Positions 1 through 64,000 of a stretch of DNA of 64,000 bases are shown piece by piece. Under the pieces are notes generated by a model. The model saw only the letters and a program-made list of their open reading frames with translations, was not told where the DNA came from and ran no database searches. Source of the stretch: Clostridiales bacterium. Its GTDB lineage: Bacteria > Bacillota > Clostridia > Christensenellales > Aristaeellaceae. The stretch lies in assembly GCA_015056205.1 (NCBI GenBank), contig SVGS01000006.1:62001-126000 (forward strand), given 5' to 3'. A program made the position numbers and the translations under genes. Position 1 is the stretch's first letter. Each line of letters begins with the position of its first letter.

Positions 1-78
1 ATTTGTTAACACTGCGTTCATATTCCTGTCAAATTAGCCTTCTATACTGCAGCTGAAACCGAAAGGAGGTTATCGAAA

Positions 79-1416
79 ATGACAGGAACATTCAGAAAAC
101 ACATACTGGGATACATAGCGATGGCACTGGTTTTTGCTCTGGCGGTGACCGCGGTGGCGGTTTTCCGCGGAACGGGCGCCGCGAATGCTGAAACGGTGGT
201 GCTGACTTCCCCCTTCACGGAAGCGGTGGCCAAGGTTCGGGACAGCGTCGTGGGCGTGAACAATTATCAGCTGGTATCCTACGGCGGCAGCAATGACTAT
301 TACAGCCCCTGGGATTACTTCTACTATGGGTACGGATATCCAAACAGCCGGGGAAACGGCCGCGGGAACGGCCGGGGGAACGGTTCCCAGGACAGCTCCC
401 AGGAAGTGAAGAGCGGCAGCGGTTCCGGCGTTGTGGTGGCGAAGGAATATGTACTGACCAACTGCCATGTGGTGCAGAACGCCAGCAGCCTGAAGGTTTC
501 CGTTCTGAAGGACGGCGAGACGGAAGCGACCCTGTATGACGCCACCGTAGCGGCTTCGGATGAGAACAAGGATGTGGCGGTGCTGTATGTGCCGGGTCTG
601 CCCCTGGAGCCGGTGGAACTGGGCGACAGCGATCAGCTGGTCGTGGGAGACTGGGCGATCTGCATCGGCAATCCGGGGAACGGAGCCGGAAACATTATGA
701 CCGGTACCGTAACCGCGGGCATCATTTCCGCTCTGGACCGGGAGGTTGATTCCGGAAGCACGTCCACGGATCCTTACGGCCGCAAGGTGAGAACGAAAAA
801 CAAGATGATCCAGACGGACGCGGCCATCAACAACGGCAACAGCGGCGGCGGCATGTTCAACACGGCGGGCCAGCTGGTGGGCATCCCCAACATGAAGTAC
901 AGCGGAACCCGTTCCTCCATGAGCTCCATGGGGATTGAAAACATCGGCCTGTGCATCCCGATTAACGAAGCGAAGGATGTCATTGCGCAGGCTCTGAACG
1001 CGGAACCCGTTCAGCAGGAAGCGCAGAACACGGAGAACGGCGGGGAAGAAGCTTCCAGCAGTGCCATGCTCGGCAAGCCCCGCCTGGGCGTGTCCGTGAC
1101 GACCTTCAACGGCGCGGAGATGACAAACGGCGTTCTGCCCAACGGTGTCTATATCTTCTCGGTGGAAGAGGGAAGCCCCGCGGAAGCGGCCGGCCTGCTT
1201 CCCGGAGACATTATCATGGAGGCCAACGGTACGGTGACTCCCACCTTTGAGGATATGTCCGCTGTCCTGCTGACCCTGAAGGAAGGGGATACGGTCAGCC
1301 TGAAGATCTGGCGTCCGGATCAGGTGGAGGATGCCGCTCAGGGCCGGATTTCCACCACGGGACAGGATATGGATATCCAGGTGGTACTGAGGGTGCTGGA
1401 CGCGGTAGCCCAGTAA
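79..1416 (+). CDS. htrA: HtrA/DegP-like membrane-anchored serine protease with PDZ domain
   Basis: An N-terminal hydrophobic segment (about residues 10-30) should anchor the protein with its protease domain outside the membrane. The trypsin-like catalytic triad is visible: His130 in TNCHVV, Asp165 in NKDVAVL and Ser255 in GNSGGG. A Gly/Asn/Arg-rich low-complexity linker (about residues 90-112) separates the anchor from the protease. One C-terminal PDZ domain (about residues 335-425) carries the typical EGSPAEAAGLLPGD pattern. Family members degrade or refold damaged exported proteins. The ATG follows a strong GGAGGT site at 64-69. The gene stands alone and ends at a clear terminator. The length of 445 residues is normal for Firmicute HtrA-like proteins. 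Confidence 0.93.
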   Translation: MTGTFRKHILGYIAMALVFALAVTAVAVFRGTGAANAETVVLTSPFTEAVAKVRDSVVGVNNYQLVSYGGSNDYYSPWDYFYYGYGYPNSRGNGRGNGRGNGSQDSSQEVKSGSGSGVVVAKEYVLTNCHVVQNASSLKVSVLKDGETEATLYDATVAASDENKDVAVLYVPGLPLEPVELGDSDQLVVGDWAICIGNPGNGAGNIMTGTVTAGIISALDREVDSGSTSTDPYGRKVRTKNKMIQTDAAINNGNSGGGMFNTAGQLVGIPNMKYSGTRSSMSSMGIENIGLCIPINEAKDVIAQALNAEPVQQEAQNTENGGEEASSSAMLGKPRLGVSVTTFNGAEMTNGVLPNGVYIFSVEEGSPAEAAGLLPGDIIMEANGTVTPTFEDMSAVLLTLKEGDTVSLKIWRPDQVEDAAQGRISTTGQDMDIQVVLRVLDAVAQ

Positions 1417-1455
1417 CCCTTCCGAAACGGGAAAAGAAAGACTGAATGAAAAAAA

Positions 1456-1497
1456 GGAAGGCGCCGGCCGGATACGGTCAGCGCCTTCCGTTTTTTT
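1456..1497. terminator. Bidirectional intrinsic terminator
   Basis: The arms GGAAGGCGC (1456-1464) and GCGCCTTCC (1481-1489) form a 9-bp stem followed by seven T. An A-run at 1449-1455 precedes the stem, so it also serves the convergent deacetylase gene on the minus strand. Confidence 0.88.
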
Positions 1498-1501
1498 GGT
1501 T

Positions 1502-2854
1502 TCAGGGATCGCTGCGCTTGGAATAATCGCCGCCGGCGCAGCGGTAATATACGGTTCCGGAGGTCAGCGGAACGCCGTCCTTGGCAAAGAGCTCGTCAAT
1601 GGTCAGCAGCATGTAGCCCTGTTCTTCGGCATAGCGGGCGATTCTGCGGGCGGATTCCGCGGTGTTGGGCTTGATATCGTGGCAGAGTATGATATCGCCG
1701 TCCTGAAGCTTGCTGCGGACCTTACTCATGACCAGGCCGGAACTGATTCCCCGCCAGTCATAGGTGTCCAGGCTCCACTGGATGAAAGCCCAGTCCACAC
1801 CGGATGAGACCATGCGCGGATACAGCCCTCCGGGGACCCGGTTGTAGCGTACCGGAATGCCGATCACCTTGTTCATCGCGGCGTTTACCAGCTCCGGCAT
1901 GGCTTTCAGCTGGGTTCCGGAAACCTTGCGCACGTCCCCGTGGTGCCAGTTGTGGCTGGCTACCGCGTGCCCTTCGTCATGCTCCCGCTGAACCAGCCAG
2001 TAGTAATCTTCCACCCGGTTGCCGATCACAAAGAAGGTTCCCCGGGCGCCGGTTTCCATCAGGGCGGTCAGCACTTTGGCCGTGTTGGTATTCACCGGTC
2101 CGTCGTCGAAAGTCAGCGCGCAGGTTTTGTAGTACCGCAGATTATCGGTTTCCTCAAAGGCTTTCGGCGTCAGCCAGCCCTGAATCTCGGGATAAAAAAG
2201 GGAAACCTCCATCAGGGTCTGCCGGCCCGGATAGAGCGCCGAGGCAGGATAATGCAGCACCAGGCTCATTCCGTGAAGGGTGAAAGGCGCGTCCGCCAGA
2301 GCGCCGGGAGTGCACAGAGCGCTCAGCGCGGAAGGATCCGGCTCAGCGTCCGGCCAGTACGCGGTCAGCGTATCCCGGACCCGCTCCTCCAGAAAATTCC
2401 AGGCATCCACATCGTCCCCGAAAAGATCGGTCAGGGTGACGGGAGCGCCGGTTTCCATGTCATAGGTGCGGGTGGTGAAGCGCTGATCCGTGACCTTCCG
2501 ATGATAGGTCGTCCTGGCCTGAATCATGAAGGAGAGCCAGTGCAGGCCGGTGCGGCTGTAGCGGATCTCCACGTCCAGGCGGCTGTTGCCGCCGGTTGCG
2601 TTGGCGGCGGCGGGAAGACCGGCTCCCAGCTCCTCAGCCCAGGCTTCAGCAATACCGTTTATTTCTTCCGTCACCGGATCCAGGGCGGTTTTCACCTGCC
2701 ACAGGCGGACGACGGAGCCGTTGGCATTCTTGGTATCCTTATAGGAGTTCTTGACTTTATGGCAGTCCTGCAGCGGCTCCGCTGACACAGAACTCAGGGA
2801 AAGCAGGGACAGAAGCATACTCAGCACCATCAGTACGCAGAGCCGTTTTTTCAT
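1502..2854 (-). CDS. Secreted polysaccharide deacetylase (NodB fold, PdaC-like)
   Basis: This is a predicted exported carbohydrate esterase family 4 enzyme that removes acetyl groups from cell-wall or other polysaccharide. The start at 2854 is chosen because a GGAGG site lies just upstream and a signal peptide (MKKRLCVLMVLS, ending near SVSAEP) follows directly; an upstream TTG at 3004 would add 50 residues without such support. The N-terminal half (about residues 30-230) resembles the DUF4163/DUF3298 region of PdaC. The NodB domain has TFDDGP (Asp250/Asp251), a His-bearing SHNWHHGD motif, RVPGG, the DTYDW stretch and CHD. All expected metal-binding and catalytic motifs are therefore present. 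The exact substrate is not shown by the sequence. Confidence 0.9.
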   Translation of the reverse strand: MKKRLCVLMVLSMLLSLLSLSSVSAEPLQDCHKVKNSYKDTKNANGSVVRLWQVKTALDPVTEEINGIAEAWAEELGAGLPAAANATGGNSRLDVEIRYSRTGLHWLSFMIQARTTYHRKVTDQRFTTRTYDMETGAPVTLTDLFGDDVDAWNFLEERVRDTLTAYWPDAEPDPSALSALCTPGALADAPFTLHGMSLVLHYPASALYPGRQTLMEVSLFYPEIQGWLTPKAFEETDNLRYYKTCALTFDDGPVNTNTAKVLTALMETGARGTFFVIGNRVEDYYWLVQREHDEGHAVASHNWHHGDVRKVSGTQLKAMPELVNAAMNKVIGIPVRYNRVPGGLYPRMVSSGVDWAFIQWSLDTYDWRGISSGLVMSKVRSKLQDGDIILCHDIKPNTAESARRIARYAEEQGYMLLTIDELFAKDGVPLTSGTVYYRCAGGDYSKRSDP

Positions 2855-2923
2855 GGAGAGCCTCCCATCCGGTAAATTCTCCTGCATCATACACTGAAGC
2901 GGGGAAAAATGCAAACCGGGGAA

Positions 2924-2952
2924 TTGAATATTTCCGAAAGATACAGTATAAT
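2924..2952 (+). promoter_or_regulatory. Vegetative promoter for the 3004 gene
   Basis: TTGAAT (2924-2929), a 17-base spacer and a perfect TATAAT (2947-2952), about 50 bases before the next ATG on this strand. Confidence 0.75.
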
Positions 2953-3003
2953 CAATCAATAAAAGAGCTGTGCGCAGACATGGCATAGAAGGAGGATGAA
3001 GCA

Positions 3004-4464
3004 ATGAACAGTGTATTGGCTGTCCTGACGGCCGTGGTGATGGTTTTTTCCATGCTTGGCGGGATGACGTCGAAAATCAAGGCTCCGATTACGGTTGAGT
3101 CCACCGCTTCGATTCAGATGGACACGATGAATGCCCTGCTGGATGATGTGATGGAAGCCCGGTCGGCTGAGGTAAGCCCGGAGTACAGAGAGGCGTACAT
3201 CGGCATCATGAAGGAGCAGACGCAGAAAGCCAGGGGAATCCTTGCGCTGGCGGCTGCGCTGACCAATCAGGTATCGACCCGGTATGTTGTGGATCAGGGC
3301 TATATCGAAGCCGGTCTCTATACCGGCGGGGAAGCGCTGGCGAGCGGCGCCGCCCAGGTCGATGAGAAGGGGATCACCCTGGTTTCCTCTCTTCTGGGGG
3401 ATACCGCGCTGAACATCAGCGGAGCGGATGCTCAGGAAATCCTGAAGTCCGGTCTGGAAAAGCTGAAGAATCTGGTCTCCGGCCTGAACATCGGCGGAGC
3501 GCAGGGCCTCTCTCCGGAGAGCATTCCGCAGCTGGATCCCCAGGCGCTGACAGCGGTGCTGAACGAGGTGACCACCGAACTGACCCAGGGAATCATGTCG
3601 AAGATGGGAATGCCGGAAGCCGGCCCGTTTATCGTGGATGACATGGAATTCGCGACGCGCGTCCCGTTCAATATTTCGGAGAAGGAAGCCAAGCTGATGG
3701 CGCTGAAGGCGGCGAAAAAGGCGCTGGACAGCGAGCCTGCCCAAAAGGTGCTGAAGATGATTCCGCAGGCGGAGCAGCTGACTGCGAAGATTGACGAAAA
3801 GATGGCCGAGGCGGAATTCTGGGCGGATGATCAGCCGATTTATGCCTATATCTATACGACGAAGGATCAGAAATCCACCTATTTCCATGTCAAACGGCAT
3901 GAGTCGGAGCTGGCGGCTTCCCTGGGAGTCGGTGTGATCGAAGGCGTGACGGTGCTGAACGCTTCCTCCGGAATCAATCATAAGGATGTCCGTCTGACCG
4001 CGACCTTCGGCAAGGACGGCGTTCTGGCGCGTGCGGTGAAACCGATGGCCAACGACCAGGTGGCGACGCTCAACCTGCAGATCAACGCGGCGGGGATGAA
4101 TGCGGATGCGGAAATCCCGCTGCCGACGGGCAAATCTCTCGTTGTAACGGCCCAGGCGGACAAGAACGGAACGCAGGAAACGGTTCAGTACGGTGAGAGC
4201 GAACTGGCTTCCCAGACGGTTCGGATCCTGACCGGTGAAAAAACCGAACGGCTGACGGAAGGGAAAACGGATATCTTTGATCTGGCGAGCCTGTTAAAGG
4301 ACGAAAGCGGCGAGGCTATGAAGACGCTGACCTCCAAACTGACCAGCGGCGCCTTTACCCTGCTGGCCAAAGTGATGGGGCTGGTGGGAACGGAAGAAAA
4401 CATGCAGACGCTGGTGAATCTGATTCCCATGGGATCGTCTTCGGCTCCCTCTTCTCCCAACTGA
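3004..4464 (+). CDS. Exported or membrane-anchored protein of unknown function, 486 residues
   Basis: I do not recognise the family. A short hydrophobic N-terminus (MNSVLAVLTAVVMVFSMLGG) looks like a signal peptide or anchor. The next about 240 residues are alanine-rich and helical. The second half reads as beta-rich, with repeated strands such as VRLTATFGKDGVLARAV and ADAEIPLPTGKSLVVTAQA, which suggests a translocated LolA- or outer-surface-like sheet, though that is only an impression. The C-terminus is Ser/Pro-rich. A GGAGG site ends 7 bases before the ATG. The gene has its own promoter and terminator, so it is monocistronic. Codon use matches its neighbours. Confidence 0.85.
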   Translation: MNSVLAVLTAVVMVFSMLGGMTSKIKAPITVESTASIQMDTMNALLDDVMEARSAEVSPEYREAYIGIMKEQTQKARGILALAAALTNQVSTRYVVDQGYIEAGLYTGGEALASGAAQVDEKGITLVSSLLGDTALNISGADAQEILKSGLEKLKNLVSGLNIGGAQGLSPESIPQLDPQALTAVLNEVTTELTQGIMSKMGMPEAGPFIVDDMEFATRVPFNISEKEAKLMALKAAKKALDSEPAQKVLKMIPQAEQLTAKIDEKMAEAEFWADDQPIYAYIYTTKDQKSTYFHVKRHESELAASLGVGVIEGVTVLNASSGINHKDVRLTATFGKDGVLARAVKPMANDQVATLNLQINAAGMNADAEIPLPTGKSLVVTAQADKNGTQETVQYGESELASQTVRILTGEKTERLTEGKTDIFDLASLLKDESGEAMKTLTSKLTSGAFTLLAKVMGLVGTEENMQTLVNLIPMGSSSAPSSPN

Positions 4465-4478
4465 GCGGAGAAATAAGA

Positions 4479-4530
4479 AAACGGCTGTGAAGTCCGGGAT
4501 TCTCTCCCGGCTTCACAGCCGTTTTTTTTT
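4479..4530. terminator. Strong bidirectional terminator
   Basis: The arms AAACGGCTGTGAAG (4479-4492) and CTTCACAGCCGTTT (4511-4524) are perfectly complementary over 14 bp. A T-run reaches 4530. It lies between convergent genes and can end both transcripts. Confidence 0.92.
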
Positions 4531-4534
4531 ACGG

Positions 4535-5371
4535 TCAGTCAGCGCTGTTCTCCAGGGCGGCACGCATTTTCTCACAGTATTCCGCTTCTTTCGCGGCGGT
4601 ATACTTTCCGGCCAGGAACAGAGGCAGGGCCTCCTCCCGGAAGGTTTGCCAGCAGGCGGCTTCCTTGCCGGGAATGATCGGATAGAACAGCGCGCCGGCT
4701 TCGTGAGCGGCCACGGCGTCCTGATTGGCGTCTCCGACCATCAGCACACAGTCGGCTCCGCTCAGGGACATGGCTTTTTTCAGCTGATCGGGTTTCAGTC
4801 CGTCCTCCTGCCCCATCATGATATCCACATGGCGCATCAGACCGCCGAAGACCCAGTCTTTTTCCAGCTCTTCCCGGGAAGCCGCGGAGATCACGGCCAC
4901 GGCGGCGCCCCTGCCGGCTTCCTTCAGCGCTTCCTTCACGCCGTCATAGGGCATCAGGCCTTCACAGGCCCGGGCAATCAGCACGTTGGAGCGGATGGAC
5001 CAGGCCAGCACCTTGCTCAGAGCGGCGGAGGGATGAACGGTCATCCAGTCCTGCAGGGAGAAGGTGGAGTACCGGGTTGCGTTCCGGACATATTCCCGCA
5101 GGGGCTCCAGATCCGGAAGCTCGGGATCGCCGGGGTAAATCCTTTCAACCTGCTCAAAGGTCTCCAGCAAAGCGGGAAAACGATTGGTTCCGCGCAGATC
5201 GGAGTAAAGGTTCACCTGCTTATAAATGTCCACGAAGGCGCGGGCTACCTCTTCCTCCATGGTCCAGATTTCCAGGGCGGCGGGGATAAAGGCTTCCAGA
5301 TGCTTATGATTGACGCTGTCAAAGGCCGTGCCGTCGGAATCAACGCCCAGCAAAAAGCGGGATGGGATCAT
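4535..5371 (-). CDS. HAD-superfamily hydrolase
   Basis: A predicted cytosolic phosphatase-like enzyme of 278 residues. Motif I is GVDSDGTAFDS, with nucleophile Asp11 and Asp13. The late motif VGDANQDAVAAHEAG carries the acidic residues that hold magnesium. A helical cap of roughly 130 residues lies between them. The substrate cannot be told from the sequence. The start is set by an AGGAGGAAGAGC site just before the ATG at 5371; translation could be read farther upstream, but that region holds the promoter. The gene is divergent from the secreted protein at 5571 and is transcribed alone. Confidence 0.85.
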   Translation of the reverse strand: MIPSRFLLGVDSDGTAFDSVNHKHLEAFIPAALEIWTMEEEVARAFVDIYKQVNLYSDLRGTNRFPALLETFEQVERIYPGDPELPDLEPLREYVRNATRYSTFSLQDWMTVHPSAALSKVLAWSIRSNVLIARACEGLMPYDGVKEALKEAGRGAAVAVISAASREELEKDWVFGGLMRHVDIMMGQEDGLKPDQLKKAMSLSGADCVLMVGDANQDAVAAHEAGALFYPIIPGKEAACWQTFREEALPLFLAGKYTAAKEAEYCEKMRAALENSAD

Positions 5372-5422
5372 GCTCTTCCTCCTCTGTGACGTAAGATATG
5401 AAATTCCGTGCCAACTAAGCAG

Positions 5423-5451
5423 ATTATACCGGTTTTCGGGGGGAATGGCAA
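5423..5451 (-). promoter_or_regulatory. Vegetative promoter for the HAD hydrolase
   Basis: On the minus strand TTGCCA (5451-5446), a 17-base spacer and TATAAT (5428-5423). The leader to the ATG at 5371 is about 45 bases. Confidence 0.8.
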
Positions 5452-5473
5452 GCTTTTCCTTTGCCGGGAAGTC

Positions 5474-5502
5474 TTGAAGAACAGGCGGAAGTGTGATAAA
5501 GT
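5474..5502 (+). promoter_or_regulatory. Promoter for the 5571-7702 gene group
   Basis: TTGAAG (5474-5479), a 17-base spacer and TAAAGT (5497-5502), with a TG extension at 5494-5495. The -10 box is weaker than in neighbouring promoters. Confidence 0.5.
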
Positions 5503-5570
5503 AAAGCGTATCCGAATATGAAAAATAAAAAGCGCCCGCTCTGCCGGGCCGGAAAGAAGGATATAGACCG

Positions 5571-6053
5571 ATGAAAAAAAGAATGATGGCTTTGCTCATC
5601 ACGCTCACGATGCTCCTGGCGGCGGCCTGTGCCCTGGCGGAAGCCGGAGGGGCGGAGGGGGAGAACCTGATCGGCCGCTGGGCGGCGACGCCGGAAAGTC
5701 TCGCGGCTGCGCTGGAACTGCCCGAGGGCAGCGGGGAAACGATGACCGTTGCGATTGCCCGTCAGGGGGATTTCTTTGATATTCAGATGGACTGGACGCT
5801 GAGCCCTTCGGAGCGGATCAGCTGGGTGCTCTCAGGGAGCTATGATGCCGCGAATGAAGAACTTTTCGGCTTTGGCACCAAAACCCGGCTGGGCCTGGAT
5901 GCGTCCGGGGAGGTGGTTTCCGCGTCGCTGGAAAACGACGAGGTCAACGCGGAATTCTATCTCGATGAAAATGGAAATCTGATCTGGTGGGACAGCGATG
6001 AAGGCCTGGAAGGCATCCTCTTTGAAAAAGTCCCTGAGGAAACAGCGAAATAA
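5571..6053 (+). CDS. Small secreted protein of unknown function
   Basis: A 160-residue protein with a clear signal peptide (MKKRMMALLITLTMLLAAA, cleavage likely after ALA). The Cys in AAAC is not in a good lipobox, so a freely secreted form is favoured over a lipoprotein. The mature part is acidic and appears to be beta-rich, with WTLSPSERISWVLSG and the ending DENGNLIWWDSDEGLEG, which is reminiscent of small beta-barrel export proteins. No family is recognised. A GAAGGA site precedes the ATG. The esterase gene starts 14 bases after the stop, so the two are probably cotranscribed. Confidence 0.8.
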   Translation: MKKRMMALLITLTMLLAAACALAEAGGAEGENLIGRWAATPESLAAALELPEGSGETMTVAIARQGDFFDIQMDWTLSPSERISWVLSGSYDAANEELFGFGTKTRLGLDASGEVVSASLENDEVNAEFYLDENGNLIWWDSDEGLEGILFEKVPEETAK

Positions 6054-6067
6054 ACGGAGGCAAAAAC

Positions 6068-7039
6068 ATGGAACCGGTTCGGGTTGATCTGTGGGAAGAA
6101 GGAGAATATACCTATCCGGCGGCCTTTGGATTCCGGCCGAATCTGCGGCTGTATCTGCATGATGATGAAGAGGTGCGCCCCTGCGTACTGGTGATTCCGG
6201 GCGGAGGATACCGCTATGTTTCTCCCTCGGAGGGGGAGATCGTCGCCAAATGTTTTTTTGAAAAAGGCTACCAGACCATGGTGGGCACCTATACGGTGAA
6301 TTGCTCGGACCTGGTTCCGCTGAAAACGCAGCCCCTTCAGGATCTGGCCAGAATGGTCCGCGTGATTCGGAAAAATGCCGAAGCCTGGCGGGTGGATCCT
6401 GCCAGGGTGGTTCTGTGCGGCTTTTCCGCCGGAGCTCATGCCTGCGGTTCTCTCTGCGTCTTCTGGAAAGAGGCTCAGGAGAAGAAGGGCAGCTATGCTT
6501 CCTTCTCCTGCCGGCCGGACGGGGCCATTCTGTCTTATCCCGTGATTACATCCGGCCCCAGCGCCCATCGGGATTCGTTCAATGCCCTGCTGGGGGAGGC
6601 GGCGGGCCCGGAGGAGCTGCGGAAGATGAGCCTGGAATATCAGGTCACCCCGGATACGCCTCCTGTTTTTCTGTGGCAGACCGCCAATGACGGCTCGGTG
6701 CCGGTGGAGAACAGTTATCTGATGGCGCAGGCGCTGAAGGCCGCCGGCGTTCCCTTTGCGCACCATGTATTTCCCCGGGGGCAGCATGGCCTGTCCCTGT
6801 CCAACCGGGATTGGGAGAATCGCAACTTCGGCGAGCCCTATACGCTGGAGCAGAACCGGATGACCGCCGAAGCGGCGCTGAAGGGAGAAGTGCAGCTTCC
6901 CCCCGTGGGGCAGGAGATCCTGGCCGGATTCCTTCATCCGGAATGCCCGCCGGCGATGAAGTGGACGAATGTTCCGGTCCGGGAAGCGGCGGTCTGGCCG
7001 GATCTCGCGGATTGCTGGATGCAGGAGAACATCACATAA
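6068..7039 (+). CDS. Alpha/beta-hydrolase esterase (acetyl-xylan-esterase-like)
   Basis: A 323-residue hydrolase with no signal peptide, hence probably cytosolic. The oxyanion-hole segment VIPGGGYRYVS is followed by the nucleophile elbow GFSAGAH (Ser120). Asp208 in TANDGSVP and His240 in RGQHGLS complete the triad. This layout matches the BD-FAE/acetyl-esterase group that deacetylates xylo-oligosaccharides, and the wider window is rich in sugar-uptake genes, but the substrate is an inference. The start is supported by CGGAGG ten bases upstream. The gene lies between a small secreted protein and an unknown gene, all in the same direction with short gaps. Confidence 0.87.
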   Translation: MEPVRVDLWEEGEYTYPAAFGFRPNLRLYLHDDEEVRPCVLVIPGGGYRYVSPSEGEIVAKCFFEKGYQTMVGTYTVNCSDLVPLKTQPLQDLARMVRVIRKNAEAWRVDPARVVLCGFSAGAHACGSLCVFWKEAQEKKGSYASFSCRPDGAILSYPVITSGPSAHRDSFNALLGEAAGPEELRKMSLEYQVTPDTPPVFLWQTANDGSVPVENSYLMAQALKAAGVPFAHHVFPRGQHGLSLSNRDWENRNFGEPYTLEQNRMTAEAALKGEVQLPPVGQEILAGFLHPECPPAMKWTNVPVREAAVWPDLADCWMQENIT

Positions 7040-7054
7040 GTTAGGGTGGTTCAA

Positions 7055-7702
7055 TTGATCTATCAGTGGGAATGCAGACAGCTCTGGCAGTATTTTGACG
7101 CCGGGAGCCGGGCAGTGGAGCGCAATTCGGAGGAAATCGCAAAGCTGCAGCCGGAGACCCGGCAGGAATTGCTGACCCGTATTTCCCGGGCGATCAATCA
7201 GTACATTCTTGACTTTAAAGGAACTCCGGAGGAATTCTGCCGGCTGGTGGGTACGGCGGTGAACGATCTGTACCGGACGGCGGACCGCCTTTCCCGTTAC
7301 ACGGAGCGGCAGCAGGCCTATCTGGCCGCGACAGCCCGTCCGATGATGGATGCGCTGAAGACAAGAGGAATAACCGTTCATTTCGCCACGATGAACGGTA
7401 TGGCGGCCGGACGGCCGAAATCGGATATCCTGATTGCCCGGAAGTTCTGGAATGACTGCGGTTTTTTCTTCTTCGAAACGGTTTCCTATCCGGACCGGAA
7501 GATCGCGCTGCATCATATGGCGGGCAAACTGAAGGAAATCGGAAAAGTCAGCTATGTGATGATGATTCCCGACGGAAACAAGACGGAGTTCAAACCTTTT
7601 TATGAATCGGTCGGCAGCCAGGGAATCATGAGCTTTTTCAAAAGCCAGCCGCCGGAGGACGGAGCTTTCAAAGCCTATCCGTTCCGCCCGGGAAATGGAT
7701 AA
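7055..7702 (+). CDS. Unknown cytosolic protein with likely TTG start
   Basis: A 215-residue protein of no recognised family. The N-terminal 100 residues are helical and charged. The C-terminal part (ITVHFATMNGMAAG onward) looks alpha/beta, with FFFFETVSYP and KVSYVMMIPDGN strands. No signal peptide or membrane segment is seen. The TTG at 7055 is preferred because AGGGTGG ends about six bases before it; an in-frame GTG at 7046 sits inside that ribosome binding site. The gene starts 15 bases after the esterase stop and ends three bases from the convergent SH3b gene, with no terminator visible between them. Confidence 0.72.
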   Translation: MIYQWECRQLWQYFDAGSRAVERNSEEIAKLQPETRQELLTRISRAINQYILDFKGTPEEFCRLVGTAVNDLYRTADRLSRYTERQQAYLAATARPMMDALKTRGITVHFATMNGMAAGRPKSDILIARKFWNDCGFFFFETVSYPDRKIALHHMAGKLKEIGKVSYVMMIPDGNKTEFKPFYESVGSQGIMSFFKSQPPEDGAFKAYPFRPGNG

Positions 7703-7705
7703 GGA

Positions 7706-8389
7706 TCAGGGCAGAGGGAAGGCCCCCGCGGGAACGAAAGAAAAGGTAACGGTCCAGACGGCTTCCTTTCCGTTTTTGTTGACCGCTGTCAGCGTCTGCA
7801 CGACGGAAAAGCCGCGGACGATTTCTTCGGCGCCGGGCGTATAGACGGAATCGAGAACGCCGGCGGCCCGGGCTTTGCCGCTTTGGCTTTTCAGGCTGGA
7901 AAAGAGGGTGAAGGGCACGTCCGGCGCGAGGGTTACGGCCAGCCCTTTCTCCGGAAGAGGCAGGCCGTTGATTTCAAACAGCCGGGACCAGGTTTTTCCC
8001 AGCCCGTGATAGTTCGCGCAGACGGCGTTGACGGAGACATTCATCATGACGGCTTCCCCGCTGGCCGAGGCGGCCTGAATCCGTTCCTCATCCGCCACGC
8101 TGAGATATTCGCCCAGGATATATCCGCTGCCTTTGGAGCAGGAAACAGCATACCAGGCGGCGCCGCTTCCGTCTTCTTCCGTCCCTGTGACGGTAACCCG
8201 GTCCCCGGAGGAAAGCTTGCCGATCCGCTCCGCGCCGGAACCGGGACTGCGCCGCAGGTTGACGGAGGCGTGATTGACCACGCCGCGGGCGGGAAAGGAC
8301 AGGGCGGTGGCCGGCGAAACGGATACGAGAACCGTCAGCAGGACGGCCAGCCGGCAGAAGGCTGAAAAAGAATACCGGAACGGTTTCAT
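7706..8389 (-). CDS. Exported SH3b-domain protein
   Basis: A 227-residue exported protein. The signal peptide is about residues 1-30, ending near ATALSF. It is followed by a bacterial SH3 domain (about residues 33-100) with the typical VNLRRSPGSGAERIGKL and GYILGEYLSV elements. Such domains bind peptidoglycan or other wall polymers. The C-terminal 120 residues match no family I know and seem beta-rich. The start at 8389 is fixed by GGAGGAA just upstream, where an earlier in-frame codon has no such site. It is divergent from the hydrolase at 8524. Confidence 0.85.
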   Translation of the reverse strand: MKPFRYSFSAFCRLAVLLTVLVSVSPATALSFPARGVVNHASVNLRRSPGSGAERIGKLSSGDRVTVTGTEEDGSGAAWYAVSCSKGSGYILGEYLSVADEERIQAASASGEAVMMNVSVNAVCANYHGLGKTWSRLFEINGLPLPEKGLAVTLAPDVPFTLFSSLKSQSGKARAAGVLDSVYTPGAEEIVRGFSVVQTLTAVNKNGKEAVWTVTFSFVPAGAFPLP

Positions 8390-8443
8390 GAGGTTCCTCC
8401 TTCTCCGCAAAACAGACGGCTTGCGGTGCCTGCGGACAGGCTT

Positions 8444-8472
8444 ATTGTATCATGGACGTTCCGGAGTGTAAA
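8444..8472 (-). promoter_or_regulatory. Vegetative promoter for the SH3b protein
   Basis: On the minus strand TTTACA (8472-8467), a 17-base spacer and TACAAT (8449-8444). Confidence 0.75.
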
Positions 8473-8523
8473 TCAGGGGATCCGCCGGAACCGGCGAATT
8501 CCGGGCAGGGAGTTGACAGAGGA

Positions 8524-9327
8524 ATGAACGACGACCGGTTTGAACTGACCGTGCTGGGAACACGGGGATCGATGGCGGTATCAGGGCCTGAGTACGCGCT
8601 TTTCGGCGGCGCCACCTCCTGTTATATGATCCGGGCCGGGCAGGAAACGATTTTTCTGGACGGAGGCAGCGGGCTGGCCTGCGCGCAGGCGGATTTTCCG
8701 AATCCGCCGGTGATTTTTCTGAGCCATCTGCATCTGGATCATCTGATGGGGCTGGGAATGTATTCCCGGCTGTCCGCGCGCGGAAAACAGACGGATATCG
8801 TTGTCCCCGTGCAGGAAGGAGAGGATCCGGCCGCGCTGCTGGACGGTTTGTATTCCCCGCCTTACTGGCCGCTGAAGCTGACGCAGTATGCGGGGGATGT
8901 CCGGATCGTTCCGCTGCGGCTGCCGGTGTCCGTCGGGGATGTGCTTGTGGAAGGGCTGCTGGGCCGTCATCCGGGGGACTGCGAGATCTTCCGGATCTCC
9001 TGGCGGGGGCGGTCTCTGGTGTATATGACGGACTATGAGCCCGGAGAGCTGACGGAAGAGGAAGCCGTCGCCTTTGCGAAGGGAACGGACTGGCTTCTGT
9101 ACGATGGACAGTATACGGAGCAGGAGTACCCGCGGAAAAAAGGATTCGGCCATTCCACGGCGGAGGGCGGCCTTCGTTTTATGCGGGAATGCGGCGCCGG
9201 CCACCTGCTGATTATCCATCATGACCCGCTCAGCTCGGACGAGGAGCTGCTGCGGCGGGAAGCTTCCCTGGGGCGGCCGGAAATCCGTTACGCACGGCAG
9301 GGAGAAGTGATCCGGATCGATACCTGA
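8524..9327 (+). CDS. Metallo-beta-lactamase-fold hydrolase
   Basis: A 267-residue cytosolic metal-dependent hydrolase. The zinc motif is SHLHLDHLMG (His68, His70, Asp72, His73); later ligands are probably the Asp in YMTDYEPGE and the His pairs in FGHST and IIHHDP. A DGGSG motif precedes the first ligand set. The layout is that of phosphodiesterase or RNase-Z-like members rather than of lactamases. The ATG at 8524 is preferred over one 72 bases upstream, because the upstream stretch overlaps the divergent promoter and is atypical for the family. It lies 70 bases before the sugar kinase in the same direction. Confidence 0.85.
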   Translation: MNDDRFELTVLGTRGSMAVSGPEYALFGGATSCYMIRAGQETIFLDGGSGLACAQADFPNPPVIFLSHLHLDHLMGLGMYSRLSARGKQTDIVVPVQEGEDPAALLDGLYSPPYWPLKLTQYAGDVRIVPLRLPVSVGDVLVEGLLGRHPGDCEIFRISWRGRSLVYMTDYEPGELTEEEAVAFAKGTDWLLYDGQYTEQEYPRKKGFGHSTAEGGLRFMRECGAGHLLIIHHDPLSSDEELLRREASLGRPEIRYARQGEVIRIDT

Positions 9328-9397
9328 TCCGGAGACAGACGGAGGGACAGGCGGGCGGAAAGCGTCCGCCCGGAAATACACAGAGGAGGGACTTCGG

Positions 9398-10483
9398 ATG
9401 GAACACGGAAATCCGCTGCTGAAAAAGAACTCGGGAAAGAAATTTATCACCATGGGGGAGATCATGCTTCGGCTGACGCCTCCGAATTATGATAAAATCC
9501 GCATGACCAATTCCTTCGAAGCCTCCTACGGCGGCAGCGAGGCGAATATCGCGCTGGCGCTGGCCAGCCTCGGGGTGGATGCCACCTTCTTTACGGTGGT
9601 GCCGAACAATTCCCTGGGAAAAAGCGCGATCCGCAGCCTGCGGTCCGGCGATGTGCACTGCACTCCGGTGATTCTTTCCACTCCGGAACAGACGCCGACC
9701 CACCGCCTGGGAACGTATTATCTGGAAACCGGCTTCGGCATCCGGGCCAGCAAGGTAATCTATGACCGGAAGCATTCCGCGCTGACGGAGTATGATTTTT
9801 CGGATTATGATCTGAAGGATCTGCTGAGCGAGTTTGACTGGCTGCATCTTTCCGGAATTACTCCGGCGCTGTCACCTTCCTGCGCCGATCTGATCCTGGA
9901 TATGCTCAGAACCGCGAAGGAGCTGGGGCTGACGGTTTCCTTTGACGGAAATTTCCGCTCCGCCCTGTGGACCTGGGAGGAAGCGAGAGATTACTGTACC
10001 CGCTGCCTGCCCTATGTGGATGTGCTGCTGGGGATCGAACCCTATCATCTGTGGAAGGACGAGGAGGATCACAGCAAGGGAGACTGGAAGGACGGCGTGC
10101 CGCTGCAGCCGGAATATGAGCAGCAGGATGAGGTCTTTCAGCAGTTTGTCCGGCGCTATCCCAATCTGAAGTGCATTGCCCGCCATGTGCGGTATGCCCA
10201 TTCCGGATCGGAAAACAGCCTGAAGGCGTTTATGTGGTATGAGGGCCATACCTTTGAGAGCAAACAGTTCACCTTTACCATTCTGGACCGGGTCGGCGGC
10301 GGCGATGCTTTTGCTTCCGGCCTGATCTACGCGATGATGAAGGAGGATAAGCCGATGGATATCCTGAATTTCGCCGTCGCGTCCTCCGTCATCAAGCATA
10401 CGATTCACGGGGACGCAAACATAACGGATGACGCTTCCGTCATCCGCAATCTGATGAATATGAATTATGATATCAAGCGGTAA
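9398..10483 (+). CDS. kdgK: PfkB-family sugar kinase, likely 2-dehydro-3-deoxygluconokinase
   Basis: Phosphorylates a sugar or sugar acid with ATP; the best guess is 2-keto-3-deoxygluconate, which would feed the Entner-Doudoroff-type breakdown of uronates. The N-terminal segment FITMGEIMLRLTPP and substrate loop YGGSEANIALALASLG are typical of KdgK. The C-terminal PfkB signature DRVGGGDAFASG carries catalytic Asp303. At 361 residues it is slightly longer than usual, because of a charged insertion near residues 215-240 (LWKDEEDHSKGDWKDG). A GGAGGG site lies about 10 bases before the ATG. No aldolase partner is seen in this window. Confidence 0.83.
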   Translation: MEHGNPLLKKNSGKKFITMGEIMLRLTPPNYDKIRMTNSFEASYGGSEANIALALASLGVDATFFTVVPNNSLGKSAIRSLRSGDVHCTPVILSTPEQTPTHRLGTYYLETGFGIRASKVIYDRKHSALTEYDFSDYDLKDLLSEFDWLHLSGITPALSPSCADLILDMLRTAKELGLTVSFDGNFRSALWTWEEARDYCTRCLPYVDVLLGIEPYHLWKDEEDHSKGDWKDGVPLQPEYEQQDEVFQQFVRRYPNLKCIARHVRYAHSGSENSLKAFMWYEGHTFESKQFTFTILDRVGGGDAFASGLIYAMMKEDKPMDILNFAVASSVIKHTIHGDANITDDASVIRNLMNMNYDIKR

Positions 10484-10507
10484 ACACGGACCGCCGGTCA
10501 GTCAGCT

Positions 10508-11866
10508 TCAGGGGCCGTCATGGACGGCTCTTTTTTCGCGGGCGCGGCGGGACAGAACTTTCTGCCAGGGCAGGCCCCAGGCCAGCATGCCGGTCCACCC
10601 GGCTATGCAGGCCACTCCCACGCCGCCGATGCCCATGGTGGGAACCAGCAGCAGGGTCAGAATCACCCGGATGGAGATCTGCGTCAGGGATCCGAGCAGC
10701 GAGCTCTTCATGGCGCCCACTCCCCGGTAGTACCCCTGCAGTCCGTTGGAAAGATGGGGCAGCCAGTAACAGAAACCGATGATATCGAAGTAATGGACTC
10801 CCAGGCTGATCATGACGTCCTCCGTCGTGAACAGGGACATGAGCGGACGGCGCAGGAGCAGAACCACCGCGCTGATACAGATTCCGGCCAGCAGCTCCAG
10901 CAGCATGCCCTTCCGGTAGCCCTCCTCCGTCCGGCCGTGATTGCCCGCGCCCTCATTCTGAGCGATGAAGGCGGTCATGGCGGAGGAGATGCTTCGCCCG
11001 GGCAGCAGGCCGATATCCTCGATTTTCCGTACGGCGCTGTAGGCGGCGGCCGCGGAAATGCCGAGGGTATTGACGCTGCCCTGGATAATGATGTTTCCGA
11101 TCGGCTGCGCGCACTGCTGCAGAGCGGTCAGGCTGCCGTAGGAAAGGGTTCTCCGGGCCAGTCTCCCGTTGATCCGCAGATGTTTCCAGGGAATGCGAAG
11201 CTCGGGAACATTGCGGTTGACGTGCCGGATGCACAGGAGGGCGCTGATGCCCTGAGCCGCGGCGGTGGCCAGCGCCGCGCCGAGAACGCCCAGATGGGCC
11301 CAGGCAACCAGCGCCAGGTCCAGCAGGATGTTGATCAGGCAGGAGACGATCAGAAACCGCACGGGAGTGCGGGCGTCCCCCACGCTGCGAAGCGCGGCGC
11401 CGTAGATATTGTAAAGGCAGGTGAAGGGCATCCCCAGGAAGATAATCCGCAGGTAGACGGATGCCTCATCCAGCGCTTCCGGCTGTACGTTCATCAGCCG
11501 GAAAATCGCCGGAGCCAGGGGAAGGCCGGCCGCCATCACGATGGCGGCGAAGATCAGCCCCAGGCTGAGGGTGGTTGCCATCTCTTCCCTCAGCCGTTCC
11601 AGATCCCTGGCGCCGAAGAAATTGCCCATCAGCACGGAGGCGCCGATGCATACGCCGGATACTCCCAGGATCAGAAGGTTCATGATCTGATCGCAGGTAC
11701 CCACCGCGGCCAGGCTGGTGCTTCCGGCGAAACGGCCGATGACGATGGTGTCAACCATGTTGTAGGAAAGCTGAAACAGATTCCCGAGCATCAGCGGGAT
11801 GGCGAATTGAATCAGCAGGTTCCGGATCCGGCCCTGGGTCAGATCGGTGGTATGACGGTGAGACAT
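10508..11866 (-). CDS. MATE-family efflux transporter
   Basis: A 452-residue integral membrane protein with about 12 hydrophobic segments in two related halves, as in multidrug and toxic-compound extrusion proteins. The first helix region has FAIPLMLGNLFQLSYNMVD, and the mid-protein contains the second inverted half. MATE proteins export cationic or amphipathic compounds against sodium or proton gradients. AGGAGA precedes the ATG at 11866. The stop of the upstream 1089-residue synthase fusion lies only 36 bases away in the same direction, so this exporter is probably cotranscribed with it and may carry its product. It is convergent with the kinase gene. Confidence 0.9.
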   Translation of the reverse strand: MSHRHTTDLTQGRIRNLLIQFAIPLMLGNLFQLSYNMVDTIVIGRFAGSTSLAAVGTCDQIMNLLILGVSGVCIGASVLMGNFFGARDLERLREEMATTLSLGLIFAAIVMAAGLPLAPAIFRLMNVQPEALDEASVYLRIIFLGMPFTCLYNIYGAALRSVGDARTPVRFLIVSCLINILLDLALVAWAHLGVLGAALATAAAQGISALLCIRHVNRNVPELRIPWKHLRINGRLARRTLSYGSLTALQQCAQPIGNIIIQGSVNTLGISAAAAYSAVRKIEDIGLLPGRSISSAMTAFIAQNEGAGNHGRTEEGYRKGMLLELLAGICISAVVLLLRRPLMSLFTTEDVMISLGVHYFDIIGFCYWLPHLSNGLQGYYRGVGAMKSSLLGSLTQISIRVILTLLLVPTMGIGGVGVACIAGWTGMLAWGLPWQKVLSRRAREKRAVHDGP

Positions 11867-11902
11867 CTTTTCTCCTGTAATGCGTCGGAGGGTTCAGTCG
11901 GG

Positions 11903-14900
11903 TCAGTCGTAGTTCCGCCGGGGCAGTTCGATTCCGAATTCACGGGCGGTCTGCTCCAGAATATCCAGCGCGCGTTCAATCTGCTCCGGCTTATGCTCGC
12001 TGATGACGCAGAAACGAAGCCGGGCTTTGCCCTTGGGCACCGCCGGGTACATGGCCGGCGGTACGCTGACCCCGCGCTTTTTCAGTTCGTTGGACAGAAG
12101 CCAGGCATCCTCGTCCTTGCCGACCAGAACGGGCAGCACGGCCGTCTCTCCAGCCAGGCAGATGTCCAGATGGCGGCGCCGGGCGCTGTCCGCGAAGGAA
12201 CGGATGGCGGTGCGCAGATGCTCCATGATTTCGGGATGGGAACGCAGGGTCCGGATGGCGGCCAGTGAACCCGCGGCCAGGGCGGGAGAAATGCCCACGG
12301 AGAAGACGAATCCCGGCATGTTATACCGCAGGTAGTCGATCAGGCACTTTTTCCCGGCCAGATATCCGCCGCAGGTGCCCAGTCCCTTGGACAGCGTGCC
12401 GTATTTGATGTCGATATCGCTGCCGTCCAGTCCGAAATATTCATCCACGCCGCCGCCGGTTTTGCCGATGACGCAGGCGCTGTGGGCTTCGTCCACCATC
12501 AGGAAACAGCCGTATTCCTTTTTGATCCGGACGAAATCGGGAACCGGAGCGATGTCTCCGTCCATGCTGTAGGCGCCTTCAATGACGATCAGAACCTTTT
12601 CATAGAAGGCCCGCTGATTCTTCAGGATCGTTTCAAGAGCTTTCGGATCGCTGTGCGGGAAGGGCCGGGAGGTCGCGTCGCTCAGTTTGCAGCCCTGCTC
12701 GATGGAATTATGCGCCAGCGCGTCGTACAGAATCAGATCCTTTTTGCCGCAGAAATTGCCGACGAAGGTGACGTTGGTGGAATGGCCGCCGACGCATACA
12801 ATGGCGTCCTCCGTGTGCTTCCAGTCGGCGATTTCGGCTTCCAGCTCCTTGTGGACCATCTTTTCGCCGGCCAGCAGGCGGCTTCCGCTGGCGCTGGTTC
12901 CGTATTTGTCGATTGCGGCCTTGGCGGCATCCTTGACCTCTTTCCGGCCGCTCATTCCGATGTAGTTGTAGCTGCCGAATTCCAGAATCTCCTTGCCGTC
13001 CACAATTCCGGTGTCGAGCAGGGGGGATTCATGAGCGACAAAGTAGGGATTGTCTCCTTTTCCGACCAGGGTGTTCTGCCGTTCGACGAAGTGCAGGTAT
13101 TCCGGCGTGTCTTCAAAGCGGGTGATGGGCCGTACGGCCACCCGCTCCGCGGTCCGGCTTTCCGGCAGCGGGCCCTTCAGCAGCGCTTCAACGACCTGGG
13201 CCATTCCGTTCACCGTGGCGCACTGGCCGTACTCTTCGGCGGGAATGGTGATTCCCCATTCCTCTTCCGCCCGCAGGGCCATGGAGAGCACCTGCAGGCT
13301 GTCTCCCTGCAGATCCTCGATAAAGTGCGCGTTGTCGTCGATGTCCCGCTCGGACAGCTCCAGCGCCTCCGCGTACAGCGCCCGGACCTTCTTCCGGATT
13401 TCCTCGCTTACAGCGGTCGGATTGTTCTTTCCTCCAGAAGCGGCGATTTCGGCTCCGGCGCTGCGTTCATGCAGATCCAGCTCCCGGTAAACCAGTTCCT
13501 TTTCTTCATAGAGGCGCTTCAGTTCGATCCGCTTGACCTTGATCCCGCTGACCAGCGGCAGGGCGGAAGACGTCACCAGCGCCCGGTCCAGCTGTGTATA
13601 CAGAGGGAGTCGGCTGTTGGCGTCCGCGACCTGGGCGGCCAGGGTATCCAGATAGGCCTGGTCGGTATAGTTTTCTCCCACATTCATGACCAGCACAATA
13701 TCTTCATTGTTGTCCCGGCGGTTTCTCCGGAAGCCGACCACGCAGAGCTGCTCCACCCCTTTCAGGGAGGCGAAGGCGTCCTCCATATCGTCCGGATAGA
13801 CGTTTTCCCCGGATTCATTGATGATGACATCCTTCAGACGGCCTTTGATATAGATCCGGCCGCTGCTGTCCATCTCGGCGATGTCTCCCGTAGGATACCA
13901 TCCTCCGTCCAGCGTGTCGGGCGGAAGCAGGGCCCCGGAAACCAGGCGGCCGGAGTGAATGCCGGGTCCGCGGACCTGCAGCTCTCCGCTGCGGCCGTTT
14001 TCGCCCGACGGGGCGATCCGGTATTCCGCGGTGCCCAGGGCCGTTCCTACGGAACCGTTCAGCCGGTAGTTCAGGCTCATGGCGTTTTCAAATCCGTTGA
14101 TGGCGGTTTCGGTCATGCCATAGCCCACGACGGTATAATATCCCAGCGCGTTCAGGGTTTTCAGGGTTTCCGCCGGGGCGTGGCTTCCGCCGAGAATCAG
14201 CACCTCCAGCTCCGTTCCCAGCAGGTTCTGATTGACCTTGGCAAAAACCTTTTTCTCCGCCCAGTTCAGAGCCCGGCCGGGCGCGATTCGCTGCAGTCCC
14301 AGGCTCAGACCGCTCATCAGGCGGAACTGGGTCTGCCTGCCGGCTGATTCTTTTTTCAGACTGCGCTGCAGGGATTTGACCAGGCTGTTTCCGACCAGCG
14401 GCACGACCACGGTCATGTGAGGCGGAAAGCGGCGGCAGACTTTCTGGATGGAGGACGGGGTCCGGTCCGGCAGATAGACGCAGCTCATTCCCATAAAATG
14501 GGCCCAGATCACGCAGGCCATGAAGCCGAGCACGTGATGGAAGGGCAGGAAGCAGAGCATCCGGCGGCCGGTATTGTCTGTACCGATAATGCGTGTGTTA
14601 TTCCGGTGCACGGCGAGGGATTTCAGCGCCTGCTCGCAGACCGCTTCACCGCTGTAGGCAAAAATACGGCTGCGGCCGGTGGTTCCGCTCGTGCACATGG
14701 CGACGTATTCTCCCCAGACGGGGGTGAAACCGATAATCCGGGGAGCTTCCGTCACGGTTTTGTAGTCGATCTGGCGTACGTTTCCGGCCAAAGCCCGCGG
14801 CTTCCGGGTGATGATGACCCGGCAGCCGGCTTCATCCAGCAGGCTCTGCAGCTGCCCGTCCTGGGCGGCCGCGTCCAGCAGCAGAGCGTTATGCCCGGAA

Positions 14901-15172
14901 CGCATGATGCCCCAGAACAGGGAAGGCCATTCATAGCAGGTATCCACGGCAACGGCAATCCAGCCACCGTCGGGCGCCTGCGAATTCAGGCAGGCGGCAT
15001 AATCGTCGGCCCGCCGGGCCATTTCCGCGTAGGAACGGCTCATTTCCTGATCTCCGTTCAGCCACAGGGCGGCCGGTAATTCTCCGTAATCGCGGAGAAT
15101 GGAGAACAGTTCCTCCAGTGTTTTGTTGGCTTCCAGACGGGCGCTGACGCTCAGGGCGTCCATGTTCCTCAT
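11903..15172 (-). CDS. Trifunctional AMP-ligase / acyl carrier protein / alpha-oxoamine synthase fusion
   Basis: A single 1089-residue protein with three domains. Residues about 10-570 are an adenylate-forming ligase: TSGTTGRSR (161-169), GYGMTET (350-356), GRLKDVI (445-451) and the C-terminal SGIKVKR lysine. Residues about 590-665 are an acyl carrier domain with the phosphopantetheine attachment Ser625 in GDSLQ. Residues about 700-1085 are a PLP-dependent alpha-oxoamine synthase (BioF/serine-palmitoyltransferase family): DALAHNSIEQG, VDEAHS and the Schiff-base Lys929 in GTLSKGLG. The predicted chemistry is activation of a carboxylic, probably fatty, acid, transfer to the carrier, then decarboxylative condensation with an amino acid to give an alpha-aminoketone. 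The start is set by GGAAGGAGG at 15181-15189 on the minus strand. The substrate and amino acid are not known. Confidence 0.9.
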   Translation of the reverse strand: MRNMDALSVSARLEANKTLEELFSILRDYGELPAALWLNGDQEMSRSYAEMARRADDYAACLNSQAPDGGWIAVAVDTCYEWPSLFWGIMRSGHNALLLDAAAQDGQLQSLLDEAGCRVIITRKPRALAGNVRQIDYKTVTEAPRIIGFTPVWGEYVAMCTSGTTGRSRIFAYSGEAVCEQALKSLAVHRNNTRIIGTDNTGRRMLCFLPFHHVLGFMACVIWAHFMGMSCVYLPDRTPSSIQKVCRRFPPHMTVVVPLVGNSLVKSLQRSLKKESAGRQTQFRLMSGLSLGLQRIAPGRALNWAEKKVFAKVNQNLLGTELEVLILGGSHAPAETLKTLNALGYYTVVGYGMTETAINGFENAMSLNYRLNGSVGTALGTAEYRIAPSGENGRSGELQVRGPGIHSGRLVSGALLPPDTLDGGWYPTGDIAEMDSSGRIYIKGRLKDVIINESGENVYPDDMEDAFASLKGVEQLCVVGFRRNRRDNNEDIVLVMNVGENYTDQAYLDTLAAQVADANSRLPLYTQLDRALVTSSALPLVSGIKVKRIELKRLYEEKELVYRELDLHERSAGAEIAASGGKNNPTAVSEEIRKKVRALYAEALELSERDIDDNAHFIEDLQGDSLQVLSMALRAEEEWGITIPAEEYGQCATVNGMAQVVEALLKGPLPESRTAERVAVRPITRFEDTPEYLHFVERQNTLVGKGDNPYFVAHESPLLDTGIVDGKEILEFGSYNYIGMSGRKEVKDAAKAAIDKYGTSASGSRLLAGEKMVHKELEAEIADWKHTEDAIVCVGGHSTNVTFVGNFCGKKDLILYDALAHNSIEQGCKLSDATSRPFPHSDPKALETILKNQRAFYEKVLIVIEGAYSMDGDIAPVPDFVRIKKEYGCFLMVDEAHSACVIGKTGGGVDEYFGLDGSDIDIKYGTLSKGLGTCGGYLAGKKCLIDYLRYNMPGFVFSVGISPALAAGSLAAIRTLRSHPEIMEHLRTAIRSFADSARRRHLDICLAGETAVLPVLVGKDEDAWLLSNELKKRGVSVPPAMYPAVPKGKARLRFCVISEHKPEQIERALDILEQTAREFGIELPRRNYD

Positions 15173-15266
15173 TGAGGCCTCCTTCCTTTGTGCAGACCCG
15201 GCCGGAAGAAATAAAAAAATAATAATAACGGATAAATGACCCACCGGCCGGCAGGCACATCAACAC

Positions 15267-15275
15267 ATTATAGCA
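15267..15275 (-). promoter_or_regulatory. Extended -10 promoter for the synthase-exporter pair
   Basis: On the minus strand TGC followed by TATAAT (15272-15267). The -35 region is poor and T-rich, which is common for extended -10 promoters. The leader is about 95 bases. The rest of the 15173-15479 gap holds this promoter, an AT-rich stretch and the divergent glucosidase promoter; no gene is seen in it. Confidence 0.55.
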
Positions 15276-15417
15276 CAGGGGAAATGAAAAAACATCCATT
15301 TGCCGAATCTTTTCCCTGCTTCGCGGCGAAAAGTTCGGCCTTTTCTTTTTTCAGCCGGCGGCGGACAGCCGCGGCGCTTCCGGATCCTGATGAAGCAAAT
15401 CAGTTGGATCCGGTAAA

Positions 15418-15446
15418 TTTACAAACAGCCGTTATTATGGTATAGT
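15418..15446 (+). promoter_or_regulatory. Vegetative promoter for the GH3 glucosidase
   Basis: TTTACA (15418-15423), a 17-base spacer and TATAGT (15441-15446), about 30 bases before the start codon. Confidence 0.75.
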
Positions 15447-15479
15447 CATGACAGCAATCTCGAAGAAGGGGTGCTCACC

Positions 15480-17645
15480 ATGACAACGGAAAAGCTTCAG
15501 GCGCTGCTGGACAGTATGACAATCAGGGAAAAAGTCGGTCAGCTGGTGCAATGCAACGCGGGCCAGTTTATTCAGAACGACATGGAAATTACCGGCCCGG
15601 AGGGGGAGATGCTTCCCGCGGAGGATCTGAACCGGGTGATGGGCAGCGTGCTGACCTTTGAGGATGCCGCTCAGGCCAAAGCGCTTCAGGAAAGGCATCT
15701 CGCGGCGGATCCGAAAAAGATCCCGCTGCTCCTGATGCTGGACGTGATTCACGGGCTGCGGACGACCTATCCGATCCCGCTGGCGATGGGCTGTTCTTTT
15801 GATGATGATCTGATGGCGGAGTGTGCGGATATGGCCAGGAAGGAGTCGGCCGCCTGCGGGGTCCATGTGACCTTCAACCCGATGGTGGATACCGCCCGGG
15901 ACGCGCGCTGGGGCCGGATTCTCGAGACCAGCTCCGAAGAGCCCCTGCTGAACAGCCGCATGGGCGCGGCTGTGGTGAGAGCGACGCAGGGGGAGGATCT
16001 GAGCCGCCCGGAAAACGTGGCCTGCTGTGTCAAGCATTTTGCCGCTTACGGCGCTCCGGAAGGCGGAAGAGACTACAATACGGTGGATCTGTCGGAGCGG
16101 ACGCTGCGGGAGGTCTATCTTCCCGCGTATAAGGCCTGCCTGGATGCCGGCGCCCGGCTGATCATGCCCTCCTTTAACGCGCTGAACGGCATCCCCTCCG
16201 TGGCGAACCGGTGGCTGATGAACCGGGTACTGCGGGAGGAATGGGGCTTCAAGGGGGTCGTGATCAGCGACTATAACGCGGTGGGCGAACTGGTGGCGCA
16301 CGGCGTGGCGGAAAATCTGAAGGACGCGGTGAGGCTTTCCATGCTGGCCGGCTGCGATATTGATATGGTTCGGAACGCCTATTACCTGCATCTGGAAGAT
16401 CTGGTGCGGGACGGGGTTGTGCCGGAGGAAATGCTGGACCGGGCGGTGATGCGGGTCCTGAAGCTGAAAAACGAGCTGGGGCTGTTTGAAAACCCCTGGC
16501 ACGGCGCGGATGAGGAAGCGGAAAAGAAGCTGTATCTGTGCCCTGCTCACCGTGAAATTGCCCGCCGGGCCGCGGAGGAAAGCGCGGTTCTGCTGAAAAA
16601 CGAAGGGATTCTTCCGCTGAGCGACCGGATCCGGAAAGCGGCGCTGATCGGGCCCTTTGCGGATGAACGGCATCTGGTGGGTTTCTGGAGCCGCCCCGGG
16701 GCCTGGAAGGACGCGGTTACGCTTCCCGAAGGCATTCGGGCGCTGCTGCCGGATCTGGAGCTGATCATTGAGAGAGGCTGCGGCGCGGAAATCGGAGATA
16801 CCGATGAGAGCGGGATCGACCGGGCGGTGGAGGCTGCCCGGAGCGCCGAAGCGGTGATTCTGGCGCTGGGCGAACCGGAGAACGACAGCGGAGAGGGCCG
16901 GAGCCGCGCGACGCTGACGCTTCCCGGCCCGCAGATGACCCTGGCCCGGCGGGTTCTGGCCGCCAACCCGAATACGGCGGTGATCCTTTTCAACGGCAGA
17001 CCGCTGGAGCTGACGGAACTCGATGCCCTGGCGCCGGCGATTCTGGAAATGTGGTATCCCGGAACGGAGGCGGGGAACGCGGCTGCCAGGCTGCTCTTCG
17101 GGCGGGCCAATCCCTGCGGAAAGCTCTCAGCCGGTATGCCCCGCAGCGTCGGACAGTATCCGATGCCCTATAACCGGATGAGTACCGGCCGGCCGAAGCC
17201 GCAGCCGGATTCGCAGGCTTTCCCCTTTACCAGCTGCTATCTGGATACGCCGAATCTGCCCCTGTATTCCTTTGGACACGGGCTGAGCTATACGACGTTT
17301 GCCTATGAGTCGCTGACGCTGGACCGGTCTGTCATGCGGCCGGAGGAATCCGTCCGGGTGACAATCCGGGTCCGGAACACCGGAGAGAGAGCCGGAAAGG
17401 AAGTTGTCCAGCTGTACCTGCGGGATCCGGTCGCTTCCGTTGTACGGCCGGTGCAGCAGCTGATCGATTACCGGAAGATCTCCCTGGAGCCGGATGAGGC
17501 GAAGGAGGTAACCTTCACCGTTACGGAAGAGCAGCTGCGCTTCTGGGATTTCGACTGCGCCTGGCATTCGGAACCCGGGACCTTTGAGCTCTCAACGGGT
17601 TACGCGGATCATCTGCTGCTGACCCAAACCTTTATCCTGCAATAA
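15480..17645 (+). CDS. Glycoside hydrolase family 3 beta-glucosidase
   Basis: A 721-residue cytosolic glycosidase without a signal peptide, so it should act on imported oligosaccharides. The GH3 N-terminal barrel (to about residue 330) carries the nucleophile Asp264 in VVISDYNAV. The second alpha/beta domain (about 350-570) holds GEGRSRATLTLPG and the LFNGRPLELTE strand. The C-terminal fibronectin-III-like domain (about 615-710) has VRNTGERAGKEVVQLYL. The ATG at 15480 is preferred to a GTG nine bases earlier, because AAGGGG is correctly spaced for the ATG. It follows its own promoter and ends at a strong terminator. Beta-xylosidase activity is an alternative. Confidence 0.93.
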   Translation: MTTEKLQALLDSMTIREKVGQLVQCNAGQFIQNDMEITGPEGEMLPAEDLNRVMGSVLTFEDAAQAKALQERHLAADPKKIPLLLMLDVIHGLRTTYPIPLAMGCSFDDDLMAECADMARKESAACGVHVTFNPMVDTARDARWGRILETSSEEPLLNSRMGAAVVRATQGEDLSRPENVACCVKHFAAYGAPEGGRDYNTVDLSERTLREVYLPAYKACLDAGARLIMPSFNALNGIPSVANRWLMNRVLREEWGFKGVVISDYNAVGELVAHGVAENLKDAVRLSMLAGCDIDMVRNAYYLHLEDLVRDGVVPEEMLDRAVMRVLKLKNELGLFENPWHGADEEAEKKLYLCPAHREIARRAAEESAVLLKNEGILPLSDRIRKAALIGPFADERHLVGFWSRPGAWKDAVTLPEGIRALLPDLELIIERGCGAEIGDTDESGIDRAVEAARSAEAVILALGEPENDSGEGRSRATLTLPGPQMTLARRVLAANPNTAVILFNGRPLELTELDALAPAILEMWYPGTEAGNAAARLLFGRANPCGKLSAGMPRSVGQYPMPYNRMSTGRPKPQPDSQAFPFTSCYLDTPNLPLYSFGHGLSYTTFAYESLTLDRSVMRPEESVRVTIRVRNTGERAGKEVVQLYLRDPVASVVRPVQQLIDYRKISLEPDEAKEVTFTVTEEQLRFWDFDCAWHSEPGTFELSTGYADHLLLTQTFILQ

Positions 17646-17690
17646 AAAAACCGGCAGGGCGGATGCCGCTGCCGGAAACAGATCAGAAAA

Positions 17691-17726
17691 GGCAGCCGGC
17701 GGATCGCCCGCCGGCTGCCTTCTTTT
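17691..17726. terminator. Bidirectional terminator between GH3 and aquaporin genes
   Basis: A GC-rich stem formed by GGCAGCCGGCG (17691-17701) and CGCCGGCTGCC (17709-17719) is followed by TTCTTTT. AAAA precedes the stem, so it also works for the minus-strand gene. A weaker GC-rich hairpin lies at about 17651-17675. Confidence 0.88.
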
Positions 17727-17742
17727 CAGAGAGCGGAAAGGA

Positions 17743-18402
17743 TTACGCCTTTTTGCTGTCCAGGAACTTGTATACCAGGGCCGCCGCCGCTCCGCCGACC
17801 AGGGGAGCCACCAGGAACACCCAGATGCCTTCCAGATTTCCGGCGATCAGAGCCGGGCCGAAGGAACGGGCGGGATTGACGGAAGTACCGGTGAAGGGGA
17901 TGCCCAGCAGGTGAACCAGCACCAGCGCGCCGCCGATGACCAGACCGGCTACGCTGCCGTTGGATTCCCGGGAGGTGACGCCCAGAATGGCGATGACGAA
18001 GACGAAGGTCAGGATGCACTCAATTCCGAAGCTCATCAGAGCGCTGCCGTGATACAGCGCGTTGGTGCCGAGCTTGGCGGTATCCTTGACGATGAAGTTC
18101 AGCAGGGCCGCGCCGCCGATGGCGCCGGCGAACTGAGCGATCAGATATCCGCAGAAATCCTTCACGTTCATTTTGCCGCTGACCAGCATGGCGATGGATA
18201 CGGCGGGATTGATATGGCAGCCGGACACGTTGCCGATGGAATAGGCCATCGCGACGATCACCAGGCCGAAGGCCAGCGCAGTGATCAGATGTCCCGCAGT
18301 CCCGTTGGCGGCTGTGCATTCCTGGCCGGCGACGCCGCAGGCGAACAGCACCAGGACCAGCGTGCCGATGAATTCAGCCGCATACTTTTTGAAGCTTCCC
18401 AT
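17743..18402 (-). CDS. Aquaporin / major intrinsic protein channel
   Basis: A 219-residue six-helix channel for water or small neutral solutes. Both pore-lining NPA boxes are present: CHINPAVS and SVNPARSFGPAL. The Arg after the second NPA is the selectivity-filter arginine. The short loops and FGLVIVAMAYSIG helix fit the aquaporin (AqpZ) branch better than the glycerol-facilitator branch, which carries a longer loop, but this is not certain. A strong AGGAGGAG site precedes the ATG. It is a single-gene unit with its own promoter and a shared terminator. Confidence 0.92.
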   Translation of the reverse strand: MGSFKKYAAEFIGTLVLVLFACGVAGQECTAANGTAGHLITALAFGLVIVAMAYSIGNVSGCHINPAVSIAMLVSGKMNVKDFCGYLIAQFAGAIGGAALLNFIVKDTAKLGTNALYHGSALMSFGIECILTFVFVIAILGVTSRESNGSVAGLVIGGALVLVHLLGIPFTGTSVNPARSFGPALIAGNLEGIWVFLVAPLVGGAAAALVYKFLDSKKA

Positions 18403-18449
18403 AGTTTTCTCCTCCTTTTATTTCAGGCTTTCAGTTTACAGCCTGACGT

Positions 18450-18478
18450 ATTTTATAACTGATTTGCGCTTTTTGCAA
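18450..18478 (-). promoter_or_regulatory. Promoter for the aquaporin gene
   Basis: On the minus strand TTGCAA (18478-18473), a 17-base spacer and TAAAAT (18455-18450). Confidence 0.6.
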
Positions 18479-18572
18479 TCCTGACTTGCTCTGCCGCGGT
18501 GCCGCGGGAAGAGAACCGGCTCCTGTTTTCCCGCAGAATCGTTTTTTTATGCAATTCCATCGTTTCTTCCTC

Positions 18573-18601
18573 TTGCGTTCCCTGCTGAAAAGTGCTATAA
18601 C
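18573..18601 (+). promoter_or_regulatory. Promoter for the second MATE exporter
   Basis: TTGCGT (18573-18578), a 17-base spacer and TATAAC (18596-18601), about 35 bases before the ATG. Confidence 0.65.
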
Positions 18602-18642
18602 TTCCGCGCGGTTCAGGAGAGCCGCCTGAAAGGATTTATGCC

Positions 18643-20052
18643 ATGGCTCGTACGCTTACCCGGGATCTGACGGTGGGAAAACCCCTGAAACTTGTTCTGA
18701 ACTTTGCCGCGCCGCTTTTGTTCGGCGTTCTTTTTCAGCAGTTTTATTCCTTTGTGGATACTGCGATTGTCGGCAGATATCTGGGGGCGGACAAGCTGGC
18801 GGCTGTCGGGGCGACGGGCTCTGTGAATTTTCTGGTGATCGGCCTGTGCCTGGGGCTCTGCTCCGGTTTTGCCATTCCCGTGGCCCAGGCCTTCGGCGCG
18901 CGGGATGAGAGCGATGTGCGGCGGAACGTCTGGCACGCGGGGGTTCTCAGCGCGGTTCTGTCCCTGGTGTTCGCCGTGGCGGCGGTTCTTCTGTGCAAGC
19001 CGCTGCTTCGCCTGATGAATACGCCGGAGGAGATTCTGGAAGATTCCGCCGCTTACATCAGCATTATCTTTGCGGCGATCCCCTGCTGCGTACTGTACAA
19101 TATGGCCAGCGGGATTCTTCGCTCCCTGGGAGACAGCCGGACGCCTGTACTCTTTTTGATTATTGCTTCCCTGATCAATATTGTGCTGGATCTGTTCCTG
19201 ATTGTGGTCATGAAGATGGATGTGGCGGGCGCCGCGGTGGCTACCGCGGTCAGCCAGCTGCTGGCCGGAATCGGCTGTCTGATCGTGATGATCCGGCGGT
19301 TCCCGATTCTGCGGATGAAGCGGGAGGACCGGCAGTTTTCCCTGCAGGTGGCCCAAAAAATGCTGATGATCGGGCTTCCGATGGGACTGCAGTTCTCGAT
19401 TACGGCGATCGGCTCCGTTGTAGTTCAGTGGTCCGTGAACGGCCTGGGAGTGAACGCTGTCGCGGCGGTCAGCGCCGCCGGAAAACTCAGCGCCTTCTTT
19501 GCCTGCGTGTTTGACGCGCTTTCCTCCACCATGGCCACCTTCGCCGGCCAGAATATCGGCGCCCGGAAGCTGGACCGGGTTCATGAGGGGCTGAAGGCGG
19601 CTTCTCTGGTGGGCGTTCTGTACTGTATCGGAGCGTTCGCGGTGGTGCTGCTGTTTACCCGTCCGCTGCTGAGCCTGTTTATTGATACGGCCGCGGCAAA
19701 AGAAGTAGCGGACATGGGAGTCCGCTACCTGACCATTAACGCAGCCTTTTATATTCCGCTTTTGTTTGTGAATATTGTCCGCCTGTCGATCCAGGGAATG
19801 GGCTTTACGCGGGTCGCCATGTTTGCCGGGCTGTTTGAGATGGTGGCCCGTACGGCTGTCGCTCTGTTCCTGGTGCCTGTTCTGGGCTTTACCGGAGCCT
19901 GCCTGGCGAATCCGGCCGCCTGGATTGCCGCGGATCTTTTCCTGTTCCCCTGCTATTTCCGCACCATGCGGACGCTGCGGATGAGGCTCATGCCGGACAC
20001 CCATGAATACCGGGAGCCGGCAAAGCTTCATCTGCTGCGGCGCAGCGCCTGA
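18643..20052 (+). CDS. MATE-family efflux transporter (second copy)
   Basis: A 469-residue integral membrane exporter with about 12 hydrophobic helices. The N-terminal FAAPLLFGVLFQQFYSFVD and IVGRYLGADKLAAVGATG segments are typical of the DinF/NorM-like MATE group. It is only distantly similar to the exporter at 10508-11866, so it is not a recent duplicate. The stop directly abuts the stop of the convergent small double-glycine-leader gene, and no terminator is seen between them. Its cargo is unknown. Confidence 0.9.
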   Translation: MARTLTRDLTVGKPLKLVLNFAAPLLFGVLFQQFYSFVDTAIVGRYLGADKLAAVGATGSVNFLVIGLCLGLCSGFAIPVAQAFGARDESDVRRNVWHAGVLSAVLSLVFAVAAVLLCKPLLRLMNTPEEILEDSAAYISIIFAAIPCCVLYNMASGILRSLGDSRTPVLFLIIASLINIVLDLFLIVVMKMDVAGAAVATAVSQLLAGIGCLIVMIRRFPILRMKREDRQFSLQVAQKMLMIGLPMGLQFSITAIGSVVVQWSVNGLGVNAVAAVSAAGKLSAFFACVFDALSSTMATFAGQNIGARKLDRVHEGLKAASLVGVLYCIGAFAVVLLFTRPLLSLFIDTAAAKEVADMGVRYLTINAAFYIPLLFVNIVRLSIQGMGFTRVAMFAGLFEMVARTAVALFLVPVLGFTGACLANPAAWIAADLFLFPCYFRTMRTLRMRLMPDTHEYREPAKLHLLRRSA

Positions 20053-20346
20053 TCAGCGTCCCATCCCGACGAAGGAGGTAGCGATCCATCCGGTAAGCGT
20101 CACGCCGTTTTTCTCGTAGCGGATTTGCACAAAATGACGATCGGAAGCCGGGTCGTATTCCACGCTGCCGAATGTGTCCACGATCGTACCGTTGACCAGG
20201 GAGTCCTGCTGGTTATGTGCGGCGGTAGTCGGCGAGCTGCGAACCTGCGCTTTATCGTTGGTGCCCGTTTTGATCGGCCGGCGAATTCCGCCGGAAACTT
20301 CATCCATCAGGCTGTCATCCAGTTCCACCATTTTCTTTTCTTCCAT
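20053..20346 (-). CDS. Small protein with double-glycine leader and SH3-like domain
   Basis: A 97-residue protein. Residues 1-20 look like a bacteriocin or peptide-pheromone leader: acidic, with ELDDSLMDEVSGG, ending in Gly-Gly. A peptidase-containing ABC exporter would cut after that pair. The remaining 77 residues read as a bacterial SH3 domain: VRSSPTT near the start and LTGWIATSFVG at the end, with about 45 residues between. No lanthionine-type Ser/Thr/Cys pattern and no Cys are present. The start at 20346 is set by AGGAGG eight bases upstream; earlier in-frame codons would place that site inside the gene. No matching exporter or modification enzyme is in the window. Its function is not known. 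Confidence 0.75.
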   Translation of the reverse strand: MEEKKMVELDDSLMDEVSGGIRRPIKTGTNDKAQVRSSPTTAAHNQQDSLVNGTIVDTFGSVEYDPASDRHFVQIRYEKNGVTLTGWIATSFVGMGR

Positions 20347-20488
20347 TTCTCTTTCCTCCTTAATCATCAATTACGCTGCCTCAGCCACGATTCGGGTATT
20401 TCCGCCAGTTGATACGCACGAAGCGGAATGGATGGCATCTGCTTTGAAAAATTCAGTGAAACTTTTTCTTTCCCGCCATCCGGAACGC

Positions 20489-20683
20489 TCAGCGGGATTT
20501 TTGTTCCGGATGCCTTTGGAGGTTCGCGATCTCCGCGGCCAGGAAGAAGGTGGTCAGCTCCAGCGTCTCCTTGATTCTGACCGTATTTTCCTCATTGAAA
20601 TTATTGACCCACATATAACCCAGGGTTTTACCGTTGTACTTCAGCGGGAAAAGAACCACGCTCCGGTAATACAGGCAGGCGGC
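20489..20683 (-). pseudogene. Remnant of a GAF-domain signalling protein
   Basis: On the minus strand an open frame without a start codon encodes a peptide running from CLYYRSVVLFPLKYNGK through LGYMWVNNFNEENTVR to LELTTFFLAAEIAN and stopping at 20489. This resembles the C-terminal part of GAF domains found in front of diguanylate-cyclase or kinase modules in Clostridia. The frame is closed by a stop just upstream (near 20705), and no start or ribosome binding site exists. It is therefore a truncated relic. The 20347-20777 gap otherwise holds only the start region of the kinase gene. Confidence 0.6.
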
Positions 20684-20777
20684 TGTTTTTTTGTTGCCAT
20701 GAAAAAATCAATATGGTATGATATCAGCAGGATATGCCTGTCCGGATACTGATTCCCTTCCAGGAGGAACAGCTGAA

Positions 20778-23324
20778 ATGAGCCGTCTGAAGACATCGTG
20801 GGTTGTCATGGCGAATGTGGCTCTGATCACTGCCTTATTGGTTTTTGTTGCGCTTTTTTCCGAGCATGAGAGAAAAGAGAATTACAGGCACCAGGTGGAG
20901 CATTATGTCAACACGACCGTCGCCATGGAGCGGGTGACAGAAAACTACATGCTGGGGGAACAGGAAGTCTGTGACAACTGGGCGCAGTATATCAACAGCC
21001 AGGATCTGACCCTGGAAGAGGCTGCCGCTTTTGTCAGGGCTACCCATGTGCGGGAGGCCATTTCCGCCCATCTGATCGACGCGGAAACCCTGGAAGGCTG
21101 TTCCACCCGGCCGAAACTGAACACGAAGGACGATTATGCCGTTTCCTACGCGCGCCTGGATCTGATCGGGGACGGGGCCTGGATTGCGGACCTCGGTACG
21201 GCGATCAGCATCTCCCGGACCTATACCAATCCCATGAACGGCGAGCAGTCTCTGGCTTTCTGCAACCGGATCACGGTGCGGGACGCGGAAACGGCGGGGA
21301 AGAGGCCGGCTTATCTGCTGCGCGTTGTGCCGACTTCCGAGCTGGTCAAGAAGTGGGTTTTCCCTCAGGAAACTTATAAGCATGAAGAGTTTTCCATGAT
21401 CGATGCGGAAGGAAACTACATTATCCGGGGCCGTTCCTTTAAGAATGCCAGCTTCTTTGAGTTCTATAAATCCTACAACCAGCCGGGTGTCGAAGCGCAG
21501 CGGCAGCTGTTTGAGAAGATCCTGTCCGGAACGGATTCCTTTATCATGCTGAATTCAAAGGGCCAGGAATGCATTATCGCGCATACCCCCGTTATTTCCA
21601 CAGGGGGCTGGGTGCTGCTGAGCTTCGCGCCGGTCGCTGACCTGAGCTCGGAAACGGTAAACTGGCTGCTGCTGGGCGTGATGTCCGCCGGATTGCTGCT
21701 GCTGCTGGTGATGGACTTCCTGTACCTGAATTCCTTTAACAAAAAGCTTCAGGTCATGGCGAAGGAAGCGGAATCCGCCAACAGGGCCAAAACCGATTTC
21801 CTGTCCACCATGTCCCATGATATCCGTACCCCGATGAACGCGATCATCGGTCTGACCACCCTGACCGAAAAGAACCTGGGCGACAGGGAAGCCGTCGGGG
21901 AAAACCTGAGAAAGATCAGCCTGGCCAGCAACCATCTGCTGACCCTGGTCAATGATATCCTGGATATTTCCAAGGTGGAGAGCGGAAAGCTCAGCCTGAC
22001 CCCGCTGACTTTCTCCATCGTGGAAACCGCGGAAAACCTGGTGAATCTGTCCCAGCCCATGGTGAAGGAGAAAAACATCGATTTCAGCTTCCGCATCAAC
22101 CATATGATGCACGAATACCTTTATGCGGATCAGCTGCGGCTGAATCAGATTTACATCAATATCCTTTCCAACGCGATCAAATACACGGAGCCCGGCGGCC
22201 GTGTCTCGGTGGATCTGCGGGAGGAAAACAGCGAAAAGAAAGGCTGCGTCAGGCTGATTTATATCGTTGCGGATACCGGTATGGGCATGAGCCCTGAATT
22301 CATGAAGAAGATGTATCAGCCTTTTTCCCGCCAGACGGACAGCCGGGTCAACAGCATCCAGGGAACCGGGCTCGGGCTTGCGATTACCAGACAGATGGTC
22401 GAGCTGATGAACGGAACCATCGAGTGTCAGAGCGAGGTCGGGAAAGGCACAACTTTCACCATTACCCTGGATATCCCCATCGCCGAGAAGCAGCCGGAGG
22501 AGATGCGGCTTGACGGTATCAGCGTTCTGATCGCGGATGACGACCCGATCCTGCTGGAGACCGCGGTGGAGACGCTGGAATCCCTGGGCGCGGCCGCGGA
22601 CGGGGCGAAAAACGGTTCGGAAGCGCTGGAGATGATCCGAAGCCGGCATTCCGCGGGAAAGGATTACGACGTCATCATTCTGGACTGGAGGATGCCGGGG
22701 ATGGACGGCGTCGAGACCATCCGGCGGATCCGGGAGGATACGGATGCCCGGATTCCCGTTCTGCTGACTTCCGCTTACGACTGGTCTGACATTGAAGAGA
22801 AGGCGAAAGAAGCGGGATCGGACGGTTTCATCGCCAAACCGCTGTTCCGTTCCAGGCTGTATGAAAGAATCAACGGGCTGCTCCGGAACGAAACAAAGCC
22901 TGTGGCGGAGGAGGATAATTACGCCGATCTGGCCGGAATGAATATTCTGGTCGCGGAGGATAACGACATTAACTGGGAGATCATTTCCGCCATGCTGGGC
23001 ATGTTCGGGATTGATTCCGAACGGGCCGAAAACGGACGGATCTGTGTCGATAAAATGGCGAAGGCCGCGGAAAACAGCTATGATCTGATTTTTATGGATG
23101 TCCAGATGCCGGAAATGAACGGTCTGGACGCGACGCGGAACATCCGGAAGCTGGAAAACAAATGGGCCGCTTCCATTCCCATCATCGCCATGACAGCCAA
23201 CGCTTTTTCCGAGGACATTGCAGAATGCAGGAAGGCGGGTATGGACGGGCATATCGCCAAGCCTGTAGATCTGAAGCTTGTTGTCAATGAAATCCGCAGA
23301 ATCAAGGAGGAAAGAAAAAAATGA
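20778..23324 (+). CDS. Hybrid sensor histidine kinase with two receiver domains
   Basis: An 848-residue membrane sensor. Transmembrane segments at about residues 10-28 and 296-317 enclose an extracytoplasmic sensing domain of about 265 residues. Then come HisKA with phospho-acceptor His347 in MSHDIRTPMNA, a HATPase domain (NILSNAIKY, DTGMGMS, GTGLGLA) and two receiver domains with phospho-acceptors Asp636 (LDWRMPGMDG) and Asp774 (MDVQMPEMNG). No DNA-binding or HPt domain is seen. The ATG at 20778 has GGAGG 11 bases upstream. Its stop overlaps the ATG of a wrecked solute-binding-protein gene, which suggests that the sensor once worked with that protein. The output partner is not evident. Confidence 0.92.
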   Translation: MSRLKTSWVVMANVALITALLVFVALFSEHERKENYRHQVEHYVNTTVAMERVTENYMLGEQEVCDNWAQYINSQDLTLEEAAAFVRATHVREAISAHLIDAETLEGCSTRPKLNTKDDYAVSYARLDLIGDGAWIADLGTAISISRTYTNPMNGEQSLAFCNRITVRDAETAGKRPAYLLRVVPTSELVKKWVFPQETYKHEEFSMIDAEGNYIIRGRSFKNASFFEFYKSYNQPGVEAQRQLFEKILSGTDSFIMLNSKGQECIIAHTPVISTGGWVLLSFAPVADLSSETVNWLLLGVMSAGLLLLLVMDFLYLNSFNKKLQVMAKEAESANRAKTDFLSTMSHDIRTPMNAIIGLTTLTEKNLGDREAVGENLRKISLASNHLLTLVNDILDISKVESGKLSLTPLTFSIVETAENLVNLSQPMVKEKNIDFSFRINHMMHEYLYADQLRLNQIYINILSNAIKYTEPGGRVSVDLREENSEKKGCVRLIYIVADTGMGMSPEFMKKMYQPFSRQTDSRVNSIQGTGLGLAITRQMVELMNGTIECQSEVGKGTTFTITLDIPIAEKQPEEMRLDGISVLIADDDPILLETAVETLESLGAAADGAKNGSEALEMIRSRHSAGKDYDVIILDWRMPGMDGVETIRRIREDTDARIPVLLTSAYDWSDIEEKAKEAGSDGFIAKPLFRSRLYERINGLLRNETKPVAEEDNYADLAGMNILVAEDNDINWEIISAMLGMFGIDSERAENGRICVDKMAKAAENSYDLIFMDVQMPEMNGLDATRNIRKLENKWAASIPIIAMTANAFSEDIAECRKAGMDGHIAKPVDLKLVVNEIRRIKEERKK

Positions 23325-23781
23325 AGAGAATGCGCAACGTTGTTCTGGCTGTTCTGCTGATGATCGGACTGACCGCCGGCCTTTTTGGCGCGCAGGCGGA
23401 ATCCGGCGGCGCGTTTCAGCCGAGGCTGGACCGGGATACCGCCTGTGAAACACGGTGATCGGAAGCTATTCCAATTTTGAGGCGCTGGAAGCCGAATTCG
23501 ACCGGTTTAATGAGTTTTACCCCGAAGTGGAACTCAGCTACGTGAAACCGGACGACTACAACAATCTGCTGGGAACGGTGCTGGCAAGCAGCAACGCTCC
23601 GAATATTTTCTTCTCCTATCAGTGGATGTACGGAAACGAGAAGTATCAGCAGGTCTGTGATCACATGGAGGATCTTTCGGATCCTCTGGCCGGGCAGGTG
23701 CGGAACGCGGCCTATCTGGTCGGAACCGGGAAAATGACCGTGGACGAGGCGGTCGGTAAGTACGGTTCCTTCAAAGACTGA
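23321..23781 (+). pseudogene. Frameshifted and internally deleted ABC solute-binding protein
   Basis: A good AGGAGG site and ATG (overlapping the kinase stop as ATGA) start a signal peptide, MKRMRNVVLAVLLMIG, but the frame stops at 23456. The coding sense resumes one frame over with VIGSYSNFEALEAEFDRF and NIFFSYQWMYGNEKYQQ, typical of sugar-binding proteins. It then jumps to a C-terminal tail, KMTVDEAVGKYGSF, and stops at 23781. The total is about 150 residues against about 400-450 for the family. The simplest reading is a one-base loss near 23445-23455 plus a deletion of most of the middle and C-terminal lobes. Confidence 0.82.
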
Positions 23782-23852
23782 TCCGTCCGGCCCTGGGGAA
23801 GACGGCCGGGGAACAGGCTCATGATGAACCGATGAGCACAGGGAGTAACTGA

Positions 23853-26051
23853 ATGAGGAAGGATAAAAATGAGCGCACTGCCGAACAGCTGTTCCGAAGC
23901 CGTCTGTTCAGACGTCTCTTTGCTTCCTATGTGATTCTGATTCTGGTCTTCCTGATCGGAGCCAGCGGCTGGTATCTGGTCAGCTATTCCCGGAATGAAC
24001 GGGAAAGCCGGCTGGCGGGCGCGCGTCAGAGCGGCCACGCGCTGGCGACGGAAGCCGACCGGACGATGCTGACGGCGAAAGCGCTCTGCAGCGCGGTAGA
24101 TACTTCCGAAAGCTTCCGGAATCTGTATCAGACGATCATGATTGAGAAGACGGCGCCGGATTCCATGCAGCTGTACAGGACGCTGGGCGAACTGACCCGG
24201 ATCAAGGCCTCAGCCGGGAACCTGGATGTCTATTCCGTACTGCTTGGCTTTACGGGGGACCGGCGGCTGTACGCGCCGGGAACGGTGATCCCGCTGAATC
24301 AGGAAATGGCGATGAAGGTGCAGGGGACGCTGATCGCGGCGACGAGCGCGGCGGAGCTTCTGAACCAGAGCATCTCCGCCAATATCATGATCAACAAACG
24401 CTTTCTCATCTACGCAGAACCGTATATGGATGTTTCCAACGGATCCGCCAAGGGGGTGGTCATGGTTCTGCTGGATCCGGACCGGCTCAGAGCGCTGGCG
24501 GACGGCCTGATGGATTTCATGTGCTGCCTGGAGGTCCGGAACGGAGGAACGCCGGTTTATCAGAACGGAGCCATGGAAGAGCAGGGGGAAGTGCTTGAGA
24601 TCGGCAGTGTGGTGAATCCCCGGGTGGTTTACCGGATGCAGATTAGCGAAGCCGCGCTTCGGCCGCCGTTCCCGGTCAGCGTTTTTCTGCCGCTGCTTCT
24701 TCTGGTCGGCGTCGGCTGCGCAGGAATCCTGCTGATGTATCAGTTTCTGCGGATCCGTTATACTCCGATCGGCCGGATTACCCGAATGGTGAAGGAAGAA
24801 GAACATACCGAAACGGATGACCTGGAGGATGTGATTCAGGGGATCACAACCCTGATCAGCGAAAGAAACGGATACCGGGAGAAAATGATCACCATTTCTC
24901 CCTATGCCAGCCACGGCGCGCTGCATCAGCTGCTGAGCGGAAACCTGGAGGGAAACGAGATCCAGGTGCTGCGCCAGGAGCAGTTTCTGGGGCTGCGGAA
25001 CCGGTATTACATGGTCGGACTGGTGAATCTTCACGGCGCCGGGGGCGCGGGGGAGCAGCGGTATCTGGACGCCAGAGCCCTGACCGCCCGGGCGCTGGAG
25101 GAACTGAATACCGAGGAAATGCCGATCGCCGTCTGCCCGAGAGATCTGCAGAATCTTTATGTGGTGGTCAACGGAGACGATCCCGAGCGGATGACTGCGC
25201 TGTTTTACCGGATGCTGCCCGCGGCGGAGGAGGCGATGGACGACGGGACGATGGCCGTGACGCTTGGAGTCAGCCGGCCCGGCACAGAGCTGGAGCTTTT
25301 GCGGGAGGCCTGCCTGGAAGCATCCGCCGCGCTGGAGAATATGATCCTGGGCGGCCGGAAGAGCGTGTATTTCTACGAGGCGGGAATGACGGGGGAGAGC
25401 CGGGAATATGTGTTCCCGGGCGATCTGCGCCAGCGGATGGTGAAGGCGCTCCGGGAGGGCCAGGAGCAGGAGCTTTCCTCTCTGATGGACGGACTGTGGG
25501 AAAAGAATTTCCGAAAGAAGAGCCTGAGCCCGGAAGCGGTGAGGCAGCTGGTGGATGATCTGCATGCGTGCGTGAACGGCGCGCTGGGCGAGATCAGCGA
25601 GCAGAGCACCACGCACATCCGGGCGGAGAGAATCCGGGAACCCGCGACGATTGAAGAGATTTTTGCCTACTACCGGTCGACGCTGACGGAGGCGGTGAAA
25701 GCCCGGCGGGAGATCGAAACCGGCAATCTGGCGGGCGAGGAGCTGGAGACGGCCATCTGTGATTATGTCGTTTCCAACGCCCTGGATCCGGCACTTTCCC
25801 TTTCCGCGGTGGCGGATCACTTCGGGGTCTCCGGCAAGATGGTCGGCAGCGTATGCAAAAACCGGACCGGGAAAACCTATCTTCAGATCGTACACGACTG
25901 CAGGATTCAGGAATCGGTCCGCCTGCTGGAGGAGACGGATCTGAGCCTGGAGGAAATATCGGAAAGATGCGGTTTCGGCAATGTGCTGACCTTCAGAAGG
26001 AATTTCAAGGCGGCCATGAATAAGAATCCCAGCGATTTCCGCAGGGAATAA
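23853..26051 (+). CDS. Membrane-tethered AraC-family transcriptional regulator
   Basis: A 732-residue one-component regulator. A transmembrane helix at about residues 28-48 and a second at about 275-297 flank an extracytoplasmic sensing region. A linker with a HAMP-like character follows. The C-terminal 100 residues carry two helix-turn-helix units of the AraC type (ALSLSAVADHFGVSGKMVG and LEEISERCGFGNVLTFRRN). Such proteins usually sit beside sugar ABC importers in Clostridia and Bacilli (YesS-like) and switch them on. Here the importer 26261-29722 lies directly downstream, which supports that role. The ATG is preceded by GGGAG. Confidence 0.88.
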   Translation: MRKDKNERTAEQLFRSRLFRRLFASYVILILVFLIGASGWYLVSYSRNERESRLAGARQSGHALATEADRTMLTAKALCSAVDTSESFRNLYQTIMIEKTAPDSMQLYRTLGELTRIKASAGNLDVYSVLLGFTGDRRLYAPGTVIPLNQEMAMKVQGTLIAATSAAELLNQSISANIMINKRFLIYAEPYMDVSNGSAKGVVMVLLDPDRLRALADGLMDFMCCLEVRNGGTPVYQNGAMEEQGEVLEIGSVVNPRVVYRMQISEAALRPPFPVSVFLPLLLLVGVGCAGILLMYQFLRIRYTPIGRITRMVKEEEHTETDDLEDVIQGITTLISERNGYREKMITISPYASHGALHQLLSGNLEGNEIQVLRQEQFLGLRNRYYMVGLVNLHGAGGAGEQRYLDARALTARALEELNTEEMPIAVCPRDLQNLYVVVNGDDPERMTALFYRMLPAAEEAMDDGTMAVTLGVSRPGTELELLREACLEASAALENMILGGRKSVYFYEAGMTGESREYVFPGDLRQRMVKALREGQEQELSSLMDGLWEKNFRKKSLSPEAVRQLVDDLHACVNGALGEISEQSTTHIRAERIREPATIEEIFAYYRSTLTEAVKARREIETGNLAGEELETAICDYVVSNALDPALSLSAVADHFGVSGKMVGSVCKNRTGKTYLQIVHDCRIQESVRLLEETDLSLEEISERCGFGNVLTFRRNFKAAMNKNPSDFRRE

Positions 26052-26115
26052 ATGATGCATCAAATCCGGGAATCTTTGAAACAGAAGGATCCCGGCGGTC
26101 AATACTTCAAAAAGT

Positions 26116-26157
26116 GCCCGGGTGGAAAATGATGCTTGCCCGGGCCTTTTCTTTTTT
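26116..26157 (+). terminator. Intrinsic terminator after the AraC regulator
   Basis: GCCCGGG (26116-26122) pairs with CCCGGGC (26139-26145) and is followed by a T-rich tract to 26157. It separates the regulator from the importer operon. No clear promoter could be read in the remaining 100 bases. Confidence 0.75.
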
Positions 26158-26260
26158 GTACCATTTTCCACGAAAGATGTCGAATATGGTTCCGGCTCGG
26201 CCGGATAAGATAAAAAAAGCCGGAAAATGCCGACGGCGGATCGGGAAAGGGGGAAACAGG

Positions 26261-27178
26261 ATGAAACGCTCCCTGGGGGAGAGACTGAAGCGGGACAGGT
26301 ACCTGCTGCTGATGTTCCTGCCGGTGCTGGTCTACTATCTGGTCTTCTGCTATCTGCCGATGGTCGGGATCGTGATGGGCTTTGAGGATTACCGCATGGG
26401 CAGCGGCTTCGAAGGCCTGTTCACGAGCAAGTGGGTCGGGCTGAAATGGTTCAATCAGTTTTTCTCCTCCGTTTTTGCCTGGCGGCTGATTCGCAATACC
26501 TTCCTTCTTTCCTTCTTTTCCCTGATCTTCGGTTTTCCGATCCCGATTATCTTCGCGGTCGCGATTACCCAGCTCCGGGCCAGGCGGTTCGCCAAAGCGG
26601 CGCAGGTGGTTACCTATCTGCCCTACTTTATCTCCACGGTCGTTGTGGTCGGTATGATGACCAATTTCCTCTCCCCGTCGAACGGGGTGATCAACCTGCT
26701 GATCCAGAAGATGGGCGGGAAAGCGATCAACTTCATGTCGGATCCGGCCTGGTTCCGTCCGCTGTACGTGATTTCCGGCTCCTGGCAGAGCTTCGGATTC
26801 AACAGCATCATCTTTGTGGCGGCGATTATGGGAATCGATCCGGCGCTGTATGAGGCGATGGAGGTGGACGGAGCCAGCCGCTGGCAGCGGATCGTGCACC
26901 TGATTCTGCCCGGGATTTCGGAGACCGTCATCCTGCTGCTGATTATGACCCTGGGCAATCTGCTGAACGTCGGCTTTGAGAAGGTGTACCTGATGTATTC
27001 TCCGGCCGTGTATGAAACCGGCGACGTGATTTCCACGTATGTGTACCGGCAGGGCATTGAAAGCCATAAGTACGGCTATGCTTCAGCCGTCGGACTGTTC
27101 TACTCGGCGGTCGGTTTCATCTTTGTCGTCACGTCCAACCATCTGTCCCGGAAGGTTACCGGATCTTCATTGTGGTAA
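26261..27178 (+). CDS. Sugar ABC transporter permease (LplB/UgpA type)
   Basis: A 305-residue inner-membrane permease with six hydrophobic segments. The cytoplasmic EAA loop is visible as YEAMEVDGASRWQRIVHLIL, which docks the ATPase. The N-terminal helix (YLLLMFLPVLVYYLVF) and LPMVGIVMGFEDYR segment are typical of the aldouronate/oligosaccharide group. The ATG at 26261 follows AAGGGGGA; translation could be read from farther upstream, but that region contains the terminator. It pairs with the permease at 27193, fourteen bases away. No ATPase gene is in the operon, so a shared MsmX-like ATPase is expected elsewhere. Confidence 0.92.
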   Translation: MKRSLGERLKRDRYLLLMFLPVLVYYLVFCYLPMVGIVMGFEDYRMGSGFEGLFTSKWVGLKWFNQFFSSVFAWRLIRNTFLLSFFSLIFGFPIPIIFAVAITQLRARRFAKAAQVVTYLPYFISTVVVVGMMTNFLSPSNGVINLLIQKMGGKAINFMSDPAWFRPLYVISGSWQSFGFNSIIFVAAIMGIDPALYEAMEVDGASRWQRIVHLILPGISETVILLLIMTLGNLLNVGFEKVYLMYSPAVYETGDVISTYVYRQGIESHKYGYASAVGLFYSAVGFIFVVTSNHLSRKVTGSSLW

Positions 27179-27192
27179 GGGAGGAGCAGAGC

Positions 27193-28113
27193 ATGACAGC
27201 CAGGTCAAAGCGCGTATCGAATCCGCATGCCTTCCGGACCGAAGGGGCCGGGGATAAGGCGCTGGATATCGTGATCTGGATTCTGGTGATTCTTGCGGTG
27301 CTGGTGACCGCGTATCCCTTCCTGTATGTGCTGTCCGTTTCCATCTCGGACGGGGCCGCGGTCGCGCGGGGGGATGTCCTGCTGTTCCCCAAAGGGTTTT
27401 CGCTGGACGCGTTCGGTATGGTGACAAAGTACGACCAGCTGTGGATCAGCTACCGGAACACCTTTTTCTACACGGTCATCGGAACCCTGATGAACATGGT
27501 GTTTACCTGCCTGGGCGCCTATCCGCTGTCGAAGAAGGATTTTTCCCTGCGCCGGCCGCTGAACTTTTTCGTGGTCTTCACCATGTACTTCAGCGGCGGA
27601 CTGATTCCGACCTATATCGTGGTTACGGGGATCGGCCTGTACAACACGCCGCTGGCGGTGATTCTGCCGGTCCTGGTCAGCACCTATAACATGATGATCT
27701 GCCGGAGCGCGATGTCCGCCGTTCCGCAGGATCTGTTCGAGAACGCTTCCCTGGAAGGCGCGTCCGACTTCTATCAGCTGATCCATATCGCCATTCCGCT
27801 GATCAAGCCGACGCTGGCGGTGCTGACCCTGTACTACGCGGTGGCCCGGTACAATGATTTCTTCAACGCCATGCTGTATCTGGGAGACAGCAATCTGCAG
27901 CCTCTGCAGATGTTCCTCCGGCGGGTGCTGATCCTGTCTTCCAGCGAAGTGCTGCAGCAGGCGGGAACGGAGGCTGCGGCCGCGGCGGCGCAAAACACCC
28001 TGAAGATCCGCTATGTCTGCATTGTGCTGGCTGCGGTGCCGATCTTCGCCATCACGCCCTTTGTCCAGAAGTACCTCGTGGCCGGTACCATGCTGGGCGC
28101 GGTAAAGGGATAA
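27193..28113 (+). CDS. Sugar ABC transporter permease (YtcP/UgpE type)
   Basis: The second permease of the pair, 306 residues with six hydrophobic segments. The EAA-like loop is FENASLEGASDFYQLIHIAI, and the C-terminus ends in the family pattern KYLVAGTMLGAVKG. The start codon at 27193 follows AAGGGAGGAG. An earlier GTG would overlap the upstream stop region and lacks its own site. The binding-protein gene follows 58 bases later. Together these genes form an importer for oligosaccharides. The substrate cannot be read from the sequence. Confidence 0.92.
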   Translation: MTARSKRVSNPHAFRTEGAGDKALDIVIWILVILAVLVTAYPFLYVLSVSISDGAAVARGDVLLFPKGFSLDAFGMVTKYDQLWISYRNTFFYTVIGTLMNMVFTCLGAYPLSKKDFSLRRPLNFFVVFTMYFSGGLIPTYIVVTGIGLYNTPLAVILPVLVSTYNMMICRSAMSAVPQDLFENASLEGASDFYQLIHIAIPLIKPTLAVLTLYYAVARYNDFFNAMLYLGDSNLQPLQMFLRRVLILSSSEVLQQAGTEAAAAAAQNTLKIRYVCIVLAAVPIFAITPFVQKYLVAGTMLGAVKG

Positions 28114-28171
28114 TCAAGGCTCTATGCGCTGATGAAGGCGCTTAAGCAAAAAGAGAAAGGAGAATACCACT

Positions 28172-29722
28172 ATGAAGAAGACCCGTATCCTGTCCCTGGT
28201 TCTGGCGCTGATGATGCTGCTGGGCATCGCTTCCGCCGGATCCGCCGAGAGCATGAATCTGGCGAAGCTGCCCCTGACCGATCAGGCCGGCGCGACCGTC
28301 AGCATTCTCGGCATGAACTCCTGGTACTCCACCGTGGACCTGAAGGACGCGCTCCTGCTGAAGGAAATCGCGAACCGGGCCGGAGTGACCATCGACTGGA
28401 CCCTGATCGACCCCACCACCTATTCCGACACCGTGAGCCCCATGCTGGCGGCCGGTAAGGATCTGCCGGACATTCTGGAGATGCCCGACTTGGATCTGAA
28501 CATGGATTATCTGAGCTCCGGGATGATGGAGCCCCTGGATGAGCATTTTGATCTGATGCCCAACTATGTGGCTTTCCTGGAAAAGAACCCTGACATCAAG
28601 GCCAGCCTGACGGCTGTGGACGGCCATATCTACTATGTGCCCCAGACCGTGGTGACCAACAACTATCAGCCCGTGCTGATGTACAACATGCCCTGGCTGG
28701 AGAAGCTGGGCCTGGAAGCCCCCAAAACGCTGGACGAGTTCGTGGCCTATCTGCGCAAGATCAAGGAAACGGATCTGAACGGCAACGGCGAGAACGATGA
28801 GATTCCCATGTCCATCCAGAACGCCTTCCTGCCCTATATGTTCGGACCGGCCTTCGGCCTGGATCTGGTTTCCGGCTACTTTGCGGATGATAACGGCGTC
28901 GTGCATTACGCGCCCTACGAAAAGGATGCCTACAAGGCCTATCTGACCTTCCTCCACGGCCTGTACGAAGAAGGCCTGCTGGAGCAGGAATTCACCTCCC
29001 TGAACCGCGACCAGATCACCGCCCGCTGCGCCAATGACCAGACCGGCGCCACCTTCGATTACAGCTGGCAGATGAGCAACCTGTACAGCGCGCAGTATCC
29101 GAACTATGACAAGACCGTCGGCATCATCGCCGGCGCGGCGCCCCTGAGCGGAGAGCATGCGGGCTTCTATGTCGGCCGGAACCCCGTCAGCGGCATCTTC
29201 GGCATCAACGCCAGGAGCACGAACAAGGATCTGGCAATCAAATTCCTGGACTATGCCATGAGCGAAGAAGCGCAGGATCTGTATGTCTGGGGTATGGAAG
29301 GCCTGACCTATGAAGTGGTGGACGGCGCCCGTCAGTATCTGCCCCGCTGCACCGAGGATACCATCTGGTATCAGGGCCTGGGCATCAACGCGCCGAACAT
29401 GCCCTCTCAGCAGTCCACGCCCGCGACGGATGTGCTGCTGCCCAAGTGGCATGTGGAGAATGACCGGACCTATGAAGAGCCCTTCATCCGCGCTCCCTAT
29501 CCGACCGTTTACGCCACCGAAGAGGAAGCTTCCACTTCCAGCATGTATCAGGTGGATATCGACACCTATGTGAGCGAGTCCGCTGTGGCGTTCATCACCG
29601 GAACCAAGAACCTCGAAGCGGATTTCGACACCTACATCGCGACGCTGGAAAGCATGCAGATTGCCGAAATGCTGAAGGTTCGCCAGGCGCAGTATGACCG
29701 TTTCGCGGCCGCGCAGAAGTAA
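28172..29722 (+). CDS. Extracellular sugar-binding protein of the ABC importer
   Basis: A 516-residue exported binding protein. The signal peptide (about residues 1-25) ends in ASAGSAES and has no lipobox cysteine, so classical lipid anchoring is not predicted. A calcium-loop-like segment TDLNGNGENDEIP near residue 205 is common in the LipO/aldouronate-binding group. The Trp/Tyr-rich segments that line sugar sites are present throughout. AAAGGAG precedes the ATG. Its position after the two permeases fixes its role as the binding component of that importer. Confidence 0.9.
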   Translation: MKKTRILSLVLALMMLLGIASAGSAESMNLAKLPLTDQAGATVSILGMNSWYSTVDLKDALLLKEIANRAGVTIDWTLIDPTTYSDTVSPMLAAGKDLPDILEMPDLDLNMDYLSSGMMEPLDEHFDLMPNYVAFLEKNPDIKASLTAVDGHIYYVPQTVVTNNYQPVLMYNMPWLEKLGLEAPKTLDEFVAYLRKIKETDLNGNGENDEIPMSIQNAFLPYMFGPAFGLDLVSGYFADDNGVVHYAPYEKDAYKAYLTFLHGLYEEGLLEQEFTSLNRDQITARCANDQTGATFDYSWQMSNLYSAQYPNYDKTVGIIAGAAPLSGEHAGFYVGRNPVSGIFGINARSTNKDLAIKFLDYAMSEEAQDLYVWGMEGLTYEVVDGARQYLPRCTEDTIWYQGLGINAPNMPSQQSTPATDVLLPKWHVENDRTYEEPFIRAPYPTVYATEEEASTSSMYQVDIDTYVSESAVAFITGTKNLEADFDTYIATLESMQIAEMLKVRQAQYDRFAAAQK

Positions 29723-29753
29723 TCCGTTCAGAAAAACAATCCAAAGGAAAAAG

Positions 29754-29784
29754 GCCGCCGCATCCACCGTGCGGCGGTCTTTTT
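29754..29784 (+). terminator. Terminator of the sugar importer operon
   Basis: GCCGCCGCA (29754-29762) pairs with TGCGGCGGT (29770-29778), followed by five T. Confidence 0.85.
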
Positions 29785-29840
29785 CCTGACGGTGTCCCGG
29801 ACAGGACCGGCAGCGGTCCGGAAAAGATGAGGAGAAACAG

Positions 29841-31187
29841 ATGGAAGGAACACTGAGAAACCGGGTTCAGCGCTTTATCGGCCGTCTGGCCGCGGACAGG
29901 GTGAATCTGCATGGATTCATCCTGTCGGTAAACGGGCAGGAAAAGGCAAAAGCCTATTACGCGCCGTTCCGGGAAGGACAGATGCATCGGATGTACTCTG
30001 TCAGCAAAACGATGGTCGGACTGGCGGTCGGCATGCTGGCGGAGGAGGGAAAGCTTTCCCTGGACCAGCCGGTAACGGATTTTTTTCAGGATCTGCTGCC
30101 GGAAAAGCCGGACGAAAGACTGCTGCGGCTGACGATCCGGGATATGCTGCGGATGGCGACCTGCTATGAGAGGACCAGTTACCGGGAAGGCGTGGATGAG
30201 GATTGGACCCGTCCGTTTTTTACGGATACGCCCTCCCATGAACCCGGAACGGTTTTCCATTATGATACAGGCTGCTCGCAGGTGCTCAGTTCCCTGGTCC
30301 GCCGGCTGTCGGGGGAGGAAGTGATCGACTTCCTGAACCGGCGCCTGTTCGGGCCCCTGGGATGCCGGGATCCGCGGAAATGGCTTCGGGATCCCGCGGG
30401 GCAGTGCCAGGGCGGCACGGGGCTCTGTATGAGCCTGCGGGATCTTCATACCGTATCCCGCTGTCTGATGGAGGGGGGCCGGGGACTGATTCCCTCCTGG
30501 TACATCCGGGAGATGACCCGGAAGCAGATCGGAACCCTGATGCGGGAAAGTGACGAGGAACGCTGGGGCTACGGGTGGCAGTGCTGGCAGACCCGGGCGG
30601 GATGGGCCATGTACGGGATGGGCGGACAGATGGTGATCGCCTGCCCGGAGCAGGACGCCCTTCTGTGCACGATCGCGGACACACGGCTGGACAACTGGGG
30701 AATTCAGAAACTGTATAACGCCTTCTTTGAGGAAATTGTTCCCGGACTGGGACGGGAGGATATGGAGCCTGAAACCTGGAATCTGAAGGTTCTGACGCTG
30801 CAAAGCGATCCCTCTCTGGCGGTACCCGCCGCCGGCCCCTTCTTTTTTGAGGAAGGAAACCCGCTGGGGATGAAGACGCTGGCGCTGGAAGGAAACCGGC
30901 TGTGCTGGGAAAACGCCTGCGGAAAGGCGGAGCTGGCCTTTGTTCCGGGCGGCCTCGCGGAAACCGGCTGGCCCGGCCGGCCGGAAATTCCGGCGCATGC
31001 GGCCGCGGGATGGACGGAGGAACCGGGACTGCTCCGCCTGCAGTGCCACGCGGTCGGGGACGCTCCCTGCGGGTTCGAGATGCTGCTTTTGTTCCGGAAG
31101 GACAGCGTCACCCTGCAAGCCAGGCGTTCTTATGATCCGGTTACGGAGGGATATGAAGGAGTGGCCACCGGAAGGCTCCGGGGATAG
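29841..31187 (+). CDS. Beta-lactamase-like serine hydrolase (class C/DD-peptidase fold)
   Basis: A 448-residue cytosolic hydrolase with no signal peptide. The SxxK motif is SVSK (Ser53, Lys56). The second motif, normally YxN, reads YDT in HYDTGCSQ, and the third reads as YGMGGQMV instead of the usual HTG/KTG. Fold members include DD-peptidases, esterases and class C beta-lactamases. The cytosolic location and altered motifs point to an esterase or amidase role. The last 130 residues form an extra domain that I do not recognise. GAGGAG precedes the ATG. It follows the importer terminator, so it may be expressed by read-through or an unseen promoter. Confidence 0.83.
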   Translation: MEGTLRNRVQRFIGRLAADRVNLHGFILSVNGQEKAKAYYAPFREGQMHRMYSVSKTMVGLAVGMLAEEGKLSLDQPVTDFFQDLLPEKPDERLLRLTIRDMLRMATCYERTSYREGVDEDWTRPFFTDTPSHEPGTVFHYDTGCSQVLSSLVRRLSGEEVIDFLNRRLFGPLGCRDPRKWLRDPAGQCQGGTGLCMSLRDLHTVSRCLMEGGRGLIPSWYIREMTRKQIGTLMRESDEERWGYGWQCWQTRAGWAMYGMGGQMVIACPEQDALLCTIADTRLDNWGIQKLYNAFFEEIVPGLGREDMEPETWNLKVLTLQSDPSLAVPAAGPFFFEEGNPLGMKTLALEGNRLCWENACGKAELAFVPGGLAETGWPGRPEIPAHAAAGWTEEPGLLRLQCHAVGDAPCGFEMLLLFRKDSVTLQARRSYDPVTEGYEGVATGRLRG

Positions 31188-31221
31188 TTCGTATTTTCTG
31201 TGTACTCTCTTTCCGAACCGA

Positions 31222-31250
31222 TTGACGGAAAAACAACGGACAGATATGAT
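31222..31250 (+). promoter_or_regulatory. Vegetative promoter for the alanine symporter
   Basis: TTGACG (31222-31227), a 17-base spacer and TATGAT (31245-31250). Confidence 0.8.
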
Positions 31251-31264
31251 TAAGTATAAAGGAC

Positions 31265-31300
31265 AAAGGCGTCTTTGAGGGAGATCCTCGGAGACGCTTT
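31265..31300 (+). promoter_or_regulatory. Leader hairpin before the alanine symporter
   Basis: GCGTCT and AGACGC with an inner GAGG/CCTC pair form a long stem across 31265-31300, starting about 10 bases after the expected transcript start. Only four T follow (31298-31301), so it is either a weak attenuator or a 5' stabilising structure. It is too short for a known riboswitch. Confidence 0.5.
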
Positions 31301-31332
31301 TGCGGTTACGGATACGGGAGGCTGGGCGAAAT

Positions 31333-32925
31333 ATGAAAAAATGGGTTTGGACTCTGGTGCCGCTGATGATGACGGGAAGCGCGATGGCGGAGGAATCCGG
31401 CGGATTTCTGGAGGGCGTGGCGAAGGTCAACAACGCGGTGAACGGCGTGGTCTGGGGCGTTCCCGCGCTGGTGCTGCTGGCTTTCGTGGGTCTCCTGATG
31501 ACGGTGCTGACCAAAGTGTTTCAGGTTACGCATTTCAGGCACTGGATCAAAAAGACCATCGGGGCCGTTTTCAGCGACAAGCATGTGACAAACCATACGT
31601 CGGACCGGAGCATTTCCCAGTTCCAGTCCCTGTGCACCGCGCTGGCGGCCACCGTGGGAACCGGCAACATCGTGGGGGTGGCCGGCGCGATTATGGTCGG
31701 CGGTCCCGGAGCGGTCTTCTGGATGTGGATCATGGCCTTCCTGGGCATGATGACCAACTATTCCGAGAACGTGCTGGGCATTTACTACCGGCGGAAGAAC
31801 TCCCGGGGGGAATGGTCCGGCGGGGCGATGTACTATCTGAGGGACGGCCTGGGGGCGAAAAAAGGCGGGAAAACCGCCGGCAAAGTGCTGGCCTGGCTGT
31901 TCTCCGCGTTCTGCCTGGTGGCTGCCTTCGGCATCGGCAATATGACCCAGGTCAATTCCATCTCCGGCAATATGGAGACGGTTTTCGGCGTGCCGGGCTG
32001 GGTGACAGGGCTGGTCATCATGATCCTGGTGGGGCTGGTGGTCGTCGGCGGCCTGAAGCGGATCGCGGCGGTAACGGAGAAGATCGTTCCCTTCATGGTG
32101 ATCCTGTATATGATCGGAACCATTGTGATTTTTTTCATGAACATTCATCAGATCGGCGCGGTGTTCTCCGCAATTTTCCGGGGCGCTTTCGCGACGGAGG
32201 CGGCCGCGGGCGGCATGGTCGGCTACGGGATCAGGCTGGCCATTGAACAGGGCATGAAACGGGGCGTGTTTTCCAACGAGGCCGGCCTGGGTTCCTCGGT
32301 GATGGTGCATTCCAACTCCAATGTCAAGGAACCGGTCAAGCAGGGCATGTGGGGCATCTTTGAGGTTTTTGCGGATACGATTGTGGTCTGCACGCTGACG
32401 GCCTTCGCCGTGCTCTCTTCCGGGCTGGTGAATCTGGAAACCGGCGCTACGGCGGCGGAGTATGTGACCCAGGCGGGGGAAACCATTGCCCTGACCAAGG
32501 CGAATCTGGTTTCGTCCGTATTCAATATGCGGTTCGGCTTTGCCGGATCGGCGTTTATCGCGGTTTCCATCATGCTGTTCGCGTTCTCCACGGTCCTGGG
32601 CTGGAGCCACTACGGAACCAAGGCCTGCGAATACCTGCTGGGCGAGAAACGGACGGTTCCGTACCGCATCCTGTTTGTGCTCCTGGTTTTCGGCGGAGCG
32701 GTGATGGGGGATAACCTGGCCTGGGATCTGGCGGACACGTTTAACGGTCTGATGATGATTCCCAACCTGATCGGCGTCATTGCCCTGTCCGGCGTGGTGA
32801 TGAAAATCACGAGGAATTATATCAGCCGGACGCTGAAGGGATCGAAGGAGGCGCCGATGTACTCCGCGTTCCCGGACATTCAGCGGGAGCAGGAGCTCGC
32901 GCCGGATCCCTCGGAGAATAACTGA
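31333..32925 (+). CDS. Alanine or glycine:sodium symporter (AGCS family)
   Basis: A 530-residue integral membrane transporter with about ten hydrophobic segments that imports alanine or glycine with sodium. Family patterns seen are VGTGNIVGVAGAI, the GGPGAVFWMWIMAF stretch and FSNEAGLGSS. The ATG at 31333 begins MKKWVWTLVP; an earlier in-frame ATG at 31300 lies inside the leader hairpin and has no site of its own. It lies between the serine hydrolase and the peptide-uptake island and fits an amino-acid-scavenging role. Confidence 0.93.
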   Translation: MKKWVWTLVPLMMTGSAMAEESGGFLEGVAKVNNAVNGVVWGVPALVLLAFVGLLMTVLTKVFQVTHFRHWIKKTIGAVFSDKHVTNHTSDRSISQFQSLCTALAATVGTGNIVGVAGAIMVGGPGAVFWMWIMAFLGMMTNYSENVLGIYYRRKNSRGEWSGGAMYYLRDGLGAKKGGKTAGKVLAWLFSAFCLVAAFGIGNMTQVNSISGNMETVFGVPGWVTGLVIMILVGLVVVGGLKRIAAVTEKIVPFMVILYMIGTIVIFFMNIHQIGAVFSAIFRGAFATEAAAGGMVGYGIRLAIEQGMKRGVFSNEAGLGSSVMVHSNSNVKEPVKQGMWGIFEVFADTIVVCTLTAFAVLSSGLVNLETGATAAEYVTQAGETIALTKANLVSSVFNMRFGFAGSAFIAVSIMLFAFSTVLGWSHYGTKACEYLLGEKRTVPYRILFVLLVFGGAVMGDNLAWDLADTFNGLMMIPNLIGVIALSGVVMKITRNYISRTLKGSKEAPMYSAFPDIQREQELAPDPSENN

Positions 32926-32965
32926 AATAAAAACATAAAAAAGACAGAGATCAGCTGAAACATCA

Positions 32966-32995
32966 TTGACGCAGAATTCCGGTTCATTTTACAAT
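32966..32995 (+). promoter_or_regulatory. Promoter of the first oligopeptide importer operon
   Basis: TTGACG (32966-32971), an 18-base spacer and TACAAT (32990-32995). Confidence 0.7.
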
Positions 32996-32996
32996 A

Positions 32997-33010
32997 TTAA
33001 AACGTTTTCA
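32997..33010 (+). promoter_or_regulatory. Possible catabolite-responsive (cre-like) operator
   Basis: TTAAAACGTTTTCA, with a perfect AAAACGTTTT core, sits directly behind the -10 box. It differs from the symmetric cre form TGAAAACGTTTTCA at one base. A CcpA-type or other LacI-family repressor could block the promoter here. Confidence 0.45.
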
Positions 33011-33093
33011 TCAGAATGTGCCGCGCAGCCGCCGGGTGCCGTTCCGGCGTTTGCCGGTTCCTGAAAAGACGCAGCAGAAGCGGGAGTGTGTTC

Positions 33094-34020
33094 ATGAGTT
33101 CAAAAATGCTGACCTATATCCTCAAAAGGTTTCTGATGGCCTTGCTGACGATTTTTCTGGTCATCGCGATCACCTTTTTTGTGATGCACGCGATTCCGGC
33201 GTCCCCCTTTTCTTCGGAGAAGGCCAAGAGCGACGCGGTGATCGCGGCTCTGGAGGCGAAGTACGGCTTTGATAAGCCGGTTACCGTTCAGTTCTGGAAC
33301 TATCTGGTGAATATTCTGCACGGGGATTTCGGTTTATCCACGGGCTGGGTCGGCAATACCGTGATGGAGCTGATTCTGGGAGGGTTTTCCTATTCGGCGA
33401 GGATCGGGTTTACGGCCGGCGTGATCGCGATTGTCCTGGGGGTCATCCTCGGGTCCGTTGCGGCGATTCGCAGGGATAAATTTCTGGATAAAATCATACA
33501 GGTGATTACGACGGCTCTGGTTTCCATGCCGTCCTTCGTCATGGCGACGATTCTGCTGCTGGTTTTCGCCCTTCAGCTGAACTGGCTCCCGTCTCTGGGA
33601 AATCAGCCGGGCGGTCTGGTGCTGCCGATCATTTCCCTGAGCCTGTATCCGATGGCCTACGTGACCAAGCTGCAGCGCTCTTCCATGCTGGACGTGCTCG
33701 GGCAGGATTATATCCGTACCGCCCGGGCGAAAGGGGTCAGCAATACCGGCGTGATTTTCAGGCACGCGCTGAAGAACACGCTGACGCCGGTCATTACCTA
33801 CGCCGGCCCGATGATGGCTTATATTCTGACCGGATCCATGGTGGTGGAAAACATTTTCTCTGTCCCCGGTCTGGGCCGCCTGTTCACCAACAGCATGCTG
33901 CGGACGGATTACATGATGATCATGGGGGTAACGATTTTTCTGGCCACGATGATCATCCTCATGAACTTTCTGGGGGATATCCTCTATAAGGTTGTGGATC
34001 CCAGAATCGATCTGAGCTGA
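33094..34020 (+). CDS. oppB: Oligopeptide ABC transporter permease OppB
   Basis: A 308-residue inner-membrane permease of the peptide/nickel family with six hydrophobic segments. N-terminal YILKRFLMALLTIFLVIAI and the LDVLGQDYIRTARAKG loop are hallmarks of OppB/DppB. The ATG at 33094 follows GGGAG and begins just before the first helix; an earlier ATG at 33016 would add an atypical 26 residues. First gene of a B-C-D-F-A operon. Confidence 0.93.
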   Translation: MSSKMLTYILKRFLMALLTIFLVIAITFFVMHAIPASPFSSEKAKSDAVIAALEAKYGFDKPVTVQFWNYLVNILHGDFGLSTGWVGNTVMELILGGFSYSARIGFTAGVIAIVLGVILGSVAAIRRDKFLDKIIQVITTALVSMPSFVMATILLLVFALQLNWLPSLGNQPGGLVLPIISLSLYPMAYVTKLQRSSMLDVLGQDYIRTARAKGVSNTGVIFRHALKNTLTPVITYAGPMMAYILTGSMVVENIFSVPGLGRLFTNSMLRTDYMMIMGVTIFLATMIILMNFLGDILYKVVDPRIDLS

Positions 34021-34047
34021 CACGACAGCGGCGGAGGAAAAGAAAAG

Positions 34048-35091
34048 ATGGCAGACAAGAAGAAATTCAAAAATCCCCTGAGCCTGCAGATTGATCCGGC
34101 GCTGTTTGAAACCGCGACGGACGAGGAAAAAGCGCAGCAGGTCACGATGCGGGAATCGGTATCCTTTATGAAGGATGCCATGCGGCGCCTGCGGAAGAAT
34201 AAAATGGCGATGATCTCCCTGTGCGTGATCGTGCTGATCGCGCTGATTGCCTTTATCGTACCGACGTTCTACCCCTATACCTATACCAAGCAGGACGTCA
34301 CGGCGCAGAATCTGGCTCCTTTCCAGTATTCCGCCAAGGAGCAGATGAAAATCGACAAAGGGCAGAACGTTTTCCCGCATATTATGGGCACGGATAACCT
34401 CGGGCGGGATTATGCGATCCGGGTGATCTACGGCACGCGGATCTCGCTGCTGGTCGGGATTTTCTCCGCGCTGATCGTTATCGTGATCGGTATTTTCTAC
34501 GGTTCCGTTTCCGGCTATTTCGGCGGCAAGGTGGACATGGTCATGATGCGGATCGTGGACATTATCTATTCCCTGCCGGACGTGCTGATTGTGATTCTGC
34601 TTTCCGTGGCGATCAAGGACTGGGTTGCTTCCTCCAAAAGCGAGCTGATTGCCCGCCTGGGCGCCGGCATGGTCAGCATTTTCATCGTGTTCGGGCTGCT
34701 GTACTGGGTCAGCATGGCCCGGCAGGTCCGGGGGCAGATTCTGTCCATCAAGGAGCAGGAATACGTGCTGGCTTCCCGGGCGATCGGGGCCGGGCCCAGC
34801 TGGATTATCCGCAAGCATATGATTCCCAACTGCGTGTCCGTCATTATCATTATCGCGGCCATGCAGATTCCCAGCGCTATCTTTACGGAGAGCTTCCTGA
34901 GCTTCCTGGGGCTGGGCGTGTCTGTTCCCATGCCGTCTCTGGGATCTCTGGCCTCCGACGCGAGAACGTCGCTGCGCTCCTATCCCTATCAGCTGATTTT
35001 CCCGGCTTTGTCCATCTTCCTGATCGTTCTGTCGTTCAATCTCCTGGGCAACGGCCTGCGGGATGCGTTTGATCCCAAGCTGAGAAACTGA
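34048..35091 (+). CDS. oppC: Oligopeptide ABC transporter permease OppC
   Basis: A 347-residue partner permease. An N-terminal cytoplasmic stretch of about 55 residues precedes the first helix, as is usual in OppC. The periplasmic segment HIMGTDNLGRDYAIRVIYG and the cytoplasmic EYVLASRAIGAGPSWIIRKH loop are family markers. GGAGGAAAAG precedes the ATG. It lies 27 bases after oppB. Confidence 0.93.
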   Translation: MADKKKFKNPLSLQIDPALFETATDEEKAQQVTMRESVSFMKDAMRRLRKNKMAMISLCVIVLIALIAFIVPTFYPYTYTKQDVTAQNLAPFQYSAKEQMKIDKGQNVFPHIMGTDNLGRDYAIRVIYGTRISLLVGIFSALIVIVIGIFYGSVSGYFGGKVDMVMMRIVDIIYSLPDVLIVILLSVAIKDWVASSKSELIARLGAGMVSIFIVFGLLYWVSMARQVRGQILSIKEQEYVLASRAIGAGPSWIIRKHMIPNCVSVIIIIAAMQIPSAIFTESFLSFLGLGVSVPMPSLGSLASDARTSLRSYPYQLIFPALSIFLIVLSFNLLGNGLRDAFDPKLRN

Positions 35092-35110
35092 TGAAAGGAG
35101 GATCTGACAG

Positions 35111-36124
35111 ATGAGTTTGCTCGAAGTACGCGATCTGCACACCTCCTTCTTTACGTCGGCGGGCGAGGTCAAAGCCGTCAACGGGCTCAGCTTTTCCCTG
35201 GATGAGGGAAAGGTTCTGGGCATTGTGGGGGAGAGCGGTTCCGGAAAATCGGTAACGGCCTATTCCGTTCTGCAGATTCTGACCTATCCCGGAAAAATCG
35301 TTTCCGGTTCGATCAGGTTTAACGGCACGGAACTGGTGGGAAAGAGCGATGAGGAGATGCGGAAAATCCGCGGGAATAAAATTTCCATTATCTTTCAGGA
35401 CCCCATGACGTCGCTGAATCCCACCTATACGATCGGCCACCAGCTGATGGAGGCGATCCTGCTGCATACGGACCGGAACAGGCAGGAGGCCCGGGAGCGG
35501 GCGCTGGAAATGCTGCAGCTGGTGAATGTGAACGAGCCGAAGAAGCGGCTGGATCAGTATCCGTATGAGCTGTCCGGCGGAATGCGCCAGCGGGTGATGA
35601 TTGCCATGGCGCTGGCCTGCGAACCGGATATCCTGATCGCGGATGAACCGACGACCGCGCTGGATGTGACTATTCAGGCCCAGATTCTGGAGCTGATGCA
35701 GGATCTTCAGAAAAAACTGGGAATGGCGATTATTATGATCACGCATGATCTGGGCGTGGTGGCGCAGCTCTGCGACGAGGTGATTGTCATGTACGCCGGC
35801 TCCGTCTGCGAACGGGGAACGGCGGACGAGATTTTCTATCGTCCCGCCCACGAATATACCAAAGGGCTGATGCGTTCCATTCCCCGGGATGAAAACAACG
35901 GAATGCGCCTTCAGCCGATTACCGGGACTCCGATCGATCTGCTGAACCTGCCGGCGGGCTGTCCCTTCGCGCCCCGGTGCGACCGGGCAATGAAAATCTG
36001 CCTGCAGAGAAAAGCGGAGGAAATATGGGTCGGGGAGGATCATATTTCGGCCTGCTGGCTGAACGTGAAGGATCTTCAGGAGCGGGGAATTGACACTGCG
36101 GAAGGAGTCGGCCGGGATGAGTGA
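35111..36124 (+). CDS. oppD: Oligopeptide ABC transporter ATPase OppD
   Basis: A 337-residue ATPase that powers peptide uptake. Walker A is GESGSGKSV, the signature is LSGGMRQR and Walker B is [12 protein letters not shown]. The C-terminal oligopeptide-transporter region has [17 protein letters not shown], a cysteine cluster seen in this family and in some members linked to an iron-sulfur cluster. GAAAGGAGG precedes the ATG. Its last 8 bases overlap oppF. Confidence 0.95.
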
Positions 36125-37097
36125 AAAAAGGTCGCTGGTGGAAGTAAAAGGCCTGAAGGAATACTTCGATATCAACGTCGGCTTTTTCAAGACGAAACCC
36201 CTGAAGGCAGTGGACGATGTTTCCTTCTCCATCCGCAAAGGGGAGACGCTCGGTCTGGTGGGGGAATCCGGCTGCGGCAAGACGACGGTCGGCCGGACGA
36301 TGCTGTATCTGTATCAGCCGACGGCAGGGGAAATCTACTTCGACGGCGAGAAAATAGAAGGAAAGGAATCCCTGAAGCGTTACCGGCGCAAGGCGCAGAT
36401 GGTTTTTCAGGATCCCTATTCCTCTCTGAATCCCCGGATGACGGTGGGGGATATCGTGGCGGAACCGCTGGACGTGCACCGGCTGTATCAGAACAAGACG
36501 GAACGGAACGAGCGGGTGATGCAGCTGCTGGATCTGGTCGGCCTGAACAGCGAGCATGCTTCCCGTTACGCGCATGAGTTTTCCGGCGGACAGCGGCAGC
36601 GGATCGGGATTGCCCGGGCGCTGGCGGTCAATCCGGAATTCATTGTCTGCGATGAACCGGTTTCCGCGCTGGATGTTTCCATTCAGGCCCAGGTGATCAA
36701 TATGTTTGACGATCTCCAGGACCGCCTGGGGCTGACCTATCTGTTTATCGCGCATGATCTGCTGGTGGTCCGCCATATTTCGGACCGGATCGCGGTCATG
36801 TATCTGGGCAAGATGGTGGAGCTTGCGGACGCGGAGGAGATTTATCATCATCCGCTGCATCCCTATTCACGGTCGCTTTTGAGCGCCGTGCCGCTGCCGG
36901 ATCCCCGGAAAGCCCGGGAGAACAAACGGATCGCGCTCTCCGGCGATATTCCCAGCCCGCTGAACGCTCCGTCCGGCTGTCCCTTCAGAACCCGCTGCCC
37001 GTACGCGGCGGAGATCTGCGGCCGGAGTATGCCGGAATTCAAAGAGGCGGAAAGCGGCCATTTTGTGGCCTGCCACCGCCTCGCGGAAATCGGCTGA
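36117..37097 (+). CDS. oppF: Oligopeptide ABC transporter ATPase OppF
   Basis: A 326-residue partner ATPase. Walker A is GESGCGKTT, the signature is FSGGQRQR and Walker B is [12 protein letters not shown]. The C-terminal Cys pattern [16 protein letters not shown] is present. The ATG at 36117 has GGAAGGAG upstream; the 8-base overlap with oppD suggests coupled translation. Dimerises with OppD in the family. Confidence 0.95.
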
Positions 37098-37109
37098 CCT
37101 GGTTCATTG

Positions 37110-37125
37110 ATACGGGAAACCGTAT
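37110..37125 (+). repeat. Short hairpin with a GAAA tetraloop before oppA
   Basis: ATACGG (37110-37115), GAAA and CCGTAT (37120-37125) form a compact RNA hairpin between oppF and oppA. It has no T-run, so it is more likely an mRNA-processing or stability element than a terminator. Confidence 0.45.
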
Positions 37126-37158
37126 TATATGATAATATTTATGAAGGAGGAAACCCTC

Positions 37159-38931
37159 ATGAAAAAGCTTTTGGCTCTTGTGCTTGCTCTGACCATGGTG
37201 ATGGGTCTGTTCTCCTTTGCCTCCGCGGAAGCGGAAGGCAAGGTGATCAGCATGTTCCTGGGCGGCGGCACCCCCCTGTCCATGGATCCGGCGCTGAACA
37301 GCGCTTCCGCCGGTTCCAACATCATCCGTTCCGCTTTCGCGGGACTGACCGGCTTCCAGTTCAACGCTCAGGGAGAACCGGAAATGACCCCCGAACTGGC
37401 GGAATCCGTCACGGTTTCCGATGACGGCCTGACCTATACCTTCGTCCTGCGGGAAGGCCTGAAATGGTCTGACGGCGCCGACTGCACGGCTTCCCAGATC
37501 AAGGCTTCCTGGGAGCGGGCCGCCTCTGCCGAGCTGGGCGCGGACTACGGCTTCCTGTACGATGTGATCTCCCGGAAGGAAGACGGCTCCCTGAATATCG
37601 ATGTGGATGACGCCGCCCGTACCTTCGTGGTGCATCTGCCCCAGCCCTGCGCCTACTTCCTGGATCTGTGCGCGTTTGTTCCCTTCTATCCGGTGCGGGT
37701 GGATCTGGCGGACAACGAGGGCATCTGGGCGACCAAGCCGGAAAGCTATGTCGGCCTGGGCGCTTTCAGAATGACGGAATACTCCGTGGACGACAAGATC
37801 GTGTTCGAAAAGAACCCCTACTACTGGAACGCGGACGCGGTGAAGCTGAGCGGTCTGGTATTCTATCTGTCCGAGGACAATACGGCCATCCTGACGGCCT
37901 ATGAGAACAACACGGTGGAATATATCCAGTCCATCGCTTCTTCTGAATTCGACCGGCTGAACGCCGCCTATCCCGGCGAACTGCAGTTCTTCCCGACGCA
38001 GGGTACCTACTATGTTCTGTTCAATGTTTACAAAGATCTGAGCCCCTCGGTCAAGCAGCTGACCGTGCAGGAGCAGAGCAAGGCCCGCTTCGCGCTGGGA
38101 CAGCTGATCAACCGCTATGAAGTGGTGACCTACGTGACCAAGGGCGGCGAAGTTGCGGCAAACGGTTTCTTCCCGGTCGGACTGTCCGACGGCCTGCACA
38201 GCGACGTCCGCGCCGCGGAAGGCTATGGTGTATGGTATACCGGAACCAACGAAATGTCCGACGTGAATCCCGATCTGACCAAGGATCAGGTTGAAGCGCT
38301 GCAGACGCTGGTGGATCTGGGCTATCCCTATACCGGAACCATCGAGGGCGGAGACATTACCTTCACCGATTTCCCCGCCATCGAATTTGCTTTCAACAAC
38401 AGCGGCAACAACGCGGCCATCATCCAGTATGTGCAGGAGACCTGGAACCGCTTCGGCATCACCGGCGTGGTGAACCAGGAAGCCTGGGCGACGCTGCAGT
38501 CCAAGCTGAAGGCCGGCGACGCGGAAGCGGCCCGGATGGGTTGGATCGCGGACTTTAATGACGTCGTGAACTTCCTGGAGATCTTCATCTCCGCTTCCGG
38601 CAACAACTATCCGCGGCTGGGCCGTGACATCGGCGACTACAAGCGGAACAGCGAAGTGACCAAGGATGCCGGCAAGGGCGCCTACTGGGGCGAAAACGGA
38701 GACAAGACCTGGGCCGAAGCGTATGACGCCCTGGTGGATGCCGTGAAGGCCGCCACCGATCCGATCGAGCGCGCGAAGCTGGCTGCGGAAGCCGAAAAGA
38801 TCCTGATGGCTACCGGCAGTGTAAGCCCGATTTACTACTACACCACCGCGCAGATGCTGAAGCCGAACGTCCACAACGTGATTCGTCTGGCGACCGGCGA
38901 CGTCATCTGGACCTATGCCGATAAGGACTGA
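37159..38931 (+). CDS. oppA: Oligopeptide-binding protein OppA
   Basis: A 590-residue family-5 solute-binding protein for peptides. The signal peptide (MKKLLALVLALTMVMG) ends in FASAEA with no lipobox Cys. Family traits are MDPALNSASAGSNI, DDGLTYTFVLREGLKWSDG and the C-terminal VSPIYYYTTAQML. The ATG at 37159 has AAGGAGG upstream; an earlier in-frame ATG at 37129 does not. Its place as the last gene of the operon is the reverse of the second system. Confidence 0.93.
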   Translation: MKKLLALVLALTMVMGLFSFASAEAEGKVISMFLGGGTPLSMDPALNSASAGSNIIRSAFAGLTGFQFNAQGEPEMTPELAESVTVSDDGLTYTFVLREGLKWSDGADCTASQIKASWERAASAELGADYGFLYDVISRKEDGSLNIDVDDAARTFVVHLPQPCAYFLDLCAFVPFYPVRVDLADNEGIWATKPESYVGLGAFRMTEYSVDDKIVFEKNPYYWNADAVKLSGLVFYLSEDNTAILTAYENNTVEYIQSIASSEFDRLNAAYPGELQFFPTQGTYYVLFNVYKDLSPSVKQLTVQEQSKARFALGQLINRYEVVTYVTKGGEVAANGFFPVGLSDGLHSDVRAAEGYGVWYTGTNEMSDVNPDLTKDQVEALQTLVDLGYPYTGTIEGGDITFTDFPAIEFAFNNSGNNAAIIQYVQETWNRFGITGVVNQEAWATLQSKLKAGDAEAARMGWIADFNDVVNFLEIFISASGNNYPRLGRDIGDYKRNSEVTKDAGKGAYWGENGDKTWAEAYDALVDAVKAATDPIERAKLAAEAEKILMATGSVSPIYYYTTAQMLKPNVHNVIRLATGDVIWTYADKD

Positions 38932-38980
38932 GTCTGAATTCCCAAAACCGTTGCCTGAGCCGGAGGGCTGAAGCGACCGG

Positions 38981-39017
38981 GCGGGGCTGCTGTACAGGCG
39001 GCCTCGCTTTTTCTTTT
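38981..39017 (+). terminator. Terminator of the first oligopeptide operon
   Basis: GCGGGGC (38981-38987) pairs with GCCTCGC (39001-39007), with one G-T pair, followed by TTTTTCTTTT. Confidence 0.7.
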
Positions 39018-39145
39018 GCCGGCACAGCCGGCGCGCCGGCCGGCCCCGGTTTTCGCTGCCGGCGGAAACTTCGGAAAGAGACGGCAGGAGAATGAAGGGC
39101 CGCATCGAAAAAGATGGAAGGGATAATAAAAAGGAGGAAAAAGCC

Positions 39146-40612
39146 ATGCCCTGCACAACGGTTCTGGTTGGCGCGAAGGCCAGCCATGACGGATCCACCA
39201 TGATCGCCCGGACGGACGACGGACACTATGATGTCAAAAAACTGATTGTGGTTCAGCCGAAAGACCAACCGAAACGATACAAAAGCGTGATTTCCCGCGC
39301 GGAGATTCCGCTGCCGGAGAATCCCATGCGCTATACGGCCTGCCCCAATGTGGACCGGATGAGGGAGGGAATCTGGGCGGCGACGGGAATCAACGAGGCG
39401 AACGTGGGCATGACGGCCACGGAAACGATTACTACCAATGCCCGGGTGCTGGCGGCGGATCCGCCGGTGGTGTACAGGAAGGCGAAAGGACGGTTGGAAA
39501 AGGCGGTTCCCGGCGGAATCGGGGAAGAGGATTTCGTGGTGCTGGTTCTGCCCTATATTCGCAGCGCGCGGGAGGGCGTGCTGCGCCTGGCGGAGCTGCT
39601 GGAACGGTACGGCACCTATGAGTCCAACGGGATCGCCTTCAATGACGAGAAGGAAGTATGGTGGATGGAAACCATCGGCGGCCATCACTGGATCGCCCGG
39701 AAGGTTCCGGATGACCGGGTGGTGATCGCGCCGAATCAGTTTGCCATGGACGAATTTGATCTGCAGGATGCCTTCGGAGAGAAAAAGGAGAATCTCTGCA
39801 GCGCGGATCTGCGCGGGTTTATCGCGGAGAACCGCCTGGATCTGAATCAGGACGGGAAATTCAATCCCCGGGCGGTTTTCGGCAGCCGGAGAGATATGGA
39901 CCATATTTACAATACGCCCAGGGCCTGGTTCATGGGCCGGTATCTGGCGCCGAAAACCTGGCGGTGGGACGGCCCGGAGGCGGACTTTACTCCGGAGAGC
40001 GACGATATTCCCTGGAGCATCCGGCCGGAGAGAAAGGTGACGGCGGAGGATGTGAAATATCTTCTTTCCGGCCATTATCAGGGGACGCCCTATAATCCCT
40101 ATACGGCGCAGAATACCGGGGTGCGGGGAAAGTACCGCTCCATCGGGATCAACCGGACGGGGGTTACCTCAATCTGCCAGATCCGGCCTTACGCGCCGGA
40201 AAAGATCCGGGGCGTGGAATGGATCTGCTTCGGATCCACGACGTTCTCCGCCATGCTGCCGGTGTATACCAACGTGCCGAAAATGCCGGCTTACCTGAGC
40301 CGGGTGACGATGAACGCCTCCACGGAGGATTTCTACTGGGCCAGCCGGATGATCGGCGCGCTGGCGGATCCGCATTTCTCCGCGGCCGTTCAGCAGATCG
40401 ACCGGTATCAGGAGGCTGTGGCCTTCCGGGGAAGGCAGCTGATTCTGGAATATGACCGGAAGATCGCCGAAACCGGAGATCTCCGTCTGGCGGAGGAAGC
40501 GAACGAAAAGCTGAGCGCGATGGCGAAGGAAGAGACGGGAAAAGCGCTGAACAATGTCCTGCAGACCGCCAGTGAAAAGATGAAAAACGGTTACAGTCTG
40601 GCGGACAACTGA
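39146..40612 (+). CDS. C69-family dipeptidase (PepD-like)
   Basis: A 488-residue N-terminal-nucleophile peptidase that splits dipeptides. The start gives MPCTTVLVGAKASHDGS, in which Cys3 should become the nucleophile after N-terminal trimming, as in PepD. The TMIARTDD and NPRAVFGSRRD regions are also typical. The ATG at 39146 is set by AAGGAGG and by the need for a near-terminal Cys; an earlier start at 39092 would bury it. No signal peptide, so it acts in the cytoplasm on peptides brought in by the flanking Opp systems. Confidence 0.9.
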   Translation: MPCTTVLVGAKASHDGSTMIARTDDGHYDVKKLIVVQPKDQPKRYKSVISRAEIPLPENPMRYTACPNVDRMREGIWAATGINEANVGMTATETITTNARVLAADPPVVYRKAKGRLEKAVPGGIGEEDFVVLVLPYIRSAREGVLRLAELLERYGTYESNGIAFNDEKEVWWMETIGGHHWIARKVPDDRVVIAPNQFAMDEFDLQDAFGEKKENLCSADLRGFIAENRLDLNQDGKFNPRAVFGSRRDMDHIYNTPRAWFMGRYLAPKTWRWDGPEADFTPESDDIPWSIRPERKVTAEDVKYLLSGHYQGTPYNPYTAQNTGVRGKYRSIGINRTGVTSICQIRPYAPEKIRGVEWICFGSTTFSAMLPVYTNVPKMPAYLSRVTMNASTEDFYWASRMIGALADPHFSAAVQQIDRYQEAVAFRGRQLILEYDRKIAETGDLRLAEEANEKLSAMAKEETGKALNNVLQTASEKMKNGYSLADN

Positions 40613-40643
40613 GGCGCGGCGAAAATCCGGGTCAATCCGGGGC

Positions 40644-40672
40644 TTGACTTTTCCGGAGCGGAGCAATATCAT
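40644..40672 (+). promoter_or_regulatory. Promoter of the second oligopeptide operon
   Basis: TTGACT (40644-40649), a 17-base spacer and TATCAT (40667-40672), about 70 bases before the ATG. Confidence 0.65.
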
Positions 40673-40743
40673 TATATAAACCCTTTTTCGCGGGGCGCTT
40701 ATCATACGGTCCCGCGGGAAAAATCTACAAGGAGGCATCCTAA

Positions 40744-42702
40744 ATGAAAAAACTTTTGGCTCTGGTTCTTTCTCTGTCCATGCTGCTGGGCATGGCAGGC
40801 GCTCTGGCGGAGGGCGCGGCCTATACCGGCCCCGACACCTATTCCATGATCGACACCTTTGACATCACCACGCTGGACTATGTTTACAACAACAAGTCCT
40901 CCAACGGCGACTACATCAGCAACTTCATCGAAGGCCTGCTGACCCAGGACAGCCACGGCGCCCTGATCGCCGGTATGGCGACTGAGTGGGCTCCCAACGC
41001 GGACGCTTCCGAGTGGACCTTCACCATCCGTGATGACGCGGTATGGTCCACCTCCAACGGCGAAGAGTATGAGAAAGTGACTGCCGAAGACTTTGTGACC
41101 GGTCTGAAGCATGCCGCGGATTCCAAGTCCGAAACCCTCGGCCTGGTGGCTGACCTGATCGTCGGTCTGCGCGCCTACTCCGAAGGCACCGGCACCTGGG
41201 AAGACGTCGGCGTGAAGGCGGACGGCAACAAGCTGACCTACACCCTGACCGGCCCCTGCGGCTACTTCGACGGCATGACCACCTACTCCATCCTGTTCCC
41301 GATCAACGCTGAATTCCTGGAATCCCAGGGCGATCAGTTCGGCGCTGTGAAGCCCGACTCCATCCTGTACAACGGCTGCTACATCCTGAGCTCCCTCGTT
41401 CCCGCTCAGGAAGTCCGTTTCGATGCCAACCCCAACTACTATGACAAGGCCAATGTCTTTGTGCAGCACGTTGTGGTCAGCTACACCGACGGTCAGGATC
41501 CCGCCCAGAACTTCAACATGTTCAAGAACGGCGAAGTGACCAAGACCACCGTCAACCAGGCGCTGCCGCAGGTGAAGGCCGACGCGGACAACCTGTATCC
41601 CGACAAGCAGTATAAGGACATCACCACCGCGACCTCTTACTGGGGCGCTTTCAACTGGGATCGCCGGATGTACAATCTGTACAACGACACTTCCGTGTCC
41701 ACCACCAGCAAGACCACGGACGCTCAGAAGGCTGACACCAAGAACGCGATTCTGAATGCCAACTTCCGCCGTGCCGTGTACGCCGCCTATTCCGCTCATG
41801 CTGTGGAAGCCATCACCCGCGGCGAAGAACTGGCGGACGACGTGATCCGGAACACCCTGGTTCCCTACACCTTCGCCACCACGACGGACGGCCGTTCCTA
41901 CGGCTCCATCCTGACGAAGTATGTTGAGGAACTGATTCCCGAATTCGCCGGCATCAACCTGAACGACGGTCAGGATGCCTGGTACAAGCCCGAGCTGGCC
42001 AAGACCTTTGCCGCGAAGGCCAAGGAAGAGCTGGGCTCCACGGTTAACGAGTGGCCGGTTCATCTGGACGTTCCGGTATACGCCGCCAACGAAAACCAGA
42101 AGAACATGCAGCTGGCGATGAAGAAGTCCATCGAAGACGCCATCGGCGACTATGTGGTGATTGACCTCCAGATGCTGGAAGGCAACTCCTCCGTGTACTA
42201 CTCCGCGTTCTACAACCAGCCCGACGGCGTGTCCAACTCCATCGACCTGGTGTTCGGCGCCGGCTGGGGTCCCGACTACGGCGATCCGCTGACCTACATC
42301 CACTGCTTCGACATTCATGACGGCGACATGCTGAACTACTCCGGCATCAACTACGAGAGCCAGGGCCAGGATGACGAGCAGAAGCTCGTTCTGAAGGCCA
42401 TGGGTCTGGAAGACATTCAGGCTGTTGTGGAACAGGCGAAGGCTGCCGTCGGCGACGAGCGCATCGAACTGTTCGCCAAGGCTGAAGCCATGCTGCTGAC
42501 CGGCGGTATCCTCCGTCCCTACAGCACCAGAGGCGCTGCGCTGACCATTGCCAAGATCAAGCCCTTCACCGCTGCTTACGGTCTGTATGGTCAGGCGGCT
42601 TACAACGCGGTTCCTTACTTCAAGTACATGCAGCTGACGGAAGAACCCGTGACCGCTGCGGAATTTGAAGCCGCGAAGGAAGCCTGGCTGGCCGGAAAAT
42701 AA
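40744..42702 (+). CDS. oppA: Oligopeptide-binding protein (AmiA/OppA type)
   Basis: A 652-residue exported binding protein, close to the size of pneumococcal AmiA. The signal peptide MKKLLALVLSLSMLLG ends near GALAEG with no lipobox Cys. The mature protein begins with the DTYSMIDTFDITTLDYV pattern of the family and is rich in Tyr/Trp. AAGGAGG precedes the ATG. It leads the operon and is separated from the permease by a hairpin, which fits higher expression of the binding protein. Confidence 0.92.
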   Translation: MKKLLALVLSLSMLLGMAGALAEGAAYTGPDTYSMIDTFDITTLDYVYNNKSSNGDYISNFIEGLLTQDSHGALIAGMATEWAPNADASEWTFTIRDDAVWSTSNGEEYEKVTAEDFVTGLKHAADSKSETLGLVADLIVGLRAYSEGTGTWEDVGVKADGNKLTYTLTGPCGYFDGMTTYSILFPINAEFLESQGDQFGAVKPDSILYNGCYILSSLVPAQEVRFDANPNYYDKANVFVQHVVVSYTDGQDPAQNFNMFKNGEVTKTTVNQALPQVKADADNLYPDKQYKDITTATSYWGAFNWDRRMYNLYNDTSVSTTSKTTDAQKADTKNAILNANFRRAVYAAYSAHAVEAITRGEELADDVIRNTLVPYTFATTTDGRSYGSILTKYVEELIPEFAGINLNDGQDAWYKPELAKTFAAKAKEELGSTVNEWPVHLDVPVYAANENQKNMQLAMKKSIEDAIGDYVVIDLQMLEGNSSVYYSAFYNQPDGVSNSIDLVFGAGWGPDYGDPLTYIHCFDIHDGDMLNYSGINYESQGQDDEQKLVLKAMGLEDIQAVVEQAKAAVGDERIELFAKAEAMLLTGGILRPYSTRGAALTIAKIKPFTAAYGLYGQAAYNAVPYFKYMQLTEEPVTAAEFEAAKEAWLAGK

Positions 42703-42743
42703 TCCGGACGAATATCTGTCGGTTATCCATCATGAAATGAAAG

Positions 42744-42779
42744 GGGAGAGCCGGAAGGGAAACCTCTGGCTCTCCCTTG
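42744..42779 (+). terminator. Attenuator between binding-protein and permease genes
   Basis: GGGAGAGCC (42744-42752) and GGCTCTCCC (42768-42776) form a 9-bp stem followed by TTGTCTTT. It probably lets only part of the transcripts continue into the permease genes. Confidence 0.75.
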
Positions 42780-42799
42780 TCTTTATAGAGGTGGTCCTG

Positions 42800-44299
42800 T
42801 TGAAGAGTGGGTATATCTGGAGACGGCTCCTGCGGTCGCTGATCTCGATTTTTATTATCATGCTGATCGTGTTTACCATGGTTTATTCCCTGGTGCCGCG
42901 TGAAAACATCTTTTTTGAGGACAGCACGTACCGCAAGCTGAGCAGCAAATCCGACGACAAAACCGAATACGTGTATTCGACCTGGGAAAAGCTGGGTTAT
43001 CTGGATTACGTCCGGATCAATGATTACTGCCTGGAAAAGTATGAGGCGGGCAGTGAGCAGATGACGGAGGCTGTGAAGCCGGACTCCCAGGAAAGCAGGG
43101 ATTTTGTCGCGGAGTACACCGCCAAGGGGTATACCGTGGAGCAGTATCTGCAAAGCGGCAGGTATTTCGCCTATAAGGATGTCCCCGTGATCAACAGGAT
43201 GCTGAGCTGGCTCGGCAATCTGATTTCCATTGATACCCCCTGGGCCGTGAAGGATCCGGGAAATCCGGATCTGCAGCGGGGTCTGCATTTCGGGACCACG
43301 CCCACCGGCGGATGGGCCCTGATCGGCAGCGGCACCAATTACAAATACCAGATCTATACGGACAGCCATTTCCCCTTTATCCATCAGAACTTTATCCGTC
43401 TGAATTTCGGAACCTCCTACCCCACCTATCAGGGGCTGGAAGTTCTGTCTGTGCTGTTCCAGCCGCAGGGAACAGAAGTCAAACGCCACGTGACCTTTGA
43501 CACAGGTTACGAGGCGGATTCCGGCATCAATTTCGGCACCCTTCGCTACAAGCCGGTGCTGGACCGGATGGACCGGAAAAAATTCAATGACAATTACGCC
43601 AGCTATGACGTGTTCCGGAGCCAGCCCTCCATGATCGGAACCTCCTTTATCATGGGCTTCCTGGCGATGGCGCTGGCCTACGCGGTCGGCCTTCCGGTCG
43701 GCCTGCTGATGGCCCGCAAAAAAGATAAGCTTGCAGACAAGCTGGGTATGGTATACATCATCTTTATCATTGCCGTACCGTCCCTGGCCTATATATATCT
43801 GTTCCGTTATATCGGAACCACGGTTTTCAGCCTGCCGTCCGTCTTTACCACCTACGGTCCGGAGGATCTCCGCAGCTGGGTTCTGCCGGTGATCTCCCTG
43901 GCGCTGCCGTCGATTGCCAGCCTGATGCTGTGGACCCGGCGGTACGTGGTGGATCAGATGAATTCGGACTATGTCAAGTTTGCCAAGTCCAAGGGTCTGA
44001 ACCAGCGGGAAATCTTCCGCAATCACATTTTCAAAAACGCGATCATCCCGATCGCCCAGGGGATTCCCGCGTCGCTGGCCGGATGTATCACGGGAGCGAT
44101 TATCACGGAATCCATTTACTCCGTCGGCGGCATGGGCAAAATGCTGCCGAACGCGATCAATCAGTACAACAACGTCATGATCATCGCGCTGGCCTTCCTT
44201 TTCTCCAGCGTATCGGTGCTGTCGGTTCTCGCCGGTGATATTGTGCTGACAAAGGTGGATCCCCGGATTTCGCTCAGCGAGAAAGCAGGGAGGTCATAA
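42800..44299 (+). CDS. oppB: Oligopeptide permease with large extracellular insert (AmiC type)
   Basis: A 499-residue permease, much longer than the usual 310 of OppB but matching the AmiC subgroup (about 500). The first helix (RSLISIFIIMLIVFTMVYSL) is followed by a roughly 250-residue extracytoplasmic region, then by the remaining five helices. The FAKSKGLNQREIFRNHIFKN loop docks the ATPase. The TTG at 42800 is chosen because AGAGGTGG ends just before it and all codons upstream run through the attenuator. The stop overlaps the next start as TAATG. Confidence 0.88.
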   Translation: MKSGYIWRRLLRSLISIFIIMLIVFTMVYSLVPRENIFFEDSTYRKLSSKSDDKTEYVYSTWEKLGYLDYVRINDYCLEKYEAGSEQMTEAVKPDSQESRDFVAEYTAKGYTVEQYLQSGRYFAYKDVPVINRMLSWLGNLISIDTPWAVKDPGNPDLQRGLHFGTTPTGGWALIGSGTNYKYQIYTDSHFPFIHQNFIRLNFGTSYPTYQGLEVLSVLFQPQGTEVKRHVTFDTGYEADSGINFGTLRYKPVLDRMDRKKFNDNYASYDVFRSQPSMIGTSFIMGFLAMALAYAVGLPVGLLMARKKDKLADKLGMVYIIFIIAVPSLAYIYLFRYIGTTVFSLPSVFTTYGPEDLRSWVLPVISLALPSIASLMLWTRRYVVDQMNSDYVKFAKSKGLNQREIFRNHIFKNAIIPIAQGIPASLAGCITGAIITESIYSVGGMGKMLPNAINQYNNVMIIALAFLFSSVSVLSVLAGDIVLTKVDPRISLSEKAGRS

Positions 44300-45240
44300 T
44301 GGATATTCGCAAGACAAAGATTCAGGACGTGAATCTGTTTGAGTTCGCTGATTTTGATGAACTGAAATCCGAACATATCGCCGCGCCGCGCTATTCCTAC
44401 TGGAAATCCGTCTGGCGGACCTTCTTCCGGAACAAGTTTACGGTCGCCGTCGCGGTCCTGCTCCTGCTGATCATCGGCTTCGCCCTGATCCAGCCCATGT
44501 ATTCCGGCTACAGCCCCATTGATACGCCCAATATCAACACGCCGGAGATGAAGTTCCAGCAGCCCAGCGCGCAGCACATCTTCGGTACGGATCACGTGGG
44601 CAACGAGGTCTTTGACGCGGTATGGGCCGGCGCCCGGAACTCCATTATCATCAGCTTTGTCTGTACGGCGCTGAATATGCTGATCGGCATTCCCATCGGC
44701 GCCCTGTGGGGATTCTCCAAGAAGATGGACCGGTGGATGATTGAGGTTTACAATATCATCTCCAACATCCCCTTCCTGCTGCTGGCGATGATCCTGTCCT
44801 ATGTGCTGGGGGCCGGCATGCAGTCCCTGATCATTACCATGACCTGTACGGAATGGATCTTTGTCGCCTATTTTATCCGGACGCAGGTCATGATCATCCG
44901 GGACCGGGAGTACAATATGGCTTCCAAATGCCTGGGAACCCGGACCTGGACGATGATCATCAAGAATATCCTTCCGTATCTGATCTCCGTGATTATGACC
45001 TATGTATCCCGGCAGATCCCGTCCCTGATCTCCTACGAAGTGTTCCTTTCCTACATGGGACTGGGCCTCGGCACCACCAACGCCTCTCTGGGCCGGACCA
45101 TTTCCCTTTATACTTCCTATATGACCGGATATCCCCACCTGTTCTGGATTCCTGTCGGTGTACTGGCGCTGATTTCCATCTCCCTGTACATCGTTGGGCA
45201 GAAACTGGCGGACGCCGCTGATCCGCGGACACATGTTTAA
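44299..45240 (+). CDS. oppC: Oligopeptide permease OppC (AmiD type)
   Basis: A 313-residue partner permease. HIFGTDHVGNEVFDAVWAG and MASKCLGTRTWTMIIKN are the expected OppC/AmiD motifs. GGGAGG precedes the ATG, which overlaps the previous stop by one base, so translation is coupled. Six hydrophobic segments are seen. Confidence 0.93.
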   Translation: MDIRKTKIQDVNLFEFADFDELKSEHIAAPRYSYWKSVWRTFFRNKFTVAVAVLLLLIIGFALIQPMYSGYSPIDTPNINTPEMKFQQPSAQHIFGTDHVGNEVFDAVWAGARNSIIISFVCTALNMLIGIPIGALWGFSKKMDRWMIEVYNIISNIPFLLLAMILSYVLGAGMQSLIITMTCTEWIFVAYFIRTQVMIIRDREYNMASKCLGTRTWTMIIKNILPYLISVIMTYVSRQIPSLISYEVFLSYMGLGLGTTNASLGRTISLYTSYMTGYPHLFWIPVGVLALISISLYIVGQKLADAADPRTHV

Positions 45241-45251
45241 GAGGTATCATC

Positions 45252-46325
45252 ATGGATGTAACAAGAAAAGTTATCCTTTCCGCGAAGGATGTGGAAGTCA
45301 AGTTCCGGGTTCGGGGCAATTATCTGACGGCGATCCGCGGCGTGTCTCTGGATCTGTATGAGGGCGAAACCTTTGCCATTGTCGGAGAGAGCGGATCGGG
45401 CAAATCCGTCTTCACAAAAACCTTCACGGGAATGCTGGAAACCAACGGAACCATTTCCGGCGGATCCGTCATGTTCCATGACAAGGATCTGACGAAGCTG
45501 AAAAAGGACAAGGACTGGGAAGGAATCCGCGGCGCGAAGATCTCCACCATTTTCCAGGATCCGATGACCTCCCTGAATCCGATCCGGACCATCGGTTCCC
45601 AGATCACGGAAGTCATTGAGAAGCATCAGGGCATTTCAAAGGCGGAAGCGAAGCAGCAGGCCATTGATATGATGGAGCGGGTCGGAATTCCCAATGCCGC
45701 GGACCGCTTCAATGAGTATCCCTTCCAGTATTCCGGCGGAATGCGGCAGCGGATCGTAATCGCCATCGCCCTTTCCTGCCATCCGGAAATCCTGATCTGC
45801 GATGAACCGACCACCGCGCTGGACGTCACCATTCAGGCCCAGATCATTACTTTGATCCGGGACCTGCAGAAGGAACTGAAGTTTACGACCCTGTATATTA
45901 CCCATGACCTCGGCGTGGTCGCCAACGTGGCGGACCGGGTGGGTGTCATGTACGGCGGACAGATCGTGGAATACGGCACGGTGGAGGAAATCTTCTTCGA
46001 TCCCCGCCATCCCTATACCTGGGCGCTGCTTTCGAGCCTGCCGCAGCTGGGCGTGAAGGGAGAGGATCTGTACTATATTACCGGAACGCCGCCGTCCCTG
46101 TACAACAAGATTCAGGGCGACGCTTTCGCTCCCCGCAACGAGCACGCGCTGAAGATTGACTTTGAGGAGGAGCCTCCCTTCTTCAAGGTGACGGATACGC
46201 ATTACGCGAAAACCTGGCTGATGGATCCCCGGGCTCCGAAGCTGGAGAAGCCGGAGGTGATCCGGGATCTGCATGAGAAGATCCGGAAGATGACGGATGA
46301 AGGAGGTGCTTTCCATGTCGGCTGA
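45252..46325 (+). CDS. oppD: Oligopeptide transporter ATPase OppD (AmiE type)
   Basis: A 357-residue ATPase, the size of AmiE. Walker A is GESGSGKSV, the signature is YSGGMRQR and Walker B is [12 protein letters not shown]. The C-terminal peptide-transporter region lacks the clustered Cys of the first OppD and reads [20 protein letters not shown], as in the Ami group. It overlaps oppF by 11 bases. Confidence 0.95.
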
Positions 46326-47310
46326 GCATACGGAACGGGACGTCATCCTGTCGGTCCGGCACGTGGATATCACCTTTTCCACCGGACGCAAAAAGAAGCT
46401 GACAGCCGTAAAGGATGCCAACTTTGATATCTACCGGGGTGAAACCTTTGCCCTGGTGGGAGAATCCGGATCCGGAAAGACGACGCTGGGACGGGCGATC
46501 ATGCGGATCAATCCCTGCAGCGCGGGGGAGATCCTGTTTGAAGGGAAACGGATTTCCGGCAAGATCAGCCGGGAGGAGGACCGGAATGTCATCCGGAATA
46601 TCCAGATGATTTTCCAGGATCCCGCGGCTTCCCTGAATGAACGGGCGACGATTGAATACTGCGTGTCGGAAGGCCTCTATAATTTCCACCTTTATCAGGA
46701 CGAAAAGGACCGGATCGCGAAGGTGGACAAAGCGCTGCAGGATGTGGGCCTTCTGCCGGAGCATAAATCCCGGTATCCCCATGAATTTTCGGGCGGACAG
46801 CGCCAGCGGGTCGGTATTGCCCGGGCGATGATCATGAATCCGAAGTTCATCGTGGCGGACGAGCCGATTTCCGCCCTGGACGTCTCCATCCGGGCGCAGG
46901 TGCTGAACCTGATGAACAAGCTGAAGGCGGAAAGGGATCTGACCTATCTGTTCATCGCCCACGACCTGTCGGTGGTTCGCTTCATCGCGGACCGGATCGC
47001 CGTGATCCATCTGGGCGAGATCGTGGAGATTGCCGAATCGGAAACGCTGTTCAAGTACCCGGTTCATCCTTATACGGTATCGCTGCTTTCCACGGTGCCC
47101 ATGCCGGATCCCGTGGTGGAAAGAACCCGGAAGCATATCGTATATGATCCGTCCGTACTGGATCAGTCCGGAGCTCCCCGGAGCATGCGGGAGCTTCGGC
47201 CGGGACATTTCATCCTGGCCACGGATGCCGAGCTGGAAGGTTATGAAAAGCGGATTGAGGCCCTGGAAGCGATCCGGGCTAAAAAAGATTCGCAAGAAGA
47301 ATTGAAATAA
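46315..47310 (+). CDS. oppF: Oligopeptide transporter ATPase OppF (AmiF type)
   Basis: A 331-residue ATPase. Walker A is GESGSGKTT, the signature is FSGGQRQR and Walker B is [12 protein letters not shown]. The ATG at 46315 has AAGGAGGT upstream; an earlier ATG at 46297 would place that site inside the gene. The last 32 bases overlap the 3' end of the convergent small membrane-protein gene. Confidence 0.94.
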
Positions 47311-47638
47311 CCACGTAGAGAAGACCGACAAAGAGAGGGTAGTTAAAAGCGCTCTCTCTTTTTTCATAGACCTCGTAAAGGTAGGCGCGGTAGGTCTGGG
47401 TGGGCTCCTTCTGCACGCCCCGCTTCAGCAGAAAGCCGCTGATATCAAAGTCCCCGTGCAGAAAAAGGGCGTAGATAATCCCGCCGATGATCATCACCAG
47501 GCCGGTAACCGTCAGGGCATCCGTAAAAACCAGAAGCCCGTTTTTCTCCGCTGTGAAGGCGCGGAAAGCCGGATACAGCAGCGTAACGATCAGATGGACG
47601 ATCAGCGGCCGGGGCCGGAGTTTTCGGAAATTCAGCAC
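47279..47638 (-). CDS. Small membrane protein resembling DUF3899
   Basis: A 119-residue membrane protein with three predicted helices: [31 protein letters not shown] and [17 protein letters not shown]. The [16 protein letters not shown] region and following GDFD turn recall DUF3899 proteins, whose function is unknown. The GTG at 47638 is preferred, because AAGGAGA is well spaced for it; an ATG nine codons upstream would place that site inside the gene. The stop lies inside the 3' end of the convergent ATPase gene. Confidence 0.72.
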
Positions 47639-47758
47639 GGGCAGTCTCCTTCCGGGGAAAAACATAGGCGGATCCGGAACACAGGATAGCAGATTTTCCG
47701 AAAGGCTGTCAATGGAAACAGCGCCGCTCTCCGGCGGGAGGCACGGAGAAAAAGGCAG

Positions 47759-47787
47759 TTGTCAGCGGGGGAAAAAAACGGTATAAT
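47759..47787 (+). promoter_or_regulatory. Promoter of the frr-polC housekeeping block
   Basis: TTGTCA (47759-47764), a 17-base spacer and a perfect TATAAT (47782-47787). Confidence 0.8.
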
Positions 47788-47853
47788 GGGTCAAATGAAA
47801 GAATGACCGAGGATCCTGGGGATCAGCGGGAGAGAGAATACGGAGGGATCGCC

Positions 47854-48411
47854 ATGGTAGATGAAGTACTGAATACCGCGAAGGAAAAAATGAAAAAGAC
47901 CTGCGCCGTGTACGAGCGGGACATGCAGGGCCTCCGGGCCGGCCGGGCGAATCCCCAGCTGCTGGATCGGATCACGGTGGATTATTACGGAACGCCCACT
48001 CCCCTCAATCAGATCGGGAACATTTCCTCGCCGGAACCCAGGATGCTGATTATTGCCCCCTGGGAAGCCAAGATGATTCCCCAGGTGGAAAAGGCCATCC
48101 AGAAGAGCGATCTGGGCCTGAATCCTTCCAATGACGGGAAGATTATCCGCCTGGTGTTTCCGGAGCTGAATGAGGAGCGCCGGAAGGATCTGACCAGGAT
48201 CGCCAGCAAAGGGGCGGAGGAAGCGAAGGTCGCGGTGAGAGCCATCCGGCGGGACGCGATGGAGCAGCTGAAGAAGATGAAGAAGAACAGCGAGATCACG
48301 GAAGATGATCAGCGCGACGCGGAAGAAAAGCTGCAGAAAATCACCGATAGCGGGATTAAGGACGTGGAAGCCGTCTATTCCCGGAAGGAAAAAGAGATCA
48401 TGGAAGTATGA
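47854..48411 (+). CDS. frr: Ribosome recycling factor
   Basis: A 185-residue protein that, with EF-G, splits ribosomes after termination. Family motifs are LRAGRANPQLLDRITVDYYG, NPSNDGKIIRLVFPELNEER and the C-terminal long helix. The ATG at 47854 follows CGGAGGG; an upstream ATG at 47803 gives an atypical extension. In many Firmicutes frr follows pyrH; here it has its own promoter after an unrelated convergent gene, so pyrH must lie elsewhere. Confidence 0.97.
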   Translation: MVDEVLNTAKEKMKKTCAVYERDMQGLRAGRANPQLLDRITVDYYGTPTPLNQIGNISSPEPRMLIIAPWEAKMIPQVEKAIQKSDLGLNPSNDGKIIRLVFPELNEERRKDLTRIASKGAEEAKVAVRAIRRDAMEQLKKMKKNSEITEDDQRDAEEKLQKITDSGIKDVEAVYSRKEKEIMEV

Positions 48412-48428
48412 CGGCACAGGCCGCGCAC

Positions 48429-48456
48429 CCAAAACCCGCCAACCGGCGGGTTTTGG
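48429..48456. repeat. Perfect inverted repeat between frr and uppS
   Basis: CCAAAACCCGCC (48429-48440) and GGCGGGTTTTGG (48445-48456) are perfect complements around AACC. The stem-plus-TTTT part can act as a weak terminator on both strands, so it could lower expression of the genes after frr. Confidence 0.75.
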
Positions 48457-48498
48457 CCGTATAAAACCACCGCCGCGCCGCGGGGAAGGGACGGAAGC

Positions 48499-49227
48499 AT
48501 GGAAAAAAAGACGGGAACCCTGTTGCCGGAGCAGCTGCCGAAGCATGTGGCAGTGATTATGGACGGGAACGGCCGCTGGGCGAAGAAGCATAAGCTCAGC
48601 GTTTCCCGGGGGCATCGGCAGGGGACGGAAACCCTGAGGGAGATTATCCGGCATACGGATGATCTGGGAATCGGGGCGCTGAGCCTCTACGCTTTCTCCA
48701 CGGAGAACTGGAACCGGTCGGCGGAGGAAGTCGGGGCGCTGATGCAGCTGATCCTGGATTTTTTCGCTTCGGAGATTGACGAGCTGGATGAGCGCAATGT
48801 GCGGATCCTGATTCTGGGGGAGAAGAGCCGCCTGCCGCAGAAGCAGCGGGAGACTCTGACGGAAGCGGAGCGGAGAACGGCGAAAAATACCGGACTGCGG
48901 CTCAATATCGCCCTCAACTACGGCGGCCGGGCGGAGCTGGTCCGCGCGGCGCGGCTGCTGGCCGAGGATGTGAAGAACGGCCGGCTCAGCGCGGAAGAGA
49001 TCACGGAGGAAACGCTGGCGGCCCGGCTGTATACCGGCGGCCAGCCGGATGTGGATCTGCTGATCCGCACCAGCGGGGAGCAGCGGCTGAGCAATTTCCT
49101 GCTGTATCAGTGCGCTTACGCGGAGTTTGAATTCCCGGAAGTGCTCTGGCCGGATTTTACCGTGGCGGATTACGACCGGGCGCTGGAGGAATTCACGCAC
49201 CGTCAGCGAAGATTCGGCGGGCGCTGA
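48499..49227 (+). CDS. uppS: Isoprenyl transferase (undecaprenyl diphosphate synthase)
   Basis: A 242-residue cis-prenyltransferase that makes the C55 lipid carrier for wall synthesis. HVAVIMDGNGRWAKK, the RGHRQG motif, YAFSTENWNRS, and RTSGEQRLSNFLLYQ are all present, including the magnesium-binding Asp in MDGNGRW. GGAAGGGACGG precedes the ATG. It lies between frr and cdsA, as usual. Confidence 0.96.
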   Translation: MEKKTGTLLPEQLPKHVAVIMDGNGRWAKKHKLSVSRGHRQGTETLREIIRHTDDLGIGALSLYAFSTENWNRSAEEVGALMQLILDFFASEIDELDERNVRILILGEKSRLPQKQRETLTEAERRTAKNTGLRLNIALNYGGRAELVRAARLLAEDVKNGRLSAEEITEETLAARLYTGGQPDVDLLIRTSGEQRLSNFLLYQCAYAEFEFPEVLWPDFTVADYDRALEEFTHRQRRFGGR

Positions 49228-49270
49228 CGGACGGATTGTTTTTCAGACGGAAAGGATAGAAGGAGAAGAC

Positions 49271-50089
49271 ATGAAACAGAGGATCATCACAGGCGCGCTG
49301 CTGATTCTGCTGCTGGCGGTGATGCTGTGGCTGCCGGACTGGTGCATGGCGATCGCGACGCTGATCTGCACCGGGTTTGCGGTCTGGGAGGAATATCACG
49401 CGCTGTCCCAGGCAGGCCACCGGGTGGTCAGCTGGCCGACCTGGCTGGCGCTGGCCGCGTCGCTGCCGCTGACCCATTATCTGGGGGTAAAGGTGATTAT
49501 CCCCCTGCTGGCGGGCGCCCTGCTGGCCATGGTCGTACAGATTCTGTTCCGGGAGCAGCCGGAGCTGACGGATCTGAGTCTGAGCGCGCTGCCGCTTCTG
49601 ACGGTGGCGCTTCCGGGACTGAGCCTGGTGGCGCTGGCCCTGGTCGGCCAGAAGGCGGTGGAAGTGGTGCTGCTTTCCCTGACATACAGCGTACCGCTGA
49701 TGGGGGATATGGTTGCGCTGTTTGTGGGAAGCGCTGTCGGCGGACCGAAGCTCTGCCCGGCGGTGAGCCCGAAGAAAACGGTATCCGGCAGTCTGGGTGG
49801 CCTGGCAGGCAGCGTGGCGGCGGCCATGATTGTCTGCGGAATCGCGGCGCTTACCTGCAACGCGGCGACGCTGGCGAAGCTGCCGCGCTGGTGGGAATAC
49901 CTGCTGCTGGGCCTGTTCGGCGGCTTTGTCGGGCAGATCGGGGACCTGTTTGCTTCCCTGGTCAAACGGCACAGCGGAATCAAGGATTTTTCCAACCTGT
50001 TTCCGGGGCACGGCGGAATGCTCGACCGGCTGGACAGCGTGCTGTTCATGGCGGTTCTGATGTATTGCTACCGGCTGTTTGTGATCTGA
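49271..50089 (+). CDS. cdsA: Phosphatidate cytidylyltransferase
   Basis: A 272-residue membrane enzyme that makes CDP-diacylglycerol for phospholipid synthesis. About eight hydrophobic segments are followed by the family signature SLVKRHSGIKDFSNLFPGHG and then GMLDRLDS. The ATG at 49271 has AAGGAGAA upstream; the in-frame extension to 49127 runs across the uppS 3' end and is rejected. Confidence 0.95.
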   Translation: MKQRIITGALLILLLAVMLWLPDWCMAIATLICTGFAVWEEYHALSQAGHRVVSWPTWLALAASLPLTHYLGVKVIIPLLAGALLAMVVQILFREQPELTDLSLSALPLLTVALPGLSLVALALVGQKAVEVVLLSLTYSVPLMGDMVALFVGSAVGGPKLCPAVSPKKTVSGSLGGLAGSVAAAMIVCGIAALTCNAATLAKLPRWWEYLLLGLFGGFVGQIGDLFASLVKRHSGIKDFSNLFPGHGGMLDRLDSVLFMAVLMYCYRLFVI

Positions 50090-50102
50090 CGGAGGCGGGC
50101 GC

Positions 50103-51230
50103 ATGAAAACGATATCCATTCTGGGTTCCACCGGATCCATCGGGCGGCAGGCCCTGGATCTCTGCCGCAGGCATCCGGACCGCTACCGGGTAACGGCTCT
50201 GACGGCCAGGGCCAGCAAAGAGCTCCTCTTCGAACAGGTCCGGGAATTCCGGCCGCAGATGGCGGGGCTGACGGAAGGAATCCGCGCGTCGGAGATTCCG
50301 GCGGATCTGTCCTTCTGCCGTTTTGTCGGCGGAGCGGAAGCCCTGCGGGCGGCCGCGGCGGAGGTTCCGGCGGATATGGTGCTGGTCAGCATTGTGGGGA
50401 TTGCCGGGCTTTCCGGCGTGATGGATGCCCTGCAGGCCGGCCGGCAGGTGCTGCTGGCCAATAAGGAAGCGCTGGTGACCGGAGGGCATCTGGTCACGGA
50501 TCTGGCCCGGAAGAAGGGGAAACCGCTGCTGCCGGTGGACAGTGAGCACAGCGCCATCTTTCAGTGCCTGCAGGCTGCCGGCCCCAATCCGGCGGAGCGG
50601 ATTCTGCTGACCGCCTCCGGCGGCCCGTTCCGGACCTGGGACCGGGAAAGAATCCGGCAGGCGACGCCGGAGCAGGCGCTGAAGCATCCCAACTGGAATA
50701 TGGGAGCCAAGATTACCGTGGATTCCGCCAGCATGTTCAACAAGGGGCTGGAGATCATGGAAGCCCGGTGGCTTTTTGATATGACGGAAGACCGGATTCA
50801 GGTCCTGGTGCATCCGGAGAGCATTGTGCACTCGGGAATCGTGTTCCGGGACGGCACCGTGCTGGCGCAGCTGGGGCAGCCGGATATGAGGGTTCCGATC
50901 GGATACGCCATGAGCTACCCCGAACGGCTGGAAACCGGCGTGGAAGCGCCGGACTGGTTTGCTCTGGGAAAACTGACCTTTGAGGCGCCGGACGAGGACA
51001 AGTTCCCGGCGCTCCGGCTGGCCAGAAGCGCCCTGAGGGCAGGCGGAGCGGCCTGCACCGTGTTTAACGGAGCCAATGAGGCGGCCGTAGCCGCGTTTTT
51101 GAGGAGAGAGATTCCCTTCGGGGAAATCGCCTGCCGGGTGGAACGGGCGCTGGAGAAGCTGGACGGCCTGCGGGCGGACAATATTGAGGAGATCTGGGAG
51201 GCGGACCGGCAGGCCCGCCGGGTCGGATAA
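50103..51230 (+). CDS. dxr: 1-deoxy-D-xylulose 5-phosphate reductoisomerase
   Basis: A 375-residue second enzyme of the MEP isoprenoid pathway. NADPH-binding GSTGSIGRQALD is at the N-terminus; active-site segments are DSEHSAIFQCL, TASGGPFR and NWNMGAKITVDSASMFNKG. It lies 13 bases after cdsA and eight before rseP. The presence of both dxr and ispG shows that the organism uses the MEP route. Confidence 0.97.
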   Translation: MKTISILGSTGSIGRQALDLCRRHPDRYRVTALTARASKELLFEQVREFRPQMAGLTEGIRASEIPADLSFCRFVGGAEALRAAAAEVPADMVLVSIVGIAGLSGVMDALQAGRQVLLANKEALVTGGHLVTDLARKKGKPLLPVDSEHSAIFQCLQAAGPNPAERILLTASGGPFRTWDRERIRQATPEQALKHPNWNMGAKITVDSASMFNKGLEIMEARWLFDMTEDRIQVLVHPESIVHSGIVFRDGTVLAQLGQPDMRVPIGYAMSYPERLETGVEAPDWFALGKLTFEAPDEDKFPALRLARSALRAGGAACTVFNGANEAAVAAFLRREIPFGEIACRVERALEKLDGLRADNIEEIWEADRQARRVG

Positions 51231-51238
51231 GGAGAAGT

Positions 51239-52309
51239 ATGTCGATTATCTGGGCATTGCTGCTGCTGGCGATTCTGGTGATCGTTCACGAGTTCGGGCA
51301 TTTCTTTGCGGCGCGTCTGATGAAAATTGAGGTTCGGGAGTTCGCGGTGGGCTTTGGGCCGAAGCTGCTGGGCTGGAAGAGCCGGAAATATGAAACCCGG
51401 TTCGCGGTGCGGGCGATTCCGCTGGGGGGCTACTGCGCCTTCTACGGCGAGGACGATGTGAGCGGGGAAAGCCGGGACGACCCCCGCGCGTTTCCGAAGC
51501 AGAACGTGTGGAAACGCCTGCTGGTCATCCTGATGGGACCGATGATGAATTTTCTGCTGGCTTTTGTAGTGGCCGCGGTCTTTTTCTGGTGCAGCGGCGT
51601 GACGGTTGCCACGGGGGTGGATCCCTATATCGCGGAAGTCATGGCGGCGGGCCCCGCCTACAGCGCCGGCCTTCAGAGCGGAGACCGGATTACGGAGATC
51701 AACGGGGTCAACATGCTGGACGGCACGGTGGATACGCTGACGACCACGCTGGCCTCCTGGAAGGAAGGGGACGCACCCCTGAACATGACCGTCCGCCGCG
51801 GGGAGGAAACCCTGCGGATGAGCATGACGCCGGTCTGGGACGAGGCGGAAAAGAAGATGCGGATCGGGGTGATCATCGGCGGCGTGTACCGGACGGAGAA
51901 CCGTCCGGTGACCATCTGGGGCGGCATCTCGGAAAGCGCGACCATGTGCTGGGACGCCGCCGGCGCGATTCTCCGGGCGCTGAAGAATCTGGTGACGACC
52001 GGGGAAGGACTGGATCAGACCTCCGGTCCGGTGGGCATTGTCAGCCTGGTCTCCTCGGAGGTGGCAAGCGGCGGGTTCAGCGCGTTTGTGCAGCTGCTGG
52101 TGCTGATTTCCATCAATCTGGGGCTGATGAATCTGCTGCCGATCCCGGGGCTGGACGGAAGCCGGCTGGTGTTCGGCCTGATTGAGGTGATCCGGGGAAA
52201 GCCTGTTTCCCCCCGGAGGGAAGCGCTGGTTCATACGGTCGGGATGGTATTTCTGTTCGGGATAATGATTTTCTTTACGTACAAGGATATTCTGAAGCTG
52301 TTTCGATAA
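51239..52309 (+). CDS. rseP: Site-2 intramembrane zinc metalloprotease RseP
   Basis: A 356-residue membrane protease that cuts anti-sigma factors or signal-peptide remnants inside the membrane. The zinc motif HEFGH lies in the first helix, the third ligand region is NLLPIPGLDGSRLVF near the C-terminus, and one PDZ domain (about residues 120-200) lies between. AAGGAGAAGT precedes the ATG. Confidence 0.95.
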   Translation: MSIIWALLLLAILVIVHEFGHFFAARLMKIEVREFAVGFGPKLLGWKSRKYETRFAVRAIPLGGYCAFYGEDDVSGESRDDPRAFPKQNVWKRLLVILMGPMMNFLLAFVVAAVFFWCSGVTVATGVDPYIAEVMAAGPAYSAGLQSGDRITEINGVNMLDGTVDTLTTTLASWKEGDAPLNMTVRRGEETLRMSMTPVWDEAEKKMRIGVIIGGVYRTENRPVTIWGGISESATMCWDAAGAILRALKNLVTTGEGLDQTSGPVGIVSLVSSEVASGGFSAFVQLLVLISINLGLMNLLPIPGLDGSRLVFGLIEVIRGKPVSPRREALVHTVGMVFLFGIMIFFTYKDILKLFR

Positions 52310-52324
52310 GGCTGGGAGGATACC

Positions 52325-53374
52325 ATGACAAGAACGGTAACCATTGGCGGACTGCCTCTGGGGGGCGGCCATCCGGTGCTGGTCCAGAGCATGACCAATA
52401 CGGACACCCGGGATACGGAAAAAACGCTTCGCCAGATCCGGGACCTGCACGCGGCAGGCTGCGATCTGGTGCGGGTCAGCGTCTATGACGAGGCGTGCGC
52501 GGAGGCGGTCAAAACGCTGGCCGCGGAAAGCCCGGTGCCGCTGGTGGCGGATATTCATTTTGATCACCGGCTGGCCATCCGGGCGGCGGAAAACGGAATC
52601 GCGAAGCTGCGGATCAATCCGGGCAACATCGGCGGCGAGGCCAGGGTGCGCGAGCTGGCGGACTGCGCGAAGGCGCATGGGATTCCGATCCGGATCGGCG
52701 TGAACAGCGGCAGCGCGGAAAAGGAACTGCTGGACCGCTACGGCGGGCCGACGGCGGAATGCCTGGTGGAGAGCGCCCTGGGGCATGCCCGGCTGCTGGA
52801 GAAAGCGGGATTCGAGGATATTGTTCTGAGCATGAAGAGCAGCGATGTCCGCCTGACCATCGAAGCCTATCGTCTGGCGGCGAAGCGCTGCGATTACCCC
52901 CTGCATGTCGGCGTGACGGAAGCCGGGCTTCCGGGGCAGGGAACGGTCAAAAGCGCGATCGGCATCGGCGCGCTGCTGGCGGACGGGATCGGGGACACCA
53001 TCCGGGTGAGCCTCAGCGGAGATCCGCTGCCGGAAGCGGCCGCGGCCTGGGATATCCTGCGGGCGCTGAATCTGCGGATCCGCGGCGTACAGCTGATCGC
53101 GTGCCCGACCTGCGGGCGGACCTGCATCCCGGTGGCGGAAATCGGCAGACGGGTGGAGGAGGAGCTGGCGGATCTGACCGTGCCCCTGAAGGTAGCGGTG
53201 ATGGGCTGCGTGGTGAACGGCCCGGGCGAAGGCCGGGAGGCGGATGTGGGCATTGCCGGCGGAAAAAGCGGCGGTATCCTGTTCGTGAAGGGACAGGAAC
53301 CCCGGAAAGTGACCGGCGATCTGGGCGCGATCCTGATTGAGGAAGCCCGGAAGCTGGCGATGGAGCGTGCATGA
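52325..53374 (+). CDS. ispG: 4-hydroxy-3-methylbut-2-enyl diphosphate synthase
   Basis: A 349-residue iron-sulfur enzyme of the MEP pathway. The 4Fe-4S cysteines lie in ACPTCGRTCIPV and VMGCVVNGPGE. The N-terminal barrel begins with VQSMTNTDTRD and holds LVADIHFDHRLA. GGGAGG precedes the ATG. Its stop overlaps the polC start as ATGA, so the two are translationally coupled. Confidence 0.96.
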   Translation: MTRTVTIGGLPLGGGHPVLVQSMTNTDTRDTEKTLRQIRDLHAAGCDLVRVSVYDEACAEAVKTLAAESPVPLVADIHFDHRLAIRAAENGIAKLRINPGNIGGEARVRELADCAKAHGIPIRIGVNSGSAEKELLDRYGGPTAECLVESALGHARLLEKAGFEDIVLSMKSSDVRLTIEAYRLAAKRCDYPLHVGVTEAGLPGQGTVKSAIGIGALLADGIGDTIRVSLSGDPLPEAAAAWDILRALNLRIRGVQLIACPTCGRTCIPVAEIGRRVEEELADLTVPLKVAVMGCVVNGPGEGREADVGIAGGKSGGILFVKGQEPRKVTGDLGAILIEEARKLAMERA

Positions 53375-56300
53375 GCTATGAGGATCTGATGGCCCGGATT
53401 GCCCGGGAAATACCCGGGCTGGCGGGGGCCCTGCGGTCTCCCCGGGTGAAATATATCAAATCTTCCCGGAAAACCTATATTACCTTTGAAAGCACCGTGC
53501 TGGCGGGGGAGAAGCAGTTTCTGGCCCTGGAAAAAATCCTGCGGGAAGCCTTCCCCGGCTCCTCCGTGGCGGTGCGCGTCATCTGTCCTGCCATGAAGGA
53601 ACCCTTCCTGGCGGATCCGGCGGCCTACAAACAGGTGCTGGATGATTTTCTGAGCCGGAATTATCCGCTCAGCCGCGGCTGGCTGGGGAAAATCACCTGG
53701 CAGATGGAAAAGACGGAGCGGCTTCCGGGACGGCCGGAACAGGCGGAAGACGCCGACGGGATTCTGACGCTGGTGTTTCCGGATGAGTTTTCGCTGCATT
53801 CCATGAGCCGGCAGAACGTGGGAGCGCGCCTGGCGGTGGCCGTGCGGGAAATCTTCGATGCCCGGGTCCGGGTGGAGATGACGGTGGCGGGAACCCGGGA
53901 GGAACGGCTGCGGCGGATGCGGGAAGAGCGGCAGAACGAGACGGTGACGGTAACCCTGGAGGAAATGGCCCGGCGGTACGGAACCGGCCTGGCGGCCGCG
54001 GAGGGGGAAACCGGCGAAAAAACGGTGAAACCGAAGCGGGAATCCGCGCCGAAAAAGGAAAAGAAAAAGGAACAGGCGGCCGGGGCCGGAAGCGCGGCGG
54101 ACCCCCCGCTGATCGACCCGGACGCTCCAACGGTGGGAAAACCAATTCTGGGGCGGGCGATCGGGGATCATCCGGTGGAGATCAAAGAGCTGAACAACGA
54201 AAGCGGCCTGGTGGTGGTCCAGGGAGAGATCTTCAAGCTGGAAACGAAGGAGCTCAAGGGCGGCGAACTGCTGCTGATGACCTTTGCCGTAACGGATTAT
54301 ACCTCTTCCGTGCTTTGCAAATACTTTTTCCGCTACCGTCCCCGCTATTCCCGGAAGGGGGAGGACGCGGCGGAGGAACCGATTACCGATGAAGAGCGCA
54401 AGGCCGTGAAGGATAAGGTGGACCGGCTGCGGGTGGGAATGACGGTGAAGCTGCGGGGCGAGTGCCTGTATGACACCTTCGCGCGGGAGCTGTCCATCTC
54501 GGTGCGGGACCTGGTGGAAACGGAGAAGGAAGAGCGGGAGGATACCGCGGAAGAAAAGCGCGTCGAGCTCCATATGCATACCAATATGTCCACCATGGAC
54601 GCCCTGACGGATGTGAAGGACCTGATTGACCGGGCCGTCCGCTGGGGACATCCGGCAGTGGCCGTGACGGATCACGGAGTGCTGCAGTCCTTTCCGGCCG
54701 CTTTCCGGGCGGCGAAGGGAAAAATCAAGCTGATTCCGGGCTGCGAGGGATACCTGATCGACGAAAAGCCCGTCTGGGAGAATCCGGACGGCCGGCCCTA
54801 TGACGGCGATATCGTGGTGCTGGATTTCGAAAGCACGGGACTGAATACCGGGTCTGCCAGGATCATCGAGATCGGGGCCGTGAAGCTGGCGGGCGGGGAG
54901 ATCCGGGATTCCTTCCAGCAGCTGGTGAATCCGGGAGAAGCGCTCAAGGCAAAAATCACGGAAATAACGGGGATCAGCGACCGGATGCTGCAGGATCAGC
55001 CGGCAGCGGCGGAGGTCCTGCCCCGGCTGATGGAATTTATCGGCGATCTGCCCATCGCGGCGCATAACGCCGGTTTTGACGCCAATCTGCTGCGGTCGGA
55101 ACTGAAGCGCCTGGGGCTTCGTTTCGAGAACCCGGTGATGGATACCCTGAGCTATGCGCGAAAGCTCTATGCCGGAGAGATGAAGTCCTTCCGGCTGGCC
55201 TCCCTTTGCAAGCATTTGGGGGTCAGCCTGAAAAACGCCCACCGGGCGGTTCATGATGCCACGGCCACGGCGCTGTGCCTGAAGCGCATGGAGGAGGATA
55301 CCCGGGAACGGTATCCCCAGATCCGGACGGACCGGGACATGAATGAGGTCCTGAAGGGCGGCGCGATCGGGGAAAGCTGGCATATTATTCTGCTGGCCCG
55401 GAACCGTACGGGCCTGGTGAATCTGAACCGGCTGGTTTCCTACAGCCATCTGGATTATTTCCGCCGGGTTCCCCATATGCCCCGGAGCCTGATCAGCCAG
55501 TACCGGGAGGGCCTGATCGTGGGCAGCGCCTGCGAAGCGGGAGAGCTGTACCGGGCGCTGGTTTCCGGAGCGGAGAAAGAGCGGCTGAAGGAGATTGCTT
55601 CCTTCTACGATTATCTGGAAATTCAGCCGGTGGGCAATAACGCCTTCATGATCCGGAACGGAGAGGTGAATTCGGAGGAGGACCTGCGGGAGCTGAACCG
55701 GAAAATCGTGGCCCTCGGGGAGGAAATGGGACTGCCGGTCGTGGCGACCGGGGATGTTCATTTCCTGGATCCGAAGGACGCGGTGGGCCGGGCGATTATC
55801 CAGGCCGGCATGGGCTTCGAGGAAGCGGATCTCCAGCCTCCCCTGTACTTCAAAACCACGGACGAGATGCTGCGGGAATTTGCTTATCTCGGACCGGAAA
55901 AATGCCGGGAGGTTGTGATTGAGCAGCCCCGCCGGATCGCGGACCAGGTGGAAAAGATGCAGCTTTTCCCGGTGCATCCCAGGGGAGAGGATACCTTCCA
56001 GCCTTTCTGGGACGACGCGGAAGACATGATTCAGCAGATGACCTGGGACGAGGCGGAGAACCTCTACGGCAGCCCGCTGCCGGAAATCGTGGACGCCAGG
56101 CTGCGCAAGGAGCTGAAATCCATTGTGGGCTATGGCTACTGCACGCTGTACGCCATTGCCCAGAAGCTGGTCAGCCGCAGCCTGCAGGACGGATACCTGG
56201 TGGGCAGCCGGGGAAGCGTGGGCTCCAGTCTGGTGGCCCGGATGTGCGGCATTACCGAAGTGAACGCGCTGCCGCCTCATTACCGCTGCGAGCACTGCCA

Positions 56301-57867
56301 CCGGGGCTATTTCGATGTAGATAAAAGCCGCTACCATGTGGGGGTCGACCTGCCGGACAGAACCTGTCCGGACTGCGGCCGGCCGCTGACCAAGGACGGT
56401 TTTGACATTCCTTTTGAAGTCTTCCTGGGGTTTGAGGGGGATAAGGTTCCGGATATCGATCTGAATTTCAGCGGCGAATACCAGAACCGGGCTCATCACT
56501 ATGTGGAGGAGCTTTTCGGCCATGATCACGTCTTCCGGGCGGGGACGATCAGCGGTCTGGCCGACAAAACGGCCTTCGGCTATGTATCCCGCTACCTGGA
56601 GGAGCGGGGCATTCAGGCGGGCAACGCGGAGAAGGACCGTCTGGCGCTGGAATGCACCGGCGTCAAAAGAACCACCGGCCAGCATCCGGGCGGCATGGTG
56701 GTGGTGCCGCTGGAATATGAGATCTATGATTTTACGGCGGTGCAGCATCCGGCGGATGACCTGGAAAGCGATTTTACAACGACGCATTTTGACTTCAACT
56801 CCATGCACGATATCCTGGTGAAGCTGGACTGCCTGGGCCATGATGACCCCACCATGATGCACGAGCTGGAGATTCTGACCGGGATCAACTTCCGGGATGT
56901 TCCCCTGGACGATCCGGGCGTGCGCAGCCTGTTTACCTCGCCGGCGGCGCTGGGACTGACGGAGGAGGATATCCTGTGCAATACCGGAACCTACGGGGTG
57001 CCGGAATTCGGTACCGGATTCGTGCGGGGCATGCTGGAGGAAACCCGGCCCAAAACCATGGAGGAGCTGCTGCGGATTTCCGGTCTCAGCCACGGGACGG
57101 ATGTCTGGCTGGGAAACGCCCAGGAGATCATCGCCTCCGGCGTGGCCACGCTGAGCGAATGCGTCTGCTGCCGGGATGATATTATGAACTATCTGATGGA
57201 CCAGGGCGTGAAGCCGAAGATGGCCTTTACCACCATGGAGAGCGTCCGGAAAGGAAAGGGGCTCAAGCCGGAGATGGCCCAGGCGATGGTGGAGGCCGGC
57301 GTGCCGGACTGGTTTATGGACAGCTGCCGGAAGATCAAATACATGTTCCCCAAGGGCCATGCCGTGGCGTATGTGACCATGAGCCTGCGGGTCGCCTGGT
57401 TCAAGCTGCATGAGCCGCTGGCTTATTACTGCGCGTACTTTACGGTCCGGGGGGACGGATTTGACGCGGCGACCATGCTGATTTCGCCGGATACCTGCCG
57501 GGACAGGATCCGTGAAATCCGGAATATGGACAAGCCGACGGCCCGGGATAAGGAAATCGCCACCTGCCTGGAGCTGGTGCTGGAAATGAACATGCGGGGA
57601 ATCCGCTTCCTGCCGGTGGATCTGTACAGAAGCGAAGTGACCCGCTTCCGGATAGAGGACGGGAATATCCGCTGCCCCTTCACCAGCCTGTCCGGCCTGG
57701 GGGAAAGCGCGGCGGTTCCGATTGTGGAGGCGCGGAAGAACGGCCCGTTCCTGAGCGTGGAGGATTTGCGCATCCGGGCCAGGGTCGGTTCTTCCGTCAT
57801 TGAAATGCTCCGGGCGCACGGCTCGCTGGAGGGCATGAACGAGACAAACCAGATCAGCATGTTCTGA
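53371..57867 (+). CDS. polC: DNA polymerase III alpha subunit, Gram-positive type
   Basis: The 1498-residue replicase of low-GC Gram-positive bacteria. The order is an N-terminal domain; a Lys-rich linker (near residues 205-235); an OB-fold; a PHP domain with VELHMHTNMSTMDA (from about residue 398); a DEDD proofreading exonuclease with IVVLDFESTGL (about 480) and AHNAGFDANLL; a zinc module CEHCHRGYF with CPDCG (about 973-1015); and the palm with PDIDLNFSGEYQ (about 1028). It is slightly longer than the roughly 1440 of Bacillus. It is the last gene of the canonical block. Confidence 0.97.
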   Translation: MSYEDLMARIAREIPGLAGALRSPRVKYIKSSRKTYITFESTVLAGEKQFLALEKILREAFPGSSVAVRVICPAMKEPFLADPAAYKQVLDDFLSRNYPLSRGWLGKITWQMEKTERLPGRPEQAEDADGILTLVFPDEFSLHSMSRQNVGARLAVAVREIFDARVRVEMTVAGTREERLRRMREERQNETVTVTLEEMARRYGTGLAAAEGETGEKTVKPKRESAPKKEKKKEQAAGAGSAADPPLIDPDAPTVGKPILGRAIGDHPVEIKELNNESGLVVVQGEIFKLETKELKGGELLLMTFAVTDYTSSVLCKYFFRYRPRYSRKGEDAAEEPITDEERKAVKDKVDRLRVGMTVKLRGECLYDTFARELSISVRDLVETEKEEREDTAEEKRVELHMHTNMSTMDALTDVKDLIDRAVRWGHPAVAVTDHGVLQSFPAAFRAAKGKIKLIPGCEGYLIDEKPVWENPDGRPYDGDIVVLDFESTGLNTGSARIIEIGAVKLAGGEIRDSFQQLVNPGEALKAKITEITGISDRMLQDQPAAAEVLPRLMEFIGDLPIAAHNAGFDANLLRSELKRLGLRFENPVMDTLSYARKLYAGEMKSFRLASLCKHLGVSLKNAHRAVHDATATALCLKRMEEDTRERYPQIRTDRDMNEVLKGGAIGESWHIILLARNRTGLVNLNRLVSYSHLDYFRRVPHMPRSLISQYREGLIVGSACEAGELYRALVSGAEKERLKEIASFYDYLEIQPVGNNAFMIRNGEVNSEEDLRELNRKIVALGEEMGLPVVATGDVHFLDPKDAVGRAIIQAGMGFEEADLQPPLYFKTTDEMLREFAYLGPEKCREVVIEQPRRIADQVEKMQLFPVHPRGEDTFQPFWDDAEDMIQQMTWDEAENLYGSPLPEIVDARLRKELKSIVGYGYCTLYAIAQKLVSRSLQDGYLVGSRGSVGSSLVARMCGITEVNALPPHYRCEHCHRGYFDVDKSRYHVGVDLPDRTCPDCGRPLTKDGFDIPFEVFLGFEGDKVPDIDLNFSGEYQNRAHHYVEELFGHDHVFRAGTISGLADKTAFGYVSRYLEERGIQAGNAEKDRLALECTGVKRTTGQHPGGMVVVPLEYEIYDFTAVQHPADDLESDFTTTHFDFNSMHDILVKLDCLGHDDPTMMHELEILTGINFRDVPLDDPGVRSLFTSPAALGLTEEDILCNTGTYGVPEFGTGFVRGMLEETRPKTMEELLRISGLSHGTDVWLGNAQEIIASGVATLSECVCCRDDIMNYLMDQGVKPKMAFTTMESVRKGKGLKPEMAQAMVEAGVPDWFMDSCRKIKYMFPKGHAVAYVTMSLRVAWFKLHEPLAYYCAYFTVRGDGFDAATMLISPDTCRDRIREIRNMDKPTARDKEIATCLELVLEMNMRGIRFLPVDLYRSEVTRFRIEDGNIRCPFTSLSGLGESAAVPIVEARKNGPFLSVEDLRIRARVGSSVIEMLRAHGSLEGMNETNQISMF

Positions 57868-57953
57868 CGCGGAAGGATTTGGAAACCGGAGCGGAGAATA
57901 ATACAGCATGGATGCCGGACCGCGGAAACGTCCGGGACCGGAGAGAGGGGGGA

Positions 57954-58343
57954 ATGAAGGTGAACAGAACCATGAACATGAGGGGCTTCATCGTGATTCT
58001 GATTCTGGCGCTGTCCGTCTTTCTGATCTTCCATCTGATGCTCCGGGGCACGCTGAATGAAAAGGAGAGGCAGGAAAAAACGCTGCAGGAGGAACTGGCG
58101 AAGCTGGAGGAGAGAAATCGGGAGCTGAACAATCAGCTGGCCCGGGTGGGAACGGATGATTATATCGTGTCCAGCGCCATTCGGGATTATTCCTTTATGA
58201 ATAAGGACGACATTCGTTTTGAATACGATCATCCGGAAGCGCTGCAGGCGTATTCCGAGGCGGAGTTTACCATCCTGATGGAAGAAATGAAAACCTATTC
58301 CGGAGATGAATTTGCCACCCTGCTGGAGGAACGACTGAAGTAG
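57954..58343 (+). CDS. DivIC/FtsB-like septum formation protein
   Basis: A 129-residue bitopic protein: a short cytoplasmic tail, a membrane helix (GFIVILILALSVFLIFHLML, about residues 12-31), a coiled coil (about 38-65, LNEKERQEKTLQEELAK onward) and a C-terminal DDYIVSSAIRDYSFMN region that matches the conserved end of DivIC/FtsB proteins. These act in the division complex. The ATG at 57954 is set by GAGAGGGGGG; the frame is open farther upstream but without a site. It starts 86 bases after polC. The family assignment rests on architecture. Confidence 0.7.
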   Translation: MKVNRTMNMRGFIVILILALSVFLIFHLMLRGTLNEKERQEKTLQEELAKLEERNRELNNQLARVGTDDYIVSSAIRDYSFMNKDDIRFEYDHPEALQAYSEAEFTILMEEMKTYSGDEFATLLEERLK

Positions 58344-58355
58344 AGGAGGAGCGCC

Positions 58356-59261
58356 ATGATCGTCGCCGTGATCGGGATCGGGTCCAATTCAGTGCGTATG
58401 CTGACCGTGGATGTTCAGGGGCAGGCCTTTCGCCGTCTGGCGAGAGACCGGGCCGGAACCCGGCTGTTTGCCGGCCTGGATGAGCGCGGCAATCTGAGCC
58501 CGGAAAGCATGGCCAAGACGCTGGAGGCTGTGGCGCAGATGGCGCTGGAGGCCCGCCGGCGCAGCGTGGAACGGCTTCATCTGTTCGCGACCAGCGCGGC
58601 GAGGGACGCGCGGAACGGCCGGGAATTCATGGCGGCGGCGGAAAAGGCGGCCGGGGTGCCGCTGGAGATTCTGAGCGGACCGGATGAGGCTGAGCTCAGT
58701 TTTCTGGGAGCCCGCGATGTGTTTCCGGAAGAGTGCCGCTGCGGCGTAATCGACATCGGGGGCGGCAGCACGGAGATTGTGACCGGCGGTTCGGAGGGAA
58801 CGGACTGCGCGTTTTCCTGCCAGATGGGAGCGGTGCGCCTGTATCGGGAGTTTCCCCTGAACTGCCGGGCGGATATGGCGCCCGTGGAAGCGGAGGCGGA
58901 CCGGATTCTGGCGGAAAACCTGGCGGCGCATCCGGATTTCCGGAAACCGGAGGTTTGGGCCGGTACGGGCGGAACCTTTACCACGCTGGCGGCGCTGGCC
59001 CGGAATATTCCCTGGCAGAGCCGCACGGAAATGCACGGCACCCGGGTAACGGCGGAGGAAATCCGAAGGATCGGGGAAACGCTGGCGGATCTGGATCTGG
59101 CGGGCCGGAAACAGCTGGCGGGACTGCAGCCCGGACGGGCGGATATTGTGGTACATGGAGTCTGTATTCTGCTGGCGGTGATGGCCCGGCTGAACATGGA
59201 TGCCATTGTGGTCAGCGAGTACGGCAATCTGGACGGCTATATCCGGAAATATTACGGCTGA
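58356..59261 (+). CDS. Ppx/GppA-family phosphatase
   Basis: A 301-residue enzyme of the actin-like ATPase fold that cleaves polyphosphate or pppGpp. Family motifs: GIGSNSVRM (N-terminal phosphate loop), ATSAARDARNG, EILSGPDEAELSFLG, GVIDIGGGSTEIV and GTGGTFTTLAA. The length fits the short single-unit type without an HD domain. AGGAGGAG precedes the ATG, 12 bases after the DivIC-like gene. Confidence 0.93.
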   Translation: MIVAVIGIGSNSVRMLTVDVQGQAFRRLARDRAGTRLFAGLDERGNLSPESMAKTLEAVAQMALEARRRSVERLHLFATSAARDARNGREFMAAAEKAAGVPLEILSGPDEAELSFLGARDVFPEECRCGVIDIGGGSTEIVTGGSEGTDCAFSCQMGAVRLYREFPLNCRADMAPVEAEADRILAENLAAHPDFRKPEVWAGTGGTFTTLAALARNIPWQSRTEMHGTRVTAEEIRRIGETLADLDLAGRKQLAGLQPGRADIVVHGVCILLAVMARLNMDAIVVSEYGNLDGYIRKYYG

Positions 59262-59300
59262 GGGCGGAGCGCCCGTCAGAAGAAAGGAAAATCAATTGAT

Positions 59301-60059
59301 ATGCTGGAACTGAAAAATGTATCCTTCCAGGTCTCGTCGGAAGGGACGGACCGGGAAATTGTGCGGAATATCAGCCTGACCATCCCGCAGAACAAGCTGG
59401 TGGTCGTAACGGGGCCGAACGGCGGCGGAAAATCCACCCTGGCGAAGCTGATCGCCGGAATCGAGAAGCCGACGGAAGGCCGGATTTTTTTCGGCGGCGA
59501 GGATATTACGGATCTGTCGGTTACGGACAGAGCCCGAAAGGGCATTGCGTTTGCCTTTCAGCAGCCGGTGCGCTTTAAGGGAATCCGCGTGCTCGATCTG
59601 ATCCGGATCGCGGCGGGCAGTCATCTTTCGGCGGCGGATGCCTGCGTGTATCTGAGCAGCGTGGGGCTTTGCGCCCGGGATTATGTGGACCGGGAGGTGA
59701 ACGCCAGCCTGTCCGGAGGAGAACTGAAGCGGATTGAAATTGCCACGGTTCTGGCCAGAAAAGCGAAACTGTCTGTGTTTGATGAGCCGGAAGCCGGGAT
59801 CGACCTGTGGAGCTTCCGGAACCTGATCGAGGTCTTCCGGGAGCTTCGGGAGTCGATTCAGGACAGCTCCATCCTGATTATTTCCCATCAGGAAAGGATC
59901 CTGAACATCGCGGATGAGATCATCGTGCTGAAAAACGGCGAGGTGGCGCGCCAGGGCCGGCAGGGAGAGGTTTACCCTTCCCTGATGGGGGATGCCTCGG
60001 CCGGCGCCCTTTGCGAATGCGAAGGACGGATCCGGGTGCTGGGAAAGGAGGAAGAGTGA
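59301..60059 (+). CDS. sufC: Iron-sulfur assembly ATPase SufC
   Basis: A 252-residue ABC-type ATPase. Walker A is GPNGGGKST, the signature is LSGGELKRIEI (diagnostic of SufC), and the Walker B region is LSVFDEPEAGID. It drives the SufB-like scaffold encoded three bases later. No sufS, sufU or sufD follows, so this appears to be the two-gene SmsCB-type minimal system. Confidence 0.95.
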   Translation: MLELKNVSFQVSSEGTDREIVRNISLTIPQNKLVVVTGPNGGGKSTLAKLIAGIEKPTEGRIFFGGEDITDLSVTDRARKGIAFAFQQPVRFKGIRVLDLIRIAAGSHLSAADACVYLSSVGLCARDYVDREVNASLSGGELKRIEIATVLARKAKLSVFDEPEAGIDLWSFRNLIEVFRELRESIQDSSILIISHQERILNIADEIIVLKNGEVARQGRQGEVYPSLMGDASAGALCECEGRIRVLGKEEE

Positions 60060-60062
60060 ATC

Positions 60063-60989
60063 ATGGTGAAGCTGGATGAGATTCAGAAGCGCCTGCTGCG
60101 GGAAGTGGCGGATCTGCACGAAGTGCCGGAAGGCGCCTACAATATCCGTTCCAACAGCCGGTCCGTGGGCCGTCAGTCTTCCGCCCATATCGAAATTGTC
60201 TCCAAGACGGATGTCAGCGGGATTGATATCCGCATCGCTCCCGGAACCCGGAATGAAAGCGTTCATATTCCGGTCGTGCTGACGGAGAGCGGCCTGAAGG
60301 AAACGGTATACAATGATTTTTATGTCGGGGAAGACAGCGATGTGCTGATTGTGGCGGGCTGCGGCATCGACAACTGCGGCAATCAGGATTCCCGGCATGA
60401 CGGCATCCATACCTTCCATGTCGGGCGGAACGCCCGGGTGCGCTACGTGGAGAAGCATTACGGCTCCGGCGAGGGCAAGGGAAAGCGCATCCTGAATCCG
60501 GGTACCCGGGTGTTTATGGAGGAAGGCAGCACCATGGAAATGGAAATGGTGCAGATCCGCGGCGTGGACGATACGGACCGGACGACCACGGCGGAACTGG
60601 CCGGCGGCGCCCGGCTGGTGGTCCGGGAGCGGCTGATGACCCATGGCGGGCAGCAGGCCATCAGCACCTATGTCGTGGAGCTGAACGGGGAAGGGGCCAG
60701 CGCGGATATTGTCTCCCGCTCTGTGGCCCGGGATCATTCTTTCCAGAAATTTGACGCGAAAATTGTGGGAAACGCTCCCAGCCAGGGACATACGGAATGC
60801 GACTCCATCATCATGGACGAGGGCCGGATTCTGGCCGTCCCGGGCCTGGAAGCCAATCACGTGGATTCCGCCCTGGTGCATGAGGCGGCCATCGGGAAAA
60901 TCGCCGGAGAACAGCTGATCAAGCTGATGACCCTGGGCCTGACCGAAGCCGAAGCGGAAGAGCAGATCATCAACGGCTTCCTGCAGTAA
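60063..60989 (+). CDS. SufB/SufD-family scaffold (SmsB-like)
   Basis: A 308-residue scaffold protein, much shorter than SufB (about 465). The beta-helix core is seen, ending in the conserved HTECDSIIMDEG, VPGLEANHVDSALVHEAAIGKI and EQLIKLMTLGL stretches, with the His and acidic residues expected for cluster building. The size and pairing with sufC match the ancestral SmsB. GGAGGAAGAG precedes the ATG. The block ends at an inverted repeat. Confidence 0.9.
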   Translation: MVKLDEIQKRLLREVADLHEVPEGAYNIRSNSRSVGRQSSAHIEIVSKTDVSGIDIRIAPGTRNESVHIPVVLTESGLKETVYNDFYVGEDSDVLIVAGCGIDNCGNQDSRHDGIHTFHVGRNARVRYVEKHYGSGEGKGKRILNPGTRVFMEEGSTMEMEMVQIRGVDDTDRTTTAELAGGARLVVRERLMTHGGQQAISTYVVELNGEGASADIVSRSVARDHSFQKFDAKIVGNAPSQGHTECDSIIMDEGRILAVPGLEANHVDSALVHEAAIGKIAGEQLIKLMTLGLTEAEAEEQIINGFLQ

Positions 60990-61005
60990 AGGACAAAGCA
61001 GCAAA

Positions 61006-61033
61006 ATCCCGTTCCGGTTTTCCGGAACGGGAT
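61006..61033. terminator. Inverted repeat at the end of the Suf pair
   Basis: ATCCCGTTCCGG (61006-61017) and CCGGAACGGGAT (61022-61033) form a perfect 12-bp stem with a TTTT loop. The downstream strand is T-rich but interrupted (CATTTCATATTTCA), so termination efficiency is uncertain. Confidence 0.7.
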
Positions 61034-61207
61034 CATTTCATATTTCAGGGTTGCCGCTTATTCTTCTGATCAGGTCGTTTCCTCAAACGCTATTTCAGCC
61101 GCTGCGTAGCTGAGTCCGGCTGCGATTGCGCCGGCAGGCCCGCGGGTTCCTTTCGCGCCGTCCCCCATGCGGCACGGCCGGGCGTCAGAATTGGACAGAA
61201 ATAGGCC

Positions 61208-61236
61208 TTGCATTATGCGCGGAGACTTGCTATAAT
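61208..61236 (+). promoter_or_regulatory. Promoter of the second sugar importer operon
   Basis: TTGCAT (61208-61213), a 17-base spacer and a perfect TATAAT (61231-61236). Apart from this promoter, the inverted repeat and the operator, the 60990-61377 gap holds no gene I can support. Confidence 0.8.
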
Positions 61237-61305
61237 TTCCTCAGACAAATTGTTCATAGGTTGTTTTCATGAAATGGCTTCCAGTATTCTGTTTGAGACC
61301 ATTTT

Positions 61306-61321
61306 TCGGAAACGTTTCCGA
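61306..61321. promoter_or_regulatory. Perfect 16-bp LacI-type operator palindrome
   Basis: TCGGAAACGTTTCCGA is its own reverse complement. The central AAACGTTT with a CG dyad is typical of LacI/GalR-family operators. It lies about 65 bases after the expected transcription start and 57 before the permease start, where a bound repressor would block elongation. Confidence 0.7.
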
Positions 61322-61377
61322 TGAACGCGGTTTGCTTCTGTCTGCAGAGATCCCCGATGGGAAAAGGAGTGAGTTGA

Positions 61378-62331
61378 TTGCAAAAAGCAGCAGCGCAGAA
61401 GGTCATCAATTACAGAAAGCCTTCCCTGAGACGGACGCTGGGCCAGAACCGGACGCTGATTCTGATGTGCGTACCGGCGATTCTGTTTTTCCTGGTGTTC
61501 GCCTATTTGCCCATGCCCGGCGCGTACATTGCCTTCACCAATTTCCAGTATGACAAGGGCATCTTCGGCAGCCCCTTTGTGGGCCTGAAGAACTTCCAGT
61601 TCCTGTTCGCCTCCGGCCAGCTGGGGCTGCTGCTGAAGAATACCGTGCTGTATAACCTGGCCTTCATCGTCCTGGGGAATATCCTGCAGCTGGCCTTCGC
61701 CATCATGCTGAACGAAGTGCAGAGCAAGGGATACAAGAAGACCGCGCAGAGCATCATGTTCCTGCCCTACTTCATCTCCGACGTTCTGGTTTCCCTGCTG
61801 GTATACAATCTGATCAACTATGATTACGGCTTCATTTCCCATCTGGTGCGGAGCCTGGGCGGAGAGATGCCGAAGGTGTATCAGGACGCGAACGCCTGGC
61901 CCTATATCATCGTTCTGGTGAACCTCTGGAAGTCCACCGGCTACGGAACGGTGGTTTACTTCGCGGCGATCACGGGAATGGATTCCTCCATGATGGAGGC
62001 GGCCCAGATCGACGGCGCGAACGCATGGCAGCGTATCCGGCATATCACCCTGCCGACGCTGAAGCCCACGGTCATCATCCTGTTCCTGTTTGCCATCGGC
62101 GGTATTCTGAAGGGCAATTTCGGCCTGTTCTACAATCTGGTCGGCAACAACTCCATGCTCTTCAAGACGACGGATATCATTGAAACCTATGTATACCGTT
62201 CCATGATGAACAGCTTCAATTTCTCCCAGAGCAGCGCCGTAGGCCTGTTCCAGAGTGTGGTCGGATTCTTTATCGTGCTGGGCGCCAACGCGTTTGTGAA
62301 GCATCTGGATCCGGACTACGCCCTGTTCTGA
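61378..62331 (+). CDS. Sugar ABC transporter permease (LplB type)
   Basis: A 317-residue permease with six hydrophobic segments. MCVPAILFFLVFAYLPMPG and the EAAQIDGANAWQRIRHITL docking loop are typical of the aldouronate/oligosaccharide group. TTG at 61378 is the only possible start, as a stop codon in frame directly precedes it; AAAAGGAG ends eight bases before. It begins an operon with 62357 and the binding protein. Confidence 0.9.
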   Translation: MQKAAAQKVINYRKPSLRRTLGQNRTLILMCVPAILFFLVFAYLPMPGAYIAFTNFQYDKGIFGSPFVGLKNFQFLFASGQLGLLLKNTVLYNLAFIVLGNILQLAFAIMLNEVQSKGYKKTAQSIMFLPYFISDVLVSLLVYNLINYDYGFISHLVRSLGGEMPKVYQDANAWPYIIVLVNLWKSTGYGTVVYFAAITGMDSSMMEAAQIDGANAWQRIRHITLPTLKPTVIILFLFAIGGILKGNFGLFYNLVGNNSMLFKTTDIIETYVYRSMMNSFNFSQSSAVGLFQSVVGFFIVLGANAFVKHLDPDYALF

Positions 62332-62356
62332 TCCAGGAGAAAGGAGAGAGACGGAA

Positions 62357-63289
62357 ATGACACTGAAAACGCAGCCGAAAAGCCCGGTTATGCATACAAC
62401 CCATATCCGGAAAGACAAGAGCCAGATTGTCATCAACGCGGTGACCTACGTGCTGGTGACCATCTTCTGCCTGATGTGCATCCTGCCCTTCTGGATGATT
62501 ATTGCCTCCTCCTTCTCTTCGGAGGAGGGGATCCGGCGGACCGGATTCACCCTGTGGCCGGCGGATAAGAGCACCTTCTCCTATGAACTGCTGTTCCGCA
62601 GCCCGGACCAGATGATCGGCGCCTATATCGTGACGATCTGCCTGACGGCCGTGGGAACGCTGATCGGCCTGTTCCTGATTTCCATGACCGGTTACGCGCT
62701 GCAGCGCAAGGATTTCCCCTACCGGAACGGGATCATGTTCTTCATCTATTTCACCTCGCTGTTTTCCGCGGGTCTGGTTCCCTTCTATCTGCTGATTACG
62801 CAGACGCTGAATCTGCGGGACAGCTATCTGGCCATCCTGCTGCCGCTGCTGATGAGCCCCTGGCTGATCGTCCTGATGAAGAACTTCGTGAAGGCCATTC
62901 CCCATGAGATCACCGAATCCGGCAAGATTGACGGGGCGGGGGATTTCCGGATTTTCTACAGCCTGATCATGCCGAACCTGAAGCCGGCGCTGGCGACCAT
63001 CGGCCTGTTCCTGGCGCTGAGCTACTGGAATGAATGGTATTACAGCTCCCTGTTCCTGACCACGAAGGTGACTTACCGGCCGCTGCAGTATCACCTGTAT
63101 AACGTGATCAACAAGGTGGCCAGCCTGAAGAACTCCGTGGCCGGCTCCAACGTGGTGATCACCGATCTGCCGGGAGAAACCCTGAAGATGGCGACCGCCG
63201 TGGTCGCCACCGGCCCGATTATTCTGCTCTATCCCTTCGTGCAGAAGTACTTTGTGGCCGGCCTGACCGTGGGCGCGGTGAAGGGATAA
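62357..63289 (+). CDS. Sugar ABC transporter permease (YtcP type)
   Basis: A 310-residue partner permease with six hydrophobic segments, the docking loop ITESGKIDGAGDFRIFYSLI and the C-terminal signature QKYFVAGLTVGAVKG, almost the same ending as the permease at 27193. AAAGGAGAG precedes the ATG. No ATPase gene is near, as for the first importer. Confidence 0.92.
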   Translation: MTLKTQPKSPVMHTTHIRKDKSQIVINAVTYVLVTIFCLMCILPFWMIIASSFSSEEGIRRTGFTLWPADKSTFSYELLFRSPDQMIGAYIVTICLTAVGTLIGLFLISMTGYALQRKDFPYRNGIMFFIYFTSLFSAGLVPFYLLITQTLNLRDSYLAILLPLLMSPWLIVLMKNFVKAIPHEITESGKIDGAGDFRIFYSLIMPNLKPALATIGLFLALSYWNEWYYSSLFLTTKVTYRPLQYHLYNVINKVASLKNSVAGSNVVITDLPGETLKMATAVVATGPIILLYPFVQKYFVAGLTVGAVKG

Positions 63290-63368
63290 TCTCCGGCGGA
63301 GCACCGCGAAGAAGGATTTAAGCCTGAATCATCAGGCAAAATCATAATAAAAAAGGAGGACTCTTGGT

Positions 63369-64000
63369 ATGAAGAAACTGTTGGCAATGCTTCTGACGCT
63401 GGCCATGCTGTGCTGCATGGTTCCGGCCATGGGCGAGGGCGCGATTGACACGTCCGAGCACGTGAAAATCGTGTATCTGGTGACCGGCGACAAGCCCACC
63501 AACCGGACCGACGAAGTGCTGGCGAAGATCAACGAGCTGCTGACCGAAAAGATCAATGCGGAGCTGGAGTTCCGCTGGATCGAATGGACCGACTGGCAGA
63601 CCCAGTACAATCTGGCGCTGGCGACCCAGAGCGGCGATATCGACCTGATCGGTACCGCGACGGACTGGCTGGATGCCTGGCCCAACAGCCAGAAGGGCGC
63701 TTTCCTGGCGCTGAGCGAAGACATGCTGAAGACCTACGCCCCCAAGACCTGGGAAAGCGTATCCGAAGCGCACTGGAATCTCTGCAAATACAACGGCGAA
63801 ATCTATCTGATGCCGGAAGACAACTATGCGCAGTGGACCAACCACGGCTTCATGTACCGCGGCGACTGGGCCAAAGCGGCGGGTCTGGAAAACGGCGTGA
63901 AGTCCTGGGCCGACCTGGCGGTGTACTTCCAGTACATCAAGGACAATATGCCTGATGTGATTCCGTGGGATGCCAACGGCAACGGTTCCTCCTACAGCCC
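63369..64000 (+). CDS. Sugar-binding protein, cut by the window end
   Basis: The first 210 residues of an exported binding protein of the LipO/DUF3502 group. The signal peptide MKKLLAMLLTLAML ends near PAMGEG; the Cys pair in it is not in a standard lipobox. The IVYLVTGDKPTNRTDEVLAK start and EFRWIEWTDWQTQYNLALA stretch are family features. AAAGGAGGAC precedes the ATG. The frame is open to the last base, and the family length is about 500 residues. Confidence 0.9.
   Translation, partial: MKKLLAMLLTLAMLCCMVPAMGEGAIDTSEHVKIVYLVTGDKPTNRTDEVLAKINELLTEKINAELEFRWIEWTDWQTQYNLALATQSGDIDLIGTATDWLDAWPNSQKGAFLALSEDMLKTYAPKTWESVSEAHWNLCKYNGEIYLMPEDNYAQWTNHGFMYRGDWAKAAGLENGVKSWADLAVYFQYIKDNMPDVIPWDANGNGSSYS

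Follow-up and report, generated by a model that had tools for sequence, protein, structure and literature searches.

The question raised by this locus is what can be made by a single protein in which an AMP-forming ligase, a carrier protein and an alpha-oxoamine synthase (AOS) follow one another, and whether the exporter encoded directly behind it has a share in the fate of the product. The locus lies in a stretch of 64,000 nucleotides from a Clostridiales bacterium (G000:C20:62001-126000), which is referred to as the window (Table 1). The fusion is read here as a self-contained sphingoid-base synthase, with a probability of about 0.7 and on the strength of sequence comparison. According to this reading, the N-terminal domain would convert a free fatty acid into acyl-AMP, from which the chain would be passed on to the phosphopantetheine arm of Ser625. 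An amino acid, probably L-serine, would then be joined to the acyl thioester by the C-terminal PLP enzyme with loss of CO2 to give an aminoketone of the 3-ketosphinganine type, and a KdsR-like short-chain reductase (SDR) acting in trans would reduce the ketone to a sphinganine-type base. The sequences show directly the order of the domains, their catalytic residues, the AOS grouping, the degree of conservation, and where the reductase gene occurs and is linked; we infer the chain length, the amino acid, the loading of the carrier in cis, the substrate of the reductase and any later steps of this scheme, as well as any role of the MATE protein.

Table 1. Features of the fusion locus, in window coordinates
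Feature	Position	Strand	Evidence
Fusion gene, 1089 aa: AMP-forming ligase + carrier protein + AOS	11903..15172	-	Pfam, 30-row alignment, genome scan
Shine-Dalgarno-like AAGGAGG ahead of the fusion ATG	15178..15184	-	sequence read
Adenylate-forming ligase region, residues 34-550 (AMP-binding + AMP-binding_C_3)	13523..15073	-	Pfam; PDB sequence search
Carrier protein domain, residues 595-660; Ser625 codon 13298-13300	13193..13390	-	Pfam PP-binding 2.5e-10; Ser625 invariant 30/30
AOS domain, residues 728-1071; Lys929 codon 12386-12388	11960..12991	-	Pfam, trees, residue counts
MATE exporter gene, MatE 6.4e-60; starts 36 bases past the fusion stop (11903)	10508..11866	-	Pfam

Domain order and distribution of the fusion gene

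The open reading frame starts with ATG and consists of 1089 codons and a stop codon, and the ORF on its 5' side (15471-17645) is on the opposite strand. Pfam assigns residues 34-408 to AMP-binding (1.6e-37), residues 448-550 to AMP-binding_C_3 and residues 728-1071 to Aminotran_1_2 (5.9e-44). The top solved-structure match of the ligase region is the fatty acyl-CoA synthetase FadD13 (1.5e-19), a likeness that fits a fatty acid substrate, short of proving it. Ketosynthase and acyltransferase domains were absent from the fusion protein in the Pfam search, so that the type I polyketide synthase (PKS) which supplies the chain in the SgaAB system of Pseudomonas has no counterpart within it; the ORFs neighbouring the fusion were judged by eye only as regards PKS.

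A contig scan led to 30 near-relative loci, 29 of which span nearly the whole query, with L019, which is cut by the end of its contig, beginning at residue 47. All 30 record titles name a Clostridia or Clostridiales bacterium, and 16 of them state an animal gut or feces site. Both Ser625 and Lys929 occur unchanged in every row of a 30-row alignment, in which the 29 non-window rows are 58-97% identical to that of the window; together with the Pfam domains this bears out an earlier note on this DNA, which had described a 1089-residue ligase, carrier and PLP synthase with these two residues and a MATE gene 36 bases past its stop, a spacing that the coordinates reproduce. A convergent gene, which we take to be mnmG, is found in 24 of the 30 loci. 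A PapA-like protein in divergent orientation lies near the genes of six relatives, with a weak match of 21 bits against a 30-bit cut-off.

In the order as a whole, the near-full-length fusion is present in 27 of 396 genomes, own genome counted, when the match starts at query residue 12 or less and ends at 1070 or more and the two best candidates are scored per genome; G048 and G006, in which the fusion is split over two contig pieces each, were left out. Twenty of the 27 belong to family f1, three to f21 and four to f31. Of the 34 listed f1 genomes, two more (G079 and G311) have the AOS alone. A chance origin of the fusion is excluded, because the identical full-length domain order recurs in these 27 genomes. 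Two of the 27 fusions (G229 and G164) are of a type that has lost AOS catalytic residues, as seen in L063 of G229. A sample of 398 genomes from the phylum, searched at E up to 1e-90, contained no genome with a full-length fusion besides the own genome, and the carrier-AOS proteins of G431 and G735 and the ligase-carrier protein of G707 in the same sample show that the modules also exist in shorter combinations.

Relationships and residues of the AOS domain

The AOS domain stays under the cut-off of all eight NCBIfam models listed for it, and the canonical SPT models are reached by no more than 289 of 640, 274 of 500 and 227 of 670 bits. KBL (289 of 460 bits) and ALAS (234 of 339 bits) are likewise missed. 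The top-scoring model is bioF with 342 bits, which might suggest a diverted BioF or KBL with a part in biotin or threonine metabolism, but this is still below the bioF cut-off of 426. In addition, bioB was without a match in the window's genome (assembly about 91% complete), the AOS falls outside BioF, KBL and ALAS in both trees described below, and a fused fatty-acid-type ligase and carrier would be useless in either pathway. This explanation is thus largely refuted and hardly any weight can be given to it.

A search of a plasmid collection (704 records, of which the best 40 matches were listed and 18 of these inspected) gave as the nearest named relatives among the matches listed an AOS at the C-terminus of a Planktothrix PKS (48.6%) and AOSs of Shinella, Streptomyces, Paraburkholderia, Pseudomonas and Sinorhizobium. 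In five of the first six plasmid regions inspected, a PKS is located upstream of the AOS or in the same protein (in Streptomyces as judged by Pfam), and in the sixth, from Sinorhizobium, the upstream gene is very large and bears the annotation of an SDR. Capsule genes or a polysaccharide-precursor gene are found nearby in four of the six.

Two maximum-likelihood trees of 38 and 45 rows with midpoint roots place the fusion more precisely. Both include the window and five of the 30 near loci, together with 14 other clade rows in the first tree and 15 in the second, from which L063 was removed and to which two carrier-AOS rows were added; PfSgaB, the proteobacterial SPTs including that of Caulobacter, and CqsA are missing from both. 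The fusion clade has a support of 100/98 in the first and 100/100 in the second tree, is united with the PKS- or capsule-associated (PKS/Rkp) AOSs at 100/100 in both and is apart from the SPT, PigH-like, BioF, KBL and ALAS rows in both. The six SPT rows, Bacteroidota and Clostridial, form a branch of their own in the 38-row tree (100/99), and the fusion does not group with these canonical SPTs. Taken by themselves, the PKS/Rkp rows form a firm group in the 38-row tree (98/96) and an infirm one in the 45-row tree (39/50), where a Nocardia AOS sits on the joined branch, so the safe wording is that the fusion AOS lies within the same larger clade as the PKS/capsule AOSs. The earlier note had proposed to compare the PLP domain with BioF by means of a tree, and had regarded an unconserved MATE neighbour and a PLP domain nested within BioF as jointly speaking against its reading. 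Only the former was found.

L063, which has an AOS branch length of 3.3 in the first tree, is without His821 and Lys929. Once it is dropped, the AOS residues His821, Asp894, His897, Lys929 and Arg1053 are kept in all 21 fusion-clade rows of the second tree set. At the position of Tyr735 this set has tyrosine in 32 of 32 rows (21 fusion-clade, eight PKS/Rkp and three other actinobacterial) and asparagine in all 13 SPT, BioF, KBL, ALAS and PigH-like rows; in the first set, L063 is the one clade row among 20 that is without this tyrosine. Tyr735 occupies the position of Asn52 of the Sphingobacterium multivorum SPT, which is reported to contact the serine hydroxymethyl group through water (PMC10912632), and serine is therefore unproven as the substrate of the fusion. 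The same logic could operate with alanine or glycine and yield lipids of the 1-deoxysphinganine type or simple aminoketones, with or without reduction, and sequence is an unsafe guide to AOS specificity. This alternative is considered unlikely, since the tyrosine is shared by all eight PKS/capsule AOSs and purified PfSgaB, encoded in the same gene arrangement, is described as converting acyl-CoA surrogates and almost exclusively L-serine to 3-ketosphinganines (PMC12134224).

A KdsR-like reductase and a MATE exporter as partners

A KdsR-like SDR gene lies immediately 5' of the fusion and on the same strand in nine of the 22 f1 genomes with a fusion-clade AOS (G293, G155, G302, G374, G129, G243, G114, G221 and G347), and in L053 of G293 its stop is 5 bases ahead of the first aligned codon of the fusion. 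The NCBIfam model for 3-ketodihydrosphingosine reductase, NF049977, which we take to cover the Bacteroidota reductase BT_0972, is the first match of two of the three upstream SDRs scanned and the second match of the third, at 192-215 bits against a cut-off of 400. A profile was built from five upstream SDRs, two of them rows without the N-terminus, so that the five source genomes are top by construction. It finds a copy at 307-465 bits in all 22 f1 genomes with a fusion-clade AOS, and none of these has a second SDR of at least 100 bits. Among the 12 f1 genomes without such an AOS, a copy is present in one (G003, 322 bits), and the best score in the other 11 is 183 bits; these co-occurrence counts come from related genomes and do not represent independent events. 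In 13 genomes of other families no copy was found, with none above 209 bits, and the link to the reductase is demonstrated in one family only, because ten genomes of f21, f31 and f6 peak at 187 bits or less.

The window's own genome encodes an SDR of 276 residues at G000:C6:21335-22120, unlinked to the fusion, which scores 381.8 bits with the profile. Its best NCBIfam match is NF049977, and since 223 bits are reached against the cut-off of 400, it would be called KdsR-like rather than a certified KdsR. It contains TGASSGLG, FSS and YTASK, in agreement with the classical SDR motifs TGxxxGxG and Ser-Tyr-Lys. The earlier suggestion that the product may remain a ketone has become unlikely, because a KdsR-like SDR lies upstream of the fusion in sister genera and an unlinked copy is present in the same genome. 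For the SDRs beside the PKS/capsule AOSs of L114 and L118, NF049977 was not listed at E up to 1e-30, and a KdsR-like partner therefore does not characterise the larger clade throughout. The SDR next to the stand-alone AOS of L065 clustered with the KdsR-like SDRs, yet it is presumably a KduD-type enzyme with a KduI-like neighbour and was not counted as an SDR-AOS pair; the genome in question (G079) has its own KdsR-like SDR on a different contig.

Other genes of these genomes bear on the same pathway. One further AOS-type match of 302-338 bits is present in nine of the 22 genomes with a fusion-clade AOS, and in the window's genome the fusion is the sole AOS match at E up to 1e-40. Bacteroidota-type SPT-like genes (above 500 bits and below the cut-off of 640) occur in four of the 34 f1 genomes and in none with the fusion, as if the two were substituting each other in this family. 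The window's genome has two matches to the PPTase family (PF01648), which by eye we take to be one AcpS and one Sfp-like protein, so the lack of a PPTase next to the fusion means little. A non-systematic look for ceramide synthase or head-group genes identified no N-acyltransferase or head-group enzyme.

The MATE gene has a different distribution. The earlier note had raised the question of whether it is always adjacent; it adjoins the fusion in L029 and L034, which rank highest in identity to the window among the near relatives, and thus in two of 30 loci, with L019 and L027, which have less than 1 kb downstream, included among the 30. A MATE match at E up to 1e-100 was obtained in three of 17 genomes searched (G000, G311 and G079). 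In G311 it is unlinked and contains one TGA, in G079 it directly precedes the stand-alone AOS of L065, and the window, L029 and L034 have the order fusion-MATE. Two arrangements beside one AOS clade therefore make a real but local link. MATE as a general core partner was rejected on the two loci in 30, and the protein is retained as an accessory of a small sub-lineage, outside the core system. The proposal that it exports the product draws some weak support from the two arrangements and loses ground with the three genomes in 17.

The fusion could also be a secondary-metabolite enzyme whose aminoketone, a signal or an antibiotic similar to prodigiosin or CAI-1, leaves the cell through the MATE protein, and going by NCBIfam names several natural products are served by MATE exporters, in addition to the adjacency just described. 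However, the restriction of MATE to so few genomes does not match a fusion conserved across genera, the PigH-like rows are outside the fusion clade, and the co-occurring partner is a KdsR-like SDR. This makes a role in secondary metabolism distinctly improbable, and the synthesis of a sphingoid base remains the preferred reading.

Comparison with known systems and implications

Parts of the arrangement are known from several systems. The L118 AOS is flanked by a very large gene and by an SDR, with capsule genes in the vicinity, like the rhizobial capsule lipid genes rkpA, rkpG and rkpH, and belongs to the same larger AOS clade, but it is without a fused ligase and has a capsule context; the Rkp names are our assignment from gene order, not from annotation. 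In L126, which we label PigH, a carrier is fused to an AOS as in PigH-like prodiginine proteins, whereas its ligase is a separate neighbouring gene and the AOS is placed beside SPT and outside the fusion clade. BioWF also combines an acyl-activating ligase with an AOS in one protein but, as described, serves the biotin pathway with pimelate and a CoA thioester (PMC9544090). The sponge Swf cluster was considered as a parallel for the AOS and rejected, as the published description concerns reductase and sulphotransferase domains instead (PMC3908369).

The closest likeness in gene arrangement is found in Pseudomonas fluorescens MYb115, where the iterative PKS PfSgaA and the AOS PfSgaB are reported to give rise to sphinganines and PfSgaC, a KDSR-like SDR encoded in the cluster, is the proposed ketone reductase (PMC12134224). 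The fusion AOS joins a clade with this arrangement, and in both cases the acyl chain would be delivered by a carrier and the base finished by a KDSR-type SDR. The source of the chain, on the other hand, is an iterative type I PKS in Pseudomonas (PMC12134224) and would be the fused ligase here, and separate genes in Pseudomonas correspond to one protein in Clostridia. The kinship of the fusion AOS to PfSgaB is thus suggested by analogy of gene arrangement. The same study tabulates 6,101 homologous clusters, and Firmicutes, Clostrid and Bacillota are unmentioned in its main text as available (PMC12134224).

With regard to the supply of the chain, Caulobacter offers a parallel. Its acyl-ACP synthetase AasR is reported to acylate a dedicated carrier, AcpR, rhodobacterial SPTs prefer acyl-AcpR as their substrate, and the three may channel free fatty acids into sphingolipids by way of 3-ketosphinganine (PMC9386255). 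They are three separate proteins, however, and the fusion AOS is far under the SPT model cut-offs. The Bacteroidota pathway is similar in that an SPT-type condensation is followed by an SDR reductase, BT_0972, in the published scheme (PMC9278070), but the SPT is stand-alone there and its rows form the separate branch mentioned above. Taken together, the joined PKS/capsule AOS clade, the SgaAB arrangement and the co-occurring KdsR-like reductase favour the carrier-linked AOS chemistry and the sphingoid-base product at which the earlier note had guessed. Among the titles and abstract openings listed from the open literature, most subscription journals aside, none mentions a fusion of ligase, carrier and AOS or a Clostridial pathway of this kind.

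Sphingolipids are described in bacteria belonging to the Bacteroidetes and Proteobacteria (PMC9386255), and with theirs, gut Bacteroides are reported to modulate immune and metabolic functions of the host (PMC10865984). More speculatively, and with rather low expectation, the Clostridia of this order, many of them from the ruminant gut, could possess a third route to sphinganine-type bases in the form of a ligase-carrier-AOS assembly line within one protein, and the MATE protein of one sub-lineage could be dedicated to secreting the free base, as a signal to the host or to competitors or as a weapon against them. If the fusion is a sphingoid-base synthase, it would unite the steps of the Caulobacter ligase, carrier and SPT within one protein. 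Gut-associated Clostridia would then have to be added to the groups of sphingolipid producers, one protein would be seen to run carrier-dependent SPT chemistry with free fatty acids as its starting point, and the product of this one gene would be accessible to tests in E. coli.

Shorter and altered forms of the fusion

The modules of the ligase-carrier-alpha-oxoamine synthase (AOS) fusion also occur in shorter combinations (see table). Two carrier-AOS genes belong to the fusion-AOS clade, and the CDP-alcohol phosphatidyltransferase gene which immediately precedes each of them could provide for the addition of a phospho head group. Two ligase-carrier proteins of a single genome are devoid of the AOS domain; one of them (L067) has the same two flanking genes as the fusion in locus L060, which has one gene more. 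We take these flanking genes to be PHP-like and mutS2-like.

In the fusion of L063, the ligase and carrier are still recognised by Pfam, and the AOS domain, which forms a very long branch in the tree, has no equivalents of His821 and Lys929 of the window protein. The fusion of L064 (G164) resembles that of L063, the residue and Pfam check having covered L063.

Coordinates of modules and neighbouring genes
Locus (genome)	Position	Strand	Feature	Basis or remark
L134 (G431)	8506-10722		carrier-AOS	Pfam, gene order
L135 (G735)	8989-11207		carrier-AOS	gene order; Pfam run on L134
L067 (G021)	8659-10674		ligase-carrier	668 residues
L068 (G021)	8360-10393		ligase-carrier	677 residues
L063 (G229)	8068-11229		fusion, altered AOS	
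L028	8515-9786	-	PapA-like acyltransferase-type protein	weak Pfam match below cut-off
L141 (Acidisoma plasmid)	4040-6825		SDR, AOS, sterol-desaturase-family gene	consecutive; capsule genes nearby
window	20053-20370	-	small protein	leader-like N-terminus ending in double glycine (LDDSLMDEVSGG)
window	18643-20052		second MATE	adjoins small-protein gene
L108 (G201)	9976-11151		stand-alone SPT-like	KdsR-like SDR directly adjacent
L109 (G004)	842-2023		stand-alone SPT-like	KdsR-like SDR directly adjacent
L110 (G010)	9228-10454		stand-alone SPT-like	KdsR-like SDR directly adjacent

Neighbouring genes

The second MATE protein of the window is 36% identical to the first, which is encoded directly after the fusion. 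A divergently oriented PapA-like gene lies upstream of the fusion in six closely related loci (L028 and five more). On the Acidisoma plasmid, the row of short-chain reductase (SDR), larger-clade AOS (that of the fusion and PKS/capsule-associated enzymes) and sterol-desaturase-family gene would fit a hydroxylated sphingoid base.

A second gene pair in the order

The three serine palmitoyltransferase (SPT)-like proteins score 504-561 bits against the Bacteroidota SPT model (cut-off 640), and the adjoining SDRs, which resemble 3-ketosphinganine reductase (KdsR), 221-282 bits (cut-off 400). This is a second, canonical-looking sphingoid pair, carried by other Clostridia of the order.
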